IMG/VR virus record: IMGVR_UViG_3300006735_000001
Span: 1-64,000 of that record
DNA length: 64,000 nucleotides
DNA from: a virus
Reading direction: 5' to 3' (one strand)
Part shown: positions 1-64,000 of the stretch, piece after piece
Numbering within the stretch: the stretch's first letter is position 1
How the letters are laid out: the number at the start of each line of letters is the position of its first letter
Position numbers and translations under genes: made by a program
Notes under the pieces: generated by a model
Database searches by the model: none
What the model saw: only the letters and a program-made list of their open reading frames with translations
What the model was told of the DNA's origin: nothing

Positions 1-2541
1 ATCCTTATCTTGTATTGATGAGGTAATATTTAAATTACTACTTGCATTGTCAAATTTAGCATACTCAGTTCCATTTACTTTTAATCTAATATCATCTCCA
101 CCTGCATCTAAAATTATATCTGAGCCACAATCTAAAATAATATCATCTGGTGCAGCAATAGTCATCAAACCACTACCACTTTCTGTAAAAGTAACAGCAT
201 TTGAACCATCTGCTGTAATTGATAGATATCCTGCATCTATAAATACTGAACCATCTACACTTAATTTTCTTGATGACATTCCAAGAGTCTCAAACTTTAA
301 TCTTGAATCACTAGTAATATTAGTATTACTAGACCAGAATGCAAGTCTATTCGTTGATCCAGTTCCATTTACACTACCAACTTGTGTGTTGTCAATTTTC
401 TGCCATGTATCTGTAGCTAAGTCAGATCTTACACACCAATCTCCTACAGCCCACTCACTTGGAGATGTACCTGATCCATTTGGTGTTGAACCACCAGCTG
501 TACTCACTATGTAATAACTACCTGGTACATGTGTTGAAGTTTGTCTTAAATCTGGTGAACCACCATTTAAACCTGAAGCATCCCATTCACTTACAAATTT
601 TAAAGCTCCTGTTGTAGCTGTATCAATAGCTGTTTGTATCTGTGCTCCAGTTGCTAAATTACTAGAAGTAGAACTTACTACACCTGTATTTGGTGTTAAT
701 GTTACAGCTGAAGTACCACTCTTAATTAATGTATTAGCATTACCAGTTGAAACACTTGTTACTGTACCTTGCGGCACACCTGCAACAGCAGCATCTACAT
801 AATCTTTTCTTGTTAAGTTAGCTGCAGAAGTAGGTGTTATACCATTTACTTGACCTGCAAAAGTTGCGTTGTTATTAGATGAATTTATTAGTAATGCTGT
901 TGAACCTTGAGCATTATTAAATATATAAAAATCTTCAGTTGATACACCTCTTAACCCTGTATACCATTTTAAACTCCCACCTGTTTTATATTCATAAGTT
1001 GCACCACTTGTATCATTAGCTCTATCAGCAATATAACCCGCACTACCCGCACTATCTAATATTATTGAAGTTCCAGTTGAAGTAATATTACCTGCAAAAG
1101 TTGCGTTACCTGATGTGTCTAAAATTAATTGGTCAGAACCTTCAGAATCTAGTGTTCCATTTTTAAATTTTAAATTAACACTATCTGTAAGTATGACCGC
1201 ATCATTAGTACCTGATTTATCAAAGAATAGAGTTGGCTGGCCTCCTCTTATTGTTATTTGACCGTTGTTAGTTGTATCCCCAACTACTAGTCCGGGTTTA
1301 TCAGTTGTAATAGCATCATCTCCTATGATAACTCTACCTGCAAAACTTGAAGCCGTGCCACTTACCTCAATACCTGTACTTGTAGTTTGGAATTTTTGTA
1401 CATTATCGTAATATAATTTTACTGTACTATCAGCTAAAAATTTAGCTATGTTTTCAGTATTTGCCGCATTATTAATTGAAACTGCATTTGAAAGAATAAC
1501 TAAATCTCCTGTCCCGTCATCTTTAATAAAACTATTACTACCATCGTGGTATATTTGTAAATCATTTCCTGCACCAAATATTGATTTAACACTGTCACCA
1601 TGTAATGTGTTACCAGTCATTGTACCACCAGCAAGTGGTAAGAATGTACCTGAACCTGCACCTCCTACAGCGGTATCAACATAAGCCTTGTTTGCTGCAT
1701 CAGTACTTGCAGATACAGTATCAACGCCTTGTATTCTACCAGTACCACTTAAAGTAATATCACCACCCGCAACAGTTAAATCACCACCTATTGTAGTAAG
1801 GTTTGAAGCGTAAGACACAGATATAGCTGTAACATCTATATTGTCATTGTATACTTCCCAGTTTTTATCTGAATCTTGTCCAACATAATAATTTCTTACA
1901 TTGTTTGTTTGAAAGTTTATATAGCTCCATCCTGTATCAGTACCTGTTTGATTAAGAGTAAGAATTCCGTCAGTTGGCCCACTTAATACTGCTGATTTAG
2001 CTGTAATAGATGAATCAAATGTTGTTGCTGTAGTTGACATTATCATCTCGTTTGAAGTACCAATTTTTATTACAAATTGATCACTTGTATCAAACAAGAT
2101 TCTTGCATAATTATTACTAACATTTTTAAGGAATATGTCAGGTGAACTTCCGCTATTTGCGTCCAGTGTTAAATCACCAGTTAATGTTCCTCCAGCTAGT
2201 GGTAAGAAAGGACCTACCTGGCTTGCACCTGCGGCTGTAATATTACCTGAAGCATCTGACTTAAGGTAACCTGCGCCGTAAGTATTAAATTTAATAGCTC
2301 CAGCATCTGTAATTGTCAATAAATCAGTTCCAGTAAAACTTACTCCACTTGTTATTCTAAATGAGCTGTGATTAAAAGTTAATACTCCTTCTGTATTTCC
2401 TGACCATAAACCTGTATAAGTTTCGTTTGTCTCATCATGTATAAATATGTAAGGATTTGATGTACCATCAATACTAAGTTTATCATCTAATCTTACTTCT
2501 CCTGTTACATTAAGACCATCTAAAAATTTTATATTTGCCAT
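1..2541 (-). CDS. Tail fibre protein, C-terminus cut by window edge
   Basis: The minus-strand frame opens at the ATG at 2541 (MANIKFLDGL) and stays open to base 1, so at least 847 codons are present and the C-terminus is missing. The protein is rich in Ser, Thr, Gly, Asn and Asp. It contains repeated short beta-type modules: LPLAGGTMTG-like turns, STDAANKAYVD, and YYDNVQKFQT followed by stretches such as GDLTV. This is typical of long trimeric beta-helical phage fibres. Similar modules recur in the 798-aa and 776-aa fibres of this window. It is the last gene visible in the leftward late block. The role in host recognition is inferred from composition and position; no receptor-binding domain can be named. 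Confidence 0.85.
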   Translation of the reverse strand, partial: MANIKFLDGLNVTGEVRLDDKLSIDGTSNPYIFIHDETNETYTGLWSGNTEGVLTFNHSSFRITSGVSFTGTDLLTITDAGAIKFNTYGAGYLKSDASGNITAAGASQVGPFLPLAGGTLTGDLTLDANSGSSPDIFLKNVSNNYARILFDTSDQFVIKIGTSNEMIMSTTATTFDSSITAKSAVLSGPTDGILTLNQTGTDTGWSYINFQTNNVRNYYVGQDSDKNWEVYNDNIDVTAISVSYASNLTTIGGDLTVAGGDITLSGTGRIQGVDTVSASTDAANKAYVDTAVGGAGSGTFLPLAGGTMTGNTLHGDSVKSIFGAGNDLQIYHDGSNSFIKDDGTGDLVILSNAVSINNAANTENIAKFLADSTVKLYYDNVQKFQTTSTGIEVSGTASSFAGRVIIGDDAITTDKPGLVVGDTTNNGQITIRGGQPTLFFDKSGTNDAVILTDSVNLKFKNGTLDSEGSDQLILDTSGNATFAGNITSTGTSIILDSAGSAGYIADRANDTSGATYEYKTGGSLKWYTGLRGVSTEDFYIFNNAQGSTALLINSSNNNATFAGQVNGITPTSAANLTRKDYVDAAVAGVPQGTVTSVSTGNANTLIKSGTSAVTLTPNTGVVSSTSSNLATGAQIQTAIDTATTGALKFVSEWDASGLNGGSPDLRQTSTHVPGSYYIVSTAGGSTPNGSGTSPSEWAVGDWCVRSDLATDTWQKIDNTQVGSVNGTGSTNRLAFWSSNTNITSDSRLKFETLGMSSRKLSVDGSVFIDAGYLSITADGSNAVTFTESGSGLMTIAAPDDIILDCGSDIILDAGGDDIRLKVNGTEYAKFDNASSNLNITSSIQDKD

Positions 2542-2568
2542 TTATCCTAGGTTTAATTTCAAAAATAC

Positions 2569-2593
2569 AAAAAATAAGTTTATTGTTTAAACT
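2569..2593 (-). terminator. Weak intrinsic terminator after 798-aa fibre
   Basis: Read on the minus strand, the gap after the 798-aa fibre stop holds a 6-bp AGTTTA/TAAACT stem with a 5-nt loop, followed by TATTTTTT. The stem is AT-only, so termination is probably partial and the downstream fibre may be reached by read-through. Confidence 0.4.
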
Positions 2594-2606
2594 ATCTTTT
2601 TTATAT

Positions 2607-5003
2607 TTATGCTAATGCTGTAACTAATACTCTCAAGCTATCTACTGATTGAGCAGCTGAACAATTAATAGTAACAGTATCAACATCTGTTCTAACAATA
2701 TCCGGATAAACATTTGCTCCCGTACTTTTATCAAATACTTGGACTAAAACATCTAAGGTATCTAAACTATGCGTAACAGTCCATGATGATACACTTGTAG
2801 CTGGATAATCACCTGCAAAACTTGTTACAGCTGGTAATTGTTTAGCTAAATTTTCAACAGTTACTCTTTTGTTAGTTGATGCTGATGTATCATATATAAG
2901 TAATGAATCACCTGATGCTGGTGAAGTATCTTGTGTTCTACCAATAATATCTAAACCAACTACAGCAGCTTGACCTTCGCCTGTTGCTCCTGATACATCT
3001 ATACCTAATCTATTATTACTTGAAGATTCTGCTACAGTAGCCGTATAGTTACCTGTTGTTTCTGTACCTAATATTACATTTGATACTTGTACCCAACCGT
3101 TTGCTGATACTGTAAAGTTTGCACTATCAAAACCAGCAACACCTTTTTGTGTATTACCATCTGTAGATCCTGCTCCTGCTATATTCTGATCTGCTATTAC
3201 AATTGTATAATCTGCTTTAGCAGGACTTGAACTGCCTGCAATATCATCATCTGCAAATATAAAATCACCTGGCTCCAGTTGTGTGCTAAAGAATGCATTA
3301 CCTGAAGTACTTACCACATAGAAATCACCTTTATTCATTGCAGTATTACTACCACCACTTAACGCTGGTGTGTTATTACTTGCATTATATCCTCCTTGGA
3401 ATGTACCTACACTTGATGATTCAGATATAACAAAAGCTTTAGAAGCTGCATCAGTTGAAGCACTTGGTGTTGTTGGAACTGTTACTTGACCCGCAAAACT
3501 TGATTGGCCTGTACCTGTTACTTTTAATACTCCAGACATATTTACTGCCTCTGCACCATTTGTAGAATCTATTTCTAAAATACCTGATTTACCTGAAGCA
3601 TCAAATGATAATGCAGAAGCATTGTTATCTATAATATCTATATCGGTTGCTGCAGCTGTTAAGTCAATATCACCTCCTTTAACAGTTAAATCACCTTTAA
3701 CTCTTACATCAAATGGTAACCCAATAGTAATAGTACCATTATTTCCTACAGATTCAGTAATTGCTATTTCACTTGTAGTACCTGCAATAGTAAGAGTACT
3801 ATCAGTACCTGAACTTGCATCAAGTGTTACTACTGCTGAATTTGCACCACCAGCTGAAACTGGTAATGTGTATGTTACTACACTAGAAGAAGTAATAAAT
3901 CCTGCATCATTATTAAATATACTTAACCCTATCTCTCCTGCTGCTTTTCTCTTCCCTTGATCTTTTCCTGTCTCAGAAACATCTAATACAAAGAATTCAT
4001 CACCTGTTAACATTGTTTGAGTCATATCAACTAACTCACTTGCATCAACATTTAATGTTATATTTGCTGCTGCTGTTGGGTTTGCAACTGAACTGTCTAT
4101 TAAATAACCATCTGTTACTGCAACTGAAGTTACTGTACCACCTGAAGTTGGTAATTGTGATATATTAATATATTTGTTATTACCGCTATCAGAAGTATCT
4201 GATATTAAAATTTTATCTCCTGTTGCTGCTGATCCTATACTTGTACCATCTGCAGCTGCTAAAATAATACTATCAGATCCCAAATAATCAACATTTACTG
4301 CACCTGATGTAATAGTTATACCATCACCTCCACCTACTGTTAAAGTTTGAACATGCGCTCCTGCTGTAGTATTTACTGATGTACCACTTAAACCATTACC
4401 TGCTGTAATATTAACCTGTGTTATATCTCCTTGCTGACCTGCTGACATTAAATCAGATACCGTAATATATTTATTACCAGGTGTAGAACCATCAAAAATT
4501 AATAGTCTATCACTAGTATCTGGTGTACCTGAAAGTTGTGTTTGACCTTGTATATCAAGACCTACTACTGGAATTGGTCCAGTACCAGATGCTACACTAA
4601 TACCTTTTAAAACTGCTGAAGTAGCTGCTTGTACTGCTGTAATATCACCATCAGTACCATCAATGGTAAAACCAGTGGCACTTGTTCTAGTTACAGATAC
4701 ACCACCACTTCCTGTCAATGTTATTGCATCAACAGAAGAATCAGAACCTGTTAAGGTAAGTTTTGGATTAGTATTAGACCCACTATTTTGTTCAACAGTT
4801 AAATCATATTTAGTATCAGCATCTGCTGTACTAATATTAACCCAACCAGTGTTATCTCTGAGCCTTAATTTATTTGTAGATGTATCATAGTATAGTTGAC
4901 CTACACCATATACGGTAGGTGCTGTACCTACAGGTTGTACAAGAAAGTTTTGAATCTGACTTCCTTGGAGACTTATTGAGTTTAAAAATTTTATTGCTGC
5001 CAT
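2607..5003 (-). CDS. Tail fibre protein (798 aa)
   Basis: Very rich in Thr, Ser, Gly and Asp with many short beta-repeat segments, such as DITAVQAATS, GDITQVNITAG and KGDLTVKGGDIDLT. It carries a STDAASKAF module shared with the neighbouring partial fibre. The C-terminal 60 residues (SSWTVTHSLDTLDVLVQVFD...VTINCSAAQS) match the WTITHNL...VTITFS C-terminal motif common in phage fibres and also seen in the adjacent 181-aa protein. It starts MAAIKFLNSI, like the MANIKFLDGL start of the next fibre, which suggests a shared virion-anchoring N-terminus. The start is fixed by a 20-nt gap to the previous gene. Confidence 0.85.
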   Translation of the reverse strand: MAAIKFLNSISLQGSQIQNFLVQPVGTAPTVYGVGQLYYDTSTNKLRLRDNTGWVNISTADADTKYDLTVEQNSGSNTNPKLTLTGSDSSVDAITLTGSGGVSVTRTSATGFTIDGTDGDITAVQAATSAVLKGISVASGTGPIPVVGLDIQGQTQLSGTPDTSDRLLIFDGSTPGNKYITVSDLMSAGQQGDITQVNITAGNGLSGTSVNTTAGAHVQTLTVGGGDGITITSGAVNVDYLGSDSIILAAADGTSIGSAATGDKILISDTSDSGNNKYINISQLPTSGGTVTSVAVTDGYLIDSSVANPTAAANITLNVDASELVDMTQTMLTGDEFFVLDVSETGKDQGKRKAAGEIGLSIFNNDAGFITSSSVVTYTLPVSAGGANSAVVTLDASSGTDSTLTIAGTTSEIAITESVGNNGTITIGLPFDVRVKGDLTVKGGDIDLTAAATDIDIIDNNASALSFDASGKSGILEIDSTNGAEAVNMSGVLKVTGTGQSSFAGQVTVPTTPSASTDAASKAFVISESSSVGTFQGGYNASNNTPALSGGSNTAMNKGDFYVVSTSGNAFFSTQLEPGDFIFADDDIAGSSSPAKADYTIVIADQNIAGAGSTDGNTQKGVAGFDSANFTVSANGWVQVSNVILGTETTGNYTATVAESSSNNRLGIDVSGATGEGQAAVVGLDIIGRTQDTSPASGDSLLIYDTSASTNKRVTVENLAKQLPAVTSFAGDYPATSVSSWTVTHSLDTLDVLVQVFDKSTGANVYPDIVRTDVDTVTINCSAAQSVDSLRVLVTALA

Positions 5004-5023
5004 TTTATTTTATTTTATTTTAT
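5001..5023 (-). repeat. Pentanucleotide repeat in front of fibre start
   Basis: The 20-bp gap between the 181-aa gene and the 798-aa fibre is made almost entirely of ATTTT units (about four and a half copies on the plus strand), running straight into the fibre start codon. Such a simple repeat can change length by slippage and would then change the spacing or leader of the fibre gene. This is inferred; no variation is visible in one sequence. Confidence 0.6.
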
Positions 5024-5569
5024 TTAATTTAAGTATGCACACCCTGAAAATGCAGATGCAAATGTTATTTTTAATATATTTGAGTTAACATAGTCAACGT
5101 CACCTATTACTGTACTATTTCCACTATCTACAACTGTTACAGATGGAAACTTACCTAAATTGTGAGTAATAGTCCATACTGATAATGGTGCATCCTGACA
5201 TGAAACAAATGTACCTGTATCAGCTATAATTTCTTCTAAGTCTAATATAGTACATACACTACTTGGTGTATCTGGACAAGACATACTAGCTTTAATATTT
5301 ACTTTTGCTAGTGGTTCTACAAATGTCCCTGCTGTTCCTGTTGCAACAACAACTTTATTTGATGCTGCATTTTGCCAATCACATATTTCTTTATTTAATA
5401 CAGCATTAACATAATCATTGTAACAGCATGATGCTATACCAAACTTAATTGACTTAAAGTTAGCATATGCTTGAGTTGCAAAATTACGTTCAGTCTTAAT
5501 CCTTTTTAATAAAGCTAATTCTTTAACTTGATCAGAATTACTTGCTACTCTTACCGTTGATGATGCCAT
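5024..5569 (-). CDS. Small tail/fibre-associated protein (181 aa)
   Basis: The C-terminal ~50 residues (SVWTITHNLGKFPSVTVVDS...VIGDVDYVNSN, then ITFASAFSGCAYLN) form the widespread phage fibre C-terminal motif WTI.HNLGK.P.V...D...V..DV.Y...N...I.F...F.G.AYLN. The N-terminus is a helical, charged segment. The protein lies between the structural 191-aa gene and the long fibre, so it is probably a short fibre or a fibre-tip component. It contains seven cysteines, more than usual for a fibre. Confidence 0.7.
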   Translation of the reverse strand: MASSTVRVASNSDQVKELALLKRIKTERNFATQAYANFKSIKFGIASCCYNDYVNAVLNKEICDWQNAASNKVVVATGTAGTFVEPLAKVNIKASMSCPDTPSSVCTILDLEEIIADTGTFVSCQDAPLSVWTITHNLGKFPSVTVVDSGNSTVIGDVDYVNSNILKITFASAFSGCAYLN

Positions 5570-5570
5570 A

Positions 5571-5750
5571 TTATTTATCTCTTAAATCTTGTATCTGCTG
5601 TCTGGCTAATTCTAAGGATAGATCTCTAGATGTATCAACTTTAGCTAAAGCAATTGCTTTACATTGTTTACATACTATTACACCATTCCCTAAACTAGCT
5701 TTTTGGCATCCACAAGTAAATACTTTATTACAGTGTGCACAATTTGCCAT
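5571..5750 (-). CDS. Tiny zinc-ribbon protein (59 aa)
   Basis: A 59-residue frame starting MANCAHCNKVFTCGCQKASL and ending RQQIQDLRDK fills the gap between the 191-aa and 181-aa genes. Cysteines at positions 4, 7, 13 and 15 and a CKQC pair at 27-30 form a zinc-ribbon-like arrangement. The C-terminal half is a predicted helix. It lies in the tail operon, so it may be a small structural or assembly factor. No function can be assigned. Confidence 0.65.
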   Translation of the reverse strand: MANCAHCNKVFTCGCQKASLGNGVIVCKQCKAIALAKVDTSRDLSLELARQQIQDLRDK

Positions 5751-5762
5751 TTCTTTTGGTTT

Positions 5763-6338
5763 TTAATATAAATATTTTGAATTTGAACCACAATTTCCTG
5801 AAGGACATGATATCTTATTCAATCTTTCTTTTGCATAATTATAAAGCTGCATACCCTGTGCTGATGATTGACAATACTCTACATTTGCTACAGCTGCATC
5901 AATCATAGTTCTAATATAATTCATCTCTGCTAATAGCTGTGCCTTATCAGAAGCAGGTTGACAATCCTGTACATCTAAATCACATAATACTTCATAATAA
6001 GTAGTTAGTAATTTAGTTACTCTCAAATGATTATATTCTACATATACTTTAGAGTTAGGAGATACACTATATTTAATAATATATATTCCATCAGGTATAT
6101 TTGCTTGTTTAGTACCACAATCAGTTGTTTGTAATGCTAATGTGCATGCAGTTAGACACATATCAAAAGATTTATCTACTTTGACTAATACAGGAACACT
6201 ATAACCAGGTAATGTAATTAATAACTCTTCACAATCTACTGCCAGGTCTTTAGAGTATTGACTTGTATCTTTAATACATAATAAATCACAATTTGATACC
6301 GTTGGTATTTCTAAACTTAATATATGTCTGCTTGCCAT
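5763..6338 (-). CDS. Conserved-type virion/tail protein (191 aa)
   Basis: The first gene after the late promoter at 6358..6374. It has a beta-rich N-terminal half (LSLEIPTVSNCDLLCIKDTS...LLITLPGYS) and an IPDGIYIIKYSVSPNSKVYVEYNHL block. The C-terminal half is helical (AEMNYIRTMIDAAVANVEYC) and ends in a Cys-rich tail (CPSGNCGSN). This architecture is familiar from uncharacterised structural genes next to fibre genes in Bacteroidota phages. A role in the tail or neck is inferred from position only. Confidence 0.6.
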   Translation of the reverse strand: MASRHILSLEIPTVSNCDLLCIKDTSQYSKDLAVDCEELLITLPGYSVPVLVKVDKSFDMCLTACTLALQTTDCGTKQANIPDGIYIIKYSVSPNSKVYVEYNHLRVTKLLTTYYEVLCDLDVQDCQPASDKAQLLAEMNYIRTMIDAAVANVEYCQSSAQGMQLYNYAKERLNKISCPSGNCGSNSKYLY

Positions 6339-6357
6339 TTTATCTTACTTTAATACA

Positions 6358-6374
6358 CTATATAAATAATATAC
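6358..6374 (-). promoter_or_regulatory. Late promoter element upstream of 191-aa gene
   Basis: On the minus strand it reads GTATATTATTTATATAG, a perfect GTATATT-N5-TATAG. It ends 20 nt before the ATG of the 191-aa gene. A 23-nt stretch around it is identical to that around the element at 56345..56361. It lies directly downstream of the terminator that follows the 582-aa gene, as expected for a new transcription unit. Confidence 0.75.
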
Positions 6375-6393
6375 AAAAAAAACAAGAATATAT

Positions 6394-6429
6394 AAAATAA
6401 AAAGAGCAGGAGTTTTGGACCCCTGCTCT
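6394..6429 (-). terminator. Intrinsic terminator after 582-aa gene
   Basis: On the minus strand an AGAGCAGG/CCTGCTCT 8-bp GC-rich stem with an 11-nt loop is followed by TTTTTATTTTAT. It lies 25 nt past the stop of the 582-aa gene and just before the next late promoter. Confidence 0.85.
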
Positions 6430-6453
6430 AATTAAATTAAGATATATTATATA

Positions 6454-8202
6454 CTACCAGTATACATTTGATTCAATTGGCAAATCATTACCAGCTGCTT
6501 TAGCCCATGCCTGTATAGCTTCTAGTAAATCTTCAACGGCACCTTGACTTGCTGCGTCATCACATTTAACATAGATTTTATATTGGTATTGGTCATTATC
6601 AAATACTCCTGTAGGATTATTAAATCTTGGTACTGAATGCTGTACATAGTAAGCTCTATAAGTAGCCGTTCTGTCTACAGCAGCTAATAACTCATCAGAC
6701 ATTTCAATCTCTCTGATTCTAGCACTACTAGCATTACCTTGATTGTAAGGACTTTGTCTGTATCTTTCAGACATAATTAGTTCTCTAATTACTTCCTCAC
6801 CTTGTGTTTGTTGCATAGAACCTGGAGTTCTTGTAGCAACACCACAATCATTACATGGTTGACCAGTTTCGTCTAATTGAGAAACAATAATTTCAACTGG
6901 CTCAGCATTAAAGTGATCTCTTGTATCAAAAGAACAATTACCAAACACAGTATCAACATATGCTCCTACAAAACTAACTTTAGCTGATCTTTTTTCAACA
7001 CCATTTGGATCAGTTGATGGAACATAATTTCCAGCTCCTGCTTTTCCTAATGCTTGTGCAATTGAATAATATTCAGTTGTTACTTGTCCAGCAGCACTTG
7101 TAATAGTTACTTCTACTGATCCAGCAGAAACACTTGCCACTGTTAATACAGCATCAGAGTTACCACCTATTACAGTAGCAGTATCACCAACTGCAAAACC
7201 TGAACCTTCATTAAGAACCGTAACTGATTTAATTGCTCCGGTAGCAGCAATACTTGCAACAGTAAATTTAGCGTTTCCTCCACCACCTGTCACAGTAATT
7301 ACTTCACCAACTACATATCCTGCTCCACCAGAGTTACCAATAGCAACAGCTGTTACAGCACCAGAACCTGTAGTATTTACAGTTAATCCAGTACCTGCTC
7401 CAGCAGATGTAGTAGCAACATTGTTTGCAGCACTATAACCTGATCCTCCTGCTGTAATTGCACCTAAGCTAGCTGCAGCAGCAGTAATAGAATCAACTTT
7501 AACAGTAAGATCTTTTCCTAAACTTGGACTTACTGCAGTAACTGCTAATGCAGTAGATGCTACAGCATATCCTGTTCCAACACCTGCAGCAGCAATAGCA
7601 CCAAATGTTTTAACTCCGTCAGGATCTCCTTCTGCTACAAAAGGCTTAATTAATGGATCACTAAGAGCCATCTCAGCCATAGTAGCAATTACTAAAGTTG
7701 GATCAATGTATTCTTGTCCATCTACACAACATATGTTTGCTGAGTCAGCAATTGCATATGCATTGTGATTTAAAAATCTAAGTGCAGGTGAACCCTTCAC
7801 ATCAATTCTCATAAATTGAGTTTTACCACATGGCGCACAATCAGAAGCTAATGATAAGCTAGCTGTTGCTTGAGATGCAGTTAAACAATTTGCTTTCCAA
7901 AGTTTGTTAACATACCTAGGGTTAATTCCTTTGGATTTTACTGATTCTTTGTAACCCCCATGTCCTGGGTTGTTACCAATTGTATCTTTAGAATAAAAAG
8001 AACCTTGTACAATGTACGCTAGTTCTCCAGCTGTAAGCTGAGGTGGTACCCCTGCTCCACCTGGAGTAGCTACTGATTTCCAGTCACTACCACCTACTAA
8101 AGCTAATTGTCCTGCTGTTAAAGCAGATGAAGCTGTACCGGCTATGTTTTGAACAGAAGATACAACAAACGTTTTATTAAACGCATGATTAAAATAAGCC
8201 AT
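6454..8202 (-). CDS. Major structural protein with Gly-rich tandem repeats (582 aa)
   Basis: A virion protein by position: between the connector genes and the fibres, with its own promoter and terminator. Residues about 1-200 and 370-582 form the core. Residues about 205-361 hold tandem ~40-residue beta repeats of the form G(S/A)GYxxGExxTVxGGxxxAxFTVxSI...GAIxSVxVxN, built almost only of Gly, Ala, Thr, Val and Ser. The C-terminus (AIQAWAKAAGNDLPIESNVYW) is well structured. It could be a major tail-tube or decoration-type protein; no sheath signature is seen. The insert looks like a surface-displayed beta domain. Probably highly expressed. Confidence 0.65.
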   Translation of the reverse strand: MAYFNHAFNKTFVVSSVQNIAGTASSALTAGQLALVGGSDWKSVATPGGAGVPPQLTAGELAYIVQGSFYSKDTIGNNPGHGGYKESVKSKGINPRYVNKLWKANCLTASQATASLSLASDCAPCGKTQFMRIDVKGSPALRFLNHNAYAIADSANICCVDGQEYIDPTLVIATMAEMALSDPLIKPFVAEGDPDGVKTFGAIAAAGVGTGYAVASTALAVTAVSPSLGKDLTVKVDSITAAAASLGAITAGGSGYSAANNVATTSAGAGTGLTVNTTGSGAVTAVAIGNSGGAGYVVGEVITVTGGGGNAKFTVASIAATGAIKSVTVLNEGSGFAVGDTATVIGGNSDAVLTVASVSAGSVEVTITSAAGQVTTEYYSIAQALGKAGAGNYVPSTDPNGVEKRSAKVSFVGAYVDTVFGNCSFDTRDHFNAEPVEIIVSQLDETGQPCNDCGVATRTPGSMQQTQGEEVIRELIMSERYRQSPYNQGNASSARIREIEMSDELLAAVDRTATYRAYYVQHSVPRFNNPTGVFDNDQYQYKIYVKCDDAASQGAVEDLLEAIQAWAKAAGNDLPIESNVYW

Positions 8203-8217
8203 AATTTATTAATTTGT

Positions 8218-8237
8218 GAGAGGACCATTACCCTCTC
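8218..8237 (-). promoter_or_regulatory. Leader hairpin of 582-aa gene
   Basis: A GAGAGG/CCTCTC stem with an 8-nt loop sits about 15 nt upstream of the 582-aa ATG and downstream of the promoter at 8288..8304. It therefore lies in the mRNA leader. No T-run follows it in the direction of transcription, so it looks like a stability or translation element and not a terminator. Further upstream the leader also has a GTAAC/GTTAC inverted repeat. Confidence 0.45.
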
Positions 8238-8287
8238 TGGTTATAAAAAAAGATTTAAACAGTTTACTCTGGCGTAACAGTTTGTTA

Positions 8288-8304
8288 CTATAATAATAAT
8301 ATAC
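8288..8304 (-). promoter_or_regulatory. Late promoter element upstream of 582-aa gene
   Basis: Reads GTATATTATTATTATAG on the minus strand, a perfect GTATATT-N5-TATAG. It lies 86 nt upstream of the ATG, giving the longest leader of the family, and just past the stop of the 234-aa connector gene. Confidence 0.75.
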
Positions 8305-8328
8305 AAAAATTTTTTATTATATTATATA

Positions 8329-9033
8329 TTAATTATTTCTTTCTCCTGCTTGTAAACCACGTTGTTGTTGATATATATTTTCTATATCACCAGCTATCAA
8401 TGCAGCAGTATCATCAAGCATAACTTCTACTAAGTCATCCTTAAATTCACAATTTACATTTGCAGTACTTTCTATTCCAGTATATGGATTAACACATCCG
8501 GGTACTTGAATAAGTATAGGTTTTCTATAATAAGTTAATATTGGATTTACAAGAGTAAAACTTGTATCTCTATATATTCTTATTGTATTATTTAACATTG
8601 TACAAAATGTTTCACCCCAATCAAAACTAGGATTCTTTAATGGATCTCTTAAAATTAAAGGAGCATTAGCTTCTTCTGCTAAATATACTGTCATAGACCT
8701 AGGTTCACAACAATCATCTTTAGCTTGAACACTTACTCTTTTAAATTCTAGATATGTTTCTATAGGAAAATTATTTGTTTCAAAATATGTATCAGTAGTT
8801 GTACCTGTTAAATTATACTCAATTAACAAAGGTTGTAAATCATCTATTCTTCTTTTAGATAGTTCATCACCCTCCTTATACATATTACCACCGTGTAAAT
8901 TTCTTCTACACCATTCTATTTGTGCTTTATTAAAGGCTTCAATAAATTGCCAGCATTGAATATTGTCATAATCATTACTATCTAACTTATTTAAACGTTG
9001 TTTAAGTTTAATAAAAAGGGTACTATTTTCCAT
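8329..9033 (-). CDS. Head-tail connector/adaptor-type protein (234 aa)
   Basis: The N-terminal helices (LFIKLKQRLNKLDSNDYDNI, then FIEAFNKAQIEWCRRNLHGG) are followed by a beta-rich middle. The C-terminal segment is helical (CEFKDDLVEVMLDDTAALIAGDIENIYQQQ). This helix-beta-helix layout and its place after capsid and portal genes fit a head-completion or adaptor (stabilisation/ring) protein. It has five cysteines. It lies 3 nt downstream of the 339-aa gene, so the two are cotranscribed. The function is inferred from position. Confidence 0.55.
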   Translation of the reverse strand: MENSTLFIKLKQRLNKLDSNDYDNIQCWQFIEAFNKAQIEWCRRNLHGGNMYKEGDELSKRRIDDLQPLLIEYNLTGTTTDTYFETNNFPIETYLEFKRVSVQAKDDCCEPRSMTVYLAEEANAPLILRDPLKNPSFDWGETFCTMLNNTIRIYRDTSFTLVNPILTYYRKPILIQVPGCVNPYTGIESTANVNCEFKDDLVEVMLDDTAALIAGDIENIYQQQRGLQAGERNN

Positions 9034-9036
9034 TTT

Positions 9037-10056
9037 TTATGCGTTCCAATATGGTTCAACTTTGTCTAATAAAGATAACACTGTTTCTTCATTCTCAGGT
9101 TTCTTTAAAAACTCTAAACATTCTGCTGGTCTTTTACCTAATCTAACTCCACTATCTAATGGTTCAATCCAACCATTTGCTTTTGTAGTTAAAAACCTAT
9201 AATAAAGACCATCTTTAACTAATGCTCTTAGTTTTAATTCTTCCATATCTAAATTTACTACATCTAAAAAGTTCTGAGCCGCTCTTTTTTTGTTTGACTC
9301 ACCACCATTACCATTTATATAGTCATCCATATTTTCATACATAACATCATTAGGTGTTGATTTAGTATATTGTGCACTATCTATATCACATACTTTAGAT
9401 ACATATAATAACTTACTTATATTTGTATCATATAAATCTGTTAACTTTGATATAGCTCTATTCCTTAATTTAGTATATTCTGTTCTAGTTGTTAGAGTTT
9501 CCTGAACAGTATCTAAATAAAATTTTGGTTCTTTTTGTGCTTTCTTAGCATCTTTTAATGATTTAGCAACTATAGAAAAACCACCAGCTTTTATTGCATA
9601 TAATTTAATTTTATCATATGGATCAACTTCTGGATCAAGAAATACAGGATCGTTTCCACATCTTAGATCTATTCTATCCCAGAACTTAGAATTATCTGGC
9701 TTCATTACTGTAAGCTTATTCCAAAAATCTTTATCTTCTGGATCTACTACATTAGCAGCTAGTTCAGCTTCTAATTCAGAAACTACTTTTCTAATTTCTG
9801 CTATTTTTGCTTTCTTTTCTTTAGAGGGTAACATTTTTACTTCAGGAGCAAACTCATTAAGTCCTGTTACATATCTTTTTACCCCATTTAATTCTAAACA
9901 TGCTAAACTTTCATGATGTATTACTCCATCATGTAAAGCTAATCCATATTGTTCTAAGCCCATATTCTCTTTTTGAGCATTGAAGTAAGGTCTTATAGCT
10001 AGTGAGCTACTTTTTTTTGCATGTTGATACTTCTCAACAATAGTGTAATCTTCCAT
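9037..10056 (-). CDS. Uncharacterised virion-operon protein (339 aa)
   Basis: A mixed alpha/beta protein with a long charged coiled-coil-like helix at about residues 76-100 (LPSKEKKAKIAEIRKVVSELEAEL) and a helical C-terminal half. No recognised catalytic motif is present. It lies between the capsid unit and the connector gene and is separated from the 81-aa gene by a terminator-like hairpin and an inverted repeat, so it may start its own unit. Probably a structural or assembly protein; I do not recognise the family. Confidence 0.6.
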   Translation of the reverse strand: MEDYTIVEKYQHAKKSSSLAIRPYFNAQKENMGLEQYGLALHDGVIHHESLACLELNGVKRYVTGLNEFAPEVKMLPSKEKKAKIAEIRKVVSELEAELAANVVDPEDKDFWNKLTVMKPDNSKFWDRIDLRCGNDPVFLDPEVDPYDKIKLYAIKAGGFSIVAKSLKDAKKAQKEPKFYLDTVQETLTTRTEYTKLRNRAISKLTDLYDTNISKLLYVSKVCDIDSAQYTKSTPNDVMYENMDDYINGNGGESNKKRAAQNFLDVVNLDMEELKLRALVKDGLYYRFLTTKANGWIEPLDSGVRLGKRPAECLEFLKKPENEETVLSLLDKVEPYWNA

Positions 10057-10101
10057 ATCTTATTGGTTTTAATAATTAATAAATGTTATACATAGTCAAA
10101 A

Positions 10102-10117
10102 GTACAATTATTTGTAC
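10102..10117. promoter_or_regulatory. Perfect inverted repeat GTACAA-N4-TTGTAC
   Basis: A 6-bp perfect inverted repeat (GTACAATTATTTGTAC) lies 46 bp upstream of the 339-aa ATG, between a terminator-like hairpin and the gene. It could be an operator or part of a promoter. The GTATATT-N5-TATAG element is not present here. Confidence 0.35.
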
Positions 10118-10133
10118 AGTTATTATTAAATAT

Positions 10134-10159
10134 TTCTAAAGCAAGGATTAAACCTTGCT
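10134..10159 (-). terminator. Probable intrinsic terminator after 81-aa gene
   Basis: An AGCAAGG/CCTTGCT 7-bp stem with a 6-nt loop lies 12 nt past the stop of the 81-aa gene. On the minus strand it is followed by the modest T-stretch TTTAGAAAT. Confidence 0.6.
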
Positions 10160-10171
10160 ATAGTTATTTGA

Positions 10172-10417
10172 CTAAGTCAATACAATGTGAATAGATGAAT
10201 CTCCATCTTTCAAATAAAGATCACCTTTTTCTAATCCGGCTGCTTTTGCAGCAGTTTCATCTGCATATGTATCAGAACCAGCAAGATCACGCAGCCAGCT
10301 AATTACTAGATTTACATGAAGTAACCTAGCATTACCCGTCTGAGCTCTTGTAACTCCTTCAAATGCAGGACTTTCAAACTGTTGACTCAATTTGTATACT
10401 TGCTTTGGTGCTCCCAT
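10172..10417 (-). CDS. Small virion protein (81 aa)
   Basis: The C-terminal 30 residues (ETAAKAAGLEKGDLYLKDGDSSIHIVL) follow the pattern A..AGL..GDLY...GDS.I.IV, found at the ends of many small phage structural proteins and fibres. It lies immediately downstream of the major capsid gene but is isolated between two terminators. A decoration or head-associated protein is plausible. Confidence 0.6.
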   Translation of the reverse strand: MGAPKQVYKLSQQFESPAFEGVTRAQTGNARLLHVNLVISWLRDLAGSDTYADETAAKAAGLEKGDLYLKDGDSSIHIVLT

Positions 10418-10443
10418 GATTATTTTGTTTTAAAGATTAAAAT

Positions 10444-10468
10444 AAAAAGGAGGAGAATTAACTCCTCC
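10444..10468 (-). terminator. Strong intrinsic terminator after major capsid gene
   Basis: On the minus strand a GGAGGAG/CTCCTCC stem with a 6-nt loop is followed by TTTTTATTTTAAT. It begins about 17 nt past the capsid stop. Strong termination here is consistent with very high capsid expression. Confidence 0.85.
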
Positions 10469-10484
10469 CTTTTGATTATTAGTT

Positions 10485-12104
10485 CTAGAATGATCCTCCT
10501 GTTATAGGGTTTCTCATTACAATTTTTAGAACTTTAGTTGGATCCTTAACCCAAATAGCTGGCATGGTCTGAGTCATATAAACTCTATATCCATTGAATT
10601 GTCCAGTAGAAGCAAAACCTTGAGTTCTTCCCATGTAGTCCATAGTACCATTTTGGTAGAACCACTTAAGTTGATTATCCCAAGAAAGTTTCAACAAGTG
10701 AATGTTGTCATTTCCTTCATCTGTTACATCAAAAATAATAAAGCTAAATGAACTTAGAGGTCTACCATCAATCAATGGATTCTCAATGTCATTAGTGTTT
10801 AAGTTATCAAATGCTGGATTTAATACAAACTTAACGTTAGCTAAGAATGGAATAGTAAAGCTTGTGTAAGCAAAACCAAAATCTAAATCCATACCAGAAC
10901 CTTGTACAGCTCCAATTTGTGATGCATTTTGAACTAAACCTGAACCATAAACTTCATCAGCAATTGCTTTGTTGATCAATTGCATACCACCAATACCTGT
11001 TTGTACAATTAATGATCTTTGTGGATCTGGCCCTTTAAACTCAACTTTACCTTGATAGAAGTTATAAAGTTCAGACTTAAACATATCAAGAGTAAATGAT
11101 GACTTGTTATATACTCTTTTGAAAGAGTTATCTAACTGTGACCATAAACCTACAGACAATCTAATATCATCTGGTCCGTCTTGTTTAATTCTACCACCTT
11201 TACCCCACATTAGGTAAGTTTCAATATCTGTTGCAATTTTAGATAAATGTGCTGCTTCCATATTTGTAATGAAAGTTCTTGTAAGAGTTCCATTTTCAAA
11301 TGCTTCTCTAGCACCAGCTTTACCCATTGTTGCTACTAACCCTTCAATACTAGGTACTGATGGATTGTTAGGATCATTATCAAAGTTTCTCCAAATCTCT
11401 GTAACAGGTACAGTTCCATCAGCATTCAATCCGCCTTTAATCATAAGATCAGCACGGCTTGAAATAGAATAGTGTACGTGTGCTTCAGCTCCTCCTACAA
11501 AATTGTAGAATTCTCTGAATCCAGAACCTGTTTCAATGTCAGAAAATCTTTCACCATATTCTCCTCTTGCAGAACCTTTTCTAAAGAACTTTGTTCCTTT
11601 AGCTAGATATTTATTATCTAAAGATGCTGCGTTGTTGTTATTTACTAATTGTACTTGATAAACATATCCATCACCTGCAGGAATAATATCATCTGCTGTA
11701 ATGTAAAGTTCAAGACCGTTATACTTGTCATAAGTGATAATATCACCGTGACCAAACGCTCTTTTGTTGATCTTAATCTTAAAGTAGGTTCCATCAATAC
11801 CTTTGCTAGCGTTAGCAGGTTCAATGTCAGCTACAATGTAAGGAAGATCTTGTGCAATAGGAGTCTGCCATTTGTACTCACCTCTAGCATTATCCACAAG
11901 TATTGTATTCTTTCCACCAAAGGAAGCCATTTGATATAAAGGCATTTCTACCTTTTGGGTCATTGCCCATAAATCAATTGGTCCCATATCCATAGGCTCA
12001 GGATTACCAAGCATTTGGGTAAGGTGATAAGAATCAACATGTGAACTAGCTTTGTAGCTTGTATCTCTTAGAAAGATCCCATTATTTAAAACCGGAGTTG
12101 CCAT
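10485..12104 (-). CDS. Putative major capsid protein (539 aa)
   Basis: Assigned mainly by context: TerL, portal, an acidic scaffold-like protein and then this gene, followed by a strong terminator. The 539-aa protein is mixed alpha/beta, lacks membrane or catalytic motifs, and has a long extended N-terminal arm, an internal beta-rich region (FKIKINKRAFGHGDIITYDK) and a C-terminal beta segment (KVLKIVMRNPITGGSF). This is compatible with an HK97-fold capsid protein with insertions, of the size seen in crAss-like phages. The start MATPVLNNGI is preceded by an A/T-rich leader. The fold itself cannot be shown by eye. Confidence 0.75.
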   Translation of the reverse strand: MATPVLNNGIFLRDTSYKASSHVDSYHLTQMLGNPEPMDMGPIDLWAMTQKVEMPLYQMASFGGKNTILVDNARGEYKWQTPIAQDLPYIVADIEPANASKGIDGTYFKIKINKRAFGHGDIITYDKYNGLELYITADDIIPAGDGYVYQVQLVNNNNAASLDNKYLAKGTKFFRKGSARGEYGERFSDIETGSGFREFYNFVGGAEAHVHYSISSRADLMIKGGLNADGTVPVTEIWRNFDNDPNNPSVPSIEGLVATMGKAGAREAFENGTLTRTFITNMEAAHLSKIATDIETYLMWGKGGRIKQDGPDDIRLSVGLWSQLDNSFKRVYNKSSFTLDMFKSELYNFYQGKVEFKGPDPQRSLIVQTGIGGMQLINKAIADEVYGSGLVQNASQIGAVQGSGMDLDFGFAYTSFTIPFLANVKFVLNPAFDNLNTNDIENPLIDGRPLSSFSFIIFDVTDEGNDNIHLLKLSWDNQLKWFYQNGTMDYMGRTQGFASTGQFNGYRVYMTQTMPAIWVKDPTKVLKIVMRNPITGGSF

Positions 12105-12172
12105 AATTGTTCTTGTTTTTGATTGTTATTAATTAATTACTCTATTTATTAAATTACCTTAATTTAATTCTT

Positions 12173-13495
12173 TTAAATTCTTTTAAAAATGTTTTGTGGC
12201 CTACTTAACTTTCTTCCAGCTGACTTACTTTTCTTTTCTGCTTCAGCTTGACTAACTCCTAATGATGCTCCTCCTGCATTTGATTGTTCAGTCTTTAATT
12301 TTCTAACTGTTTTCTCAACGCTTTTTTGAGCACCTTTATCCATTATTTTTGCTTTATATCCTTCTGGATCTTGCAACAACCATAATGCCTCAGAAATTAA
12401 TCCATAATTAGGCTCAACAAATTGATACTTTTCAAGTAAGTGTCCTAATAAATTAGTATTGTTACCACTTACTGATGGATAATTAGGTTGAACTAAGCCA
12501 TTATATAACATAGCTTGTGTCTTTCTGTCTACTTTGACATCACCTAGCTTACCATCTTTTAATGTATCATATACATTTTTCATATATGCTTTTGATGCTT
12601 GTTCTTGTTGTTTCTTTTTAAGCTCTTGTTCTTGAAGCTTTTGTGCAACAACTTTTTCTTGCATCTTATCTAACTTAGGTTTAAACTTATTTGCTTGTTG
12701 TTCTAACTTACCTAAGTCTTTCCAAATTTCAATTTCTTCTTGAATCTCTTCTTGAGTACCATAACCAGTAGCTCCTAAGTATTCAGATATTATTTTTTCT
12801 TGGTCAGTTGCTTTCTTAACATTTAATTGTTTAGTACTCTCTACTTGTGATAGAGTAGCAAATAAACCTTTCATATCTTTACCCCCATCAGCAACATATC
12901 TAGCAGCTATTTGAAGTTCTTGAGGAAGACTTTGAAAAAATTGCTTTGGTGTTTCTTGTCTCACCTGATTTGCTCTTTCTTCTAAGTTAGCCTCTATAAG
13001 CTCTTCCCAATCTTTTGCAGAATAATCTGTTAAAGATTTATCATCATCAAAAGGAACAATTTTTTCATCCTTAATCAATTTGTCAAATACATCAGATATT
13101 CCTGATATTGGTTTTCTACCTCTTTTAGATTTAGCTTCTGTTACTTCTTCTTCCTCATTATCTATATCTAAAGATTCTATAATATCTTTTCCTTCTTCTG
13201 TAGATTCTTTAGTTTCTTTGGTTTCTTCTACCTCTGTTTTATCTTCAGGAGTATCTGTTACCTTTGTTTCTTCTACATTGTCATCTACCTTAGCAGTTAT
13301 ATCATCTGCATCATCAGAATCAGGATCTAAAAACTTCATATCTGATTTTTTATTTATACCAGAAAAAATGTTTTTAGGGGTAGAGTCATCTTGAATTATA
13401 TCCGCACCTGTTGGGGCTACATTAAATATTTCATCTAGATTTACATCTACTTGTTCTACTTTACTTTTTACAGTTTTTGTTTCCGTATCACTCAT
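12173..13495 (-). CDS. Acidic scaffold-like protein (440 aa)
   Basis: Residues about 1-125 are extremely acidic and low-complexity (runs of D, E, T and K), followed by an AT-hook-like KRGRKP at about 125. The rest is charged helical and coiled-coil (KLEQQANKFKPKLDKMQEKV, QEQELKKKQQEQASK) with a basic C-terminal tail (KSAGRKLSRPQNIFKRI). The location between portal and capsid, the acidic helical body and the basic tail are typical of phage scaffolding proteins. It is preceded by a variant late promoter at 13526..13542. Confidence 0.65.
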   Translation of the reverse strand: MSDTETKTVKSKVEQVDVNLDEIFNVAPTGADIIQDDSTPKNIFSGINKKSDMKFLDPDSDDADDITAKVDDNVEETKVTDTPEDKTEVEETKETKESTEEGKDIIESLDIDNEEEEVTEAKSKRGRKPISGISDVFDKLIKDEKIVPFDDDKSLTDYSAKDWEELIEANLEERANQVRQETPKQFFQSLPQELQIAARYVADGGKDMKGLFATLSQVESTKQLNVKKATDQEKIISEYLGATGYGTQEEIQEEIEIWKDLGKLEQQANKFKPKLDKMQEKVVAQKLQEQELKKKQQEQASKAYMKNVYDTLKDGKLGDVKVDRKTQAMLYNGLVQPNYPSVSGNNTNLLGHLLEKYQFVEPNYGLISEALWLLQDPEGYKAKIMDKGAQKSVEKTVRKLKTEQSNAGGASLGVSQAEAEKKSKSAGRKLSRPQNIFKRI

Positions 13496-13525
13496 AATTA
13501 TGTTGGTTTTAAAAATTTATACTTC

Positions 13526-13542
13526 TTACATATATAATATAA
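13526..13542 (-). promoter_or_regulatory. Variant late promoter upstream of scaffold gene
   Basis: Reads TTATATTATATATGTAA on the minus strand. Against GTATATT-N5-TATAG it keeps TATATT and the 5-nt spacer but diverges in the second half (TGTAA). It ends about 31 nt before the scaffold ATG, within the 20-86 nt range of the perfect copies. Confidence 0.4.
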
Positions 13543-13613
13543 GAAATGTTTTTAACTATAAACTTATAATATTTGGTTAATTTTAAAAATAATTTGCAGT
13601 ATATAGCTAACGT

Positions 13614-16364
13614 CTATTTTTTATTGTCAGATTTAGGAGAATCATATTTATTTTTGTTTTCTCTTGCTATTTGAAGTTTAGTGTCAGCTATTTGTTTTTG
13701 TGAAGCAATTTTTTCTCTTTCAACTTCTAATCTACTATTTTCCAGCATAGACTTATTAGTGTTTTGTTGACGTTGAAGATTCATTTGTTCTCTATATTGA
13801 GTTTGTTGTCTAATATCTTTCATAGCATCCTGATAATCAGACTGTTTGTTTTGATTTATATCAACCATAGAACCATAACCAGCTGATCTTATTTCAGCAA
13901 GAAGGACATCATTTTTTCTATCCTTTTCATTTTCATTTATCTCAACTTGAAGTTTTTGTTGCTCTTCTTGAGCTTTAGCTTGTATTTGTTGCTCTTGCAT
14001 CTGGCGTTGTTGATCCATTTCTTGCTGTCTTTGAGCTTGCATTCTTGTTTCAGCATCTTTAAGTATATCTGATACCTCTGCAATTGAGTCAGCTTTTACA
14101 ATATTTCCTAGTTCATAAATACTTGCACCTGTAGTATTATTTGTAAGAGCCATTTGTTTTAAGTTTTCTAGTATAGCTCTGTGGTTAGTTTTAGTAGTTG
14201 CAAATACATTAAAATCTCTAAGTAATAAATCAGTGCCATTAATAGTAAAATTAACCTTCTCAGCCTCTGTAGAGATATATTGTAATCTTATACTTGGTGT
14301 ATTACTATAATAATATTGTGCTAAATCAGTTCTCATCTGGTGAACTCTTGGCATTAAATGATCTGAATGCTGTACAAAATACATTTCTGTTTGAGCATAA
14401 GATTGCTGCATAGCTTGTACTACACCTGTTGCTGTTTGAGCTGATACAGCTCCTCCTAGACGTTGTGGATTTACACCTATAGCATCAAAACATTGTTGTT
14501 TAAAATAATTAGCTAATTGTATTCTTGACATTAATCTATTAGTTTGCTCCATGTTTAGAGTTTGATAATGATTAAAGTTAGTAGCATTTTCAGTATTAGT
14601 AATAGATGTATCTAATGGTAACATTTGAAAGTCTTTCATTGCTACAAATGCTTTAGCATAATTATTTTTACCCCAATCCTCACCCATTGAATGACGAGGT
14701 AAAGCATTTTGATCAAACATAATAACTGTACCTAATTCATCTATTAAGATATCTGCAATCTGGTTATTAACCATATTGTAACCAACCTGATAAGCTTTCA
14801 TTAAATCTACTAATGAAGTTGATCTTGTATTTCTATCTGAAAATACTCTTCCTTCTACAGGAAGCTTACAACCATATAATGAATTATTTCCTTTAAATTG
14901 AAAAGGTAATCTACCAGGCTTAGTTCTATTGATACCAATATATATTGGATTAATATTATCACCCATAGTAGATCTCCACATTGCTGGTAAATTTGGTCCT
15001 AATTTTACACCTCCCCATACTTCATTAATCCAAATCCAATCAATATGTTCACCACCTATTAAATTATCTTTAGTTTTACTTTTAAAGATTGATGTATCAT
15101 ATACTGCCTTTTTAGTAATTCTAAATGTTTCATCAACTATCTCTTGAGTTATTTCACCATCTTCTTCTATCTTAGTTAGATGTCCAACTTTTCTTTGAGT
15201 TTTCCAATATATGGTAGAAACTCTCATCAAGTTACCTTCACCCCACATTTGTACATCTTCTCCTTCATTTAATATTTCACTTAAAATATCACCACCATTA
15301 GCAGGATCATTATGATAATTACTTACAAATTGTCTATATGGTAAACCAGGCATTTCAGTGTTCCATGCATGAGATCTTTTTGGATCATAGTATGAACCAT
15401 CATTTTGGTATCCGTTAACTTGATATTGAGCAGATCTTGCTGGATATATTTTTTGTAGTGAGGTAAGTTGTTTCTCATCCATTAAATATCCATATCTATC
15501 TACTACATCTGATACAGTCATTAAATCTACTTTACCTACATAATTTGAATCTGAGATATATCTTTGTTCTGGAGACTTTTGGTAAAAGCTTAATACTGGG
15601 TTCCATAATTCTATATCATAATCATCTTCTAACATTCGGAAATGCCAAAACTCTCTGTCTGCAATAAGCATATCTCTAAATCCTCTTTCTTCAAGCTCTT
15701 GCATTTTAAATCTTTCCTCATCTACATTTAATTGATGAGTAGCCCACTCTTCTATCATACTTCTATATGACTTGCTAAAAAAGTCTTCAATCTCAGGTAA
15801 TGTTTTTAAATTTTCTGGCTTTAGTTGTTGTACAGCTTGTTCTGAACCAGGATCCATTCCCATTGCAATCATTTTTTGAAGCATTTCTGCTTCAGCATCT
15901 GCAAGTAAGGATTCTTCAACCTGCATTTTCTTTTGTTCTAACATCTCATTATAAGATGTATCATCTACTGCTCTAAATTGTACTTTAGTATATCTTTTAG
16001 CAAACTCACCTGATAAAACATTTACTACATTTGGAATAATTGGATAAAATTTTAACTCAAGTGCAGAATCATTTTCTTGAGTAAGAGTTTCCATTAAATC
16101 TTTATAGTCATTATCAGGCTCTATAATATAATCTGACTTATCAATAATACCTTTTGCTAGCTTGTAATTTTTTAGTAAACGCCTAGCATTATTACGTAAA
16201 AACTCAATACCTTGTAGTTCAAGCCAGTCTAAATTCCATGCCGCCCAATCATCTGTTTTATCTTTATATGGTAAAAACTGAATAGGTTGTGTTAGACTTG
16301 AAAACGTTGGTCCATCCTCAGCTTTAGCACCATTTTTAAGTTGCATTGCATTTAATACTCTCAT
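13614..16364 (-). CDS. Portal protein (916 aa)
   Basis: A long portal of the size seen in crAss-like and other Bacteroidota phages. It ends 1 nt upstream of where TerL stops, so the two form one unit. The middle holds a region with portal-like helices and turns (AYQVGYNMVNNQIADILIDE, then FDAIGVNPQRLGGAVSAQTA, then GVVQAMQQSYAQTEMYFVQH). Residues about 775-916 are a Gln-rich coiled coil (QQEMDQQRQMQEQQIQAKAQ). Portal forms the dodecameric DNA channel and docks TerL. The assignment rests on order and overall character; the sequence is too diverged for a residue-level proof. Confidence 0.8.
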   Translation of the reverse strand: MRVLNAMQLKNGAKAEDGPTFSSLTQPIQFLPYKDKTDDWAAWNLDWLELQGIEFLRNNARRLLKNYKLAKGIIDKSDYIIEPDNDYKDLMETLTQENDSALELKFYPIIPNVVNVLSGEFAKRYTKVQFRAVDDTSYNEMLEQKKMQVEESLLADAEAEMLQKMIAMGMDPGSEQAVQQLKPENLKTLPEIEDFFSKSYRSMIEEWATHQLNVDEERFKMQELEERGFRDMLIADREFWHFRMLEDDYDIELWNPVLSFYQKSPEQRYISDSNYVGKVDLMTVSDVVDRYGYLMDEKQLTSLQKIYPARSAQYQVNGYQNDGSYYDPKRSHAWNTEMPGLPYRQFVSNYHNDPANGGDILSEILNEGEDVQMWGEGNLMRVSTIYWKTQRKVGHLTKIEEDGEITQEIVDETFRITKKAVYDTSIFKSKTKDNLIGGEHIDWIWINEVWGGVKLGPNLPAMWRSTMGDNINPIYIGINRTKPGRLPFQFKGNNSLYGCKLPVEGRVFSDRNTRSTSLVDLMKAYQVGYNMVNNQIADILIDELGTVIMFDQNALPRHSMGEDWGKNNYAKAFVAMKDFQMLPLDTSITNTENATNFNHYQTLNMEQTNRLMSRIQLANYFKQQCFDAIGVNPQRLGGAVSAQTATGVVQAMQQSYAQTEMYFVQHSDHLMPRVHQMRTDLAQYYYSNTPSIRLQYISTEAEKVNFTINGTDLLLRDFNVFATTKTNHRAILENLKQMALTNNTTGASIYELGNIVKADSIAEVSDILKDAETRMQAQRQQEMDQQRQMQEQQIQAKAQEEQQKLQVEINENEKDRKNDVLLAEIRSAGYGSMVDINQNKQSDYQDAMKDIRQQTQYREQMNLQRQQNTNKSMLENSRLEVEREKIASQKQIADTKLQIARENKNKYDSPKSDNKK

Positions 16365-18551
16365 TTATCTAAAGTTTTTGAATCCAGATCTTCTTGTATT
16401 TGAATTTCTATTAGTTTTTTTACGCCCAATATTTTTGAACGGACTATACTTTAATTTAGTAATTTTTTGTGACTTAACCAAGGATTTCTCTTCAGTTTCA
16501 CGTCTTTTACTATATCCCCTGTTTGACTGTTGAATTTTAGAAAATGCCACCAATGCACAAAAAGAAACCATTCTATCCACATTCAAACCAGGATGATATG
16601 CCATCATTTCTTTAATTAACATTTGATCTGGTATACGTTCAATACCAAAAGTTTGTGAAATAACATTACCTTCAACATCTAACTCTTCATCTATAACCTC
16701 TCTTAAAAATTCTATACCATAAGATATTAAATGACTTTTAAATAAAGTACCTGTATTTTTCCAACCATACTCTTGATATACTGTTCTATTAGATCCTAGA
16801 TCTTTTAAAAATAATATCTGTTGTTTAGGTACTAAATATCTTTGTTTTTTTCTAGCAATCATATGTTGAATAAATAAAGAAATATTATTCTCCACTATTG
16901 TCCATGCATTATACCACTCTATGATATATTCTAATCTTTCATGTGTTTTATTAATATCATCATATCTACCACACCATGATGCTACTACTTTATCTTTTTC
17001 TATAAATTGTTCTATATCTCCCGCTTCATTAGTACGTGTTACTTCTGTAGCATTTTTATACACAAAGATACTACATAATGAATCTGACGTAGTAGTCTTT
17101 CCTTCTGACACAGGATCAATAGATGCATAGTATGCTCCAAATTGAGGATCTTTGATTGGACGTTCCCATACAACTATACTACCTGTTTTATCTTGTTGTC
17201 TTTTATTTACTGGAAATTCAGATATAGGTAATTTGGTTGTTCTTTTTGGGACAATACCTTTTTCATCCCTATCTAAAGTAATTAATTCATATGGATATGA
17301 TTTTTCTTCTATACGTTTTAATTGTCTACTTAATAGTCCCTGTGGAAAAATTGATTCTTTTCTATAAGCAAATGCTTCAGAAATATTTAATGGCTTCTGA
17401 GATATTCTAAGTTGAAACTGTTCAGAGTTTAATTCAACCTTCCATCTTTCTCTTTCTAATTTAATAGCTGCAATTGCTTCATCAATTAAACTATTACCGT
17501 ATTCATCAATGTATGGTGGCATAGACCATTGTTCAGGAATAAATAAACCTGCCATACCAATTGTTCCATCAGCATCTATTAAATTTGTTTCTACTGCATA
17601 TATATCATTTCCAACTGGATTAAGTATCATATCTTTAAGTGGATTACATTGTGATAAATCACCCACTGATCCTGCTGCAATAAACATACCTGTAGTTACC
17701 ATACCAGAAGACATAGCAGGACGTAAATACTCATAAGTTTCTGACATTTTAGGTGCTATACCTGCTTCCTCATGAAAAAAATATGTACATGGTCCACCTA
17801 CACCAGTAGTAGCATTTTTCTCAAATGAAGCACCTTGTATTTTAGATTTTAAACCTCTAGAAGTTTTTCTATTATTAATTTTAACTTCTATCTGTTGTTG
17901 CCATAATAATACTTTTTCTGGATTACTAGGTCTATACCAGGCAGTATGCTCATTTAAAAAAGTTTTATATTCTTCTAAAAATTTCCAAGAACCTTTATCA
18001 TTTATATAATCTTTTAATGAAGCCCCAATCTTACATATAGATCCTTCTTCAAACCAATACTGGTTAATTATTTTAGCCATATGAAAATATGAAGAAGCTA
18101 TTTGCCTTTTCTTTAATATGGCTGCATGTTGATTATTTAACTCAGCAATAATTTCATATAATGCCATATGATATTGTGCATCTCTTACTTTTGCAAAACC
18201 ATATTTTTTTTCTTCTTTATCAAAAATAGGTAAAAAGTTAAGCCACATATAGTAATCTCTGGTAAGATACCATTCATTATTACCTTCTTTATATATTACT
18301 CCTTCTCTACATTTAATCTTTTCAAATTCCCAATAAGCAGTAAAGTCTTTTGACCTAAAAGGTTTATTACAGTAATGTCCTTCTTCATTAAATATTTTAG
18401 CTTGTTCATTAAAAGACCAGGCAATCTTTGTAAAATTATATTCACCTGGTTCTTTAAATATACTTTCTAAGTATTCTCTAAAACTTAAATCACTTTCAAA
18501 TGTAGTAGTAGTCCATTTTTTATTTTCATATGTAGGTATGTTTCTACTCAT
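16365..18551 (-). CDS. terL: Terminase large subunit (728 aa)
   Basis: DNA-packaging motor ATPase and nuclease. A terminase-type Walker A variant (KKRQIASS, about 147-154) and Walker B (CTYFFHEEAG, Glu about 261-262) are visible in the N-terminal ATPase domain. A coupling-type segment (MFIAAGSVGDLS) follows. The C-terminal RNase H-like nuclease starts at YYASIDPVSEGKTTTSDS (Asp 478), continues with IVENN, and has a final conserved block (NVDRMVSFCALVAF). The C-terminus is a basic tail. The start overlaps the GroES stop by 8 nt, and the stop abuts the portal start. Confidence 0.9.
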   Translation of the reverse strand: MSRNIPTYENKKWTTTTFESDLSFREYLESIFKEPGEYNFTKIAWSFNEQAKIFNEEGHYCNKPFRSKDFTAYWEFEKIKCREGVIYKEGNNEWYLTRDYYMWLNFLPIFDKEEKKYGFAKVRDAQYHMALYEIIAELNNQHAAILKKRQIASSYFHMAKIINQYWFEEGSICKIGASLKDYINDKGSWKFLEEYKTFLNEHTAWYRPSNPEKVLLWQQQIEVKINNRKTSRGLKSKIQGASFEKNATTGVGGPCTYFFHEEAGIAPKMSETYEYLRPAMSSGMVTTGMFIAAGSVGDLSQCNPLKDMILNPVGNDIYAVETNLIDADGTIGMAGLFIPEQWSMPPYIDEYGNSLIDEAIAAIKLERERWKVELNSEQFQLRISQKPLNISEAFAYRKESIFPQGLLSRQLKRIEEKSYPYELITLDRDEKGIVPKRTTKLPISEFPVNKRQQDKTGSIVVWERPIKDPQFGAYYASIDPVSEGKTTTSDSLCSIFVYKNATEVTRTNEAGDIEQFIEKDKVVASWCGRYDDINKTHERLEYIIEWYNAWTIVENNISLFIQHMIARKKQRYLVPKQQILFLKDLGSNRTVYQEYGWKNTGTLFKSHLISYGIEFLREVIDEELDVEGNVISQTFGIERIPDQMLIKEMMAYHPGLNVDRMVSFCALVAFSKIQQSNRGYSKRRETEEKSLVKSQKITKLKYSPFKNIGRKKTNRNSNTRRSGFKNFR

Positions 18552-18819
18552 CTCTAATTATAGCAAATACATCTCCTGCTTGAACTAGTAAATGTTCTTC
18601 ATTATCATGTTTCATTGGAGTTGGCATTGCATAATCTGCATACTGAACTATATCACCTACTTTAATTTCTTTTACTTCTTGTCCTACTCCTACTACTGTA
18701 CCTTTAAACTCCTTCTTTTGAGCTATTTCAGGAATGATTAATCCCCCTGCAGTTTTAGTTTCAACTTTCCACTTTTTTAATAATAATTTGCTACCTACTG
18801 GAATAATTTTTTGTGCCAT
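18544..18819 (-). CDS. groES: GroES-type co-chaperonin (91 aa)
   Basis: Full-length Cpn10 fold: PVGSKLLLKKWKVETKTAGG, then IIPEIAQKKEFKGTVVGVGQ, VGDIVQYADYAMPTPM and the closing DVFAIIRDE. The mobile loop (VETKTAGGLIIPE) retains the hydrophobic tripeptide (LII) that binds GroEL. It would form the heptameric lid for the host chaperonin, as T4 gp31 does, and help fold the capsid protein. It lies directly upstream of TerL with an 8-nt overlap, so it is expressed with packaging and capsid genes. Confidence 0.93.
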   Translation of the reverse strand: MAQKIIPVGSKLLLKKWKVETKTAGGLIIPEIAQKKEFKGTVVGVGQEVKEIKVGDIVQYADYAMPTPMKHDNEEHLLVQAGDVFAIIRDE

Positions 18820-18831
18820 AATTGTTGATTT

Positions 18832-19350
18832 TTATAATTGGTCATAAGCTAAACCTGCACCACCACGTACAGAGCTTTCTTGTTCTTGTCTCATATCTGT
18901 AAATGCACCTTTGTATGATTGTCTTATAGACTCAAATTTTGCTGCTGCATTTACCATTGAATTAATATTTCCATCTCTACCATGTTCAATAGCAGTAACT
19001 TCCATGTATTTTGCTAATCTATCTAACATAGACTTGATACCTACATATGCTCTATAAGTTGGTGTCTGATACATTTTTTCACACATTGCTCTAGCATATC
19101 TTATTGGAGGATCTTCAGTTGATTCTTCCAATTTTATTTCCTCAATTACTATATCTTCTTTTTCATGTTCTGGTAAATTAAAAAATGGATTAAGATCAGG
19201 ATTAGGACATGTCATATAAAATAAATATTTATATATAGGCATGTGTGTATCAGGATATTCATCTTTTATCTTTTTTAGAAAGGGTAAAGTATAACAATGT
19301 TCTGTTAATACTACCTTATCATTTTGTATGTCAAATAATCTAACTATCAT
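18832..19350 (-). CDS. Uncharacterised packaging-operon protein (172 aa)
   Basis: Begins MIVRLFDIQNDKVVLTEHCY. It has an aromatic block (PIYKYLFYMTCPNPDLNPFFNLPEHEKED), then YQTPTYRAYVGIKSMLDRLAKYME, and ends SSVRGGAGLAYDQL. The pattern is familiar from uncharacterised proteins encoded just upstream of TerL in Bacteroidota phages. Position makes a small-terminase-like or packaging accessory role possible but unproven. It overlaps the upstream 106-aa gene by 4 nt (ATGA). Confidence 0.6.
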   Translation of the reverse strand: MIVRLFDIQNDKVVLTEHCYTLPFLKKIKDEYPDTHMPIYKYLFYMTCPNPDLNPFFNLPEHEKEDIVIEEIKLEESTEDPPIRYARAMCEKMYQTPTYRAYVGIKSMLDRLAKYMEVTAIEHGRDGNINSMVNAAAKFESIRQSYKGAFTDMRQEQESSVRGGAGLAYDQL

Positions 19351-19667
19351 GAGCCTCCATCATTACATAGATCTGTACAATCTATAGCGTCCATAAGTGT
19401 TTTAATTGTATTGTATGATTCTTTTACCTGTAGTACTATAGGTCCCAAAGCTATATTTCTACAATCTAAAAACTTTTGTGTTGCTGTATCATAGTATTCA
19501 TCTACAAAATCAATAGAATTTCTATTAATATATATTGGAGTTTCAACTAAGACAGGTGGCACTTGTTGATTATTAAGATCAAATTGAGTTGGTATAAGAG
19601 TTCTCACAATAACTCTAGTTAATGTAATATAATTTTTTTGATATACGGGAATTCTTAATGCTGGCAT
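19347..19667 (-). CDS. Uncharacterised protein (106 aa)
   Basis: A small, mostly beta protein (TRVIVRTLIPTQFDLNNQQV, TPIYINRNSIDFVDEYYDTA) with three Cys near the C-terminus (DCTDLCNDGGS). It overlaps the downstream gene by 4 nt and follows the 82-aa gene by 2 nt, so it belongs to the late operon. I do not recognise the family. Confidence 0.55.
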   Translation of the reverse strand: MPALRIPVYQKNYITLTRVIVRTLIPTQFDLNNQQVPPVLVETPIYINRNSIDFVDEYYDTATQKFLDCRNIALGPIVLQVKESYNTIKTLMDAIDCTDLCNDGGS

Positions 19668-19669
19668 AA

Positions 19670-19918
19670 TTATTTATTTAAAATGTTTTTTAATTCTTCA
19701 TATCCAATAACAAATATAATAGGTTTACTATTATCAGAAAACATAACTTCAGTATATGTTTCTTTAAACTTATCTGTACCTAGATGCCAATATTGTTTAA
19801 ACCAAATTATTTTGTCTAAATCTACAGATATTTTAGTCTCTTCAAATCTAAAGTCTGTAGGTACTTTTGATTTTAATGATTGTATTGCTACTGCAGCAGT
19901 AAATTCTATATATTTCAT
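19670..19918 (-). CDS. Uncharacterised protein (82 aa)
   Basis: A small alpha/beta protein with FEETKISVDLDKIIWFKQYW followed by a beta strand and a terminal helix (FVIGYEELKNILNK). It starts inside the last 4 nt of the 270-aa nuclease gene (ATGA overlap), which indicates translational coupling. No recognised function. Confidence 0.55.
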   Translation of the reverse strand: MKYIEFTAAVAIQSLKSKVPTDFRFEETKISVDLDKIIWFKQYWHLGTDKFKETYTEVMFSDNSKPIIFVIGYEELKNILNK

Positions 19919-20727
19919 CTGTTATCTTTTAACCAAGTTATCAAAGAATGTACCTCATCTTTTAAATAAGGTAACTCATATATTTTAATGTCTTCTAATA
20001 CAGGTTCACCAGCTACATGTTCATTAATAGGATATCCATTTGCATCAGTACCTACTTGTTTAAATTTTACATGTTGTATTGTCAGTTTCCCTATTTTAAG
20101 TTTAGGATTATGTTTTTTAATAATATAAGCATAAATACTTAATTGTAAATTATAGTGATTTAAATTACAATCATCTAAATGACTTACAGGATTATACATT
20201 TTGTTAGTAATTCCTTCCCAATTTGTAAACCCTTTTTCTTTTATTTCTTTATTAGTTTTATAATCATTGATATTAATAACACCATCAACAACTTCAACTA
20301 CATCTGCTTGACCACATATACCTATAGACTTAAGATACACTAAATGTTCCGGATATACACCATTATCAAGTTTTTGATTAGGAGAAATTTTAATTCCTTC
20401 TCCATCTACCAATGGTTTAATGATAGGTACTTCAACACCATTACGTTCAATAGTTTTAAAGTCTAACATATCTGCTTCACGTTGATTATGATACCAATTA
20501 CCCAATGTAATTGCCCTATGAGATTCGGCATCCCATGCAGCTAAAATTTCTTTTGGTGTCTTACCATACCATTTAGATCTTTTGTTCTTAGAAGACTTCT
20601 TAGCCTGTCCATCACGATCAAACTTTGGTTTAAATTTACCAATAAATGATGTTACACCAGTCCACTGAATATTATCACCATCAGTGCTTTCATATATATG
20701 TCCTTCCTCTTTAAATACAATAGCCAT
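19915..20727 (-). CDS. PD-(D/E)XK nuclease, Cas4/exonuclease-like (270 aa)
   Basis: The catalytic core is readable: an upstream Glu in VYPEHLVYLKSIGICGQADV (E and the D of GQAD), the NINDYKTNK motif (D-x-K), and a QLSIYAYII helix matching the Q-x3-Y motif of the RecB/Cas4 group. The N-terminus holds TGVTSFIGKFKPKFD and a long basic linker. Expected activity is exonuclease or endonuclease action on DNA, perhaps in packaging-associated DNA processing given its late-operon location. Such nucleases are common in crAss-like phages. Confidence 0.8.
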   Translation of the reverse strand: MAIVFKEEGHIYESTDGDNIQWTGVTSFIGKFKPKFDRDGQAKKSSKNKRSKWYGKTPKEILAAWDAESHRAITLGNWYHNQREADMLDFKTIERNGVEVPIIKPLVDGEGIKISPNQKLDNGVYPEHLVYLKSIGICGQADVVEVVDGVININDYKTNKEIKEKGFTNWEGITNKMYNPVSHLDDCNLNHYNLQLSIYAYIIKKHNPKLKIGKLTIQHVKFKQVGTDANGYPINEHVAGEPVLEDIKIYELPYLKDEVHSLITWLKDNR

Positions 20728-20728
20728 A

Positions 20729-20815
20729 TCAAATACCTATTGTTGTATACCACATACCATTTTGTTCATCTGCAGTAAAGTTAATTCCTGTACTATAATT
20801 TATTATTATTTTCAT
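20729..20815 (-). CDS. Possible tiny protein (28 aa)
   Basis: A 28-codon frame (MKIIINYSTGINFTADEQNG, ending TTIGI) starts 22 nt inside the end of the zinc-ribbon gene and stops 1 nt before the nuclease ATG. It fills the only gap in this stretch and ends in the same tight packing as the rest of the operon. It may equally be a leader region without product. Confidence 0.35.
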   Translation of the reverse strand: MKIIINYSTGINFTADEQNGMWYTTIGI

Positions 20816-21131
20816 TTTCTATTTGTTTGGTTATTTCTTCTTCTTGCTCTTCTGTTACTAGAGCATCCCAAAACCCTTTTGGGCATTCTGATGAAAGTGA
20901 ACGTACTTTAAAAGCTAAACTACAACCACAATCAGAACAACATGGTTGAGTTCCTGGTGCTAAACAGTTATCTCCTTTTGCATCAAACATTCCACATTTT
21001 ATGCAAATTTGAAATCTATCTGTTGCAACTGCTTCTACATGTTGTTTTTTAAATACACTATTTTTTATTCCTTCTGCAATTTTACTTACATTTTTAAATG
21101 CATCTAAATATTTATTCCACTTATTTGGCAC
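20793..21131 (-). CDS. Zinc-ribbon protein (112 aa)
   Basis: The middle carries ICIKCGMFDAKGDNCLAPGT followed by CCSDCGCSL, eight Cys in a double zinc-ribbon arrangement (about residues 42-70). N- and C-terminal segments are helical and charged. It overlaps the HU/IHF-like gene by 11 nt. The location with nuclease and DNA-binding genes suggests a nucleic-acid-binding or assembly role, not proven. Confidence 0.7.
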   Translation of the reverse strand: MPNKWNKYLDAFKNVSKIAEGIKNSVFKKQHVEAVATDRFQICIKCGMFDAKGDNCLAPGTQPCCSDCGCSLAFKVRSLSSECPKGFWDALVTEEQEEEITKQIENENNNKL

Positions 21132-21477
21132 TTTTAAATTTTTTTTTATTTTTTATATCTTCTTCTATTTGATTTAATCCATTAGTCATTTGTAAAATAT
21201 TTTTTTGTATGTCTTCACTTTTTGCAAAACCTAAATATGTTCTTTTAGCTAAGTTGCCTAAAATACTTTTATTTTTTTTTATTGCTTTTTCTAGTTTACT
21301 TTTTCTTAAATAAAAAGTACCCAATCCATCTACATGAATTCTAGGATATTCTAAATTAGATAATGCACTTCTAACTTTAGCAAAATAAAAAGTAATAAAA
21401 TCATCTACAACTGATGGATGTACACCCACTTCTTCTGCAATTCCTTCTTTTAATACTTTATGACTCTTTGGTTTCAT
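21121..21477 (-). CDS. HU/IHF-like DNA-binding protein (118 aa)
   Basis: The N-terminal two-thirds fit the HU/IHF family: helix-turn-helix AEEVGVHPSVVDDFITFYFA, then ALSNLEYPRIHVDGLGTFYL (the I.V.GLGTF turn is a hallmark of the family), followed by a basic region. The DNA-intercalating arm is poorly conserved. The C-terminus is a Lys-rich helix. crAss-like phages commonly encode such IHF-like proteins in this position. It overlaps the winged-helix gene by 20 nt. A role in DNA bending for packaging or late regulation is likely. Confidence 0.75.
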   Translation of the reverse strand: MKPKSHKVLKEGIAEEVGVHPSVVDDFITFYFAKVRSALSNLEYPRIHVDGLGTFYLRKSKLEKAIKKNKSILGNLAKRTYLGFAKSEDIQKNILQMTNGLNQIEEDIKNKKKFKSAK

Positions 21478-21829
21478 TACCTAAAATTTTATAATCTAAT
21501 AATACTAAACCACTATTCTGTACATTAATTTCAGGATTAATAGATATAGTTTTTTTATTACTACCTTTCTTAATTAACAAATTCTTTTTTTCTGCTTTAG
21601 TGATAGCATTCCTAGCTGACTGAGGACTTTTAAATATATTATTATTAACTAATAATAGACAAAACTTTGTTAATTCCATTTTATTATTTTTTGATAAATA
21701 CATTAAAAATTTTAAATCTGAATTGGTTATTAATATACCATTAAAAAAACAATAAGTAAGTATTTGATACATAATTGATGTATCAATATCTACTTTTAAT
21801 TTTAAATCTACTTTATTTACTAATGCCAT
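21458..21829 (-). CDS. Winged-helix-type DNA-binding protein (123 aa)
   Basis: Helical N-terminus (YQILTYCFFNGILITNSDLK) then a winged-helix-like block, MELTKFCLLLVNNNIFKSPQ followed by SARNAITKAEKKNLLIKKG with a beta wing (NKKTISINPEI). The S/N-rich recognition-helix area (SPQSARNAITKAEKKNLL) resembles MarR/GntR-type helices. It is tightly coupled to the HU/IHF-like gene. A late regulator is possible. Confidence 0.55.
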   Translation of the reverse strand: MALVNKVDLKLKVDIDTSIMYQILTYCFFNGILITNSDLKFLMYLSKNNKMELTKFCLLLVNNNIFKSPQSARNAITKAEKKNLLIKKGSNKKTISINPEINVQNSGLVLLDYKILGNETKES

Positions 21830-21830
21830 T

Positions 21831-22751
21831 TTATAAACTTAATATCATATCTACTAAATCAGGATGTGGATAACAATCTGATTTTCCTTTTCTAACATTA
21901 CCATGAACTAACAACCCTTTAACCTTACCATAAAATGCATCTTCTTGGAAGTCAAATGCTTTAGTTGGTCCATACTTCTGAATAAATTGTTTTAAACCCA
22001 ATCTAATATCAACACCATCTCTTTCACCTACATACTTAATCCACTTTTCAGTTTCTTTAATTTGTTCAGGTGAATAATCTTGCCAATATAAATATCCTTT
22101 AAATGCCTCATCAAGTTTTCTTACTTGTGAGTCTATACAAGTTGATTTAACATATGTCTTTTTATCATTTGTTAAATAACCCATATTACATATTTCAATA
22201 CCAACTGAATGACGGTTCATCCATCCTGATCCGGTTTTTCCTAAATGCCAACCTTGTGCACCTTCAGGAAATGCTTGAACCATAACCCCATCATGTTGAT
22301 CATCACCATTTCTGTGATTAATACCCCCTAAAACAAATTCAGTGGCAACACGCCCCCGTGTATCTCTACCCCAATGATCTATACAAGCATAAGGATTTGC
22401 ATTACCAGCAGTATGATGTAAAAATACATATTCATTTTCAATTGGTCCTTTAATATATTCTCCTTTAGGTAAATAATGCTTATGTATTATCTGATCATAT
22501 GTAGTTGTAAAATACTGTAATTGAGAATCAGTATCTTCATCTATTTCATCAGGTACTGCATATTCTAAATTTAAAAGTAAGCTCCACATATCATTATCTA
22601 CTATACCGGTTACTGGTAAATTTTTATCTAATTGAAATCTTTCAACTCTTTTTTCTGTTTTAGGTCCAAATATACCATCAGGTGATGTACCTAATTTACT
22701 TTGTAATGTTCTTACATCTGGTCCTCTACTACCAATTTTTAACTGTCTCAT
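21831..22751 (-). CDS. Endolysin: N-acetylmuramoyl-L-alanine amidase with PG-binding domain (306 aa)
   Basis: Residues 1-60 are a peptidoglycan-binding domain (KIGSRGPDVRTLQSKLGTSP, DGIFGPKTEKRVERFQLDKN). Residues about 105-306 are an amidase_2/PGRP-type zinc amidase: VFLHHTAGNANPYACIDHWG gives the first His ligand, then SVGIEICNMGYL, and the C-terminal LVHGNVRKGKSDCYPHPDL supplies the second His and the ligand equivalent to Cys/Asp. It cleaves the glycan-peptide bond for lysis. There is no signal peptide, so it needs a holin; a holin-like protein is encoded at 54363..54833. Confidence 0.92.
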   Translation of the reverse strand: MRQLKIGSRGPDVRTLQSKLGTSPDGIFGPKTEKRVERFQLDKNLPVTGIVDNDMWSLLLNLEYAVPDEIDEDTDSQLQYFTTTYDQIIHKHYLPKGEYIKGPIENEYVFLHHTAGNANPYACIDHWGRDTRGRVATEFVLGGINHRNGDDQHDGVMVQAFPEGAQGWHLGKTGSGWMNRHSVGIEICNMGYLTNDKKTYVKSTCIDSQVRKLDEAFKGYLYWQDYSPEQIKETEKWIKYVGERDGVDIRLGLKQFIQKYGPTKAFDFQEDAFYGKVKGLLVHGNVRKGKSDCYPHPDLVDMILSL

Positions 22752-22752
22752 A

Positions 22753-23052
22753 TTATTTTACATTTTTTGCAGCATTTTCCATTGCTTGTTTAAATTTTTT
22801 TGCTTCTTCGGAATTAGGTTTAACTCCTTCATTTTGTTTTTGTGCCATAAACATTTGAGCTTGCATTCTCTTAGCTCTTGATTCTTCTATCTCACATAAC
22901 AATGCTTCATATTTTGCTTGAGTCTTTAAGTGAGGAATGTTATCTGTGTAGAATTTAGTAATCTCTTTTCTACGTTGAGTAAGTTCTTCTTGAGAAAGTT
23001 GCGGTTTCTTTTCATTCAAAGAATCAATTCTCTTCTTGGTTTTTTCAGTCAT
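22753..23052 (-). CDS. Charged coiled-coil protein (99 aa)
   Basis: An almost entirely helical, highly charged protein (LSQEELTQRRKEITKFYTDN, then LCEIEESRAKRMQAQMFMAQ). No signal peptide or membrane segment. It lies 1 nt upstream of the endolysin gene and downstream of an AT-rich 77-bp gap that carries a weak promoter-like GTATATA. Function unknown; a lysis accessory or virion role is possible by position. Confidence 0.6.
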   Translation of the reverse strand: MTEKTKKRIDSLNEKKPQLSQEELTQRRKEITKFYTDNIPHLKTQAKYEALLCEIEESRAKRMQAQMFMAQKQNEGVKPNSEEAKKFKQAMENAAKNVK

Positions 23053-23129
23053 TATTATATATTTTAATTAAACATTAGTTAACAAATATATACAATAATA
23101 GTTTAAATCAAAAAAGTTTAGTACTTTTT

Positions 23130-23369
23130 TTAAATTATGTTGTTTGAAAGTATCTTTATTAAATCCTGAACATCAGATGATGTATATAGACGGACTATTG
23201 GATTTTGTGTATTTGGTAATATAAGATCTACATACCATTCGTTTTCACCTGTTTGATGATTACCTACAGAAATAAAATCAATACTGGCTACACTAAAAGA
23301 ATAATAATAGAATCCATTTTCAGTATATATTTTTTGAAAACATAATTCTTTTATTGCATCTTCTGTCAT
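23130..23369 (-). CDS. Uncharacterised protein (79 aa)
   Basis: A small beta-rich protein (FYYYSFSVASIDFISVGNHQ, EWYVDLILPNTQNPIVRLYT) with a terminal helix (SDVQDLIKILSNN). It is the last gene of the small-basic-protein operon, 3 nt after the 96-aa gene, and unlike its neighbours it is not basic. No recognised family. Confidence 0.55.
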   Translation of the reverse strand: MTEDAIKELCFQKIYTENGFYYYSFSVASIDFISVGNHQTGENEWYVDLILPNTQNPIVRLYTSSDVQDLIKILSNNII

Positions 23370-23372
23370 TTC

Positions 23373-23663
23373 TTACCATTTTACTTTGTCTGCCCAATAA
23401 GCAGCACTCATTTTACCTTTTGCTATATTTTTTCCGTGTCTTGCTTTAAAGCTTTTACGTCTAGCTTTTTGTTTTGCTGATTCACCAGCTTTAGGTTTAC
23501 CAGCAGTCTTCACGCCTTGTTGTCCAAAACGTATTGTCTTGATCTTATCTCCTTGTTTAGCAACTACTACATGTGATTTCTTAGGGTGACTAGGAGTTCT
23601 TTTAGGTTTATTATAACCTGAAACACCTGCTTTTACTAATCTTGAATCTTTTTTCTTTGCCAT
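23373..23663 (-). CDS. Small basic phage protein (96 aa)
   Basis: Lys/Arg/Ala-rich throughout, with an ordered-looking C-terminal half: DKIKTIRFGQQGVKTAGKPK, then AGESAKQKARRKSFKARHGK and NIAKGKMSAAYWADKVKW. The segment ending in YWADKVKW is one I recall from a widespread family of small basic proteins in aquatic phages, usually annotated only as a DUF. It is probably nucleic-acid-binding by charge. It lies 3 nt from the next basic gene in the same operon. Confidence 0.75.
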   Translation of the reverse strand: MAKKKDSRLVKAGVSGYNKPKRTPSHPKKSHVVVAKQGDKIKTIRFGQQGVKTAGKPKAGESAKQKARRKSFKARHGKNIAKGKMSAAYWADKVKW

Positions 23664-23666
23664 AAC

Positions 23667-23909
23667 TTATCTTTTCTTTCCTTTATGTAAGCCATGACTA
23701 GCATGTTGTTTACCTTTTTTAGTAGCAGCTCTTTTCTTTTTGTTCGCTGCAGCTAATTTTGCTCTACCTTTTTTTGTTCCCTTTAATTTAGCTATTGTTT
23801 TAGCAGGTGCGTATACCTCACCAGTTTTTGAAGACTTCTTACCACTAGGCGTTCTCCATTTCTGTTTAGTCCATCTTGTTAAACTTTTTTGCTGTTTAGT
23901 CTTAGCCAT
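23667..23909 (-). CDS. Small basic phage protein (80 aa)
   Basis: Lys-rich, with a conserved-looking N-terminal block (SLTRWTKQKWRTPSGKKSSK, TGEVYAPAKTIAKLKG) and a Lys/Ala tail (AANKKKRAATKKGKQHASHG). I recall closely similar small proteins in aquatic bacteria and phages, function unknown. Possibly DNA-condensing or host-interfering. It is cotranscribed with three other basic proteins. Confidence 0.75.
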   Translation of the reverse strand: MAKTKQQKSLTRWTKQKWRTPSGKKSSKTGEVYAPAKTIAKLKGTKKGRAKLAAANKKKRAATKKGKQHASHGLHKGKKR

Positions 23910-23920
23910 TACTTTCTCTT

Positions 23921-24100
23921 TTATCTTGTTGTAAATGTATGTAAACTAAATAATACCATGACAGAAAATAATACACCTAATACAGCATGATCATTTTGAG
24001 TTACTATAGGCCTATCTTTTCTTTCCCACGAAGGCTTTGAGGAGCCACAAGTAAATAATAACATACAACATAACGATATTAAGATTATATTTTTACGCAT
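23921..24100 (-). CDS. Small lipoprotein with extra membrane segment (59 aa)
   Basis: MRKNIILISLCCMLLFTCGS is a lipoprotein signal peptide with an LLFTC lipobox (Cys 18 followed by Gly-Ser), so the mature protein would be only about 42 residues. A second hydrophobic stretch (AVLGVLFSVMVLFSL) follows. Its start overlaps the stop of the 48-aa gene as TAATG. In a late operon next to the endolysin unit, a spanin-like or superinfection-exclusion role is possible but unproven. Confidence 0.65.
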   Translation of the reverse strand: MRKNIILISLCCMLLFTCGSSKPSWERKDRPIVTQNDHAVLGVLFSVMVLFSLHTFTTR

Positions 24101-24246
24101 TATTTTTTATGTACTTTTTGTATTGCAAAATTATGTGATAAACTTGCACCTTTGTGTGCAACAAACTTGCCACTATGCTTCATAAGCTTTGGTGCTCCTT
24201 TACCAGACTTCATCCAGTGATATCCTTTTGGTGCTTTTACTTTCAT
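24100..24246 (-). CDS. Tiny basic protein (48 aa)
   Basis: A 48-codon frame, MKVKAPKGYHWMKSGKGAPK with a His/Lys-rich tail (HSGKFVAHKGASLSHNFA). Both start and stop share a base with neighbours through TAATG overlaps, which strongly supports translation. The charge pattern matches the adjacent basic proteins. Function unknown. Confidence 0.7.
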   Translation of the reverse strand: MKVKAPKGYHWMKSGKGAPKLMKHSGKFVAHKGASLSHNFAIQKVHKK

Positions 24247-24443
24247 TACTTTTTACTTTTATAACCTCCACCAGCTGCTTTATATCTTTTAGCTAGCATT
24301 TGTGCCTTACGTGCAGACCATTGTCCAGCACCACCACCTTTGCTCCCGGCTTTAATTGAATTAAACAATCTTTTACGCATTCCTGGTTTAGTATAGTTTC
24401 CAGAACTATTTACCGTACTTTTCTTTTTCTTTTTTACTGCCAT
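24246..24443 (-). CDS. Small basic phage protein (65 aa)
   Basis: After a Lys-run N-terminus comes KRLFNSIKAGSKGGGAGQWS followed by ARKAQMLAKRYKAAGGGYK. The KxGSKGGxxGQWSARKAQ...YKxxGGGYK pattern belongs to a small conserved family I recall from aquatic bacteria and phages, of unknown function. It is coupled to both neighbours by TAATG overlaps. Probably binds nucleic acid. Confidence 0.75.
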   Translation of the reverse strand: MAVKKKKKSTVNSSGNYTKPGMRKRLFNSIKAGSKGGGAGQWSARKAQMLAKRYKAAGGGYKSKK

Positions 24444-24763
24444 TACGCTTCATATTTTTTTGGATACGTTTTATCAAGTATTGATTGCAGTTTAGCACAC
24501 CTTTCATACTCTTCCAACTCTATCCAATGTTCTATCATATTTTGTAATTCTTCTTCTTTCGGCCCATTCTCTGGATCAAATGCCATTATCATTTGTTCCT
24601 CGCTACCAAATGAATCACTTAAAAGCTCTTCAAAAGAAATTTGACCAGAAAGTATAATCCAGGCATTGTAATATGCCTTATCAAGTAATATCTTATCAAG
24701 TTCTGCCTGTGCAATGCTACTCATCACATCATCTTTGTCCTCTGAATAATTATTGTCAGCCAT
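24443..24763 (-). CDS. Acidic helical protein, first gene of late operon (106 aa)
   Basis: A strongly acidic, helical protein (MSSIAQAELDKILLDKAYYN, LQNMIEHWIELEEYERCAKL), in sharp contrast to the basic proteins encoded directly downstream. It starts 26 nt after the late promoter element at 24789..24805. It could act as a partner or chaperone for the basic proteins by charge complementarity; this is speculation. I do not recognise the family. Confidence 0.6.
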   Translation of the reverse strand: MADNNYSEDKDDVMSSIAQAELDKILLDKAYYNAWIILSGQISFEELLSDSFGSEEQMIMAFDPENGPKEEELQNMIEHWIELEEYERCAKLQSILDKTYPKKYEA

Positions 24764-24788
24764 AATATTTTATCAATTTGAAACTCTT

Positions 24789-24805
24789 CTATAAAGACAA
24801 TATAC
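24789..24805 (-). promoter_or_regulatory. Late promoter element for leftward operon
   Basis: Reads GTATATTGTCTTTATAG on the minus strand, a perfect GTATATT-N5-TATAG with the least AT-biased spacer of the family, which makes a chance AT match less likely. It lies 26 nt upstream of the first gene of the leftward late block, at the edge of the divergent control region. Confidence 0.75.
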
Positions 24806-24903
24806 TAAAAATTGCAACTTAATAAAAGTCCTTGGCTCAGAAATTTTACTTTTCCCCTATACAAATGTTGTGTGTTTGGCGTGAACAAGGGGTTTCTACA
24901 GTT

Positions 24904-24923
24904 TGCTCCCCAACTAAATTTTG
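24904..24923 (+). repeat. Dispersed GCTCCCCA repeat, copy 1
   Basis: TGCTCCCCAACTAAATTTTG. Related to copies at 25146..25164 and 26352..26371. All three lie in the two non-coding stretches flanking the first early genes, none in a gene. Consensus about (T/G)GCTCCCCA-CTA--TTTTG. Confidence 0.5.
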
Positions 24924-24945
24924 TGGCGTGGGTACCCCCGTCATT

Positions 24946-24977
24946 GACTATACTGCTGATAACAGTTTTGCATAGTC
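24946..24977. promoter_or_regulatory. Nested hairpin in control region
   Basis: Outer stem GACTAT/ATAGTC stacked directly on an inner ACTG/CAGT stem with a 7-nt loop and a 5-nt bulge on the 3' side. Non-coding. Possible transcript leader or origin structure. Confidence 0.4.
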
Positions 24978-25066
24978 AGGGTGGGGTATGTCTGTGGCTA
25001 AGGTATATAGTACATATGTAGGTAGGTGATAGCATCTATGTGTACTGTCTGCTGGGTGTTTGTTTG

Positions 25067-25125
25067 TTTGTCTACAAAGAAAGTAGGTCAGAGAAAGTCT
25101 CTGTGTAATAATTAGAATAGACAAA
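25067..25125. promoter_or_regulatory. Nested hairpin in control region
   Basis: Outer 8-bp stem TTTGTCTA/TAGACAAA encloses an inner CAGAGA-AAG-TCTCTG hairpin at 25089..25103. Two independent nested perfect stems in 59 nt of non-coding DNA argue for a folded RNA or a cruciform element, for example an origin or early leader. Confidence 0.45.
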
Positions 25126-25145
25126 TACTTTATCATTAGCCTTCG

Positions 25146-25164
25146 GCTCCCAAGCTATATATTG
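25146..25164 (+). repeat. Dispersed GCTCCCCA repeat, copy 2
   Basis: GGCTCCCAAGCTATATATTG, a variant with one C fewer, about 140 nt upstream of the 154-aa gene. See copy 1. Confidence 0.45.
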
Positions 25165-25300
25165 TGTCATTGTTGTTGTGGCACATTAATAAATCAATTT
25201 CGGGATTGTAATAACAACTGCAATTCCATTAACTCAGGGTCTATATAGGCCCAACAAAACCGCAGCTTGTGCAGGGATTTGTACTGCATAGCAATTTATT

Positions 25301-25765
25301 ATGATTAATGTCATAACTGGTACTAAAGGTGCCAACAAGGGTAAAACTATCCAAGTAAGTAAAGACCCAAAGATAGGGTTTGTAACTGTTCAATCAGAGA
25401 CAGATGTCTTACGTAATGGCTGGTTTGATACCAAGAAGCTTACTACTAATGTACGTGGTCCAATTGAAAAGCTCCAAAAGATAGGAGACTGGCAAGATTA
25501 TGTGCAGGGTGGTAAGATTATTGTGGTGGAATCACTCACACCAATCAATAGCTCTGATAAGTCTCAAGGACTTAAATTAGCAGGGGAAACAGGAGTAGTG
25601 TGTATGAAAGACGGAAGTCCTATCTACAGACAAACTGAATTCACCAAAGAGCCAAGTGCTCACAACGTCTATATTCAACACACTAATATAGATGAAATAC
25701 GCAAAGCTAATGGCATTGAAACTAAAGCAGTAGCTTTAGAAGACTATGTAAAGCAACAAGCGTAA
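25301..25765 (+). CDS. Early protein, paralogue of the 193-aa protein (154 aa)
   Basis: The first early gene. Residues about 62-137 (GGKIIVVESLTPINSSDKSQ, GLKLAGETGVVCMKDGSPIY, RQTEFTKEPSAHNVYIQHTN) align closely with the 193-aa protein at 29201..29782 (GKIIVRESLEPFSKNDPDRD, LKKAGDTGIICAVQGQPIYR). The core looks like a small beta barrel. This copy lacks the acidic tail of its paralogue. It is followed at once by a strong terminator, so it is probably an abundant monocistronic early product. Function unknown; an OB-like nucleic-acid binder is one idea. Confidence 0.75.
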   Translation: MINVITGTKGANKGKTIQVSKDPKIGFVTVQSETDVLRNGWFDTKKLTTNVRGPIEKLQKIGDWQDYVQGGKIIVVESLTPINSSDKSQGLKLAGETGVVCMKDGSPIYRQTEFTKEPSAHNVYIQHTNIDEIRKANGIETKAVALEDYVKQQA

Positions 25766-25773
25766 TCTAATTA

Positions 25774-25803
25774 GGGAGAGTGTAACAGCTCTCCCTTTTT
25801 TTT
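25774..25803 (+). terminator. Strong intrinsic terminator after 154-aa gene
   Basis: GGGAGAG/CTCTCCC 7-bp stem with an 8-nt loop, followed by eight T, 9 nt after the stop codon. Confidence 0.92.
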
Positions 25804-25838
25804 AACTTAAAGCTGGAGAGCATCGTACTCACTATATT

Positions 25839-26123
25839 ATGGAGTATTTCAAAGGACATAGAAAAGTGCAAATGGATAAGCACTTGTATAAAATGCATCA
25901 CAAGATAAAACTAAAGCTTGATGCTATCTGCTTAGAGGCAGGAGATTTAAATGTAGAAGAGTTTATGCAAGTGTATGAATCTCTCAAACAAGATGTTTAT
26001 AGTTTTGTGGAGGAAAGAGATGACTTCTACAAAAAGAATCCAAACGTAGGTAAAATACCTCTAACAGGTATTAACCGTAACTTCCAAGAAGATATGATTA
26101 ATGATATGGATGTGGGATTATGA
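25839..26123 (+). CDS. Uncharacterised early protein (94 aa)
   Basis: A charged helical protein: MEYFKGHRKVQMDKHLYKMH, then LDAICLEAGDLNVEEFMQVY and VYSFVEERDDFYKKNPNVGK. Its stop overlaps the start of the following 41-aa gene (ATGA). No recognised family; probably an early host-takeover protein by position. Confidence 0.6.
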   Translation: MEYFKGHRKVQMDKHLYKMHHKIKLKLDAICLEAGDLNVEEFMQVYESLKQDVYSFVEERDDFYKKNPNVGKIPLTGINRNFQEDMINDMDVGL

Positions 26124-26245
26124 AACAGAAACCAATAGGAAAGGTACATCTAAAAGGTATCAATGATAAAGCATACGCTAAGTATAAAGCTAAGCAAGAT
26201 GCTAAACCAAAACATTCTAATAACCTATGGCTACATTTGTCATAG
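26120..26245 (+). CDS. Tiny basic protein (41 aa)
   Basis: MKQKPIGKVHLKGINDKAYA, then a Lys-rich stretch (KYKAKQDAKPKHS) and a hydrophobic end (NNLWLHLS). It is coupled to the 94-aa gene by an ATGA overlap, and its last codons form the stem of the downstream terminator. The overlap supports translation. Confidence 0.6.
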   Translation: MKQKPIGKVHLKGINDKAYAKYKAKQDAKPKHSNNLWLHLS

Positions 26246-26254
26246 GTTTTTTTT
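26222..26254 (+). terminator. Intrinsic terminator ending first early unit
   Basis: AACCTATG/CATAGGTT 8-bp perfect stem with an 11-nt loop, followed by six T. It overlaps the last codons of the 41-aa gene. Confidence 0.88.
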
Positions 26255-26351
26255 ATTAAGCGGAATGTTACAGACCTTAACTAAATTCTACTGTTATCTC
26301 TGTTAGTTGTTGTGCATAGTACTGCATTTTAGTTAAAGTTTGCGTGCTGTC

Positions 26352-26371
26352 TGCTCCCCAGCTATGTTTTG
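26352..26371 (+). repeat. Dispersed GCTCCCCA repeat, copy 3
   Basis: TGCTCCCCAGCTATGTTTTG, closest to copy 1 (24904..24923). Confidence 0.5.
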
Positions 26372-26478
26372 CTACTATTATCTAGATAAATTGTTAATTG
26401 TTGTGGTAAATTGTTAATTATGCACGTGTGTGTGTCAATAGTACATCTCAAATCCCACATAATACCACCTTTTACCAC

Positions 26479-26505
26479 TTGATAAAAATAATTACATCTT
26501 ATAAT
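26479..26505 (+). promoter_or_regulatory. Sigma70-like promoter in front of RNA candidate
   Basis: TTGATA, 15 nt, TATAAT. The -10 is perfect, the -35 matches 5 of 6, and the spacer is short. Predicted start is near 26512, about 13 nt before the first helix of the RNA candidate. Confidence 0.45.
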
Positions 26506-26524
26506 ATTAATATAGCTAACATCA

Positions 26525-26670
26525 ATAACTAGAGCAATGAGTCAAGCAATACCACTTACTATTCTGAAATAGTGTAAGCCATTGGACAACTAAGACATGA
26601 TACACATGTATAGTTAGTCAACACTTAGATCTAAGGGATCTACATTAAGATGGATAAGCACTCTAGTTAT
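26525..26670 (+). ncRNA. Candidate structured RNA, four-way junction
   Basis: P1 is a perfect 10-bp stem, ATAACTAGAG (26525-26534) with CTCTAGTTAT (26661-26670). P2 is CAATG (26535-26539)/CATTG (26580-26584) and starts on the base after P1. Inside it, P2a is CTTACTATT/AATAG-TG-TAAG with a CTGA loop. P3 is GACAACTA (26585-26592)/TAGTTAGTC (26611-26619) with one bulge and starts on the base after P2. P4 is TAGATC/GATCTA (26626-26642). Direct stacking of P1/P2 and P2/P3 and the lack of any ORF support an RNA. Strand follows the upstream promoter. Function unknown. Confidence 0.5.
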
Positions 26671-26748
26671 ATGTTAGTCTCTTCCTCTATAGGATAAGAG
26701 CCATATTACCCGCAATATTGCAATCAACCACTAATATACTAAATCGTT

Positions 26749-26931
26749 ATGTCAAATAATATATCAGAATTACAAGTGCTTAAATCTAATGCAGGTTATT
26801 ACGTAGGTCGTACAGAGAATGGTATGCCTTATAGCCGTCAATCAGACTATTTTAGAGATAGAATAGATGCTGAAAAAGCATATACTATAATAGCCACCTT
26901 TGGCAAAAAAAATCCATTAATAAATTTTTAA
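26749..26931 (+). CDS. Small early protein (60 aa)
   Basis: MSNNISELQVLKSNAGYYVG, with a helix near the end (DAEKAYTIIATFG). First gene after the structured-RNA region and 15 nt upstream of the 94-aa gene. It has balanced composition and no recognised motif. Confidence 0.5.
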   Translation: MSNNISELQVLKSNAGYYVGRTENGMPYSRQSDYFRDRIDAEKAYTIIATFGKKNPLINF

Positions 26932-26946
26932 ATAAAGCTAATAAGT

Positions 26947-27231
26947 ATGAAAATAAAAGTAATTAAACCAGAACAATTCGTGACATGGGGTAATGCTATA
27001 GGCATTGTCTTATACAGTAGAGAACAAGATGCTACTGTAAACTTCTTCACAGCTGATATGGAATGCAGTCGTGTTAAAAGAGAAGAACTAGGTTCGCCAT
27101 CATTGGTTGAGCTTAAATTAGAATTACAAAGTAATAACTCGTTAAGATATATTGCTAAAGAAAACTATTTAATAACCGTAACTGAAGACATGGGGATAGA
27201 GTATCTCAAGTATGCTAACAGTTACAACTAA
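26947..27231 (+). CDS. Small early protein (94 aa)
   Basis: A beta-rich protein (MKIKVIKPEQFVTWGNAIGI, VLYSREQDATVNFFTADMEC) with a C-terminal helix (VTEDMGIEYLKYANSYN). It lies in a run of small early genes. No family recognised. Confidence 0.55.
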   Translation: MKIKVIKPEQFVTWGNAIGIVLYSREQDATVNFFTADMECSRVKREELGSPSLVELKLELQSNNSLRYIAKENYLITVTEDMGIEYLKYANSYN

Positions 27232-27243
27232 ATTTAAACACTC

Positions 27244-27405
27244 ATGAAAAAAACAATTTATTTATTATTGGCTCTATTTCTTTTAGGGCCAATTCTTACA
27301 TCGTGTGGTTCAAGTAGAACCTGCAAGACAAAGAAATACAAGAAGAGCATGTACCAAAAGAAATGTTGGAGTGCTAAGAAACAACGTTATACAAGATGCA
27401 GATGA
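27244..27405 (+). CDS. Small Cys/Lys-rich lipoprotein (53 aa)
   Basis: MKKTIYLLLALFLLGPILTS ends in an LTSC lipobox (Cys 21, then Gly-Ser-Ser). The mature part is about 33 residues, very basic, with three further Cys (RTCKTKKYKKSMYQKKCWSA). Early expression of a tiny envelope lipoprotein suggests superinfection exclusion or envelope modification. Its stop overlaps the next start as ATGA. Confidence 0.65.
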   Translation: MKKTIYLLLALFLLGPILTSCGSSRTCKTKKYKKSMYQKKCWSAKKQRYTRCR

Positions 27406-27728
27406 AAGATATATTAAGAAAGTTCATAAAAGTCTTATATGTAGTCATTGTACCAATAATGGCTATATGGAGCGCATCGTGGTATTACATAGTAATGGGA
27501 CCTGATAGTCATGCATTTTTAGTTGTGTGTATGGTAGCTGTATTAGCATGTCTTAGTTCATTTCTATGCACAATTTATATGAATAAGGTAAAGGTACTAC
27601 CCAAAACAACATTTGAGTTTGTGCCTATGATAGGTTTTGCTATAGGGATTGATAATGTAAGCTATAAAAATAACTCTGTAGTTATATTATTACCTTTCAT
27701 ATTAATTGAATTTAAAAACCGTAAATAG
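27402..27728 (+). CDS. Small inner-membrane protein (108 aa)
   Basis: Two clear membrane segments (about residues 10-28, FIKVLYVVIVPIMAIWSASW; and about 36-58, HAFLVVCMVAVLACLSSFLC), with a C-terminal part that is again hydrophobic (SVVILLPFILIEF). The start at 27402 gives an ATGA overlap with the lipoprotein gene; an ATG 6 nt upstream is the alternative. Early membrane protein of unknown role, probably acting with the adjacent lipoprotein. Confidence 0.6.
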   Translation: MKDILRKFIKVLYVVIVPIMAIWSASWYYIVMGPDSHAFLVVCMVAVLACLSSFLCTIYMNKVKVLPKTTFEFVPMIGFAIGIDNVSYKNNSVVILLPFILIEFKNRK

Positions 27729-27821
27729 CCAACATATGAGCCACTAACAATACCAGTAATATTATATATATAATAACACTAGGTATTAAGGCTAGGAACC
27801 GTGAGTGGTTTGAGAAGAGAA

Positions 27822-27862
27822 GGTCTCTACCTTTTTATCATACTTGTTTAAGGTATGAGACC
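27822..27862 (+). promoter_or_regulatory. Leader hairpin before 172-aa gene
   Basis: GGTCTC-T-ACCTT pairs with AAGGT-AT-GAGACC, 11 bp around a small internal loop, with a 16-nt loop. No T-run follows, so it is not a typical terminator. It ends 28 nt before the likely ATG at 27891 and may control translation or processing. Confidence 0.5.
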
Positions 27863-27890
27863 TAACTCTTATAATAACAATTTTATAAAA

Positions 27891-28409
27891 ATGAAGAAAA
27901 TAGAAATACCAAAGAAAGTAACAGCATCACTGTTAAGAGATTTAATAAGTGAAGCACCAATTAGAAACAAAGCAAATAGTAATTTAATATTTGATAAAAT
28001 ATTTAAAAGCCTTGATGAGTATCAGATATCAAGTATAATAACATTAATGTTATCAGAAGAACCTTATAAAGCTTTATCATTAAATGATTATGTAATAGTT
28101 AGACCACCAAATTATCACAAAGGAGATAAATATGAAGAAGATGTTCTAAAAGATATTGGATTACTTCATAAATCAGGTAAGGTATATGGTAATGTAATTG
28201 GAGATGGCTCTTGGAATGGTGATTTTGATCCACTATCTGCTAGAATTAAGGTACATCTGTTATATCATAATGCTGATAAAAAACTAGAAGTTTATGAAGA
28301 TAGTTATAGTCCTTTTGAACTAAAACGTGTTTCTAAAAATTCAATTAAATATTATAATCCTAAGAAAGATGCCAAAACTAACACAGGAGTTGATCAGATC
28401 ACATTATAA
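27891..28409 (+). CDS. Uncharacterised early protein (172 aa)
   Basis: The start at 27891 (MKKIEIPKKVTASLLRDLIS) is preferred over an ATG 36 nt upstream that lies in the 3' arm of a hairpin. The N-terminal half is helical (LIFDKIFKSLDEYQISSIIT). The C-terminal half is beta-rich (SLNDYVIVRPPNYHKGDKYE, KVYGNVIGDGSWNGDFDP, RIKVHLLYHNADKKLEVYED). No family recognised. It overlaps the next gene by 41 nt. Confidence 0.55.
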   Translation: MKKIEIPKKVTASLLRDLISEAPIRNKANSNLIFDKIFKSLDEYQISSIITLMLSEEPYKALSLNDYVIVRPPNYHKGDKYEEDVLKDIGLLHKSGKVYGNVIGDGSWNGDFDPLSARIKVHLLYHNADKKLEVYEDSYSPFELKRVSKNSIKYYNPKKDAKTNTGVDQITL

Positions 28410-28563
28410 ATCATGGAAGAATAAAGAGTCTATTAAATCAAGCTTTGGCTATACTATGAATGAGATGTATAATCTTAATGACATAGAGTTAGCTAAAGAA
28501 AGAGATGATAACTTTGCATTTCTAAGATTATTAAGAGATCATGTCTACAAAAATGAAACTTGA
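28369..28563 (+). CDS. Small early protein (64 aa)
   Basis: The start MPKLTQELIRSHYKSWKNKE at 28369 is chosen over an upstream ATG that would overlap the preceding gene by 83 nt. The body is helical and charged (NLNDIELAKERDDNFAFLRL). It overlaps the HTH gene by 23 nt. Function unknown. Confidence 0.5.
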   Translation: MPKLTQELIRSHYKSWKNKESIKSSFGYTMNEMYNLNDIELAKERDDNFAFLRLLRDHVYKNET

Positions 28564-28798
28564 TAGATTTGGAATAGTAAAGCATATAGTGCTTACTGAT
28601 CCAGAGATATCTATCCAAGCAAAGGGTTTGTATAGCGTATTATGTTGCTATGCAAATGCTAATAGAGTATGTTGGCCCTCATTAAGTACACTAGCTGATG
28701 TCACTGACACAAGTCAATCATCAATCAAAAGGTACTTATTAGAGCTAAAAACTCACAATATAATACATAGAGAAGGAAGAAAGCTAAGAATTATTTAA
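28541..28798 (+). CDS. Winged helix-turn-helix regulator/initiator-like (85 aa)
   Basis: A complete HTH domain of the HTH_36 type common in phage replication initiators and regulators: SIQAKGLYSVLCCYANANRV, then CWPSLSTLADVTDTSQSSIK (recognition helix) and RYLLELKTHNIIHREGRKLR (wing). Only the DNA-binding domain is present. Likely an early transcription regulator or a replication accessory. Confidence 0.8.
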   Translation: MSTKMKLDRFGIVKHIVLTDPEISIQAKGLYSVLCCYANANRVCWPSLSTLADVTDTSQSSIKRYLLELKTHNIIHREGRKLRII

Positions 28799-28892
28799 AC
28801 GTTAGCTATATTACTGCTGTTTATTTTTAATAAGGTCCATATATGAGCTATCTTGGATGAGTCAGAACGGATTGAATTGTTATCTTTACTAC

Positions 28893-29159
28893 ATGATAAT
28901 TCAACTTCCCAATGGTCGCATCATAGAATGCTCATTAGAACAGTATCTTTCTCTATCAGATGAAGAATACAAAGAGCTTAATGGCCTTAGCTCTGCTTAT
29001 ACAAAGGAAGTGGGTGACCCATTTTACAATAGATTTTCTAAAACACAAGTGATAGATGAAATAAAAAGCCTCAATATAGAGGAGAACGAACCAGCACTTG
29101 ATGAAATAGATTCTTTTGAAAAATTAGATGACCCGTATTTCCATTCAGATGATGTTTAA
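28893..29159 (+). CDS. Small acidic early protein (88 aa)
   Basis: The start MIIQLPNGRIIECSLEQYLS at 28893 is chosen because the upstream 12 codons look non-coding. It is acidic, with a C-terminal DEIDSFEKLDDPYFHSDD segment. The IIQLPNGRIIECS..QYL.LSD.EY..LNG block looks conserved from memory of other Bacteroidota phages. It lies just upstream of the 193-aa gene. Function unknown. Confidence 0.6.
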   Translation: MIIQLPNGRIIECSLEQYLSLSDEEYKELNGLSSAYTKEVGDPFYNRFSKTQVIDEIKSLNIEENEPALDEIDSFEKLDDPYFHSDDV

Positions 29160-29200
29160 TCATCAATAATTATTTATTCACACTTTTAAAACTTAAAAAA

Positions 29201-29782
29201 ATGCAAAACAATAATGTAAACGTTGTGGCTGATGACATGAACAATGTTATCCGTCAATCACAGAACAATTCAGACTATGGTTTCATTAGATTGGAACAAC
29301 AAAGAACAGTATTTACTAATACAGGATGGGTAAAGGCAATGCCTATGTCTACTTTATTACATGGTACTATGGATTCTTTAGCTAGCTTAAACTTAAATGT
29401 TGATAGTGAACTACCAGGTAAAATCATTGTAAGAGAGTCATTAGAGCCATTTAGTAAGAATGATCCTGACAGAGATTTAAAGAAAGCCGGAGATACAGGG
29501 ATTATCTGTGCTGTACAAGGTCAACCTATTTATAGGAAAACATTTTTTGTAGCTGATGTAACAGCTCAAGATGTATTAGTTGCTCATGATAATGGAGATG
29601 CCATTAAAGAAGCTAATGGTACAACTAATAAAACTGTAAAAGCAACAGCAACACCAGCTGAAGCATTTGGATTACAAGATTCAGATGAAATAGAAGCTGA
29701 TAACACTCAAGAAGATGGTACTCCACCATTAGATGAAGTGGAAGAAGTAGTTGAAGAAACTGTTGAAAGTTTTGAACTATAA
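29201..29782 (+). CDS. Abundant-type early protein with acidic tail, paralogue of 154-aa protein (193 aa)
   Basis: Residues about 65-145 match the 154-aa early protein (shared GKIIV.ESL.P, GLKLAGETG/DLKKAGDTG, G.PIYR, I.EANG). The N-terminus has RLEQQRTVFTNTGWVKAMPM. Residues about 150-193 form an acidic tail (DSDEIEADNTQEDGTPPLDE, EETVESFEL) ending in hydrophobic residues, a layout seen in single-strand DNA-binding proteins. It is followed by a strong terminator. The SSB idea is inference only; the family is unassigned. Confidence 0.75.
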   Translation: MQNNNVNVVADDMNNVIRQSQNNSDYGFIRLEQQRTVFTNTGWVKAMPMSTLLHGTMDSLASLNLNVDSELPGKIIVRESLEPFSKNDPDRDLKKAGDTGIICAVQGQPIYRKTFFVADVTAQDVLVAHDNGDAIKEANGTTNKTVKATATPAEAFGLQDSDEIEADNTQEDGTPPLDEVEEVVEETVESFEL

Positions 29783-29805
29783 AGTTAAATCATGATCAAT
29801 GAATT

Positions 29806-29840
29806 AGGGATGGCTATGTAAAAATAGCTGTCCCTTTTTT
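29806..29840 (+). terminator. Intrinsic terminator after 193-aa gene
   Basis: AGGGA-TG-GCTAT pairs with ATAGC-TG-TCCCT around a symmetric internal loop, followed by six T. It ends the unit 58 nt after the stop. Confidence 0.9.
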
Positions 29841-29882
29841 ATTATATACACTCACTTATTACTAATATTAAATCAAACAAGT

Positions 29883-30422
29883 ATGTTATCAAAGAAACAA
29901 ATCCAAAAATTAGAACTCAGCAAAAAACAAGATCAATTAAGTAAGCGTAAAGAACGTTATGAATATCTAGGTATTCTAAATGAATATCAGTTACATCCAC
30001 CTTCTATAATAAATAACTTTGAGTATTGTAAACTAAATCCATATCAACATTTTTTGTTTAAACGTGTACTACATGGTTTAAGAGTTTATAAACCTGAAGA
30101 AGTTAAGAAACTACATTGGGATAAGAAAAGAAGAATTACTAAGGTATGGAAACGTGCTCAGAAAGAACTGAATGCATGGAAACAATATCTTTGTAATAAG
30201 AAAATAAATTTGTATCTTAGGAAGACTTTTAAATGTAGTCCTTTAGCCTTATATATAGCAAGTATACCAGCTGAAGAAACATTAGAAGATTATACTAACA
30301 CAATGACTTTCAAAGAATTAGGTATTACATATGAAGATATTGTACTAAAATTTATGTCATTGGGTTTATTACCTAAGAACTACTTTACTTTAGATCCTAA
30401 TGGCTATCAGAAAAGCATCTAA
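29883..30422 (+). CDS. Uncharacterised basic protein (179 aa)
   Basis: A helical, Lys-rich protein: QKLELSKKQDQLSKRKERYE, then KKLHWDKKRRITKVWKRAQK, ELNAWKQYLCNKKINLYLRK, and a C-terminal MTFKELGITYEDIVLKFMSL. The strong positive charge and position ahead of HNH and helicase genes suggest nucleic-acid binding. No family recognised. Confidence 0.6.
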   Translation: MLSKKQIQKLELSKKQDQLSKRKERYEYLGILNEYQLHPPSIINNFEYCKLNPYQHFLFKRVLHGLRVYKPEEVKKLHWDKKRRITKVWKRAQKELNAWKQYLCNKKINLYLRKTFKCSPLALYIASIPAEETLEDYTNTMTFKELGITYEDIVLKFMSLGLLPKNYFTLDPNGYQKSI

Positions 30423-30426
30423 AAAA

Positions 30427-30669
30427 ATGGCTAAGGCTAACAATATGTACTCAAAACTACGTATTGAATATCTTAGTAATAATGGTATCTGTCATGCAAA
30501 GATACATCGTTGTACTTTGCATGCTACAGATATACATCATAAAAAAGGGCGTGGTGAGTATCATTTAGATACCTCAACATGGTTACCAGTATGCAGAAAT
30601 TGTCATATGTGGATAGAAGAAAATCCTTCTGATGCATATGAATTAGGTTTTTCACAATTAAGAAAATAA
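30427..30669 (+). CDS. HNH-type endonuclease domain protein (80 aa)
   Basis: A short HNH fold: CHAKIHRCTLHATDIHHKKG supplies the central His-His (IHHKKGR) and a Cys, and WLPVCRNCHMWIEENP supplies the C-x2-C-H. This CH..IH.C...ATDIHHKKGRG...CR.CH form is typical of small phage HNH proteins. Alone it may be a homing-type or packaging-associated nicking nuclease. The start at 30427 follows the upstream stop by 4 nt; an ATG at 30400 (overlapping by 23 nt) is the alternative. Confidence 0.8.
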   Translation: MAKANNMYSKLRIEYLSNNGICHAKIHRCTLHATDIHHKKGRGEYHLDTSTWLPVCRNCHMWIEENPSDAYELGFSQLRK

Positions 30670-30670
30670 G

Positions 30671-30781
30671 ATGGATAATAATCATAAACATAAGTTATTT
30701 ACATGGAGTATAATAATACTAATAACAGTACTAATATGGTACACAATAATCAAAAACGTACTATGTCTGATAGAGACATAG
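30671..30781 (+). CDS. Tiny single-span membrane peptide (36 aa)
   Basis: MDNNHKHKLFTWSIIILITV continues with LIWYTIIKN: one hydrophobic span after a hydrophilic His-rich N-terminus. It starts 2 nt after the HNH stop and overlaps the helicase start by 19 nt, fitting the operon packing. It is one of four tiny membrane peptides in the early region. Confidence 0.55.
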   Translation: MDNNHKHKLFTWSIIILITVLIWYTIIKNVLCLIET

Positions 30782-31884
30782 TTCAAGCAGATGCATTGTC
30801 TATAGCAGTGCAACATAAAAGATGTGGTCTAGGTATATCAATGGGAGTTGGTAAAACTAGAATTGCAATAAATCATTTACTAAAGAACTTTAATCCATTT
30901 ATAAATGTTTTAGTAGCAGTACCAAAGAAATCTGTTATGAAGTCTTGGTATAATGAATTAGATAAGATGAATAATAATGTTTTAGCAGATGCAAATATAA
31001 CATTAGAAGATCATATTACTTTTACTACATACTTATCACTTAATAAATGTAATCCAAATGATTATGATATTGTTTATTTAGATGAATGTCATAGTTTAAA
31101 ATTATCTCATGAAGCTTTTTTATCAAATTTTAAGGGTAAAATCTTAGGCCTTACAGGTACACCACCAAAGAGAAAAGCATCTGAAAAATGGTTGATGGTA
31201 CAAAAGTATTGTCCTATTAAGTATACTTTTGATATAGATGAAGCAACTGATTCTAATATACTAAATGATTATAAAATTATAGTACATGAATTAGAACTAT
31301 CAAAACTACCAACATTAAAGAAAAAAAATAAAGCTGGTGGCTTTTGGTATACATCAGAAGAGAAAGATTATAACTATGTTTTATCTAGAGTAGCAGCAGC
31401 CTCAACACCAAAGCAACAACAGTTTGCATATATAATGAGAATGCGTGCTCTTATGGATTATACAAGTAAAGAAAGCTATGTCAAAAGTATATTAAAAAAT
31501 GTCAATGCTAAATGTATTGTATTTGCCAACACTCAAAAGCAATCAGATAGAATATGTAAGCATAGTTATCATTCTGGTAATCCTAAATCAGAAGAGAACT
31601 TAGAATTGTTCTCTGATGGTAGAATTGATCAGTTATCTTGCGTGTTACAATTATCAGAAGGTGTTACAATTCCTAAGCTTAAAGCAGGAATTATTATGCA
31701 TGCTTATGGTAATGAACGTAAAACAGCACAAAGAATAGGTAGATTATTAAGATTAAATCCTAATGAGACAGCTACCTGTCACATTTTGTGTTACAAAGGT
31801 ACACAAGATGAAAGATGGGTTGAACAGGCCTTAGATACATTTGATAATAATAAAATTAAATACTATAATCCACTAAAAAAATGA
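30763..31884 (+). CDS. SF2 DNA/RNA helicase (373 aa)
   Basis: Motif I GVGKT (28-32), motif II DECH (107-110, YLDECHS), motif III LTGTP (130-134) and C-terminal motif VI QRIGRLLR all appear in order. It is a compact SNF2/RAD3-like phage helicase with a single two-RecA core. The start MSDRDIVQAD at 30763 is chosen because the upstream in-frame ATG at 30703 lies within the tiny membrane peptide gene. Likely role is recombination or replication-fork remodelling. Homologous SF2 helicases are standard in crAss-like replication modules. Confidence 0.9.
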   Translation: MSDRDIVQADALSIAVQHKRCGLGISMGVGKTRIAINHLLKNFNPFINVLVAVPKKSVMKSWYNELDKMNNNVLADANITLEDHITFTTYLSLNKCNPNDYDIVYLDECHSLKLSHEAFLSNFKGKILGLTGTPPKRKASEKWLMVQKYCPIKYTFDIDEATDSNILNDYKIIVHELELSKLPTLKKKNKAGGFWYTSEEKDYNYVLSRVAAASTPKQQQFAYIMRMRALMDYTSKESYVKSILKNVNAKCIVFANTQKQSDRICKHSYHSGNPKSEENLELFSDGRIDQLSCVLQLSEGVTIPKLKAGIIMHAYGNERKTAQRIGRLLRLNPNETATCHILCYKGTQDERWVEQALDTFDNNKIKYYNPLKK

Positions 31885-31955
31885 AAATAATTCCAATGAT
31901 GTTTCTGTTAGCTTTATTAATGCTAACAATAAGCATAATAAACAAAAAAGAATAA
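31881..31955 (+). CDS. Tiny membrane peptide (24 aa)
   Basis: MKIIPMMFLLALLMLTISII followed by NKKE. A single hydrophobic helix, started by an ATGA overlap with the helicase stop and ended 2 nt before the next ATG. The tight fit on both sides supports translation despite its length. Confidence 0.5.
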   Translation: MKIIPMMFLLALLMLTISIINKKE

Positions 31956-31957
31956 TT

Positions 31958-32209
31958 ATGGGTAGAATGAAAGAACTATTTATGGAACAACAGCAAAACT
32001 CTGAATATCGTGGAGCACATGATGCTATGATACACGGTCTTGCTAGAACATCAGTTGAAGAATTTATTCCTGATATTGAACATGTTTGTCCTAATTGCTA
32101 TGGTAAAAATAAATTACATAGTATGATTAGGAGTGAAACAGAAGCTGAATGTTTAGACTGCGGTCAAGAATTTATAATTATAGAAAAAAATACACTTAGA
32201 TTTAAATAA
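31958..32209 (+). CDS. Zinc-ribbon protein (83 aa)
   Basis: The C-terminal half is a zinc ribbon (HVCPNCYGKNKLHSMIRSET, then CLDCGQEF; C-x2-C...C-x2-C). The N-terminal half is helical (RMKELFMEQQQNSEYRGAHD). The stop shares a base with the next start (TAATG). Probably a small nucleic-acid-binding or regulatory protein. Confidence 0.7.
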   Translation: MGRMKELFMEQQQNSEYRGAHDAMIHGLARTSVEEFIPDIEHVCPNCYGKNKLHSMIRSETEAECLDCGQEFIIIEKNTLRFK

Positions 32210-32349
32210 TGACAATAAAAGAAATGAGAAATCAAATGATAGGTGTTGCACTTAAAAGATCTAAAACTAAATTAGAAGCTGCAGAACTATTAGGAATAAC
32301 AGAAAAAACATTATATAACTATTTAAAAGAAATAAAAAATGGGAAGTAA
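32209..32349 (+). CDS. Fis-like helix-turn-helix peptide (46 aa)
   Basis: MTIKEMRNQMIGVALKRSKT, then KLEAAELLGITEKTLYNYLK. The second part is the Fis/NtrC-type HTH (xxAAELLGIxxxTLYxxLK) with almost nothing else. It would dimerise through the N-terminal helix and bind DNA. The TAATG overlap with the upstream gene supports translation. A minimal phage nucleoid or regulatory protein. Confidence 0.75.
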   Translation: MTIKEMRNQMIGVALKRSKTKLEAAELLGITEKTLYNYLKEIKNGK

Positions 32350-32602
32350 AAAAAACGTAGTACCAATGAGTGTATTTGGTCATAAGATAGAAGTAGAATA
32401 TTACTATTATCCTGGAGAAGATGAAGTACATACAGAACCTAATGGAGATCCAGGAACTCCTGGTTCACCTCCATCAGCAGAGATTTGGAGAATGTGGTGT
32501 GAATTAGAAAATGATGAAGGTAGCACCAGTATAGTAGATATTTCAGATTTTGGATATCGTGATATGATAGCTGAAGAAATAATAGAAAAGTTCCATGATT
32601 AA
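32339..32602 (+). CDS. Small acidic protein (87 aa)
   Basis: An acidic and aromatic protein (VFGHKIEVEYYYYPGEDEVH, PSAEIWRMWCELENDEGSTS) with a closing helix (RDMIAEEIIEKFHD). A start at 32339 overlaps the Fis-like gene by 11 nt; an internal Met (MSVFGHK) is possible. Unknown function. Confidence 0.6.
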   Translation: MGSKKNVVPMSVFGHKIEVEYYYYPGEDEVHTEPNGDPGTPGSPPSAEIWRMWCELENDEGSTSIVDISDFGYRDMIAEEIIEKFHD

Positions 32603-32780
32603 TAGTGGTATAGAATGGGCATGGATGGATGACAATTCTTCTGACACAAAGGTAATAAATGGAAAAACATATAAATTAATAAATAAAGAATGGGTACGCC
32701 AAAGACCTCATGGCATAGATGAGGTTGATCCACATGATCCAGATTATAGCTGGTTATGGGATGTAGATAGATCAAGATAA
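32595..32780 (+). CDS. Small acidic protein (61 aa)
   Basis: A Trp/Asp-rich protein: MINSGIEWAWMDDNSSDTKV, then YKLINKEWVRQRP and EVDPHDPDYSWLWDVD. It overlaps the upstream gene by 8 nt. Its acidic, aromatic character is typical of early host-interaction proteins; no family recognised. Confidence 0.55.
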   Translation: MINSGIEWAWMDDNSSDTKVINGKTYKLINKEWVRQRPHGIDEVDPHDPDYSWLWDVDRSR

Positions 32781-32781
32781 T

Positions 32782-32952
32782 ATGAAACACTGGTATAACG
32801 AAGGTAAAGAGTATTTAAGAAAAAAAGAAAACAAACATCCTTACTATGATAGTGATAGGAAAAAACATACTGAAGAATTTTCTTTAAGGGTAACTGCATT
32901 TTGTATTGTTGGTATGATAATAATATTAATTTTAGCAAAAATATTTCAATAA
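32782..32952 (+). CDS. Small tail-anchored membrane protein (56 aa)
   Basis: A charged N-terminal part (MKHWYNEGKEYLRKKENKHP) followed by one C-terminal membrane span (TAFCIVGMIIILILAKIF). It lies 1 nt after the previous stop and 4 nt before the next start. It is the largest of the small single-span proteins in the early region. Confidence 0.6.
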   Translation: MKHWYNEGKEYLRKKENKHPYYDSDRKKHTEEFSLRVTAFCIVGMIIILILAKIFQ

Positions 32953-32956
32953 TCAT

Positions 32957-33340
32957 ATGAGAAATCAATTATTTGTACAAGCAACAATCAAGGAAGGTAA
33001 ATTACACTTTCCTGTAAAAGCTTTTGAGACTAAGTATAACAAGTTTATTTCTGAGCAACCTGATGGTGCACGTATAGAATTATTTATAGGTGTGCAAGAT
33101 GGTAAGGGTAGTAACCCACAATTGGCAAGAGTTCATGCTATGATAAGAGAGATAGCTAATGAAGTAGGTCACACCTTTGAAGAGATGAAGTTACAAGTTA
33201 AGCGTAAAGCTGGCCTATGTTTTAATAAGAACGGGGTAGAATTCTGTAAGTCTTTTGGTAAGTGTGATAAAGAAGAATTAAACCTGGCTATTCAAGCTTG
33301 TCTTGAGATAGGAGACTTTAGTGGAATGCAATTAAGATAA
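32957..33340 (+). CDS. NinB-like recombination mediator candidate (127 aa)
   Basis: Beta-rich N-terminus (LFVQATIKEGKLHFPVKAFE) then NPQLARVHAMIREIANEVGH and TFEEMKLQVKRKAGLCFNKN, ending FGKCDKEELNLAIQACLEIG. The layout of a beta half followed by RVHAMIREIA...G.T.EEMK resembles NinB/DUF1367-type phage proteins. Lambda NinB acts in ssDNA annealing pathways. Its stop abuts the stop of a minus-strand gene with no gap. Confidence 0.5.
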   Translation: MRNQLFVQATIKEGKLHFPVKAFETKYNKFISEQPDGARIELFIGVQDGKGSNPQLARVHAMIREIANEVGHTFEEMKLQVKRKAGLCFNKNGVEFCKSFGKCDKEELNLAIQACLEIGDFSGMQLR

Positions 33341-33784
33341 TTACTTAACAATTTTTAGTTTAGAACTCATCTCTTTTAATTTTTCAGTAACATCATTACC
33401 TTCAAAAGCTTCTTTAGCAAGCTGCTGGAACTCTGCTTTTGTTGTGGATGTTTCAGTTTGAATTTCTAAACCTTGCTCTTTTGCTTTAAATTTTAAGTAT
33501 TGTAATAAAGAATATAATGTATAAAGTTGAGACTCCCATTTATCTAATTCAGGTAAAGATTGTAGTTCTTCATCAGTTACACCTTCTTTATTTGCAGTTT
33601 TAACAATAGTATCAAATTTTTTGAATACTTCACCTATTGTTTCTACTTTATCTTCTGCCATTATTTTTTCACTAATAATAGTTTGTAGACCAGGAATATA
33701 TAATGATGATAATGTTATACCAGTTATTTCTTTTTTAAAGTCATAAGTGGTATATGTTTGCATTCTTTCTTTTTGATCAGCCAT
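33341..33784 (-). CDS. Lone reverse-strand gene inside early operon (147 aa)
   Basis: A helical acidic/basic protein (MADQKERMQTYTTYDFKKEI, LDKWESQLYTLYSLLQYLKF, FQQLAKEAFEGNDVTEKLKE). It is transcribed against all its neighbours: convergent with the NinB-like gene (stops abut) and divergent from UNG (36 bp between starts). The short shared upstream region contains TATATTTA-like elements. Independent expression is implied, perhaps late. No family recognised. Confidence 0.65.
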   Translation of the reverse strand: MADQKERMQTYTTYDFKKEITGITLSSLYIPGLQTIISEKIMAEDKVETIGEVFKKFDTIVKTANKEGVTDEELQSLPELDKWESQLYTLYSLLQYLKFKAKEQGLEIQTETSTTKAEFQQLAKEAFEGNDVTEKLKEMSSKLKIVK

Positions 33785-33820
33785 AGTATTTAATTTAAAA
33801 GGTAAATATAATAATAAATT

Positions 33821-34504
33821 ATGAATAATATAGATATAAATATAGTAAAATTAAGGGAAACTTTAAATGATAAACTGGTTGATTCTGGTTGGGAGCCTTT
33901 ATTGTCTCCATATGTAAATGGTTTAAACTTTGATTATGTAGTAAATGAATTAGTAAAGCAAGTAGCAGAAGGCAGAAGGTTTACACCTAAGTTTAAGAAT
34001 ATTTTTAATGCATTCTATGAATGTCCACGTGAAGATTTAAAAGTAGTTATAGTAGGTCAAGATCCATATCCACAGTTAGGAGTTGCTGATGGTATAGCAT
34101 TTAGTTGTAGTATTAAAGGTAAAGCAGAAAAATCCCTGCAGTATATAAATAAATCATTAGGTACAAATCACACAGATTTAAGATGTTGGTCTAATCAAGG
34201 TGTATTACTTATTAATACTGCATTGACTGTTGAAGTAAATAAGATTGGTTCTCACTATCATTTGTGGAAATCCTTTATAGAATATTTCTTTGAGGGTTTA
34301 AACCGGTGTTGTCCAGATACAATATTTATTATGATGGGTAAGAAAGCTGAAGAATGGCAAACTCTTATACCTAATTGTACAATTCTTAAATGTCCTCACC
34401 CAGCATCAGCTGCATATAGAGGTGGAGAATGGGACTCTAAAGATGTATTCAATAAAGCTAATTTAATTCTTGAAAAGCTAGGAAAAGATAGTATAACTTG
34501 GTAA
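33821..34504 (+). CDS. ung: Uracil-DNA glycosylase, family 1 (227 aa)
   Basis: The catalytic GQDPYPQ (79-85), the uracil-pocket GIAFSCS (91-97) and the leucine-loop block HPASAAYRGGEWD (His 193) are present in order. The last differs from the usual HPSPLSAHRGF: the motif is HPASAAY, so the minor-groove loop is altered. It removes uracil from DNA, linking to base-excision repair in the phage fork. UNG genes are a recurring part of crAss-like replication modules. Confidence 0.92.
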   Translation: MNNIDINIVKLRETLNDKLVDSGWEPLLSPYVNGLNFDYVVNELVKQVAEGRRFTPKFKNIFNAFYECPREDLKVVIVGQDPYPQLGVADGIAFSCSIKGKAEKSLQYINKSLGTNHTDLRCWSNQGVLLINTALTVEVNKIGSHYHLWKSFIEYFFEGLNRCCPDTIFIMMGKKAEEWQTLIPNCTILKCPHPASAAYRGGEWDSKDVFNKANLILEKLGKDSITW

Positions 34505-34541
34505 CATTTTGTATCTTTATAAACTTTAAAACCAATAAGAT

Positions 34542-35132
34542 ATGTGGGAACTATTTCAAAAAATGTTGAAGAATAACCTTACACCCAATCAGGTAATAAC
34601 TTTGTTTGGGATGAGAGAGGGAGTATCTTTACCTATTACAACAGATGATGATAAAAAAGCATTAGTTGATAATAATTATATAGAACATACTGATGGTGTA
34701 TACAAGTTAACAAGACATGGTAAGCTTATCATTATAAATCTAGATAACTATTTTATAAAAGCTAAGAAGAAAACAGATATCCAGCTTATGGGTAAGAACT
34801 TTTTAGATAAGATTAATCAGTATAGAGAGATCTTTCCTGCTAAAAAATTACCAAGCGGTAAACTTGCTAGAAATAATGTAAAAGCTCTAGCAGACGCTTT
34901 TAGATGGTTTTTTGAGACTTATGACCATAAGTGGGAAGATGTAGTCAAAGCTACTAAAATGTACGTAAATGAGTACAGGAACTCTGATTATATGTATATG
35001 CAGACTAGTCAATACTTTATTTGCAAACAAGATAAACATAGAGTTAAACACTCTACACTAGCGGATTATTGTGATATGATACTAGAAGGTATTAATACAG
35101 AAGATGAACACTTTAAAGAAAACGTTGTATGA
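34542..35132 (+). CDS. Replication protein, possible helicase loader (196 aa)
   Basis: The N-terminal part looks winged-helix (LFQKMLKNNLTPNQVITLFG...GVYKLTRHGKLIIINLDNYF). The C-terminal part is helical with KWEDVVKATKMYVNEYRNSD and YMYMQTSQYFICKQ, similar in style to C-terminal domains of phage replication/loader proteins. It overlaps the DnaB-like helicase gene by 4 nt (ATGA). The loader role is inferred from this coupling. Confidence 0.5.
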   Translation: MWELFQKMLKNNLTPNQVITLFGMREGVSLPITTDDDKKALVDNNYIEHTDGVYKLTRHGKLIIINLDNYFIKAKKKTDIQLMGKNFLDKINQYREIFPAKKLPSGKLARNNVKALADAFRWFFETYDHKWEDVVKATKMYVNEYRNSDYMYMQTSQYFICKQDKHRVKHSTLADYCDMILEGINTEDEHFKENVV

Positions 35133-36085
35133 GTAAAACCAAAGATGCATGGCTTGGCCAGTACACAGCTTTTAATGAAGCACTTAAATACATGTACAAA
35201 AGATCTACCGGTGAGGAAAAATCTATATATACACCTTGGCCAAAGTTTAATGATGCAACTACAGATGGTTTAGAATGGAATACACTGACTGTAATTGGTG
35301 GTAGACCTGGCTCAGGTAAAACACTAATTAAAGACCAAATAATTAGAGAATCATTTACATTAAATCCTAATGATAAGTTTAGAGTATTAGAATTTCAGTT
35401 TGAGATGGTTGGTAGAACATCAGCTATTAGAGAATTTAGTTCTATTACAGGTAAAACTTATAAGGAATTGTGTAGTGCTGGTAGTGTATTGACCAAAGAC
35501 ACATTAAATACTTGTCATCAGTACGCTAAGGAAAGAGTAAAATACCCTGTTGATATTATCAGCACACCTATGACTGTCAATCAAATGCGTGAACAAATTG
35601 ATAGGTATATGAATCATCATAAGGGTACAAATACTATAGTAACATTAGATCATAGTATGTTAGTGAAGAGAGCACCATATCAAAATAGTACATTAGATAT
35701 GTTATTTGAGTTAGGTGAGTTCTTTACACAATGCAAACGAGATTATCCTTGTTTGTTTATTTGTTTATCACAACTTAACCGTAATATAGATAACCCAGAG
35801 CGGGCTATAGATGGTAAGTATGGTAATTATATTCTTGAGTCAGATATATTTGGATCAGATGCTATGTTACAGCATGCAGATACTTTAATAGGTATCAATA
35901 GGCCAGCTAAACAAAAGATTAGATTCTATGGGCCTGATAGATATATTATAGAAAATGATAGAACTTTAGTATTACATTTTCTAAAAGCTAGAAATGGTGA
36001 TGCACGCATGAGTTTCTTTAAAGCTAAGTTTGAACAAATGCAAATAGAAGAAATGGCAACACCAGGACAACAAGAACGTAGATGA
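35129..36085 (+). CDS. Replicative DNA helicase, DnaB-like RecA domain (318 aa)
   Basis: Walker A GGRPGSGKT (57-65), Walker B TIVTLDH, the H4-type CLSQLNRNID, and an arginine-finger-like KARNGDAR near residue 290 give the DnaB-family C-terminal core. The DnaB N-terminal (primase-interacting) domain is missing; only about 40 residues precede the core. It would be a hexameric 5'-3' helicase, with primase supplied by the 325-aa gene. It overlaps the following gene by 4 nt. Confidence 0.88.
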   Translation: MSKTKDAWLGQYTAFNEALKYMYKRSTGEEKSIYTPWPKFNDATTDGLEWNTLTVIGGRPGSGKTLIKDQIIRESFTLNPNDKFRVLEFQFEMVGRTSAIREFSSITGKTYKELCSAGSVLTKDTLNTCHQYAKERVKYPVDIISTPMTVNQMREQIDRYMNHHKGTNTIVTLDHSMLVKRAPYQNSTLDMLFELGEFFTQCKRDYPCLFICLSQLNRNIDNPERAIDGKYGNYILESDIFGSDAMLQHADTLIGINRPAKQKIRFYGPDRYIIENDRTLVLHFLKARNGDARMSFFKAKFEQMQIEEMATPGQQERR

Positions 36086-36627
36086 TAAGTACAAAAAATA
36101 TAAATAATGAAAATATGGGTATAACACCTGCAGAAAGAAAAATCAAAGTAAATAAATTAAAAGAAGAGCATGAAGATTATTTCCAAACTATTGGTAATAT
36201 AAATGCACTATATATTCCTAAGATGGCTTACAGGCCAGCTGGTAAGGATGAATTATATATTAGCTTTTTTCCAAGTGAGTTAGAGAAAGAACAAGATATA
36301 TTTACAGAATTTGTATCTATAGAATATGATTCAGAAGATCCCAAAAGAACATTATATCTTTTAAGACACAATCCACATTGGAAAGATGAATATGAATTGA
36401 TAACTAGCAGTTCTGGTTTTCAAAGACATATGATTCCTGTAAGTGAATTAAAAGTAATTAATGATGTTACAAATAGAACTGGGAAAAAAGTTATAGATAA
36501 AAGTTTAGAATTTTTTAATATTGCTGACCCAGAAGCTACACCATCTTCAGAGTTAGTTAATAAACTAGAAGATATTAATCAAACACTAATAACATTAACT
36601 AAAGTAATCAATAAATTAATTAAATAA
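36082..36627 (+). CDS. Uncharacterised replication-operon protein (181 aa)
   Basis: An N-terminal helix (ERKIKVNKLKEEHEDYFQTI), a beta domain (ELYISFFPSELEKEQDIFTE, FVSIEYDSEDPKRTLYLLRH) and a C-terminal coiled-coil helix (LVNKLEDINQTLITLTKVIN). It is translationally coupled to the helicase (ATGA) and 2 nt from the Sak4-like ATPase. Perhaps an accessory of one of them. No family recognised. Confidence 0.6.
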   Translation: MISTKNINNENMGITPAERKIKVNKLKEEHEDYFQTIGNINALYIPKMAYRPAGKDELYISFFPSELEKEQDIFTEFVSIEYDSEDPKRTLYLLRHNPHWKDEYELITSSSGFQRHMIPVSELKVINDVTNRTGKKVIDKSLEFFNIADPEATPSSELVNKLEDINQTLITLTKVINKLIK

Positions 36628-36629
36628 AC

Positions 36630-37313
36630 ATGGCACAAAGCGTATTAGTAATTGCTGATTCAGGTACAGGAAAGTCAACCTCAATCAGAACATTAAATCC
36701 TAAAGAGACTTTTATTATAAATATTGCAAATAAACCATTACCTTTCAAAGGGTATAAAAAGGATTATATACAAATAAGTAAAGAAAATCCTAATGGTAAT
36801 ATCACATCTGCATCTACAGCTGTAGGAATTATAAAAGCTATGAAGCATGTGAATGATAAGATGCCAAAAATCAAAACACTTGTTGTAGATGATTGGCAAT
36901 ATATGAGTTCTTTTGAATACTTTGATAGAGCTAATGAAAAAGGCTATGATAAGTTTACTCAGATTGCAGCTAACTTAGCTATGGTAGCTAAAATGCCTAA
37001 AGATATGAGAGATGACCTTACTATAATATTTCTAACACATTCAGAAGATTCTACTGATATAAATGGAAATAGAAAAGTTAAAGCTAAAACAATTGGTAAA
37101 ATGATTGATAATGCTTTAACATTAGAGGGTCTATTCTCTATTGTTTTATTTGGTAAAGTAAATAAAAATGATGATGGTGAACTTGAATATGGTTTTGAAA
37201 CTCAAAACAATGGAGAGAACACATGTAAATCACCAATGGGTATGTTTGAAGATAATTTTATCTCCAATGACCTAGCGTATGTAAAAGAATGCATACAGAA
37301 ATATGAAGAATAA
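36630..37313 (+). CDS. Sak4-like RecA-fold ATPase (227 aa)
   Basis: Walker A ADSGTGKSTSIRTL (near residues 9-17) and Walker B IKTLVVDDWQYMSS are clear, and the compact length fits phage Sak4/AAA_24 single-strand annealing ATPases. These act with an SSB, and the adjacent 224-aa gene is an SSB candidate. Together they suggest a phage recombination pathway. Confidence 0.85.
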   Translation: MAQSVLVIADSGTGKSTSIRTLNPKETFIINIANKPLPFKGYKKDYIQISKENPNGNITSASTAVGIIKAMKHVNDKMPKIKTLVVDDWQYMSSFEYFDRANEKGYDKFTQIAANLAMVAKMPKDMRDDLTIIFLTHSEDSTDINGNRKVKAKTIGKMIDNALTLEGLFSIVLFGKVNKNDDGELEYGFETQNNGENTCKSPMGMFEDNFISNDLAYVKECIQKYEE

Positions 37314-37340
37314 TAATAAATTAATTAAAAAAAGAAAATT

Positions 37341-38015
37341 ATGTTAAGTACTAAAGACATGTCTGCAGGGTCAGGCAACATTAAACCAGTAGTAGGACCA
37401 GGCAACAATGTAATCAGAATTAATTCTGTATCATTTGATGTAACTCCGTATGATGCGGATGCATATAATATTGTATTGCATGTAGAAACGGAACCTGTTG
37501 CAGGAGAATTCAATGGCTTCCTAAAGGATATGAATAATCCTAATGGACCACGTTATGAAGGTCAGGTAGGTAGAGTTAGATTCTCACCATATCCATATAA
37601 AGATGCAACTTTACCAAGCGGGAGAGAGATAAGTAGAGATACTGAAGTTCTCAAGAGTATGGTATATCTTAGTGAAGTTTTAAATAAAAGAGCTGAGCTA
37701 GATAAGATAGAGGCCAATACTATTGAAGCATTTATGGTAGAGTGTAATAAACTATTTTCTAATAGCCCTTTCTTTAATGCATGTTTAGGTGCACGTGAAT
37801 GGGAAAATAAGGAAGGTTATATTAATAATGATTTATTCTTACCAAGAATGAGTAAAGATGGTATTCCATTAGAAGAATTAAATAAAGAAGGGTCAAGACT
37901 TCTAACATTTGATCCTAATAATAATCAACATCTTAGAAAAATAGAGAAGAAAGCAAGCGCTCAAGCAGCTAGCTTTGAACCTGCTAATGCTGCAGGAGAT
38001 GATTTTGATTTATAG
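37341..38015 (+). CDS. Single-strand DNA-binding protein candidate (224 aa)
   Basis: A beta-rich N-terminal domain (VIRINSVSFDVTPYDADAYN, IVLHVETEPVAGEFNGF) compatible with an OB fold, a helical middle, then a flexible tail ending AGDDFDL. The acidic-hydrophobic end (DDFDL) is like the DDDIPF tail that SSBs use to bind partners. Location between Sak4-like ATPase and primase and a terminator-like hairpin after it (high expression) agree. The family is not proven. Confidence 0.6.
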   Translation: MLSTKDMSAGSGNIKPVVGPGNNVIRINSVSFDVTPYDADAYNIVLHVETEPVAGEFNGFLKDMNNPNGPRYEGQVGRVRFSPYPYKDATLPSGREISRDTEVLKSMVYLSEVLNKRAELDKIEANTIEAFMVECNKLFSNSPFFNACLGAREWENKEGYINNDLFLPRMSKDGIPLEELNKEGSRLLTFDPNNNQHLRKIEKKASAQAASFEPANAAGDDFDL

Positions 38016-38032
38016 TTGAATCAAGTAATGAT

Positions 38033-38070
38033 AGGGGTAGACGTTGTGGTTGACTACTACCCCTTGATTT
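38033..38070 (+). terminator. Probable intrinsic terminator after SSB candidate
   Basis: GGGGTAG/CTACCCC 7-bp stem with a 16-nt loop, followed by TTGATTTATATT. The T-tract is interrupted, so termination may be partial and the primase gene reached by read-through. Confidence 0.6.
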
Positions 38071-38089
38071 ATATTAATAATGGAATAAG

Positions 38090-39067
38090 ATGTTTAACAC
38101 AAAGAATTATGTATTAGAAGGTTCAGATGTTCCAAGCACATGGGTATTTCAATATTATTTAAACTTACCAGAAAGCCTAACAGGTCAAGATGTAAAGATT
38201 AAGTCTATATTTAATCCTACAGAAAAAACTCCTAGCTTTTGTATATATGTAGATAAGAACATTATGCAATATAAGTTTAAGGATTTTTCAACTGGTAAAA
38301 GTGGTAATAAAGTTGACTTAGTTAAATCTCTATTTAATATAGAGTTTAGTGATGCTATGAGTAAAATAGTATCAGACTATAATAATTATGTGAAGTCACC
38401 TGAATATAAAAACACAGAAATAAAACCTCAAGCAAAATGGAAAATAGATTATATAAAGAATAGAGGCTGGACTGTTGAAGATAAAGATTATTGGTTATCC
38501 TTTAGAATTGGTAAAACAATGCTAGATTTCTATAATGTAAAACCTATAGAATACTATAACTTAATAAAAGAAGAAGATACTGAGATAGAAAAATTAAAAA
38601 TTTCTAGTAAACATATGTATGGATACTTTGATAAAGATGGTAACGTATACAAGATCTATCAACCTCATAGTAAAAGACATAAGTTTCATAAAGTTAAACC
38701 TTATTTACAAGGCTTTGACCAGTTAAGGTTTGATCAACCATATTTAGTTATCTGTTCATCTCTTAAAGATGCAATGTGCCTAAAAGGTATGGGATATAAT
38801 TTAGAAGTACTAGCACCAGATAGTGAGAATACTATGATTAAACCCCATATAATTGAGCATCTTAAAAAGAAATATAAAAAGATAATAACTCTTTTTGATA
38901 ATGATGATGCAGGTAAAGCAGCTATTAATAAGTATAGTGAACTTTATAAATTAGATGGTATGGTTTGTCCATCAGCTAAAGATATATCTGATGCTATGAA
39001 AAATTCTGGTTTTAAAACAGTACACTTGATGATTCAACCAATATTAAAAAATATTTTAAATAAATAA
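38090..39067 (+). CDS. DNA primase, Toprim-type (325 aa)
   Basis: The Toprim region is recognisable: YLVICSSLKDAMCLKGMGYN (about 218-237) followed by IITLFDNDDAGKAA (D270, D272, G275) and KDISDAM. The first Toprim motif normally contributes a Glu (EG..DA); here it reads SSLKDAM, so the usual Glu is replaced by Ser, as in some phage primases. There is no Cys zinc-finger. It makes primers for the family-B polymerase. Confidence 0.82.
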   Translation: MFNTKNYVLEGSDVPSTWVFQYYLNLPESLTGQDVKIKSIFNPTEKTPSFCIYVDKNIMQYKFKDFSTGKSGNKVDLVKSLFNIEFSDAMSKIVSDYNNYVKSPEYKNTEIKPQAKWKIDYIKNRGWTVEDKDYWLSFRIGKTMLDFYNVKPIEYYNLIKEEDTEIEKLKISSKHMYGYFDKDGNVYKIYQPHSKRHKFHKVKPYLQGFDQLRFDQPYLVICSSLKDAMCLKGMGYNLEVLAPDSENTMIKPHIIEHLKKKYKKIITLFDNDDAGKAAINKYSELYKLDGMVCPSAKDISDAMKNSGFKTVHLMIQPILKNILNK

Positions 39068-39068
39068 T

Positions 39069-39461
39069 ATGAGAACAATTAGATGGTGGATACCAGGTAA
39101 TGTTCCTTCCAGTAAAAATGGTAGGCGCTGGACTGGTAAATATTTTATAGCTAGCAAGGCTGTAATGAACTATAGAAAAGCTACTAAACATATTTATCTT
39201 AAGTATACTGATGATTTTAAGAAAGAACTAGCAAAGCAAGAGCTTCCTGTTAAGATCAGATTTGAATTTATTAGAGGTAGCCGTCATAAGTTTGACTATA
39301 TAAATCCTGCACAAACAGTACAAGATGATATGGTTAAGTATGGATGGATTGAAGATGATAATGCAGAGTTTATAATTCCTGCATTTACTAAATACTCTTA
39401 TGATAAGAGAAATCCTGGTGTATGGATAGAGTTAATATTAGAAAATGAAGAAGAAATCTAA
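39069..39461 (+). CDS. rusA: RusA-type Holliday-junction resolvase (130 aa)
   Basis: RusA-type acidic motif: KFDYINPAQTVQDDMVKYGW followed by IEDDNAE, giving the D...QD-D...DD set of catalytic aspartates. The N-terminus (WWIPGNVPSSKNGRRWTGKY) is the typical GxxxxxNKxR start. The dimeric enzyme cuts Holliday junctions and branched replication intermediates before packaging. It starts 1 nt after the primase stop and overlaps the next gene by 17 nt. Confidence 0.9.
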   Translation: MRTIRWWIPGNVPSSKNGRRWTGKYFIASKAVMNYRKATKHIYLKYTDDFKKELAKQELPVKIRFEFIRGSRHKFDYINPAQTVQDDMVKYGWIEDDNAEFIIPAFTKYSYDKRNPGVWIELILENEEEI

Positions 39462-39738
39462 GATAATATCAGCAGAAGAATTTTTCAGATTAAGAGAAAT
39501 GTTCATGGGCTTAGATGAAGATGCTGCAATTGCTGCAGAAATATATAAAAATAGTGATATTCATCAAAAAGAAATAATTGATATTTTGATGGCTAAAGCA
39601 TTGGTGTTTGAACCAAGAAAAAAGTTTTGTGATGCAATTAAGTTTTCAATTAATTTACCAACTCATAGAAAGATTTATGCTTTTATGAAAGAGTCACAAG
39701 CAGAGGAAATTTATTTTAATATTTTAAAGGACATATGA
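39445..39738 (+). CDS. Uncharacterised protein (97 aa)
   Basis: A helical acidic protein (ISAEEFFRLREMFMGLDEDA, AAIAAEIYKNSDIHQKEIID). It overlaps rusA and, by 4 nt, the VWA-metallopeptidase gene, so it is probably part of the same functional group. I do not recognise the family. Confidence 0.6.
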   Translation: MKKKSKIISAEEFFRLREMFMGLDEDAAIAAEIYKNSDIHQKEIIDILMAKALVFEPRKKFCDAIKFSINLPTHRKIYAFMKESQAEEIYFNILKDI

Positions 39739-40901
39739 TAAGTACAGTACAAGAGAATGTCTCTAGAGTTTCTAAGACATTAATATTTACAGAGCCCTTT
39801 TATGGGCTCTTTTTGATTGGTTTAAATAAAAAATATATAACAACTATACCTACAGCAGGTGTTAGTAAACAAGGTATAGGTATTCAATTATCTATTAATC
39901 CAGAATTCTATATGAATTTAACTGAGGATCATAGATATGGTTTAATTAAACATGAGCTATTGCATATTGCATTTGGCCATTTATTATTAAGAGATCTATA
40001 TTCTGATCACAAGTTATTTAATATAGCAGCTGACTTAGAAATCAATCAGTATATAGATTCACATAGACTTCCTGAAGGAGGATTATTATTATCTAGCTTT
40101 CCTGAACTAAAGTTGCCTACTAAGGCAGGCACTAAGGTATACTATGATTTATTACAAGAAGCAAAAGATGAAGGAACATGCCCTTCTTTAGATAGTCTTA
40201 TGAATACTATGGATGGTAATTCACCATATTGTCACGGAACATGGGATGAGTTTGATGAGTTATCTTCTGCAGATAAAAAGCTAGTTCAAAAACAAGTAGA
40301 GCATCAACTAAAAGAAGTTGCACAAGCTACAGAAAAGAGAGCTGGTAGTGTTCCTGGAGAATTACAAGATCTGATAGATAGGCTAACTCACATTGAGCCT
40401 CCTAAGTTTGATTGGAAAGGTTATCTAAAAAGGTTTGTAGGTAATTCTAGTATAGTATATACAAAAAAGCTGAGACGTAAGTATAATAAACGTTATGCAG
40501 CAAATCCAGGACTTAAGATTAAATTTAAGAATCATATTCTTGTTGGTGTTGACACAAGTGGATCTGTAAATAATGATGAGCTAAAAGAATTTTTTAGTGA
40601 GCTTACTCATATGCATAAAACGGGTCACAAGATTACAGTAGCACAATGTGATACTAAAATAAATAGTATAAAAGAATTCAATCCTAAAAAGGATTGGGAA
40701 ATACATGGTCGTGGTGGAACTAGTTTTCAACCAGTTATTGATCACTTTAATGAAAAGAAAGGGCAATACACCGCTCTAATATATTTAACAGATGGTGAGG
40801 CTTATGCTCCAGATAACTGTCCCAAGAACACACTTTGGGTTCACAGCAGTAACTGTAGTATAAATGAAGACTTACCAGGTAAATTAATCCAATTAAATTA
40901 A
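39735..40901 (+). CDS. Metallopeptidase-VWA protein (DUF2201-like, 388 aa)
   Basis: An N-terminal zincin-like domain with KHELLHIAFGHLL (HExxH at 73-77 plus a downstream Glu region FNIAADLEINQYID), then an insert, and a C-terminal VWA-like domain whose MIDAS reads VGVDTSGSVNN (273-277) with GGTSFQPVIDHF and ALIYLTDGEA as further metal-site loops. This is the DUF2201/VWA-like architecture that pairs with MoxR AAA+ ATPases, and a MoxR gene follows 7 nt later. It probably works as a substrate adaptor or peptidase; substrate unknown. Confidence 0.88.
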   Translation: MISTVQENVSRVSKTLIFTEPFYGLFLIGLNKKYITTIPTAGVSKQGIGIQLSINPEFYMNLTEDHRYGLIKHELLHIAFGHLLLRDLYSDHKLFNIAADLEINQYIDSHRLPEGGLLLSSFPELKLPTKAGTKVYYDLLQEAKDEGTCPSLDSLMNTMDGNSPYCHGTWDEFDELSSADKKLVQKQVEHQLKEVAQATEKRAGSVPGELQDLIDRLTHIEPPKFDWKGYLKRFVGNSSIVYTKKLRRKYNKRYAANPGLKIKFKNHILVGVDTSGSVNNDELKEFFSELTHMHKTGHKITVAQCDTKINSIKEFNPKKDWEIHGRGGTSFQPVIDHFNEKKGQYTALIYLTDGEAYAPDNCPKNTLWVHSSNCSINEDLPGKLIQLN

Positions 40902-40908
40902 TAGAAAG

Positions 40909-42177
40909 ATGCAAGTAAATTTAAACGTAACAGAGTTAAAAGGTTTTGTTAACCACATAATTAAGAATAATAGATTCCTTCAAGATAATGGAAAAGGTCC
41001 TGTATCAGTAGAAGTTGTAGGAGAATCAGGTATTGGTAAAACATCCACTATAGTAGAGCTAGCTACAGAAAACAAACTAAAATTTGTAAAACTAAACTTA
41101 GCTCAGATAGAAGAACTTGGTGATTTAGTTGGTTTTCCAGTACGTCAATTCCAGATGTATAAAGAAAAACAAGTAACAATACCAGGTAACAAAGATGTAT
41201 CTATGGTAACTGCAACACAAAGAGCTGCAGGTGCCAGTTTAGCTAATCTAAACACTAAAGTAACTAAGAAAGTTGGTATGTGGGTAGATGAACTTGCTGT
41301 ACAAGAGTATCTAAAGAATGGATACAAAATGACCGGTAAGAATAGAATGTCTTATTGTGCACCTGAATGGATTTCTGACGCTAAAGAAGGTGGTATCTTA
41401 TTATTAGATGACTGGAACCGTGCTGATACAAGATTTATTCAAGCAGTGATGGAATTAATAGATAGACAAACTTATATTTCATGGACATTACCAAAAGACT
41501 GGCACATAATTTTGACAGCAAACCCGGATAATGGAGATTATATGGTTAACAGTGTAGATAGTGCACAGAAGACCAGATATGTAACCGCTAATCTTAAGTT
41601 TGATGTTAATGTATGGGCACAATGGGCTGAGGGTGCAGGAATTGATACTAGATGTATTAACTTCCTGCTGCTCCATCCAGAGTTAGTAACACAAGAAACT
41701 AATGCAAGATCAATTACTACATTCTTTAATTCAATTTCAAGCTTTGAAAAGTTTGAGGATAATCTTAGTATGATTCAAATGATTGGTGAAGGTAGTGTTG
41801 GTGATGCTTTTGCTTCTATGTTTACAACCTTTATTAATAACAAGCTTGATAAGCTAGTATCACCTAAAGAATTATTGACTCATGATAATGAGCAATATAT
41901 TCTTGGTCAGCTTAAATCTTGTGTTGGTGAAGATGATACATACCGTGCAGATATAGCATCTACACTAGCTACCAGACTTGGTAACTATGCAGTAGTATAT
42001 TCTAAGGATAATACTATTACACAAAAAATTACTGATAGATTAAAAGCACTTTGTACTCTAGATTATTTTACAAATGATCTTAAGTATTTAATTGTGCGTA
42101 CAATCTTTAATGGTAATAAAAGTAAATTTAATAAACTAATGATGATCCCTGAGATTATCAAAATGACAATGAAGTAA
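40909..42177 (+). CDS. MoxR-type AAA+ ATPase (422 aa)
   Basis: Walker A VGESGIGKTSTIVE (38-45), a long insert, Walker B GGILLLDDWNRAD (about 164-176), and sensor-1 WHIILTANPDNGDYMVNSVD with a downstream Arg (KTRY). The order and the DxN-type Walker B are MoxR/dynein-like. MoxR ATPases remodel protein complexes together with VWA partners; here the partner is the preceding gene. It is followed after 1 nt by two paralogous unknowns, suggesting a four-protein assembly. Confidence 0.88.
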   Translation: MQVNLNVTELKGFVNHIIKNNRFLQDNGKGPVSVEVVGESGIGKTSTIVELATENKLKFVKLNLAQIEELGDLVGFPVRQFQMYKEKQVTIPGNKDVSMVTATQRAAGASLANLNTKVTKKVGMWVDELAVQEYLKNGYKMTGKNRMSYCAPEWISDAKEGGILLLDDWNRADTRFIQAVMELIDRQTYISWTLPKDWHIILTANPDNGDYMVNSVDSAQKTRYVTANLKFDVNVWAQWAEGAGIDTRCINFLLLHPELVTQETNARSITTFFNSISSFEKFEDNLSMIQMIGEGSVGDAFASMFTTFINNKLDKLVSPKELLTHDNEQYILGQLKSCVGEDDTYRADIASTLATRLGNYAVVYSKDNTITQKITDRLKALCTLDYFTNDLKYLIVRTIFNGNKSKFNKLMMIPEIIKMTMK

Positions 42178-42178
42178 A

Positions 42179-43228
42179 ATGGCAAGTAAATCAGTATTTC
42201 AGAAATATAATACTGATGCATTAGATCATTATGATTTGGCTAATGACCCTAAATACGGGGTCATAGCCGGATCTAATATTGAAGATGTATTAGTAACAGA
42301 AGATGAACTCACATATGAGACTATAAAAGGATTACTTTCTAATCCAACTGAGACAGATCAAACATTTGTAAATAAGAAGAAAGCTTTTATCTTACCGGGT
42401 TGTCCAGTAAGTAATGAAAGATTAAAACCTGCTTTAAAAGAGCATGGTATTACTGTAACAAATGATTATACATTAGCTGACTTGATAATAGGTCATGATG
42501 ATTTTCATGATAGGTTTGAAAATGGTGAGACAATAAAAACTACTATGCTTCTATATAAACTTTGGAATTATGAAACAACCAGTGGAGCCAATGTAGGCGG
42601 TGGAAGTATTGATAAACTAATAAAAGGTCACACAAATCATGTATTGGTTACGCCTAAAGTTACTAATCAAATTAGGTATTATGATCTTGATATAGAAGAT
42701 TCAGTTTATGATTCTTGGGTCATAACAGGATTAGCATTAAACATTGCTTGGGATATAGAACAAGGTAGTAAAAGTGTTGTTGATGTAGATACAGTTTTAC
42801 ATACTTCGGCATCTAAGCAAGATTTAACTCCTGAGTTATCTGATCAGATTATAGCTATGTGGAATGCGGGTGGAGATGATAGAGCAGTAGCTCAAGCATT
42901 GCTTCCTACACTAAAGTATGATGATAACTATCATTTGCTTTGGAATCTAACACAAAGACTAGGAACCGTACATTATAGTCACCATAATAAAGATCTCAAC
43001 TACTGGTTAAAACAATGTAACTGGGAAGGATTTTATAATCGTGATGCACAAAATATGGTGTTATGGTTAGAAGAAGAAGGGAAACTAAATTCTAAAAACT
43101 TTAGATATTTAGAGCCTATAGTACGTAGAGAGATAACCATACATAACAGAGATCTATACGTATTTCAAGTAGCAGTTAAAAAACAATATCGTAAATATTT
43201 AAAAAATGAAAAAGAGATATCTAATTGA
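42179..43228 (+). CDS. Unknown protein A of VWA/MoxR cluster, BRCT-like segment (349 aa)
   Basis: Residues about 66-110 (NKKKAFILPGCPVSNERLKP, ALKEHGITVTNDYTLADLII, GHDDF) have the spacing of a BRCT domain (F.L.G......R..L...G..V......ADLII.). The rest is helical with two blocks (DLDIEDSVYDSWVITGLALN, DDRAVAQALLPTLKYDDNYH). The NKK...P...LKE.G...N...AD signature and the downstream HEAT-like block recur in the next protein, so the two are paralogues. BRCT is a hypothesis from the pattern alone. Confidence 0.65.
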   Translation: MASKSVFQKYNTDALDHYDLANDPKYGVIAGSNIEDVLVTEDELTYETIKGLLSNPTETDQTFVNKKKAFILPGCPVSNERLKPALKEHGITVTNDYTLADLIIGHDDFHDRFENGETIKTTMLLYKLWNYETTSGANVGGGSIDKLIKGHTNHVLVTPKVTNQIRYYDLDIEDSVYDSWVITGLALNIAWDIEQGSKSVVDVDTVLHTSASKQDLTPELSDQIIAMWNAGGDDRAVAQALLPTLKYDDNYHLLWNLTQRLGTVHYSHHNKDLNYWLKQCNWEGFYNRDAQNMVLWLEEEGKLNSKNFRYLEPIVRREITIHNRDLYVFQVAVKKQYRKYLKNEKEISN

Positions 43229-44363
43229 TGTAAAATACAGAGATGAAGACCTTCAAGATGGAGGATTATATAAAATTAAAGAAAGTGCCATTAGAATAGC
43301 AGAAAGTGGTATTTTCTTAGGTCATACTAGTAACTGGCAAGTTAATAAGAATGATTTAAAAACTCTTAACATTCATACTAAACCGCAGGATATAGATCTT
43401 ACTAATAAAAAAGTATATAGGTATCCTCATCTTACATTACCTAGACAAAAGGTAGATTTATTAAAAGAAAGGTTTGGTATGAAAATTATAAGAAATCCTG
43501 ATAAAGCAGATTATCATGTAATATCTAGTAAATTTATTGGTAAATTGATAAACTTAGATTGGAGTAATCATTTTACTTTTTCTGATATTTTTAATTTTTT
43601 CAAGGAACTAAAAGAGCTAGATACATTATCTCCATCAGGATTAGAGAAAGCAAGAGACTTTGTTAATCATGGTGATAGAGATGGAATATACTCTTTTATG
43701 AGTTCTTATTATTATGGTAGTGATAAAAAAGCTGATGCAGTAAGAAAAAATATAGAAAAAGCTAAAGTTAATTTATCAAAATCATCATTTGCTAATACAG
43801 CTACTAGAGCTTTTACTATAAATGAGAATGAAAAAATAGACACATATACTAATCTTGTAAATAATGCAGATAAAATTATTTATGATCTAGATCTTTTAGA
43901 TATTATTGATGAAGATCTTGCTGTGATAGATAATTCTGAATATGATAGGATAAAGCAAATGATATGTAGTTCTGATAGAGAAAATAGAACTCTTGCAATT
44001 GAGATGCTTGCTAATTGTAATATCAATAAGTCTTTTGATGTAGTATCAGGATTATATTATTGGCATTATGATTGGTTTAAAGATACAGCTAACTGGAATT
44101 CAGTTAATGTAAAATCTTTAAGAGAACAATTGAAGGCATATGAAGGATCAAAGCAAATATCTGCTTCATATCCATATAATCAGTTTCTAAATCTTTTGGC
44201 CAGTGATGGAAAATTAACTAAATTTGCAGTAGATAGGACTAGAAATAACTTAGTAAAGAATGTATTGAAAAACTATGTAAATGGTGATGGTAATGCATTC
44301 TCAGTAGCCACAGATAAAGTTATTTTAAATCCCAAATTAACAGAACAAATAATTGATGAATAG
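43206..44363 (+). CDS. Unknown protein B of VWA/MoxR cluster, paralogue of A (385 aa)
   Basis: Residues about 64-108 (TNKKVYRYPHLTLPRQKVDL, LKERFGMKIIRNPDKADYHV, ISSKF) line up with the BRCT-like segment of protein A. A later block (DRENRTLAIEMLANCNINKS, FDVVSGLYYWHYDWFKD) lines up with A's DDRAVAQALLPTLK..DNYHLLWNL. An extra helical insert lies between. It overlaps A by 23 nt and the nuclease gene by 8 nt. Probably a partner of MoxR/VWA; function unknown. Confidence 0.65.
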   Translation: MKKRYLIDVKYRDEDLQDGGLYKIKESAIRIAESGIFLGHTSNWQVNKNDLKTLNIHTKPQDIDLTNKKVYRYPHLTLPRQKVDLLKERFGMKIIRNPDKADYHVISSKFIGKLINLDWSNHFTFSDIFNFFKELKELDTLSPSGLEKARDFVNHGDRDGIYSFMSSYYYGSDKKADAVRKNIEKAKVNLSKSSFANTATRAFTINENEKIDTYTNLVNNADKIIYDLDLLDIIDEDLAVIDNSEYDRIKQMICSSDRENRTLAIEMLANCNINKSFDVVSGLYYWHYDWFKDTANWNSVNVKSLREQLKAYEGSKQISASYPYNQFLNLLASDGKLTKFAVDRTRNNLVKNVLKNYVNGDGNAFSVATDKVILNPKLTEQIIDE

Positions 44364-45342
44364 AAACTTAGAAAAAGAAGAAGAGTTTTATGCTAAGCCT
44401 TTTAGGTTTAGCTACTCTTCTCTTAATAAACTTTTATTTTCACCTTCCTTATTTTATAAGGACTATATATTACAAGAACGTGAGGTAAGAACTGATAAAC
44501 ATTTAGTAGAAGGTAAGCTTGTACATTGTTTAGTGTTTGAACCTGAGAACTTAAATAAAAAGTTTAACATAGTACCTGGTAAAGCGCCATCAGATAGTGT
44601 TAGAAAGGTATTAAAAGACATGTCACTGCATACAGATGTTGAAAAGCTATCAGAAGTAGATGATTTTATTATATTAGATTCACTAAAAGAAATGAATCTT
44701 TATCAGTCATTAAAAGCAGATGAGGCTCGTATTGCTAAAATCAGAACTCTTGATAATGAACCTTATTGGAAATTTTTATCTAATGATGCTGTTGATGTTA
44801 TTAATCAAGATACTTTGTTAGATTGCAAGGCAAAGTCTGAGGTTATAATTGCTAATGAAAAAGTCATGAATTTATTTAAAGATGAACAAACTGATTTTGA
44901 CTTAGACCCAATAAGTATATATGCAGAAAAGTATTTGTCTTCTGAACTTAAAAACGTTGACTTTGGATTACACGGTTATGTAGATTATTTAAAGATAGAT
45001 ACAGATAAAAAGATTGCAACAATATGTGATCTTAAAACAACTGGTAAAACAATTTCAGATTTTAAAGAAACTGTTGATTTCTATAATTATTGGTTACAGG
45101 CAGCTATTTATATGAAATTAGTTTATGATTTTATAGAAAAAGATGCAGATCAATATAAACTAGAATTTAAGTTTATTGTTATAGATAAGTATAATCAGGT
45201 ATATGTATTTGATGTTAGTGATGAAACCATAAATGCATGGACAAATGGTCTTGAAGGTGTTATAAACACTGCAAAATTCCATTATTCAGAGAAAAACTAC
45301 AGTTTACCATATGATTTCTTAGTTAATAACATTAAATTATAG
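44356..45342 (+). CDS. RecE/Cas4-like PD-(D/E)XK exonuclease (328 aa)
   Basis: The catalytic core reads FGLHGYVDYLKIDTDKKIAT followed by ICDLKTTGKTI (D...D-L-K), and the helix NYWLQAAIYMKLVYDFI gives Q-x3-Y. The N-terminal FRFSYSSLNKLLFSPSLFYK plus GKLVHCLVFEP match RecE/DUF3799-type phage exonucleases, where H is a metal ligand. It probably resects dsDNA to feed the Sak4-like ATPase. The ATG at 44356 overlaps protein B; a TTG 3 nt upstream is the alternative. Confidence 0.82.
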   Translation: MNRNLEKEEEFYAKPFRFSYSSLNKLLFSPSLFYKDYILQEREVRTDKHLVEGKLVHCLVFEPENLNKKFNIVPGKAPSDSVRKVLKDMSLHTDVEKLSEVDDFIILDSLKEMNLYQSLKADEARIAKIRTLDNEPYWKFLSNDAVDVINQDTLLDCKAKSEVIIANEKVMNLFKDEQTDFDLDPISIYAEKYLSSELKNVDFGLHGYVDYLKIDTDKKIATICDLKTTGKTISDFKETVDFYNYWLQAAIYMKLVYDFIEKDADQYKLEFKFIVIDKYNQVYVFDVSDETINAWTNGLEGVINTAKFHYSEKNYSLPYDFLVNNIKL

Positions 45343-45343
45343 T

Positions 45344-45922
45344 ATGAGTGAAGTGTATACAGATTATTTTCAAAAGAGTAAAATCTTTCTATATCCATTA
45401 CTAAAGATAAAGAAAGGATTAAATTTTGTTCCTAAGCAGACATATGTTTGCTGGGAACATGTTTACTCTGTTAATGATTTTAAGTTTTTATGTCAGTATA
45501 ATTATAAAAATAAGGAGAAATTCCAAAAATTTATAATGAAAACATTTAAAGATCATCCACTGTTTGATGATATTATAAAACTAAGTGACACATCAGCTTT
45601 AGTCATATTTGATTTTACAACATTAAAAAATGATTATAAAAGATTTATTGATGGGCAATATTCTAAGTTGTCTCTAGATACTAAAATCACTATAATAGAT
45701 TTTTTTGGACAGAATACTACTATACATGAATGTATACAAGGGTTTTTATCTCCAGAAGAAGTGCACGAACTATATGCAAAAAATTTACAAGTAGATATAA
45801 AATTGATAAAAGAAATATATGAAGTTTGTAGTAAGCCAAATCTAAAAAAAGAAACAATAGTAGATAATAATTATATTATTTACCAATTATTACAAAAAGA
45901 ATCAATATCTTTGATTAAATAA
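45344..45922 (+). CDS. Uncharacterised protein (192 aa)
   Basis: A mixed protein: VYTDYFQKSKIFLYPLLKIK, then FVPKQTYVCWEHVYSVNDFK, a middle of beta-helix alternation, and a helical C-terminus (HELYAKNLQVDIKLIKEIYE). Starts 1 nt after the exonuclease stop. The style (FFQKS..FLYPLL.I..G....P.QTY..W) looks conserved from memory of Bacteroidota phage replication regions. Function unknown. Confidence 0.6.
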   Translation: MSEVYTDYFQKSKIFLYPLLKIKKGLNFVPKQTYVCWEHVYSVNDFKFLCQYNYKNKEKFQKFIMKTFKDHPLFDDIIKLSDTSALVIFDFTTLKNDYKRFIDGQYSKLSLDTKITIIDFFGQNTTIHECIQGFLSPEEVHELYAKNLQVDIKLIKEIYEVCSKPNLKKETIVDNNYIIYQLLQKESISLIK

Positions 45923-45935
45923 ATCAATTAATTTT

Positions 45936-46352
45936 ATGGCACAAATAGGACAAAACATGATGTTAGTACATTCTACATTTAGAAATGCTAAATCATTTAC
46001 ATTAATTCCAGTGAGTAATGACTCACCATACACAGAAGCTATGTTTGACCCTGCGTCAGGCATTTTAGCAGTCATCAGTAAAGTGATGAAACAATCTTAT
46101 CATATGGTTCCAAAGTTAGATGACAATGGAGAACCACAAAGATTAAAACATCCAAACCCACAAACAGGTAAAACTGTTAAAGAAGAGAGAAGGCTAGTGG
46201 ATACATTCTCTGAATTCTATTTAAATAATAAAAATGATATAGATGTATTTATTCATATGTTTGCGGTAAATGCTGAAACATTTGATTATAAATCATATAT
46301 GGTAGATGTTAATGAAACAAAACAATCTCCAATCATAATGTCAACTAAATAA
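45936..46352 (+). CDS. Uncharacterised, probably abundant protein (138 aa)
   Basis: A single-domain protein (MLVHSTFRNAKSFTLIPVSN, DPASGILAVISKVMKQSYHM) with a long ordered C-terminal half (FIHMFAVNAETFDYKSYMVD). It is followed by a strong terminator 52 nt later, just ahead of the polymerase, which suggests high independent expression. It may be a DNA-binding or replication-accessory protein. No family recognised. Confidence 0.6.
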   Translation: MAQIGQNMMLVHSTFRNAKSFTLIPVSNDSPYTEAMFDPASGILAVISKVMKQSYHMVPKLDDNGEPQRLKHPNPQTGKTVKEERRLVDTFSEFYLNNKNDIDVFIHMFAVNAETFDYKSYMVDVNETKQSPIIMSTK

Positions 46353-46403
46353 GGACTCAGTCCTATCCACTAATCTTAAGTCTATTATTTACTGACACAA
46401 AGG

Positions 46404-46428
46404 AGACATACTATGTATGTCTTTTTTT
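46404..46428 (+). terminator. Intrinsic terminator between 138-aa gene and polymerase
   Basis: AGACATAC-TAT-GTATGTCT: 8-bp perfect stem with a 3-nt loop and seven T. It contains an in-frame ATG (46417) for the polymerase, which therefore is unlikely to be the true start. Confidence 0.88.
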
Positions 46429-46452
46429 GTGCAAAACTTTAATGATTACTAT

Positions 46453-48450
46453 ATGAAGAAACATTGGGTAATGGATTATGAAACCTTAGCTAATTGTTTT
46501 GTTGCTGTATTTGAAGATTATAAATCTCTTGAAACAAAAATATTTGTTGTACACGATCTACAAAATGATTTTGGTAAATTCATACTCTTTCTAAAAGATA
46601 ACATAAGAAAAAAAGAATGGCATATATCCTATAATGGATTAGCATTTGATGCGCAGGTCACTCACTATATATTAGAAAATCATACAAAATGGGATGCAGA
46701 CTTAAAAGGTTCTGAGATAGCTTGTGCTATATATAACTACGCACAAATTTGTATACAAAAGTCAAATAATAAAGAATGGGGTGATTACCCACAATGGAAA
46801 ATGGAAATAGGTCAGATAGATTTATTTAAATTACATCATTGGGATAATCCTGCTAAACGTTCAAGTCTTAAATGGATACAATATAGCATGGATTGGGAAA
46901 ACATTCTTGATATGCCTATTCATCATGAGACAGAAATTACTACTAAAGAAGAGTTAGATACTATTATTGGTTATTGTATAAATGATGTAAGATCCACAAA
47001 GGAAATATTTAAAAGATCTATATCACAAATTAAATTAAGGAAAGAACTAACCTCTACATATGGAATTAATCTTTTTAGTGCTTCAGAACCTAGAATAAGT
47101 AAAGAAATATTTGGTTACTATCTATCACGTAATCTTAATATACCAAAAAGAGATCTCAAGAAGATGAGAACTTATAGAGATGTATTAAAGATTAAAGATA
47201 TATTATTATCATACATTTCTTTTACATCACCAGAGTTTAAAGTATTACATGAAAGATTTAAGTCTCTTGATATAGATGCTAGCAAATTAAAAGGTAGCTT
47301 TAAGTATAGAGTTAATTATAAAGGTGTAAATACAGACTTTGGTTTAGGTGGTGTACACGGTGCTAGAAAGAAAGGAGTCTATGAATCTAATGATGATGTT
47401 GTTATAATATCTTCTGATGTTACCAGTTTCTATCCTAATCTAGCTATAAAGAATCAATGGTCTCCTGGACACTTCCCTAAAGAAGAGTTTTGTGATCAGT
47501 ATGAGTGGTTCTTTGAAGAGCGTAAGAAGATACCTAAGAGTAATCCAATGAACTATGTATATAAGATTATACTTAATTCAACTTTTGGTCTTAGTAATGA
47601 TGATAAAAGTTTCTTTTATGATCCAGAGCTTTGTGCTAGAATAACTATCAATGGACAGTTAACACTGATGATGTTATATGAACAGATAATGGAAAGAATT
47701 CCTGATGCAATTGCTTTAATACATAATACAGATGGTATAGAAACTATAATTCCTAGGAAAGATATGGATCTTTATATGGAAATATGTAAAGAATGGGAAG
47801 ATACAACCAATCTTAATCTTGAGCATGATGAATATCAGAAGCTTGTATTAGCTGATGTCAATAATTATATTGGTGTGAATAATTATATAGATGTTGACAT
47901 TACTAAGTGGAGAGAAGTTAAACAGAGTCAGCCTCATTATCTATTTAAGGTAGAGAATGACAAGTTTAGCTTTGCTCCTGTCAAGTTAAAAGGTCGTTTT
48001 GATTTCCATAATTTACAATTACACAAAAATAAATCAAAGCTTGTAATTCCTAAAGCTATATATCAATACTTTGTAAATAATGTTTTACCTGAAGAGTATT
48101 TAACTCAGAATAAAAATATTCTTGATTATTGTATTGGTGGAAAATCTAAAGGAGATTGGCAACAACAAGCTAGATTTATTAAAGATGGTGTATATACAGA
48201 AGAATCTTTACAAAAAATAAATAGATATTTTATATCTAACACGGGTGTAAAGATTGTCAAAGTTAATAAGAATGATAGACGTGAGATACAACTTGAATCT
48301 GGTAAATGGCAACAAACTATTTTTAATAAGATGGAAGTAAGACCTAAATGGGATAACTATGACCTTAATAAAGGTTATTATTTAGCTGCTATTGAAAAAG
48401 AGATCAATGATATCATATCTATTAGTACAAATCAACTTAAATTATTTTGA
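46453..48450 (+). CDS. Family-B DNA polymerase with 3'-5' exonuclease (665 aa)
   Basis: Exo I MDYET (D8, E10), Exo II ISYNGLAFDAQ (N61, D66) and Exo III YCINDVRS (Y174, D178) are intact. Polymerase motif A is SSDVTSFYPNLA (D322), motif B is NYVYKIILNSTFGLS (K371...N375) and motif C is IHNTDGIET (N425-T-D427). In motif C the first Asp of the usual DTD is Asn; the second, catalytic one remains. The ATG at 46453 is preferred because the upstream in-frame ATG sits in a terminator. Its end overlaps the SPL-like gene. Confidence 0.92.
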   Translation: MKKHWVMDYETLANCFVAVFEDYKSLETKIFVVHDLQNDFGKFILFLKDNIRKKEWHISYNGLAFDAQVTHYILENHTKWDADLKGSEIACAIYNYAQICIQKSNNKEWGDYPQWKMEIGQIDLFKLHHWDNPAKRSSLKWIQYSMDWENILDMPIHHETEITTKEELDTIIGYCINDVRSTKEIFKRSISQIKLRKELTSTYGINLFSASEPRISKEIFGYYLSRNLNIPKRDLKKMRTYRDVLKIKDILLSYISFTSPEFKVLHERFKSLDIDASKLKGSFKYRVNYKGVNTDFGLGGVHGARKKGVYESNDDVVIISSDVTSFYPNLAIKNQWSPGHFPKEEFCDQYEWFFEERKKIPKSNPMNYVYKIILNSTFGLSNDDKSFFYDPELCARITINGQLTLMMLYEQIMERIPDAIALIHNTDGIETIIPRKDMDLYMEICKEWEDTTNLNLEHDEYQKLVLADVNNYIGVNNYIDVDITKWREVKQSQPHYLFKVENDKFSFAPVKLKGRFDFHNLQLHKNKSKLVIPKAIYQYFVNNVLPEEYLTQNKNILDYCIGGKSKGDWQQQARFIKDGVYTEESLQKINRYFISNTGVKIVKVNKNDRREIQLESGKWQQTIFNKMEVRPKWDNYDLNKGYYLAAIEKEINDIISISTNQLKLF

Positions 48451-49280
48451 TTAAAGTCCAGAAGACTAAGACTCTAATTACTAAACCTAATAACAATAGT
48501 GCAAACTGCATAGCTCCCAATATTATCTACGGATGTTTTGGAGGCTGTGTAGACACTTATTGTTATATGTCTAGATATAATGGTAAAAGAGTTTTCGTCA
48601 ATAAAAACGTAGATGAAATTTTTGAGTCTGTTGTTGAATGGGAAAAATTCTTTAATAAAGAACCAGATCAGCAAGACCCTATATATACTATGGTAGATGT
48701 TGCATGTAACTCAGATTTAGTTCTAATGCAAAAGCATATGCCAGAGCCTTTAATTGATTACCTTAAGCGTTATGATAATCATCCTCAGTTAAATAGTACT
48801 ATGGCTACTAAGTATCCGGGGTTATTAAAGTTAGATGTAAATCACTTTAATAAACCACCACGGGTCCGTGTTAGTCTTATGCCTCAGAAGTATTCTAATA
48901 TATTAGAACCCAAGATGCAGCAAATTACAAAGCGCATTATGGATGTTGAACGTTTAAAAGACTTAGGATGGCAAGTTCATCTTAATTATAGTCCTTTAGT
49001 TTTTTATCCCGGATGGAAAGAAGAATATGATAGTTTATTTAAAGAGGTTAAAATTAATGCAGGTATAAATAAATGTGAGGTAATCGCATTAACTAATCAT
49101 AAAAAGCAAATGGCTAAAGCTTCATCAGAAGCCCAAGAATTGATGAGACGTTCTTATGAAGTTAAGAATCAGTCAGGAGTAATGAGATATCCTTTAGAGC
49201 ATAAAGGTAGATTACTTAAAGAATTCAAGAAAATATATAGTAGATATTTTCCATTAAATACAATAAGATATATATTTTAG
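48447..49280 (+). CDS. Spore-photoproduct-lyase-like radical SAM protein (277 aa)
   Basis: NIIYGCFGGCVDTYCYMSRY supplies three Cys in C-x3-C-x4-C spacing, one residue longer than the canonical C-x3-C-x2-C plus Y. It is followed by MVDVACNSDLVLMQ and LNYSPLVFYPGWKEEYDSLF, which match the SPL family body (V.F.P....GW...Y..LF). SPL-type enzymes repair thymine dimers by radical chemistry; phage homologues may repair or modify DNA. It starts with TTG overlapping the polymerase stop (TTGA); no ATG lies upstream of the Cys motif. Confidence 0.78.
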   Translation: MIKVQKTKTLITKPNNNSANCIAPNIIYGCFGGCVDTYCYMSRYNGKRVFVNKNVDEIFESVVEWEKFFNKEPDQQDPIYTMVDVACNSDLVLMQKHMPEPLIDYLKRYDNHPQLNSTMATKYPGLLKLDVNHFNKPPRVRVSLMPQKYSNILEPKMQQITKRIMDVERLKDLGWQVHLNYSPLVFYPGWKEEYDSLFKEVKINAGINKCEVIALTNHKKQMAKASSEAQELMRRSYEVKNQSGVMRYPLEHKGRLLKEFKKIYSRYFPLNTIRYIF

Positions 49281-49281
49281 T

Positions 49282-49311
49282 TTGCTGAGTCAAATTAATT
49301 TATTATATTTA
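49282..49311 (+). promoter_or_regulatory. Bacteroidota host-type promoter
   Basis: TTG (49282-49284), 19 nt, TATATTTA (49304-49311): the -33/-7 arrangement TTG-N19-TAnnTTTG of Bacteroidota primary sigma factor with one mismatch in the last base. The predicted start is about 15 nt before the ATG of the DUF932-like gene. Confidence 0.75.
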
Positions 49312-49332
49312 CACTTTAAAAGTTTATAAATT

Positions 49333-50265
49333 ATGGGATACAAAAAACCAATTGAAACAACCAGAAAATATCTGGAAAATGCACCCTTACCTCAACATGG
49401 TAAGAGTTATACAGTTATATCACATAAAGAAGTGATAGACAATACTTTATTTCTACTACAACATAGTGGATTTACTGTCAGTAAACAGCTATATAGATGT
49501 AATCATAATGCAAATGTAGCACAGGGAATATATTATATAGTTCCTAATAGTGTTGACTCAACCATTAATAATGAAAAAGAATTGGGTATGATGTTTGCTT
49601 GGACAAACTCATATGACAAGTCAACTAGATTTCAATGTGCTGTTGGAGCATATGTAAAAGTATGTTACAATGGTATGGTTGCTGGAGATATGTTAAATTT
49701 TAAAAGAAAACATACAGGGGCAGCACATTTTGATGTTAAGATGCAAATATCTAATCAGATTAAAAATGCAGAAAAGTATTACAAAAGAATACTTAATGAT
49801 AGAGATCTGATGAAGAGTATTACACTTAACTGCAGACAACAAGCAGAGTTAGCAGGTAGATTATTTATTGAAGAAGAAATTTTAGATACACAACAAATGA
49901 CATGTGTTAAATCTGAGATAGATACTCCTACGTATTCATATGATGAGTCTTTAGATTCTGCCTGGACATTCTACAATCATGTTACTCATGCTCTTAAGAA
50001 AGCACACCCAAGAGATTGGTTGGCTGACCAACAGAACTTTCATGATTTTATGACCGCACTATGTAATAGTTTTAATACTACTAATAGTAAGTATGAAAAA
50101 TGGTTAACTGATAATCCAGATTATACAATATCAGATAAAGTAGAAGAAATATCTGAAACAGCACCAACTACTGAAGATGCTGAAGAAATAATAGTAAATG
50201 ATTATGAGATAGAATTGGCGGATGTAGATTACACTAATGAATCTGAGTTCCTGCTGAATGATTAA
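49333..50265 (+). CDS. DUF932-like phage/plasmid protein (310 aa)
   Basis: A beta-rich N-terminal part with GIYYIVPNSVDSTINNEKEL and MFAWTNSYDKSTRFQCAVGA, then YVKVCYNGMVAGDMLNFKRK, a helical region, and SLDSAWTFYNHVTHALKKAH with PRDWLADQQNFHDFMTALCN. The last block (W..YN..TH.LK..HP..WL.....H.F) is the C-terminal signature of DUF932-type proteins. The tail is acidic. It has its own host-type promoter and a terminator after it, so it is a strong early unit. Function unknown. Confidence 0.75.
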   Translation: MGYKKPIETTRKYLENAPLPQHGKSYTVISHKEVIDNTLFLLQHSGFTVSKQLYRCNHNANVAQGIYYIVPNSVDSTINNEKELGMMFAWTNSYDKSTRFQCAVGAYVKVCYNGMVAGDMLNFKRKHTGAAHFDVKMQISNQIKNAEKYYKRILNDRDLMKSITLNCRQQAELAGRLFIEEEILDTQQMTCVKSEIDTPTYSYDESLDSAWTFYNHVTHALKKAHPRDWLADQQNFHDFMTALCNSFNTTNSKYEKWLTDNPDYTISDKVEEISETAPTTEDAEEIIVNDYEIELADVDYTNESEFLLND

Positions 50266-50338
50266 AACATTTATAATAGCATTTATAGTAGGATTTATTT
50301 GCTTTTATATGTGTTTAACTAATAAGTATAATAAATAA
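50258..50338 (+). CDS. Tiny membrane peptide (26 aa)
   Basis: MIKTFIIAFIVGFICFYMCL followed by TNKYNK. One hydrophobic span with a basic end, starting 8 nt inside the DUF932-like gene and ending 3 nt before the terminator. The fit between stop codon and terminator supports it as a real gene. Confidence 0.5.
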   Translation: MIKTFIIAFIVGFICFYMCLTNKYNK

Positions 50339-50341
50339 ACC

Positions 50342-50398
50342 GGAGAGAAAAACCAACAAGGGTCTAAGTTTTTGCATTCTTAGGCCCTCTCTCCTTTT
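50342..50398 (+). terminator. Double-stem intrinsic terminator
   Basis: Outer stem GGAGAG/CTCTCC plus an inner AGGGTCTAAG/CTTAGGCCCT stem (one mismatch), followed by TTTT. Ends the DUF932 unit. Confidence 0.85.
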
Positions 50399-50413
50399 AA
50401 AAAAGAATCACTT

Positions 50414-50803
50414 ATGATAACAGTAATAGAATGGAGAAGAAGACAACAGTTTGAATCAAAAAAATTAGCATCAGAGTATTTTAAAATACCTATTTGGCTC
50501 ATAAATAAAAGTATTGCAAATAATGAAGAGGTATCTTATAGAGTAGATGAAGTAAATACTCCATCACAAGTTAGAAAATATAAGTTCTCTCAAGCATATT
50601 TCCAAGGTGGTGCTACCAAAGAACTACCTATCCAAACAACTATACCCTTTGGAAAGTATAAAGGTAAAGAACCTAAAGAAGTTCCTCTTGGGTATCTTTT
50701 ATGGATGTATAAAAAAACAGACTGCCCTATGGTTGTTTTAAGAGCACTAAGAGAAGTTAATAAATTAATGAACGGTAAATATGAAAAAGGTAAGAAAATG
50801 TAA
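50414..50803 (+). CDS. Small protein with DUF3820-like C-terminus (129 aa)
   Basis: The C-terminal half TTIPFGKYKGKEPKEVPLGY followed by LLWMYKKTDCPM is the FGKYKGK...P..YL.W motif of the DUF3820/exonuclease-X C-terminal family, thought to aid binding to DNA or to nucleases. The N-terminal half is helical (LASEYFKIPIWLINKSIANN). It overlaps the next gene by 23 nt. Confidence 0.7.
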   Translation: MITVIEWRRRQQFESKKLASEYFKIPIWLINKSIANNEEVSYRVDEVNTPSQVRKYKFSQAYFQGGATKELPIQTTIPFGKYKGKEPKEVPLGYLLWMYKKTDCPMVVLRALREVNKLMNGKYEKGKKM

Positions 50804-51113
50804 TTCTTGTGGGACAAGTGTTTTTAAAATTGATAATCCCCCCTATGCTTATGAGTGTAAGGTATGTAAAAAAGAAAAATTTGCTTATGAGACATATAAT
50901 TTTATATCATTATTTAGCAAAGGCATAGTAATTATATTATTAGTGTTAGCCTGTAAACCACCTAAATATAATCCAGATACTGATCCTAATATATTAGATT
51001 GGTATGTAGACGGAAATGATACAGTAATCTATACAAAACAAGACTCTATTAAAGATGCTCGTGAAAGATGGGAATACATCAGAAGCATAGATAATGACAG
51101 CCTTTGGGAATGA
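50781..51113 (+). CDS. Zinc ribbon joined to membrane/lipobox-like segment (110 aa)
   Basis: The N-terminus is a zinc ribbon (CNSCGTSV...YECKVCKKEK; Cys 7, 10, 26, 29). It is followed by a hydrophobic span (FSKGIVIILLVLACKPPKYN) ending in LVLAC, which looks like a lipobox but sits at residue 58, too deep for a signal peptide, and then an acidic soluble tail. A cytoplasmic ribbon anchored in the membrane is the simplest reading. It ends with no gap to the opposite-strand fibre gene. Confidence 0.6.
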   Translation: MKKVRKCNSCGTSVFKIDNPPYAYECKVCKKEKFAYETYNFISLFSKGIVIILLVLACKPPKYNPDTDPNILDWYVDGNDTVIYTKQDSIKDARERWEYIRSIDNDSLWE

Positions 51114-53444
51114 TTAGAATGTGCTTAATGCTGCTCTTCTCCAGTTATTATCAGCATAACAGACATAAATATGATTAGCATCAAATTTAATCTGTCCAGC
51201 TGTACCAGCAGCAGTTGCGCTTGAAGGTACTGAATCAACATTACCCTCAAAAGTATTTACATCTTTCCATTCTAAGTCAATGCTGCCTGCTGATTTAAGC
51301 ATGGCCATACCAGTATTTCCTGCTGCTACTTTAGGTAGTCTCCAATATGTGTTAGCAATTGTTGAAGTTGATGCTGGTCCTGTTAGTTCTAACATACCAT
51401 TACCATATAATTTAAATAAAGTATCTGTTACTCTTGCATCACCATTAGCGGAATCTAAGTATTCATTTATAATTGCAAAATAAGTAGCATCATTTTGTGC
51501 TGATGTTACAGTACCTGGATTAAAGAACAATTCATTTTCTCTTGACCCTGCTGAATTATTATAAGCAAAAGCCATACCTTGAACATTAGTAGGATTTGCT
51601 GATGCTGTATTTCCACTAACATATAAGTATCCGTTTGCTCCAGATCCGCTTGTTGTTAGTGGTCCTTGCATATTAGCTGCACCTGTAACTGTAAGTCCTC
51701 CATTAACTGTAACATCTGTAGCTGTAAGATTTACTACATCAGTACTAGCTACAGCAAGCCTTAAAGTAGTAACACCTTTTACTACACCATTACCAGCTAG
51801 ATTTGCAAAACCATCATTGCCATTAGGACCTTCTACAGTTAAACCTCCATTTCTGACTGTTGCACCTGCTGTAACAGTTTGAAACTTTACAACATTATCA
51901 TGATATAGATTTACACCAGCATCTACATTAAAATCAGCATAAGTTTCACTTGCAATAGCATCTTTTACAAGTCTTATTTTATTTTGACCATGTATTAATA
52001 AATCACCTGTTCCAACATCTCCTATAATACTATTACCAGTAGTTGCACTATGATAAATAGATAAATCACTTGCATTTGGCCCACCATTTCCAGCACCAAA
52101 TCTTAAAATTGTATTATCTTCAAATCGAGCTGATCCTTTAAAGCTTATTATATTATTACTAGCTGCACCGTCATTTTCAAAAACTGATTGATTAGCATTT
52201 GTTGCTGATACATTTATTGCTCCAGCTATTGTTATAAGTGCTGTACTTTGAGTAGCTATTGAATCTCCTAATGTACTACCATCTGGTGTCCATAATGGAA
52301 TTTTATTTGCTGTTCCTGATCCAGTTACTCCATCAGCCCATATAACAGTATTACTTGCAGTTGATTTTAATACTCTACCAGCTGAACCAGCTAAACTACT
52401 AGCAGAATCTTTTATGGGCCCTTGTATATTTGTAGTAGCTTCAAGGGTTAACTCTTCGGAATCCGCTGATCCTATTGTTAGCCTTCCATTCCCAGCAGTA
52501 CTCCATACCATTGGTACGGGTGCACCATTTCCTATTACAGACCCACTGGCTGTAAACATTGCTACGTTAAGTGCAGTTCCTGTACCAGTTACTAAATCAA
52601 GACTGCTAATTAAGTCTCCAAGTTTAATTCTTTTGTTTTCACTAGCTGATTCATCAAGTATCATCAACTGATCAGTTATTACTGCATTGGTTGCAAGATC
52701 ATTTAGAGTAGATATGGTAGTACCAATCTCTATATTACTACCTATAGAGACTACGTTTGATCCAAGCAAATTACCAACAGCACTAGACACTATAGATTTA
52801 TAACCTACAGTTGTACCATCTGATATAATTAATTGACCGGCTGTTCCTGGAGGAAGAGGTTGTTGTATACCTTGAGCATTACCTACCCATATATTACCTT
52901 GTGGAAGAGCTACAACTGGATCATCATCTGACCATACAACTCTACCATCAGCTAAAGATCTTAATACTCTATTAGCAGCACCTGCTTCAGCACCAGCAGA
53001 ATCAAGAACTCGGTTAAATAATGATGTGCCATGTGTAGTATCTCCTGATGTACCTAACTCAATTTTTGTTTTTAGTACAGTATCTTTGTTAACAGTAAGT
53101 CCACCGTCAATAGTAATTTTAGTAAGACCAGAAGAAGTAGACTGACTTGCAATACTATCTTCTATAGAAGTATTTTGATTAACACAAGTTCCAGATACTG
53201 GAGCATACATGGGTAAAGTCTTTACTGTAGCAGTACCATTTTGAAGTACTACATTTTCTAAAATTTGACACTTTAAATCCCCAAGCTTTAGTATAAAGGG
53301 TTCTCCTTTTGGTTGATAACCAGGATTTCCAACACTAGCTTGAAAAACTCTTCCAAGTTCAATGTAGTCTCTTTTAAAGTCTGCTTTTGTTTGCTTCTTA
53401 TTTCGGTGTAGAAGTCCTAAAACCTCCTGTATAAATATGCTCAT
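51114..53444 (-). CDS. Second tail fibre protein (776 aa)
   Basis: Ser/Thr/Gly/Asn-rich fibre with modules shared with the left-end fibres (ASENKRIKLGDLISSL, YHDNVVKFQTVTAGATVRNG, GGLTV). The N-terminal 70 residues (IFIQEVLGLLHRNKKQTKAD...FILKLGDLKCQIL) differ and may anchor the fibre. The C-terminus ends AGTAGQIKFDANHIYVCYAD, NNWRRAALSTF, a small beta fold common at fibre ends. It lies in a late operon separate from the main structural block. Confidence 0.8.
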   Translation of the reverse strand: MSIFIQEVLGLLHRNKKQTKADFKRDYIELGRVFQASVGNPGYQPKGEPFILKLGDLKCQILENVVLQNGTATVKTLPMYAPVSGTCVNQNTSIEDSIASQSTSSGLTKITIDGGLTVNKDTVLKTKIELGTSGDTTHGTSLFNRVLDSAGAEAGAANRVLRSLADGRVVWSDDDPVVALPQGNIWVGNAQGIQQPLPPGTAGQLIISDGTTVGYKSIVSSAVGNLLGSNVVSIGSNIEIGTTISTLNDLATNAVITDQLMILDESASENKRIKLGDLISSLDLVTGTGTALNVAMFTASGSVIGNGAPVPMVWSTAGNGRLTIGSADSEELTLEATTNIQGPIKDSASSLAGSAGRVLKSTASNTVIWADGVTGSGTANKIPLWTPDGSTLGDSIATQSTALITIAGAINVSATNANQSVFENDGAASNNIISFKGSARFEDNTILRFGAGNGGPNASDLSIYHSATTGNSIIGDVGTGDLLIHGQNKIRLVKDAIASETYADFNVDAGVNLYHDNVVKFQTVTAGATVRNGGLTVEGPNGNDGFANLAGNGVVKGVTTLRLAVASTDVVNLTATDVTVNGGLTVTGAANMQGPLTTSGSGANGYLYVSGNTASANPTNVQGMAFAYNNSAGSRENELFFNPGTVTSAQNDATYFAIINEYLDSANGDARVTDTLFKLYGNGMLELTGPASTSTIANTYWRLPKVAAGNTGMAMLKSAGSIDLEWKDVNTFEGNVDSVPSSATAAGTAGQIKFDANHIYVCYADNNWRRAALSTF

Positions 53445-53453
53445 GATTCAAGT

Positions 53454-53798
53454 TTATAGATATAGTGCAGCCACTTTAACTGATGCTGTAGCTGAACATG
53501 TTATTTTTATATTTCCTGCTGTATTATTAAATGCTCTAGTCTCAAAAGGGCCTAAAAAACCTTCTTTTGTTGCAGCTAAAGTTAATACTGCATTTTCTTT
53601 TACTAATTTACCCAATTGTGGATCAACTACAGTAGTTATTTCAGGCACTACAGTAGCAGTTATACTAGAACTACTGTCATTTCGTACATGAAAAAACTGT
53701 ACACCAGTATTAGTTACTTCATCTCCACCTGCTGCTGGAGTTACATAAGTTGGTAATAAACCAGATTGTGTTATCTGTTGTGCTGTTAACTTTGCCAT
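53454..53798 (-). CDS. Small structural protein (114 aa)
   Basis: An N-terminal helix (KLTAQQITQSGLLPTYVTPA) then a single beta-sandwich-like region (DSSSSITATVVPEITTVVDP, GPFETRAFNNTAGNIKITCS) ending in VKVAALYL. It resembles small virion or decoration proteins. It is placed 9 nt before the fibre in the second late operon. Confidence 0.6.
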   Translation of the reverse strand: MAKLTAQQITQSGLLPTYVTPAAGGDEVTNTGVQFFHVRNDSSSSITATVVPEITTVVDPQLGKLVKENAVLTLAATKEGFLGPFETRAFNNTAGNIKITCSATASVKVAALYL

Positions 53799-53808
53799 AA
53801 TTTAATTT

Positions 53809-54030
53809 TTAACTATTTCTGTATCCATTTTTAAAAGCTGCTGACTGAACTGGTTCTGCTGCTCTTGTGGATTTCATATCACATACAATACCAGCTTTAG
53901 CTAATCTTTGTCTTTTAGCAACTTTTTTTGCATTTCTTTTCTGTTGGGACTTCTGATATTGAGAAGTAGGGTTAAAGTACCCATTAGGTACATTACCGTC
54001 TCCCACCGGGAATGATATTTTTTTTGCCAT
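53809..54030 (-). CDS. Small basic protein (73 aa)
   Basis: KISFPVGDGNVPNGYFNPTS followed by QYQKSQQKRNAKKVAKRQRL: an ordered N-terminus and a basic helix, then a polar tail. Small, charged, in the structural operon. Function unknown. Confidence 0.6.
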   Translation of the reverse strand: MAKKISFPVGDGNVPNGYFNPTSQYQKSQQKRNAKKVAKRQRLAKAGIVCDMKSTRAAEPVQSAAFKNGYRNS

Positions 54031-54041
54031 AACTTTAATTT

Positions 54042-54350
54042 TTATTTTTTCATGTAAGCTTTACGTGCAGTCTTTCTGACCATACCTTTCTTAGTGCCTG
54101 CTTTCTTTTTTGAACCTCCTCTTTTATACTTTACTTTGCCACCATTAGTCATCATATCTAAAAGATCAGACTCCATACCTTGAAGACCTCCCATTTCACC
54201 TGCCATTTCCATAACTCTTTTACCAGCATTCATAATACCTTCACTAATGTAATCACCTTTTGATGATCCACTACCTGATGTAAGATTATTAGCCATACCC
54301 ATGCCACCCATGTTCATTTTTTTAGCTAACATTTTTTTCATATTTCCCAT
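54042..54350 (-). CDS. Small Met/Gly/Lys-rich protein (102 aa)
   Basis: Strong composition bias: an N-terminal Met/Gly region (MKKMLAKKMNMGGMGMANNL), a helical middle (MNAGKRVMEMAGEMGGLQGM), and a Lys-rich tail (KYKRGGSKKKAGTKKGMVRK). It lies between the holin-like and basic genes. Could be a DNA-binding internal virion protein. No family recognised. Confidence 0.6.
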   Translation of the reverse strand: MGNMKKMLAKKMNMGGMGMANNLTSGSGSSKGDYISEGIMNAGKRVMEMAGEMGGLQGMESDLLDMMTNGGKVKYKRGGSKKKAGTKKGMVRKTARKAYMKK

Positions 54351-54362
54351 AATTTCTAATTT

Positions 54363-54833
54363 TTAATTTTTGTTGTTACTTATTGTTTTAAATTTTTCTG
54401 CCCCTCTAGAACCAAAATATGCTACATAGACAGTTATTAAAAGTGACTTGAGTAAATCTACCCAGCCACCGTCAATACTAAAGTCTATATCAAAACCATC
54501 TAACAATATAAATATAACTAATGAAACAGTCAAAAATATTAACGTTAATGGTCTTGTATTTTTAGATAAGTATGAGTCAGACTTCATATCTGCCTGCCAT
54601 CTCTTACTTACTTCTTGCATCTCAATCATGTCTTGTTCAAGAAGCTTCAATGCTTTTTCTTTGTCTTCTGGTGGCAATACAATATCAGGCTCCTTTTGTA
54701 TAAGACCTTTAACAACACCCAATAGACCTGCATCAGGCAATGCATCACCAACTAAACCAACAATACTTGGAACTTTCTCTGTTAGGAATTTTCCAACCTT
54801 AGTTTCACTAAATCTTTTCTTTGGCTTACTCAT
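54363..54833 (-). CDS. Holin-like protein of the GTA-holin/3TM type (156 aa)
   Basis: Cytoplasmic N-terminus with VGDALPDAGLLGVVKGLIQK, a charged helical part (PEDKEKALKLLEQDMIEMQE, VSKRWQADMKSDSYLSKNTR), then RPLTLIFLTVSLVIFILLDG (membrane span) and VDLLKSLLITVYVAYFGSRG (second span), ending GAEKFK. The pattern ...D......R..RP........Y.G.R..EK matches the family called holin of 3TMs for gene-transfer release. It probably forms membrane lesions that let the amidase reach peptidoglycan. Confidence 0.75.
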   Translation of the reverse strand: MSKPKKRFSETKVGKFLTEKVPSIVGLVGDALPDAGLLGVVKGLIQKEPDIVLPPEDKEKALKLLEQDMIEMQEVSKRWQADMKSDSYLSKNTRPLTLIFLTVSLVIFILLDGFDIDFSIDGGWVDLLKSLLITVYVAYFGSRGAEKFKTISNNKN

Positions 54834-54843
54834 AATTTTTTGT

Positions 54844-55686
54844 TTATGGATATATTCTTATTTCTATTCCTGTTCTTAATAATTGATTGTCAGCAAGACT
54901 TCCATTTTCCTGCGTACTTAACTGAAAACTTGCAGTAGCACCACCAAATATATTAATCACTACTGTTTGATTTTTTAAATTACCTTGTGCAGGTGCAAAA
55001 AATACTTTGTCCAAATTAGCCAGAGCTGTTCCCCAAGTACCTCTATACATACCTGTGTTTGTACGTGTCCATACAATAGTATTACCGGTTGTATTTTCTA
55101 GTACTGTTGCAACTGGTGCATCGGTTCCAGATTGTGATAACAACGCAGTATAGCTTGTATACGGTCTCCCATCTGTGGAATTAATAGTAATCTCATTTGC
55201 GCTTTGTGCTAATGTTACATTTGTACCTCCTATTAAAGATCTAAAATTAAGTGTCTCACCTACTTTATCTTTCCATATTGCAAATCCAGTTCCTGCATTA
55301 GCAGCCGTATTAGGCTCACCTGTTGTAGTTATCTCTACATAATCATCATCATCAGAGTTGGCAAGAGTCAGGTTGCTACTCAAAGACTTTAAGGATCTGT
55401 AAAATACAGTACAAGTCTCAAGAACGTCATCAGATTCTGTTTTCTGATATACTTGACCAGTGCCAGCAGCTGGAGAAGCTGGAGAATTTGCATGTGCACA
55501 GTGTTCTGCAGCAACCTTAAAATCTCTCACCTTTATAACTTTAACACTCTTGTAAGGTATTGGTGAAGCAACACCTTCCATATCAGGCTGTTCATTAGTT
55601 CCTATTATAAGAACATCATTTAAACCAGCTTTCTTTGCATAAACTGATCTTTTTATTAAACTTAATACATCAGTTAAAATATTCAT
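54844..55686 (-). CDS. Receptor-binding/fibre-type protein (280 aa)
   Basis: A short N-terminal helix and beta region (MNILTDVLSLIKRSVYAKKA, then VASPIPYKSVKVIKVRDFKV) and a C-terminal beta domain (YTALLSQSGTDAPVATVLEN, TTGNTIVWTRTNTGMYRGTW) ending IEIRIYP. The SYTALLSQSGT.APVATVLENT..N...WTR...G.Y module is common in Bacteroidota phage tail proteins. It begins by ATGA overlap with the tiny basic gene upstream. Confidence 0.7.
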   Translation of the reverse strand: MNILTDVLSLIKRSVYAKKAGLNDVLIIGTNEQPDMEGVASPIPYKSVKVIKVRDFKVAAEHCAHANSPASPAAGTGQVYQKTESDDVLETCTVFYRSLKSLSSNLTLANSDDDDYVEITTTGEPNTAANAGTGFAIWKDKVGETLNFRSLIGGTNVTLAQSANEITINSTDGRPYTSYTALLSQSGTDAPVATVLENTTGNTIVWTRTNTGMYRGTWGTALANLDKVFFAPAQGNLKNQTVVINIFGGATASFQLSTQENGSLADNQLLRTGIEIRIYP

Positions 55687-55859
55687 TTCTTCTTCTGTTT
55701 TTTAGATGGGCCACTGTATGTATTATGGGTACCCCCCCCTAGTTTTTTCTTTCTCAAGTTTCTTTCAAAAGCAGAATGCATCATAATCTCACCACCTTTA
55801 GGTAATAACTTATCACCATTTTTAGGTTTCTTCTGTATTGGAAGTTTGTGAGTTCTCAT
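55683..55859 (-). CDS. Tiny basic protein (58 aa)
   Basis: MRTHKLPIQKKPKNGDKLLP, then a Lys/Arg-rich body (HSAFERNLRKKKLGGG) and a Lys tail. The stop overlaps the 280-aa start (ATGA) and the start overlaps the upstream stop (TAATG). Such double coupling argues for translation. Function unknown. Confidence 0.6.
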   Translation of the reverse strand: MRTHKLPIQKKPKNGDKLLPKGGEIMMHSAFERNLRKKKLGGGTHNTYSGPSKKQKKK

Positions 55860-55957
55860 TAATCTTTATTTTTTTTACAGCATACTTCTTTTCGGCAAGA
55901 TCCTAAACAAACTTTACCAAATGTAATCCACTGTATAAATACACATATATTTCTCAT
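55859..55957 (-). CDS. Tiny Cys-rich protein (32 aa)
   Basis: MRNICVFIQWITFGKVCLGS then CRKEVCCKKNKD. Five Cys in 32 residues. Start by ATGA overlap with the 41-aa gene, stop sharing a base with the 58-aa start. Short, but locked into the chain on both sides. Confidence 0.5.
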   Translation of the reverse strand: MRNICVFIQWITFGKVCLGSCRKEVCCKKNKD

Positions 55958-56079
55958 CTTCCTTGACCTCTATATTTTTGTTTATATCCGCTTTGACCTC
56001 TAGAAGCATTCTTAGAATGAACCCCTGGTCTTTTTTTACCAGATACTTTTTTATAATTATTCGTAAGAATTCTAGCCAT
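55954..56079 (-). CDS. Tiny basic protein (41 aa)
   Basis: MARILTNNYKKVSGKKRPGV followed by HSKNASRGQSGYKQKYRGQG R. The KKxGKKRPGVHSK...YKxxYRGQGR pattern is one I recall from small basic proteins of aquatic phages and bacteria. Coupled to both neighbours (TAATG and ATGA). Function unknown. Confidence 0.65.
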   Translation of the reverse strand: MARILTNNYKKVSGKKRPGVHSKNASRGQSGYKQKYRGQGR

Positions 56080-56324
56080 TACTTCTTTTTTCTACCTTTA
56101 CGGGCCTTGCCTGCTAATGCATCATCAATATCACCAAGTTGATTACCAACTTGTTTTATAGCTAATCCTACATCTGCTAGCTCAGCAGCAGTAAGTTTAT
56201 ATCTTTTCTTAATCTCTTTTAAAGTAGCAATTGCTTTCTCGTCTAGAGATGTTCTAGACCAAACAGCTCTCCAATAATCTTGAAGGCTATAAGTCCATAA
56301 TACATTTATAAATTTTTTAAACAT
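56079..56324 (-). CDS. Small helical basic-tailed protein, first gene of second late unit (81 aa)
   Basis: The start MFKKFINVLWTYSLQDYWRA at 56324 is chosen over a far-upstream ATG that would include the promoter. A helical middle (LKEIKKRYKLTAAELADVGL, AIKQVGNQLGDIDDALAGKA) is followed by a basic tail. It begins 21 nt after the late promoter at 56345..56361. Function unknown; perhaps a small virion protein. Confidence 0.6.
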   Translation of the reverse strand: MFKKFINVLWTYSLQDYWRAVWSRTSLDEKAIATLKEIKKRYKLTAAELADVGLAIKQVGNQLGDIDDALAGKARKGRKKK

Positions 56325-56344
56325 AATAATCTTTTTAATTGACA

Positions 56345-56361
56345 CTATATAAATAATATAC
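56345..56361 (-). promoter_or_regulatory. Late promoter element for second late unit
   Basis: GTATATTATTTATATAG on the minus strand, a perfect GTATATT-N5-TATAG. A 23-nt core here is identical to that at 6355..6377, 50 kb away. Ends 21 nt before the ATG of the 81-aa gene. Confidence 0.78.
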
Positions 56362-56533
56362 AAATTTTGTCTCACTTAACCAACATTAAGAGTCAGATTA
56401 ATATTATATTTGTTTTTAAATAAAATTTACTAGATTAGTTTTTTGTGTATGATCTATTTTTCTTACATTGATAATATCTAGTAGCTGCACTTCTTTTTGA
56501 TGTGTGGCTTTTTAATCCTATATACCATATACT

Positions 56534-57514
56534 ATGCAACAAAACATATTTAATTCTAGGGTAAATATCCTACCTTATGAATATCCACAATTATTAAAAT
56601 ACAAAGACGCAATTAGACATTCTTACTGGATTGATACTGAGTTCAACTTTACAGAAGACATCCAAGATTTTAAAGTCAATATATCAAGTAATGAAAAAGA
56701 TGTAATTAAAAAAACCATGCTTGCTATTGCGCAAATAGAGGTTAATGTAAAAACTTTTTGGGGAGACTTATATAAACGCATGCCTATTACAGAGATAGGA
56801 GATGTAGGCTTTACTTTTGCTGAGTCAGAAGTTAGACATAAAGATGCTTATGCAAGGTTGCTTAGGATATTAGGATTAGAGAAAGAATTTCAATCAGTAG
56901 TTGAAGTTCCTGCAATAGAAGGTAGACTTAAGTACTTAAAGAAATACCTGGACGGTACACGCTCTAGAGATAATAAGATGTACACCAAGTCTGTATTACT
57001 GTTTTCACTATTTATAGAGCACGTAAGCCTGTTTAGTCAATTCTTAATTATGATGAGCTTTAACAAAGAAAAGAATGTACTTAAAGGTATATCTAATGTT
57101 GTTGAGGCTACTAGTAAAGAAGAGGAGATACATGGTAACTTTGGTGCTGAGATTATTAATATAATCAAAAGAGAAAATCCAGAATGGTTTGATCAAGAGT
57201 TTGAAGAATTAATTGATTCAGCTTGTAGAAAAGCTTATACAGCTGAGTGTGGAATACTTGATTGGATTTTTGAAAAAGGGGAACTTAGTTTCCTGCCACA
57301 GAATACAATACAACATTTTATAAAAAACAGATTTAATAACTCTTTAGATAAAATAGGTATGAAGCCCATCTTTGAAGTAGACCAAGAACTATTAAAGTCA
57401 GTAGAATGGTTTGATATAGAAATTACTGGTACTAAAGAAGGAGATTTCTTTTACAAGAAGAGTATTGACTATAATAAGAAAAGCAAGAGCATCACTGAAG
57501 ATGATCTATTTTAA
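56534..57514 (+). CDS. nrdB: Class I ribonucleotide reductase small subunit (326 aa)
   Basis: The diiron/tyrosyl site is readable: FTFAESEVRHKDAY supplies E99, H102 and the radical Tyr 106 (E-x2-H-x3-Y), with a further Glu in QIEVNVKTFWGDLY, and ligands from IEHVSLFSQF and EEEIHGNF. The C-terminus (GDFFYKKSIDYNK, then ITEDDLF) is the flexible tail that docks on NrdA. It makes deoxyribonucleotides for phage replication. The upstream 158-bp gap is divergent with the late promoter. Confidence 0.95.
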   Translation: MQQNIFNSRVNILPYEYPQLLKYKDAIRHSYWIDTEFNFTEDIQDFKVNISSNEKDVIKKTMLAIAQIEVNVKTFWGDLYKRMPITEIGDVGFTFAESEVRHKDAYARLLRILGLEKEFQSVVEVPAIEGRLKYLKKYLDGTRSRDNKMYTKSVLLFSLFIEHVSLFSQFLIMMSFNKEKNVLKGISNVVEATSKEEEIHGNFGAEIINIIKRENPEWFDQEFEELIDSACRKAYTAECGILDWIFEKGELSFLPQNTIQHFIKNRFNNSLDKIGMKPIFEVDQELLKSVEWFDIEITGTKEGDFFYKKSIDYNKKSKSITEDDLF

Positions 57515-57525
57515 ATAATAATATA

Positions 57526-57666
57526 ATGATAACAGAGCAAACTAATGGTAACACTCAAGTAAACACAGAGAGAGGAAACTTCAATCAAAGAGTTTCTAAA
57601 TTTAAGATGTTGGGTAAATCCAAGAAAGTCCAATGGGACGGTAAGAGAAGAAACAGAACAATTTAA
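57526..57666 (+). CDS. Tiny basic protein between RNR subunits (46 aa)
   Basis: MITEQTNGNTQVNTERGNFN followed by a basic half (RVSKFKMLGKSKKVQWDGKR). It fills the gap between nrdB and nrdA with 11 and 9 nt spacing. Possibly an RNR regulator or host-targeting peptide; no family recognised. Confidence 0.55.
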   Translation: MITEQTNGNTQVNTERGNFNQRVSKFKMLGKSKKVQWDGKRRNRTI

Positions 57667-57675
57667 ATAAAACCA

Positions 57676-59301
57676 ATGGAATATAATAAATACTACTGGC
57701 TTAATGAAGACAGCCGCACATTTTTATCAAGAGGATATATAACAGAAGAACCAGAACAAAGAATAAAAGACATAGCAAATACAGCAGAGAAATATCTACA
57801 CATGCCCGGTTTTGCTGAGAAGTTTGAAAAATACATGTCTAAAGGATTCTATAGTCTATCAACACCAGTATGGATTAATTTTGGAAAACAAAAAGGACTG
57901 CCTATAAGTTGTTATGGATCTAACATAGATGACAATCTAGATAGTATACTCAATGCAGGCCGTGAAATAGGTATGATGTCTAAATATGGCGGAGGTACAA
58001 GTTGTTATCTTGGTAATATAAGACCTAGAGGATCGGTTATATCAACAGGAGGACTAGCAGATGGTCCTGTGCACTATGCTAGAATATACGATACTGTGGT
58101 AGATGTATGTAAACAGTCTGAAGCAAGACGTGGTGCTTGTGCTGCTTATCTACCAATAGAGCATACAGACATTGAAGAGTTCCTAGATATTGGAACTGAG
58201 GGAAACTTAATACAAAATTTACAGTATGGTGTTACTGTAAGTAGTAGTTGGTTAGAACAAATGCGTGCTGGTGATAAAGCTAAACGTAAAATGTGGGCTA
58301 AAGTAATTCAAAGAAGGAGTGAGTTTGGTTATCCTTATATAATGTTTACGGACAACTCAAATAACAATAGCCCATATAAAGAAATAGGAATGAAGATCAC
58401 TGCATCTAATTTATGTTCTGAGATTCAGTTGCCTACTGATACATATAACTCATTTGTATGTTGTTTAGGTTCTATAAACTTATTGCACTGGGATGAAATT
58501 ATTAAAACAGACGCTATAGAAACATATGTGTTCTTTTTAAATGCTGTTATGGATGAATTCATTAAAAAGGCTGAAGTAAAAGCTGGCCTTAAAAGAGCAT
58601 ATAACTTTGCTAGCAAACATAGAGCTATTGGTTTAGGAGTATTGGGATACCATAGTTTATTTCAATCAAAACTAATAGAGTTTGAGTCACTAGCAGCTAA
58701 ACAATTAAACAATCATATATTTAAACATTTAAAAGAAACGTCAGATGAAGCATCAAGATGGTTATATCAACACAGAGGATACAGATCCTTACGTGAAGGA
58801 TATGCAAACACAACTCTTATGGCTATTGCTCCTACTAAATCAAGTTCATTTATCCACGGTGCTGTATCTATGGGTATTGAGCCAATAAAATCTAATTACT
58901 TTATTAAGGACCTTGCTAAGTCTAAGACTATATACAAAAATCCATTTCTTGTAGAAGAATTAAATAAGTATGGATTAAACACAAAGAAGACCTGGGCAAG
59001 TATACTTAAGAAAGATGGATCCGTACAACACTTGGACTTTCCAACTAAAGCTGTATTCAAATCGTTTGTTGAGATAACACCTAAAGAGTTAGTTTTGCAA
59101 GCTGCACAAAGACAGAAGTATATTGATCAATCACAATCTTTAAATCTTATGATACATCCATCTGTATCTGCTAAAGATATAAATGCATTATATTTATATG
59201 CACATGATGAGGGCGTGAAAACTTTATACTATCAGTTTAGTCAAAGCTCTGCTCAAGACTTTGCTAGAAATATATTAGAGTGTTCTAGCTGTGAAGGTTA
59301 G
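57676..59301 (+). CDS. nrdA: Class I ribonucleotide reductase large subunit, compact (541 aa)
   Basis: Active-site Cys 79 (LPISCYGS), the finger-loop Cys 247 in NLCSEI (N245, C247, E249), and C262/C263 in FVCCLGSINL are all present, as is the C-terminal redox pair CSSC (536-539). At 541 aa it lacks the N-terminal ATP-cone of cellular NrdA (about 750 aa), so dATP feedback inhibition is probably absent. Its end overlaps the opposite-strand lipoprotein stop by 4 nt. Confidence 0.95.
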   Translation: MEYNKYYWLNEDSRTFLSRGYITEEPEQRIKDIANTAEKYLHMPGFAEKFEKYMSKGFYSLSTPVWINFGKQKGLPISCYGSNIDDNLDSILNAGREIGMMSKYGGGTSCYLGNIRPRGSVISTGGLADGPVHYARIYDTVVDVCKQSEARRGACAAYLPIEHTDIEEFLDIGTEGNLIQNLQYGVTVSSSWLEQMRAGDKAKRKMWAKVIQRRSEFGYPYIMFTDNSNNNSPYKEIGMKITASNLCSEIQLPTDTYNSFVCCLGSINLLHWDEIIKTDAIETYVFFLNAVMDEFIKKAEVKAGLKRAYNFASKHRAIGLGVLGYHSLFQSKLIEFESLAAKQLNNHIFKHLKETSDEASRWLYQHRGYRSLREGYANTTLMAIAPTKSSSFIHGAVSMGIEPIKSNYFIKDLAKSKTIYKNPFLVEELNKYGLNTKKTWASILKKDGSVQHLDFPTKAVFKSFVEITPKELVLQAAQRQKYIDQSQSLNLMIHPSVSAKDINALYLYAHDEGVKTLYYQFSQSSAQDFARNILECSSCEG

Positions 59302-59804
59302 TCTCTTCTAGGAATTCCTTTACTTTTTACTACACTAGGAACCCGTGGTTTTGAGTTTGTATTATTTCGCTGTACATTAATAGTAGATCTTGTATTATTT
59401 ATATTGTTATTCCAACTTTGTATATTTATATTTGATCTACTGTTGACAGGCGGGACTACAATATTATTACTAGTTCTTGGGCCATTTATTCTAACTCTTG
59501 GTTTCTCAACCTTATCCGGCTTAATATATAGATCTCTAAAATACCATGTCTGTGGTCTATATATTTGATACCCAAAGTTATAGGGCTGGTTCCAATAGTA
59601 GTTATTCCAATTATTGAATCTATAGTTATCAAATACATTTACATAATTATACTTCTGGAATTCTTTTATAGGTATAGCAACTGTATCGCCTGCAGATGTT
59701 ATAGTTAAGACTTTAGTAATTTTTAATTTAGGTGTAGTCTCTAAGTTATAAACTCCACAACTCAAAATACTATGCAAGCATAATAGTAATATTAATTTTT
59801 TCAT
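59298..59804 (-). CDS. Asn-rich lipoprotein (168 aa)
   Basis: MKKLILLLCLHSILSCGVYN is a lipoprotein signal with lipobox ILSC (Cys 16). The body is rich in Asn, Tyr, Arg and Ile (NVFDNYRFNNWNNYYWNQPY, then SNINIQSWNNNINNTRSTIN), low-complexity and likely disordered. Last gene of the envelope cassette, overlapping SNase by 4 nt. Possibly an outer-membrane surface component involved in exclusion or lysis. Confidence 0.7.
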   Translation of the reverse strand: MKKLILLLCLHSILSCGVYNLETTPKLKITKVLTITSAGDTVAIPIKEFQKYNYVNVFDNYRFNNWNNYYWNQPYNFGYQIYRPQTWYFRDLYIKPDKVEKPRVRINGPRTSNNIVVPPVNSRSNINIQSWNNNINNTRSTINVQRNNTNSKPRVPSVVKSKGIPRRD

Positions 59805-60205
59805 AAGCCTCGTTTATTGGTGTTAAGTGTTTTTTTCTTACCCCCGTCATAGACATATGCATGCCCTTCTTCTATTAAAGTTTTACAGACATCAATCTGC
59901 AAGCCTTGTTCATTCTTTATAAATACTTCTGCAAGAACCCTGCCGTACTTTCCAGTACCGTATGAGCGTATTCGGAAGAAACTCTTATCACACGTCTGTT
60001 CTGTCAGCATTTCTTTAGTTCGTGCCTTAGCCGCAAGTCCTTTTTCTTTCTCTTCTAAATCCTTCGTTCTGCACTCCCAAGTATCTAAACCGTAAAATCT
60101 AATTCTCTTTTTGACCCAGGTATCAAAACCTAAATCAATCATTGCGTCCACAGTATCTCCGTCAACTACTCGTAATAGTCTAGCTTTATATATATATTTT
60201 TCCAT
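59801..60205 (-). CDS. Staphylococcal-nuclease-like protein (134 aa)
   Basis: VVDGDTVDAMIDLGFDTWVK (D16) with KKRIRFYGLDTWECRTKDLE (R36, D41, E44) and YGRVLAEVFIKNEQGLQIDV give the SNase/thermonuclease fold with catalytic Asp, Arg and Glu. Unlike many family members it has no signal peptide, so it acts in the cytoplasm or virion, although its neighbours are exported. It would degrade host DNA or RNA in a Ca-dependent way. Confidence 0.9.
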   Translation of the reverse strand: MEKYIYKARLLRVVDGDTVDAMIDLGFDTWVKKRIRFYGLDTWECRTKDLEEKEKGLAAKARTKEMLTEQTCDKSFFRIRSYGTGKYGRVLAEVFIKNEQGLQIDVCKTLIEEGHAYVYDGGKKKTLNTNKRGL

Positions 60206-60209
60206 AATA

Positions 60210-60608
60210 TTAAAATTGACTTGCCTCAGATAAGTCGTTTATATCAGACTGTAACTTATCTAGATCTACAGGACACTCAAGATCTAATCCGGCTTTATAT
60301 GTAAATTCTTTGAAACCCTCTTTAAATATTATAAGTGTGGGGGCCATGCGTATTCTATATTTTTTCTTTGAATCTGGTGAGTCAGCTATATTACATCTAT
60401 AGTATTTAACTCCTGTAAGTTTTTCCCAGTCTTGAAAAGCATTGTCTTTATTAAAGTCTGCATAAAACTCAATTACAACTATCTCATAATCTTCTTCAAA
60501 AGCATTGTTACCTGAAATGGCACTATCAAACTCTTTATCTGTTACCCAGTCTTGGGCCACTACTTGTGTCCCTACTAGCAGTAATAATAATGTTAGTAAG
60601 TACCTCAT
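60210..60608 (-). CDS. Exported thioredoxin-fold protein without CxxC (132 aa)
   Basis: The first 19 residues (MRYLLTLLLLLVGTQVVA) form a signal peptide ending near VVAQ. VVIEFYADFNKDNAFQDWEK is the thioredoxin strand and loop, but the active-site CxxC is replaced by FNKDN. KKYRIRMAPTLIIFKEGFKE supplies the cis-Pro loop (MAPT). It is therefore a non-redox, thioredoxin-like periplasmic or surface protein. A structural, chaperone or binding role is likely. Confidence 0.8.
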   Translation of the reverse strand: MRYLLTLLLLLVGTQVVAQDWVTDKEFDSAISGNNAFEEDYEIVVIEFYADFNKDNAFQDWEKLTGVKYYRCNIADSPDSKKKYRIRMAPTLIIFKEGFKEFTYKAGLDLECPVDLDKLQSDINDLSEASQF

Positions 60609-60611
60609 AGC

Positions 60612-60902
60612 TTATTTTTTGGTTAGATCATAGATTCTCTCTTCCATCTTCTCAAACTTTTCTAGCAGCATCTCTACATCTTCTTGAGTTTCCATTATAG
60701 TCTGTCTGACAAGTTCATCTTTAAGATCATACTCAACTCTATTTATTGGTGGTTCAGGCATTTCCATTGCATGAGCTATATCAGCTTGAAGTGTAAACCA
60801 CATTGTTGCTAATGTAATTGTAAACCCTACAATCATACCTATTGTTTTTAAATCTAAAGTTACTTTAGTTTCTTCTCCTATCTGTGGTGCCTGTTGTGCC
60901 AT
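60612..60902 (-). CDS. Membrane coiled-coil protein (96 aa)
   Basis: A cytoplasmic start, one membrane span (TIGMIVGFTITLATMWFTLQ), then a long acidic coiled coil (VEYDLKDELVRQTIMETQED, VEMLLEKFEKMEERIYDLTK). It resembles small lysis-associated spanin or holin-like proteins but lacks a lipobox. Encoded next to the outer-membrane barrel-like protein, 3-6 nt from its neighbours. Confidence 0.65.
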   Translation of the reverse strand: MAQQAPQIGEETKVTLDLKTIGMIVGFTITLATMWFTLQADIAHAMEMPEPPINRVEYDLKDELVRQTIMETQEDVEMLLEKFEKMEERIYDLTKK

Positions 60903-60908
60903 TATTTA

Positions 60909-62144
60909 TTATTTAAATGAAAAGTTTAAACCTATACTACTTTGGTATAACTCACTATCCCAGAATTTACCATATTCTCCTTCTATAAAGACACCAAAGT
61001 TTTTACTTAATTTCCATCCTAGATTGATACCTAGATTGTAATCTTCCCATTGTTCATGCTGTGAGTCTTCTATTAGTCCGCCTTTACCCCAGTTGTTTCT
61101 ATTTAAATAACTAAAGTCCTCATCCCCAGTAATATATGTGTGATTGGGTAATATATAATTAGCATAAGCATGTAACCAAAATTTACTCTTATAATGATAG
61201 AAGTCAAAACCTACTATAGGTGCTATCTCTCCAAATTCACTAATAAGGTCCCATTGTTCATTATTATATCTATTAATAAGATCTCTAAATACTGAATTTC
61301 TAAAATCTAAATCTGAGTATGCCACTATATTTCCGTCTGCATCTTTCCAAATCCAGTCTTGTCTTTCTTCACCTGTGGTCACATCCGTGTAAGTTGTATA
61401 ATGATCTGTGTATCCATATTCAAAACCTAAAGAATACCATGGATTAATAGGGTACTCAACAACTTCACCTTCAGGTGTTGTAAATGTTTCTGTTTCATTC
61501 AACCATATTTCAATGGGGTTATATCCGTAAGCACGCTCATGAGTACGGTAGATAGCACCAGCTGAAATACTAAACTTTTTTCCAATAGGCAAGCGTAGTC
61601 TGGCCTCAGCAGACTTATAGTTTAGGTTAATACTTCCTACTTCTCTTGATTCAGCTTTAATTATATGATATTTACCTGTATGCTTAACAAATATTCTATG
61701 ATTATTGAATTCTTCTCCACGGAGTCTTTCTTTTTCTATGTGAAACTGATACTCTAATCCTGCTAGAGCAGAGGTTGGTGCAGTAAATGCCAGTTGTTGT
61801 TCTGTACCATCATACCAATTTCTTGGTTTTCTTTCATAGCTAAATCTGGCCAGCTTTCTGATTCCAAATCCTATTCTATAATCAAAGTCATAGTACTCTG
61901 TTACATCTACTACACGGGGTATACCATAAAGATCTCCTTCATCAGGTCTCTCTACAAAAAAGTCTTGTCTGCTTGTCTGATAGGAATTACGTGCATCACC
62001 TGCTGCATATACAGTTCCATACTGTAAAAAGTCTTGGTATAATGCCTTGAAGAACTTACCTTTTTCTTTTACTTCTTGTGAGTGAGAAGCATTAGGTAAA
62101 AACAAAAGTAGTATAAAAACCAACAGACTTAAATAGTTTTTCAT
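60909..62144 (-). CDS. Phage-encoded outer-membrane beta-barrel-like protein (411 aa)
   Basis: Signal peptide YLSLLVFILLLFLPNASHSQ. The mature protein is full of alternating aromatic/polar beta strands (DYRIGFGIRKLARFSYERKP, RIFVKHTGKYHIIKAESREV, YSLGFEYGYTDHYTTYTDVT) with a C-terminal strand FGVFIEGEYGKFWDSELYQS ending SSIGLNFSFK, the typical Phe-ended barrel signature. It starts after the late promoter at 62181..62197. Barrel proteins encoded by phages can block receptors or act in release. Host origin by transfer is possible. Confidence 0.75.
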   Translation of the reverse strand: MKNYLSLLVFILLLFLPNASHSQEVKEKGKFFKALYQDFLQYGTVYAAGDARNSYQTSRQDFFVERPDEGDLYGIPRVVDVTEYYDFDYRIGFGIRKLARFSYERKPRNWYDGTEQQLAFTAPTSALAGLEYQFHIEKERLRGEEFNNHRIFVKHTGKYHIIKAESREVGSINLNYKSAEARLRLPIGKKFSISAGAIYRTHERAYGYNPIEIWLNETETFTTPEGEVVEYPINPWYSLGFEYGYTDHYTTYTDVTTGEERQDWIWKDADGNIVAYSDLDFRNSVFRDLINRYNNEQWDLISEFGEIAPIVGFDFYHYKSKFWLHAYANYILPNHTYITGDEDFSYLNRNNWGKGGLIEDSQHEQWEDYNLGINLGWKLSKNFGVFIEGEYGKFWDSELYQSSIGLNFSFK

Positions 62145-62180
62145 ATTTAAAGTTTAATATTAATCTAGTTTAATGTTGGT

Positions 62181-62197
62181 CTATAAATATAATATAC
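62181..62197 (-). promoter_or_regulatory. Late promoter element for envelope cassette
   Basis: GTATATTATATTTATAG on the minus strand, a perfect GTATATT-N5-TATAG, ending 37 nt before the barrel-like gene ATG. Confidence 0.75.
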
Positions 62198-62241
62198 AGA
62201 TAAAAGTTTAAATTTCTAAATATTAAACCTGCAAATTTGTC

Positions 62242-64000
62242 TTATTTAATAAAGAAATCTTCCATAGTGGAGTAACTACGCCATTTATTAAACGTATGTA
62301 ATATTGGTAATGCATCTCCCCAGTTTTTCCATAATTTTAATTTACCTTTTCTTTTTCCTTGTTGATAGTATACATCTTTGTTAGCTTTAACATCTAAGTC
62401 ACTTTGTACCATATAGTAAAAAGGTGTTTCTAAAGTCATCCATAGTGCCTCTGATAATTCTCCCATTGTTCTTGTTGAAGCAATAGGTGATTTAACCATT
62501 TGCATTTGTTGAGTACCACCAGCTATAGGAAGGAACATTACTAATTCAAATAAAGTTCTATCTGCTTGATATTTTACAACATTTTTCAAACGTTTAACTG
62601 TTTCACTATCATCATCATCACCAGATAAAATAGAGCTAAAGATTATTGAAGTTATTAATACACTCATCATAATACCTATCTCACCCATAGTTCTATAAAA
62701 ACCTTGAAGTTTATTCATAGCTCTTTGGTCTTTGTTACCACCCTCTCCAGTATACCCATAGTCTGCTAAAAAACCATCTTTATAGTTAGTTCTGATTTCT
62801 CCTTTTTTAACCTGCTCAAATACATAACTTAAAAACTTCATAAAGGATACATATCTACCTTCCATAAATCCTAAGTTTTCATCAAAGTATTCTGTTTGAT
62901 ATCTTGCTCTAATTGCAGGAGCAACCCACTTATGAAATTGTGCAGCCAATTTACCAACAGTAATAGATTGCATAACCATTCTATCTTCTTTAGCATAGTT
63001 ACCATGAATCTGTTTATTGACTTCTCTTATTTCATTTCTAATATCATATCTTATTTTATTATACCATTTTTCAAAAGAAACATTACCTTCAGGATTAAAT
63101 GTATCTGACTTACCATTTATTCTAATAATAGTATCAAATCCAGGTCTTAATTCATTTTTATGTGTTTCTGGATTATAATCAAAGGCATCATAAAATGAAA
63201 TTTGTTCCTCAGTCTTACTATTTTTTACTTGCGTATCAATCAAAATAGCCATACCATTTTTTGTTTGTACATTATATTCTGCCGCATCCTGTAGTATATA
63301 ACCCCACTCAGCTGCACGTGCAAACCAACTCTTATTATTTGATGTTGACTCTGTCTGTTCACGCAATTGAGACATGGGGTCCATCATTCTAAAAGAATCT
63401 ACAAAAGCTTCATATTTACTATTAGGCTTAGTAGAATCATATGAGCTAACATTTGCTCCTGGTATTAAGCCTACAGTAATTAAGTTTCCAAAATCTTTAG
63501 CACCTGTATGAGAAGTTCTATAAATTAAATCAGGAATTGCTCTTTTGTTAAATATCATTTCAGCTCTAACGTAAGCTGATCTGCTATAGAATCTACCCCC
63601 TAATGCTTCAATAGCATTATTTATTCTACCAATAACATAGTTATTAAAGTTACCAAATGGATTAAATGCTACATATGCTAATGAAGATATTTGTATAAGT
63701 CCATCTGCAATTTTATCCCAAGCACCCTTACTTACATTTTCGTTATCATAGTAAACCATGCTCATAAACTTTTTAGCACGTCTGACTATGTTTGCTTCTA
63801 CTTGTGTTTCAGATTGTTTCTTACCAATTTTTTTAAATACTCCATTAATTACCTTACCTAAGTCTAAAGAAGGATCAGAATCCCCATATTCTCTTTGTCC
63901 AATCACCTGCAGATAGGCTCTTAACGTATCTTCTATTTCACCCATAACAGAATAATTTTCTGCCATTGCTGTAAAAGCTAAAATACTTTCTCCTAAATCT
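62242..64000 (-). CDS. C-terminal part of giant phage protein (partial, at least 585 aa)
   Basis: The frame is open from the right window edge (the residues before MAENYSVMGE read LGESILAFTA), so the start is missing and the ATG at 63966 is probably internal. The sequence is helical with FNNYVIGRINNAIEALGGRF, the block FDENLGFMEGRYVSFMKFLS and a hydrophobic stretch GIMMSVLITSIIFSSILSGD. This style fits large polyvalent virion proteins (LPD-type) that are injected or sit in the capsid. No catalytic motif is visible in this fragment. Confidence 0.7.
   Translation of the reverse strand, partial: DLGESILAFTAMAENYSVMGEIEDTLRAYLQVIGQREYGDSDPSLDLGKVINGVFKKIGKKQSETQVEANIVRRAKKFMSMVYYDNENVSKGAWDKIADGLIQISSLAYVAFNPFGNFNNYVIGRINNAIEALGGRFYSRSAYVRAEMIFNKRAIPDLIYRTSHTGAKDFGNLITVGLIPGANVSSYDSTKPNSKYEAFVDSFRMMDPMSQLREQTESTSNNKSWFARAAEWGYILQDAAEYNVQTKNGMAILIDTQVKNSKTEEQISFYDAFDYNPETHKNELRPGFDTIIRINGKSDTFNPEGNVSFEKWYNKIRYDIRNEIREVNKQIHGNYAKEDRMVMQSITVGKLAAQFHKWVAPAIRARYQTEYFDENLGFMEGRYVSFMKFLSYVFEQVKKGEIRTNYKDGFLADYGYTGEGGNKDQRAMNKLQGFYRTMGEIGIMMSVLITSIIFSSILSGDDDDSETVKRLKNVVKYQADRTLFELVMFLPIAGGTQQMQMVKSPIASTRTMGELSEALWMTLETPFYYMVQSDLDVKANKDVYYQQGKRKGKLKLWKNWGDALPILHTFNKWRSYSTMEDFFIK

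Follow-up and report, generated by a model that had tools for sequence, protein, structure and literature searches.

The virus record IMGVR_UViG_3300006735_000001 comprises 113,577 bp (113.6 kb) with a terminal repeat of 112 bp, and the window analyzed here is its positions 1 to 64,000. Its genes form a leftward block containing terminase, portal and capsid genes of the Crassvirales type, as identified by PHROG and homologue searches, and a rightward block containing helicases, a primase, a DNA polymerase and other replication genes. The leftward, minus-strand block includes the major capsid gene within a late structural block (10485..12104; PHROG 11589, E=2e-30), the portal gene (13614..16364; PHROG 6547, E=9e-88; homologues in crAss001 and phi14:2) and the Crassvirales-type large terminase subunit (16365..18551; PHROG 6681, E=1e-60). 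A 1969-aa protein (genome 62242..68151), homologous to crAss001 gp49 and phi14:2 gp76, is encoded across the right edge, and its C-terminal part falls within the window (62242..64000, minus strand). It is followed on the late strand, outside the window, by the gene for a 4769-aa crAss-type virion RNA polymerase (RNAP; genome 68155..82464, or 5155-19464 of locus L006) with the catalytic motif DHDGD (DFDID in relatives). Within the replication block, a 277-aa protein (48447..49280, plus strand) resembles spore photoproduct lyase (Pfam SPL, E=1e-16). Elsewhere, inside a hypothetical gene, 139 bases at 24260..24398 share 79% identity with Pelagibacter phage HTVC035P, a possible gene exchange.

Two crAss tail-ring proteins, CrAss_Ring_1 and CrAss_Ring_2, both scored over cut-off. 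Together with the terminase, the portal and the giant virion RNAP they give the genome hallmark genes of Crassvirales, with membership assigned by genes rather than by a tree for formal rank. Portal and terminase searches against IMG/VR each returned at least 600 matches, indicating a large clade. Judged by its gene content, the phage is a member of this large clade of uncultured water phages in IMG/VR related to Crassvirales. Throughout, "late" is deduced from gene content and from the gene order shared with crAss001 and phi14:2. Assignment of start codons was mechanical, and several of the compared relatives are fragments.

Late-strand motif copies

Five exact copies of GTATATT-N5-TATAG lie on the minus strand of the window at the positions originally predicted, where 100 dinucleotide shuffles yielded a mean of 0.08 copies and never more than one; the remaining 49.6 kb of the 113.6-kb genome holds no further exact copy. 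Allowing two mismatches gave 27 matches against 26.8 in shuffles, which is chance level, so the signal resides only in near-perfect copies. Each exact copy sits close upstream of a predicted late gene. The copy at 6358..6374 (GTATATTATTTATATAG, predicted to span -13 to +4) ends 19 nt before a 191-aa gene (5763..6338) and has positional homologues in many relatives, and a terminator-like hairpin with an 11 bp stem and a T-rich tail (6403..6429, minus strand) would end the upstream unit just before it. The copy at 8288..8304 (GTATATTATTATTATAG) precedes a 582-aa head-closure-like gene (6454..8202) by 85 nt, and relatives carry GTATATTATTATAGTRA at the same place. At 24789..24805, GTATATTGTCTTTATAG lies 25 nt before a 106-aa gene that opens the unit toward the lysis, terminase and portal genes, and at 62181..62197, GTATATTATATTTATAG lies 36 nt before a 411-aa gene (60909..62144). 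The copy at 56345..56361 repeats the core GTATATTATTTATATAG 20 nt before an ATG at 56324, and falls inside an open reading frame only under a spurious GTG start. It shares with the 6358 copy the predicted 23-nt identity, TTTGTATATTATTTATATAGTGT.

A degenerate copy at 13526..13542 (minus strand; TTATATTATATATGTAA), listed originally as a variant, precedes a 440-aa gene (12173..13495) and the major capsid gene. It is a true positional homologue: two relatives (G002 and G004) have GTATATTATATATGTAA, and two others (L071 and L072) have the perfect GTATATTATATATATAG before the same gene of ~431-440 aa. The original inventory was exact for its five copies and overlooked weaker ones outside the window, at 90974 (ending in TATAA), 110480 (ending in TATAC) and 106204 (GTAAATTATAAATGTAA).

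The prediction also withstood the refutation test it had proposed for itself. A matrix trained on nine relatives and applied at a threshold of 13 bits, where 0.65 sites are expected per Markov genome, found eight late-strand sites and no early-strand site in this genome, three of the eight being the weaker copies outside the window. Over all ten genomes it found 56 late intergenic sites, about nine late "in-gene" sites, at least one of which reflects a wrong start call, and no early-strand site.

The bias toward late genes extends across the clade. Counted over 1.83 Mb from 143 family loci, the exact motif pointed in the late direction at 66 sites and the opposite way at three, and most sense sites fell 19-29 nt ahead of a start codon. 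Spacers of 4, 6, 7 or 8 nt between the half-sites occurred zero times in the same loci, which bears out a spacer fixed at 5 nt. Across ten genomes, some of them partial, 43 of 157 late upstream regions contained GTATATT, as did one of 122 early ones; none of the 122 had it together with the TATA half. Because the relatives' counts include orthologous sites and overlapping loci, they are not independent; cluster weighting corrects for this in part. De novo expectation maximization with no prior input recovered GTATATTAT..aTaTA from late regions only (log-likelihood ratio 349, against 54 for shuffled letters). Across IMG/VR, about 70 of the roughly 80 listed matches to the extended motif TTTGTATATTATNNNTATAG lay in loci with family genes, all of them intergenic, and among the matches listed those outside family loci looked random. 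Strand specificity, distance to the start codon, fixed spacing and conservation across a large clade thus strongly support the idea of a shared late promoter, and on this comparative evidence the 17-letter motif is very probably a real late-gene start signal common to a large crAss-like family, with starts that are predicted.

The same de novo search applied to early regions returned as its best 17-mer a mix of single conserved intergenic blocks, which we rejected as a shared promoter. One early-strand block, CTCTTCCTCTATAGGATAAGAG..TACCCGCAATATTGC at ~26680..26745 (plus strand, upstream of 26749), is kept in three relatives (G003, G004 and G015) and is a possible early promoter or regulatory site. 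GTTAGCTATATTACTGC at ~28800..28820 (plus strand, upstream of 28857) is conserved before an early gene of ~90 aa in most relatives, and in two relatives a host-type promoter, TTG-N21-TATCTTTG, lies near the start codon of the ~90-aa early gene.

A probable host-type architecture with a variant box

Alignment of the sites revealed a conserved core, GTATATTRT, in the left half, and a right half relaxed to T-R-T-A (TATAG 14, TATAA 8, TGTAT 5, TGTAC 3, and others) in which the second position is a purine at 40 of 41 sites. Further upstream, TTK begins 22 nt before the G, equivalent to 20 nt before TATATT, in 11.5 of 19 clusters compared with a mean of 3.0 per offset, and TTG at this -33 distance accounts for 4.2 of the 19 clusters compared with 0.3. 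Homologues of the 56345 site keep the TTG (56381..56383 here) in 21 of 22 cases while much of the surrounding sequence varies, and the 24789 copy has TTT at 24825..24827. Some sites have a weak -33 element or none: it is missing at 8288 and at 62181, which has TTA in place of TTK, and the TTT of the 6358 class (6394..6396 here) overlaps the T-rich tail of the terminator-like hairpin, so TTK is not universal. Placed on the ruler of mapped Flavobacterium johnsoniae promoters, TATATTRT would occupy -12 to -5, the purine +1, and TATAG -1 to +4.

The leaders of the phage genes point to where such a promoter might be read. Only 2% carry a Shine-Dalgarno signal, the same as in a control stretch; they are A-rich at -13 to -11, with A at -3 at a frequency of 0.69. 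The pattern matches that of Cellulophaga phages, and leaders that are A-rich and free of Shine-Dalgarno signals also agree with F. johnsoniae (PMC6847099). Bacteroidota phages carry relatives of the SNF2-type helicase and of other genes. The genome bins holding relatives number five and are of mixed phyla, only two being Bacteroidota, and because the bins are mixed the host, in Bacteroidota, is one that we infer. The large subunit of ribonucleotide reductase was discarded as a host marker, as its best matches lie in unrelated phages and are uninformative. The closest named capsid relative is Leptolyngbya phage Lbo-JY46 (L182, L229 and L230), whose leaders likewise lack a Shine-Dalgarno signal and which has TAnnTTTG in 10 of 25 late and 4 of 23 early regions; these features are more in line with a Bacteroidota host than with the cyanobacterium given as its host.

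The motif was originally thought to be unlike a host -33/-7 promoter, a view that the alignment with mapped Flavobacterium promoters does not support. In the -7 box of F. johnsoniae, T-12, A-11, T-8, T-7, T-6 and G-5 are nearly invariant, and transcription starts 4-5 nt beyond (PMC6847099). In common with promoters of the Bacteroidota primary sigma (sigma-ABfr; TTTG/TAnnTTTG, or TAHHTTTG in F. johnsoniae), the phage motif has T-12 A-11 and T-8 T-7 and a purine at the predicted +1. The TTG/TTTG that such promoters carry about 19-20 nt upstream has a counterpart, TTK about 20 nt upstream, at many but not all of the phage sites. TATATT occurs in all sites by construction, as they were selected for GTATATT, and GTATATTAT was found de novo. 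By contrast, R-6 T-5 replaces T-6 G-5 in nearly all sites, so that four of the six near-invariant host bases agree; since T-6 and G-5 are not both present, we do not class the motif as a canonical primary-sigma promoter. The conserved G at -13 and the conserved positions +2 to +4, with TA at +2/+3, lie outside the published host consensus.

The deviation from TAHHTTTG is confined to -6 and -5, which suggests that an alternative sigma of the host or a factor made by the phage may be involved. Promoter class SM5 of F. psychrophilum, TAnnTTGY, has been ascribed to an alternative sigma (PMC9723704), and the TATATTGT of the 24789 class fits it at the same position, with G-6 and Y-5. Most other phage classes have TATATTAT, with A at -6, and do not fit TAnnTTGY.

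The phages also appear to carry unmodified host-type promoters. A canonical TTT-N19-21-TATATTTG lies 30 nt upstream of a 99-aa late-strand gene (22753..23052, minus strand), is kept in seven compared genomes, and is a predicted second promoter class. As this canonical TATATTTG persists in the same phages, the variant box is not merely a phage spelling of the host box. Cultured Crassvirales place TTG-N-TAnnTTTG promoters at the same site before late genes: these occur in the late regions of crAss001 and phi14:2 and are missing from the early regions of phi14:2. They share the TTG-type -33 element with the motif described here, whereas their box is canonical TAnnTTTG and no GTATATT stands upstream of their late genes. 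A scan for the sigma-70 consensus stayed at shuffle level (88 against 98.9, and 117 against 110.3) and was set aside.

Candidate readers of the late genes

A crAss-type RNAP encoded outside the window had been put forward as one possible reader, and such an enzyme is indeed encoded there: the family profile of the 4769-aa protein matches the phi14:2 virion RNAP (6vr4) at E=7.4e-15 (hhalign 99%), at more than twice the length of the 2180-aa phi14:2 enzyme. Its role as reader of the late motif fares less well and we judge it improbable, even though newly made polymerase would be present late in infection. Its gene lies in the late block, and its counterpart in Cellulophaga phage phi14:2 reportedly transcribes early genes, host RNAP being credited with the late ones (PMC7886860, PMC10136315). 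Before the early genes that such an enzyme would read, the motif is all but missing, as the counts above show. A virion RNAP would also leave the -33/-7 spacing unexplained. The resemblance of TATAG to the ends of T7 and SP6 promoters, which had suggested a single-subunit polymerase with TATAG at -4 to +1, proves superficial, and we give this reading almost no credence: TATAG is the degenerate part of the motif, T7/SP6-type promoters are one contiguous block rather than half-sites with a free spacer, and Pfam and PHROG scans of most genes above ~120 aa, most giants and many smaller ones detected no T7-like RNA_pol domain. A dedicated PF00940 search of the genome was discarded because its controls were silent. 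That the element is no promoter at all, but a conserved operator, a DNA site used in packaging or replication, or part of the 5' leader, is very improbable. Conservation does run beyond the predicted start, and the motif is known here from sequence, not transcripts. Against this stand its strict orientation, several copies per genome usually 19-37 nt before start codons, the -33-like element at a fixed distance and the upstream terminator at 6403..6429.

A diverged phage protein, sigma-like or sigma-appropriating, that would bring host core RNAP to GTATATTRT-N3-TRTA in the manner of T4 gp55 deserves more weight, although we consider it unlikely. In its favor, the motif is nearly confined to the clade, its differences from the host box fall precisely on T-6 G-5, besides the added G and downstream positions, and several conserved early or middle proteins are without a known fold. 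On the other hand, the overall layout, -33 spacing included, is still that of a host promoter, and the phage-specific sigma originally envisaged did not materialize: with working controls, no match to sigma region 2 or 4 exceeded cut-off, one sub-threshold match to region 4_2 covering 18 positions. Since gp55 is itself strongly diverged, a missing sigma match is no proof of absence. The T4 late promoter (TATAAATA) is, like the present motif, a short AT-rich late-only element near the start; it differs in having no -35 element where the phage motif has a -33-like one, and no gp55-like gene was detected here.

Among the early products, an 85-aa winged-helix protein (HTH_36; 28541..28798, plus strand; Pfam PF13730, E=1.6e-10), conserved in seven of seven relatives tested, is a possible regulator, though PHROGs favor replication initiation. 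A 179-aa helical protein with no known fold (29883..30422, plus strand), conserved at 53-78%, can be named as a speculative candidate for a phage factor. For the early unknown with the strongest conservation, a predicted structure (pLDDT 66) gave no PDB match better than E=1.6, and profile searches of the other early unknowns against PDB returned nothing convincing. A Fis-like helix-turn-helix peptide of ~47 aa (~32207..32347, plus strand) shows a weak Sigma70_r4_2 match (E=0.012) and has a clear homologue only in G013. Two early proteins (25301..25765 and 29201..29782, plus strand) are paralogous. The longer one ends in acidic residues, ESFEL here and ETFEL in relatives, which recall the tails of single-strand-binding proteins.

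A model for late transcription in the clade

Taken together, we consider it probable that the motif is the core of a late promoter in crAss-like phages of Bacteroidota, read by the host multisubunit RNAP in a -33/-7 manner. Host RNAP acting on a variant host-type promoter is the simplest reading, and the sequence by itself does not choose among an unmodified holoenzyme, an alternative sigma and a phage factor. The virion RNAP would read the early genes first, and host RNAP would then read the late genes through the variant promoter, with TTK about 20 nt before TATATT serving as the -33 element and TATATTRT, preceded by its conserved G, as a -7 box of variant sequence covering -12 to -5. T-R-T-A(G) would span the transcription start from -1 to +4, with the purine at +1. 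A host alternative sigma, for which the SM5 box TAnnTTGY is a close parallel, or a phage factor may tune the polymerase to the late genes.

A more specific proposal, which we advance only tentatively, is that the clade retargets host RNAP by means of a phage factor. With this factor T-6 G-5 would no longer be required and GTATATTRT-N3-TRTA would become the late promoter, giving three separately read classes. If true, one genome would contain an early class read by the virion RNAP, a host-type class (TATATTTG) and a late class (TATATTRT). We found no late-gene promoter motif of crAss-like phages in the literature searched, and neither PMC7886860 nor the review PMC10136315 uses the word "promoter". 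Kept across many uncultured genomes, the motif would constitute a testable late-gene switch, and it may serve to mark late transcription units in metagenomic contigs of the clade. Which polymerase reads the late genes after the virion RNAP could be put to a direct test with a single promoter in a single flavobacterial reporter strain.

Follow-up and report, generated by a model that had tools for sequence, protein, structure and literature searches.

What a tightly linked set of genes between a Holliday junction resolvase and an exonuclease does in the DNA-replication region of a phage is the question raised by this locus. The window analysed comprises 64,000 nucleotides (positions 1 to 64,000 of the 113.6-kb IMG/VR record IMGVR_UViG_3300006735_000001) from a lineage of crAss-like phages, which are met mostly as environmental metagenome contigs. 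Our analysis suggests that a known phage motor/metallopeptidase pair and three related, previously undescribed helpers form a dedicated machine that dismantles protein complexes.

All genes discussed lie on the plus strand. The cassette is flanked upstream by a RusA-like Holliday junction resolvase (39069..39461; phrog_1682, 1.6e-19), which is kept in nearly all relatives, and downstream by a RecE-like PD-(D/E)XK exonuclease (44353..45342; PF12705 2.4e-7, phrog_412 3e-15), the start of which overlaps the last cassette gene, with a median gap of -8 nt in the relatives. Between these flanks, a sequence-only reading had proposed four consecutive genes, which encode a zincin metallopeptidase-VWA fusion (39735..40901), an AAA+ ATPase (40909..42177), protein A (42179..43228) and protein B (43206..44363). 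All four are present, with coordinates and spacings as proposed, from a 7-nt gap between the VWA and ATPase genes through a 1-nt gap between ATPase and A to a 23-nt overlap of A and B, but the set was incomplete, as a fifth gene with a shared domain had been overlooked. This gene, X97 (39445..39738; 97 amino acids), overlaps RusA by 17 nt and the VWA gene by 4 nt. About 100 distinct relatives show essentially the same gene order, RusA-X-VWA-ATPase-A-B-RecE, in which neighbouring genes overlap or nearly abut, and all 223 X matches adjoin the VWA gene. Among these relatives, A or B lacked the ATPase only where a contig ends, and each complete locus in the neighbourhood survey also contains the ATPase/VWA pair. 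The cassette is most likely expressed together with the replication and recombination genes.

The assignment of the VWA protein as a DUF2201-like HExxH and VWA protein was borne out, with matches to PF13203 (4.6e-16) and PF09967 (1.9e-16), both over the Pfam cut-off, and to phrog_1314 (3.5e-66), which correspond to a DUF2201_N metallopeptidase fused to a DUF2201 VWA domain. The HELLH motif (39951-39965) and the MIDAS motif DTSGS (from 40551) are intact, and HELLH and the MIDAS residues D-S-S...T...D are invariant in 98/98 cassette sequences. The label "HNH endonuclease", which PHROG 1314 and GenBank attach to this protein, was ruled out by the Pfam assignment to a metallopeptidase and VWA protein. 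The profile of the DNA-protein crosslink protease SprT/SPRTN (NF003339) reached 13.8 bits, below its cut-off of 113.

The second protein of the pair belongs to PHROG 1297 (phrog_1297, 1.2e-34) and had been named a MoxR AAA+ ATPase. It scores just below the cut-off for AAA_5 (PF07728; 4.6e-4, 20.6 bits versus 22) and matches midasin (phmmer, 5e-6), while the MoxR Pfam model AAA_3 (PF07726) has 0 matches in the record, as opposed to matches in 13 of 14 control genomes. Because PF07726 does not match, AAA_5, MoxR/midasin clade, is on sequence grounds a better label than MoxR. Walker A (near 41020-41043) is invariant, as is Walker B, LLLDDWNRAD (near 41392-41421), within the cassette members. All cassette ATPases read LDD in Walker B, whereas relatives without A/B have DE or EE (canonical: hhhhDE), and an ATPase with this aspartate might be slow or non-hydrolysing. 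A cassette-specific insert at about residues 79-128 (41143..41292) is reflected in a landmark-to-landmark length of 61-91 residues in all sampled ATPases with A/B, as opposed to 21-47 in those without. Both the insert and the Walker-B change from Glu to Asp are present wherever A/B occur and absent in the sampled relatives without them. Since these traits and the adaptors are confined to one clade, a single event may account for their association.

A and B had been described as a paralogous pair sharing one segment and a second helical block. BLAST gave no match between them and hhalign a weak one, which is located in exactly these two blocks. Their homology is established by intermediates that match both profiles, namely L189:5977-6993 (A profile 5e-10, B profile 2e-63) and the single-copy L283:8309-9478 (A 3.8e-15, B 4.9e-6). 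Since the A profile drifted into B sequences on iteration, the two sets were split and then tested again, with reversed sequences as controls. On this evidence A and B are true paralogues. A BLAST search of 50,697 phage records gave no match for A, B, X97, the L189 paralogue or the single-copy protein of L318; A, B and X97 matched nothing over the cut-off in Pfam, PHROG, NCBIfam or PADLOC, and A and B found chance-level matches only among PDB sequences. CDS0179 of Moorella, the gene after the pair there, was rejected as an A/B homologue, showing no similarity by BLAST or profile.

The AF2 models of A and B have pLDDT values of 90.6 and 90.9, respectively. In the comparison with PDB structures (VIA), every one of ranks 1-37 for B 62-237 is a BRCT structure (Z from 7.3 to 4.5; unrelated rows begin at about 4.3), with the PARP1 BRCT as best match (2le0, Z 7.3), whereas A 61-213 gives many BRCT rows that are weak (Z 2.2-2.9). 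The BRCT resemblance proposed for the shared segment is thus strong in B and weak in A at the level of predicted structures. B is predicted to carry a BRCT fold (62-237) with an insert of about 100 residues between alpha2 and beta4, followed by a HEAT/ARM-like helical domain (about 238-360), and A to carry a BRCT-like region (about 61-213), also with an insert, and a helical domain (about 214-349). The C-terminal helical domain gives HEAT/ARM-like rows at Z of about 4, and no other named fold was established for it. Full-length B has matches in BFVD (E<2e-6). The Pfam BRCT models were not reached over their cut-off, with 14/86 of the A family at E<=0.1 (best 0.0083) and none of the B family. 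Compared with the BRCT proteins PARP1, REV1, XRCC1 and BRCA1, the predicted fold is the same in B 62-237 and weakly so in A 61-213, but A and B differ by the large insert and by sequences below the Pfam thresholds. The likeness, seen in structure and of moderate degree (Z of at most 7.3 in B and of 2-3 in A), does not point to a ligand.

According to its profile matches, X97 is a stand-alone C-terminal helical domain of the A/B type, and it shares the second helical block with both proteins. With the X profile, B members score 5e-5 and 1e-4 and the L189 paralogue 1e-6; over the whole record, the profile finds X97 and B at 43917-44030 (2.6e-4) and nothing else. Along the tree, the adaptor copy number takes the values 0, 1, 2 and 3; one-copy lineages branch below two-copy lineages, and extra adaptor-type copies arise, as in L189. 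The median identity falls from the ATPase (0.86) through the VWA protein (0.77), A (0.53) and B (0.34) to X (0.28). Inside B, the BRCT core (0.54) and the helical domain (0.55) are conserved and the insert is variable (0.17), the pattern to be expected of adaptors whose target surfaces vary.

Our preferred reading, to which we give a probability of about 45%, is that the operon encodes one ATP-driven protein-remodelling/peptidase machine with dedicated adaptors, the targets of which are likely to lie on replicating or recombining phage DNA. It is favoured by the fixed gene order, the constant company of A/B and the ATPase, the invariant catalytic residues, the conservation gradient, the ATPase changes accompanying A/B and the lower branching of one-copy lineages, and by the remodelling-chaperone role of other AAA+/VWA pairs, such as RavA-ViaA (PMC3893208) and the pair of jumbo phages (PMC7824862). 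For the cassette proteins we infer physical assembly, an adaptor role, a substrate and proteolysis in the following form. An AAA+ ring and the zincin-VWA protein would constitute the conserved core, and X97, A and B would be dedicated adaptors or accessory subunits, docked to the core or to one another by their common HEAT/ARM-like helical domain, with the BRCT-like region and the variable insert of A and B choosing the target. The likeliest targets would be protein complexes on phage DNA that is being replicated or recombined, because the genes sit in, and overlap, the replication/recombination operon; they would be extracted and possibly clipped at the HExxH centre. In view of the operon position and the predicted BRCT fold, action at forks, DNA-protein crosslinks or packaging intermediates is conceivable. 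As the pair occurs without A, B and X in hundreds of phages, the adaptors would be dispensable for its basic role. A bolder proposal, which we hold quite improbable, is an adaptor-guided AAA+ protease in which BRCT adaptors, derived by stepwise duplication, bring the zincin-VWA/ATPase pair to roadblocks or crosslinks on replicating DNA; if true, a virus would have an analogue, in logic, of the SPRTN/p97 pathway of eukaryotes.

A serious rival to the replication-linked machine, though somewhat unlikely, is virion assembly or maturation, in which the pair would remodel and clip structural proteins with A, B and X as chaperone subunits. Such a role has been proposed for the pair of jumbo phages on the model of the MoxR-VWA system of Acidianus two-tailed virus (PMC7824862), and roseophage homologues of N4 gp24/gp25 have virion genes nearby (PMC4193335). 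The pair of S-TIM5 also lies beside virion genes, which makes operon position weak evidence on the substrate. However, the cassette in this lineage is always found among replication/recombination genes and overlaps the RecE-like exonuclease, N4 gp24/25 transcripts are middle and not late, an early promoter is annotated upstream of the AR9 pair, and BRCT folds typically belong to DNA-repair proteins.

The fast evolution of B and X next to a nearly frozen core and the extra copies, as in L189, would also suit a host takeover or counter-defence protease, the adaptors of which catch proteins of the host or of defence systems, to be unfolded and cleaved, and change with the host; MoxR-VWA ternary systems with adaptor domains do act in biological conflicts (PMC7159879). 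We regard this as rather unlikely, since PADLOC and NCBIfam give no link over the cut-off, the genes keep a rigid order, whereas anti-defence islands are swappable, and the neighbours are replication genes. A role of A and B as DNA-binding proteins of recombination/replication, which merely share an operon with an independent ATPase/VWA pair, is very improbable: their BRCT fold, with the PARP1 BRCT as best match, and their site between RusA and RecE would agree with this, but the family brackets the pair, with X97, the helical domain alone, on its far side, the insert and the Walker-B change of the ATPase occur together with A/B, and A/B are never separated from the pair in about 100 distinct relatives.

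The replication-linked machine can be compared with several known systems. RavA-ViaA, the MoxR-VWA chaperone of E. coli, likewise combines a MoxR-clade AAA+ ATPase and a VWA partner, but acts on host enzyme complexes, and no metallopeptidase domain or BRCT adaptors are described for it (PMC3893208). The VMAP/MoxR-vWA ternary conflict systems (Kaur et al., 2020, PMC7159879) also have a MoxR-vWA core with a third component and several proteins with a common small adaptor domain. Here, in contrast, the VWA domain is fused to a zincin peptidase, the context is phage replication, there is no effector turnover, and no VMAP or STAND component is recognised; A, B and X97 gave no Pfam, NCBIfam or PADLOC match to VMAP or inactive STAND, although those libraries may not hold VMAP domains. 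The MoxR/metallopeptidase-vWA chaperone pair of jumbo phages has the same two-protein architecture, with a proposed virion-assembly role and no BRCT/helical adaptors described (Iyer et al., 2021, PMC7824862).

N4 gp24/gp25 of the Schitoviridae (PHROG 1297/PHROG 1314), core genes of N4-like phages with an unknown role (PMC4193335), likewise comprise an AAA+ ATPase with an HExxH metallopeptidase-VWA protein next to it or nearby, in the early/middle region near DNA replication genes, and gp25-type proteins share about 28-30% identity with the VWA protein here over 95% of its length. In N4, however, the ATPase gene comes first and the ATPase has the Walker-B Glu without the long insert, as opposed to Asp and insert here, and no A, B or X97 was detected beside the N4-type pair. 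The pair in this locus, which had been read as part of a possible uncharacterised system, is therefore already known from N4, jumbo phages and hundreds of phages in all, and it is the adaptors A, B and X97 that are new. A widespread pair is here locked to three related accessory proteins, which turns its role into the testable question of what A, B and X97 bind, and the series of no, one, two and three adaptors illustrates how dedicated adaptors come to be added to a remodelling ATPase. Relative to the known systems, the new elements are this adaptor set and the two ATPase changes found wherever A/B occur.

The window lies within a 113,577-base phage record. Its large terminase (16365-18551, minus strand) finds its best matches, at about 25% identity, in members of the crAss-like group (for example cr1_1 and cr55_1), which places the phage in a distant crAss-like lineage near Crassvirales; its relatives come from environmental metagenome contigs. 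The plus-strand run holding the cassette carries replication and recombination genes, namely a helicase-like ATPase, a primase, RusA, a RecE-like exonuclease and a DNA polymerase. The cassette itself comprises five plus-strand genes, X97 (39445-39738), VWA (39735-40901), ATPase (40909-42177), A (42179-43228) and B (43206-44363), with gaps of -17 nt (RusA/X97), -4 nt (X97/VWA), +7 nt (VWA/ATPase), +1 nt (ATPase/A), -23 nt (A/B) and -11 nt (B/RecE-like).

In the VWA protein, a metallopeptidase domain (DUF2201_N) and a VWA domain (DUF2201) both score above the Pfam cut-offs. All 98 distinct relatives retain, without change, HELLH, a later His, the AxDxxxN motif and the MIDAS residues. The ATPase is a member of PHROG 1297; its AAA_5 match falls slightly below the cut-off, the MoxR model PF07726 does not match it, and among solved structures midasin is the nearest to it in sequence (5e-6). 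The pair is already known in phages. Relatives of the VWA protein alone occur in 479 annotated phage records, including AR9, Atu_ph07, K64-1, S-TIM5, Moorella phage MTATph1 and Schitoviridae, where the protein is N4 gp25, adjoining gp24. The label 'HNH endonuclease' carried by N4 gp25-type proteins (PHROG 1314; GenBank NC_021782, OR602862) was rejected as a propagated misannotation, as Pfam recognises a metallopeptidase and a VWA domain.

ATPases accompanied by one or two copies of A/B have, in every sampled case, 61-91 residues between two landmark positions and the Walker B motif LDDWNRAD. The corresponding segment measures 21-47 residues in 12 relatives without detectable A/B, which have the acidic pair DE or EE. 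The replacement of the catalytic Glu by Asp in Walker B (41392-41421) was found in all 94 readable cassette members and is absent from the sampled relatives without A/B. Insert and Walker B change may share a single origin with the cassette and are thus counted as one correlated event, not many. In four loci the ATPase gene is broken by inserts of about 1 kb (L189:3130-4142, L126:4143-5241, L123:902-2000, L172:241-1444). The L189 insert, located after Walker B (DDWNRAD), is probably an intron, since its ORF resembles a GIY-YIG homing endonuclease; Rfam gave no match at the gathering score.

BLAST detected no similarity between A and B. Profile-profile comparison gave two weak collinear matches (E 0.016 and 0.11), which fall exactly on the two shared blocks named by the sequence-only reading. 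Homology is settled through intermediates matching both profiles: a third protein in L189 (A profile 5e-10, B profile 2e-63) and the one protein at the A/B position in L283, which was included in neither profile (3.8e-15 and 4.9e-6); reversed-sequence controls reached 0.08 at best. From outside inward, the VWA tree passes from loci without A/B through those with a single copy (L260, L315, L318, L283) to those with two; L189 carries a third copy, and L264 just A. One ancestral adaptor, followed by duplication, is the simplest reading. The X97 profile matches B members (5e-5), A members (3e-4) and the L189 paralogue (1e-6), and in the whole phage record it recovers only X97 itself and B; X97 is, by profile similarity, the C-terminal helical domain of A/B encoded as a separate gene.

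The AlphaFold2 models of A and B are confident, with mean pLDDT values of 90.6 and 90.9. B 62-237 aligns with BRCT domains: the best 37 rows from a second-look aligner were all BRCT (Z 7.3, PARP1, to 4.5), with unrelated rows starting at Z 4.3; Foldseek gave the PARP1 BRCT a probability of 0.99 (E 0.11). A BRCT fold is likely for B. Of some 175 residues only about 80 align, so the domain contains an insert of about 100 residues, placed between alpha2 and beta4 by element order. The corresponding region of A yielded many BRCT rows at Z of just 2.2-2.9, and the Pfam BRCT model touched 14 of 86 A members at E<=0.1; the fold is probable for A by homology. The helical domain retrieved HEAT/ARM rows at Z of about 4. 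Against predicted viral proteins, B had four full-length matches (E<2e-6). Two are distinct proteins of Podoviridae sp. ctz6O13, which probably also has a paralogue pair because both match; the others are from crAss-like ctYsL76 and from an uncultured phage.

Sequence searches of the family libraries, the PDB and annotated phages gave no match for A, B or X97. Relatives of A and B are encoded on 178 and 187 IMG/VR stretches, respectively (about 105 and 108 distinct sequences gathered), and as loci overlap, these counts are not phage counts. The order RusA-X-VWA-ATPase-A-B-RecE is found in every locus not cut off, except for rare split genes and deeper lineages. VWA is divided into two or three ORFs in L009:2500-3676 and L111 (3666-4774, 6060-7001), as is A in L111, apparently from frameshifts or inserts. 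The cassette is also present on three contigs in collections of bacterial genomes; judging by their content and, for one, the size of 114.7 kb, these appear to be phage sequence that was binned into MAGs. Median pairwise identity is 0.86 for the ATPase and 0.77 for VWA, 0.74 and 0.63 for the flanking RusA and RecE-like genes, and 0.53, 0.34 and 0.28 for A, B and X. Conservation along B is uneven: identity is 0.54 in the BRCT core and 0.55 at the start of the helical domain, but only 0.17 in the insert and 0.21 at the N-terminus. This pattern fits, without proving, an adaptor whose docking part stays constant and whose target part varies.

We propose that the cassette encodes an ATP-driven remodelling/peptidase machine, with X97, A and B as adaptors, and that its targets are protein complexes on phage DNA. 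For the more general claim, a machine with dedicated accessory subunits, the probability is put at about 0.7; that the substrate is DNA-linked is more tentative, at somewhat below even odds. The main rival is virion assembly, which has been proposed for the pair in jumbo phages (PMC7824862) and so has published support for relatives, yet it fits poorly with the position of the cassette and with N4 and AR9, in which the pair is placed among the middle or early genes. The N4-like core genes include gp24 and gp25, transcribed in the middle period (PMC4193335); in AR9, the annotation places an early promoter immediately 5' of the ATPase/zincin-vWA pair (L249:5647-5659). The run of four genes noted in the sequence-only reading is confirmed, and X97 extends it. 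Its interpretation as a possible uncharacterised remodelling system is partly supported: the paralogy of A and B is borne out by L189 and L283, and the suggested BRCT resemblance by the likely fold of B, but the pair is not new, being known in N4-like and jumbo phages. The cassette is a variant of a known phage module, which offers a short path to decisive tests.
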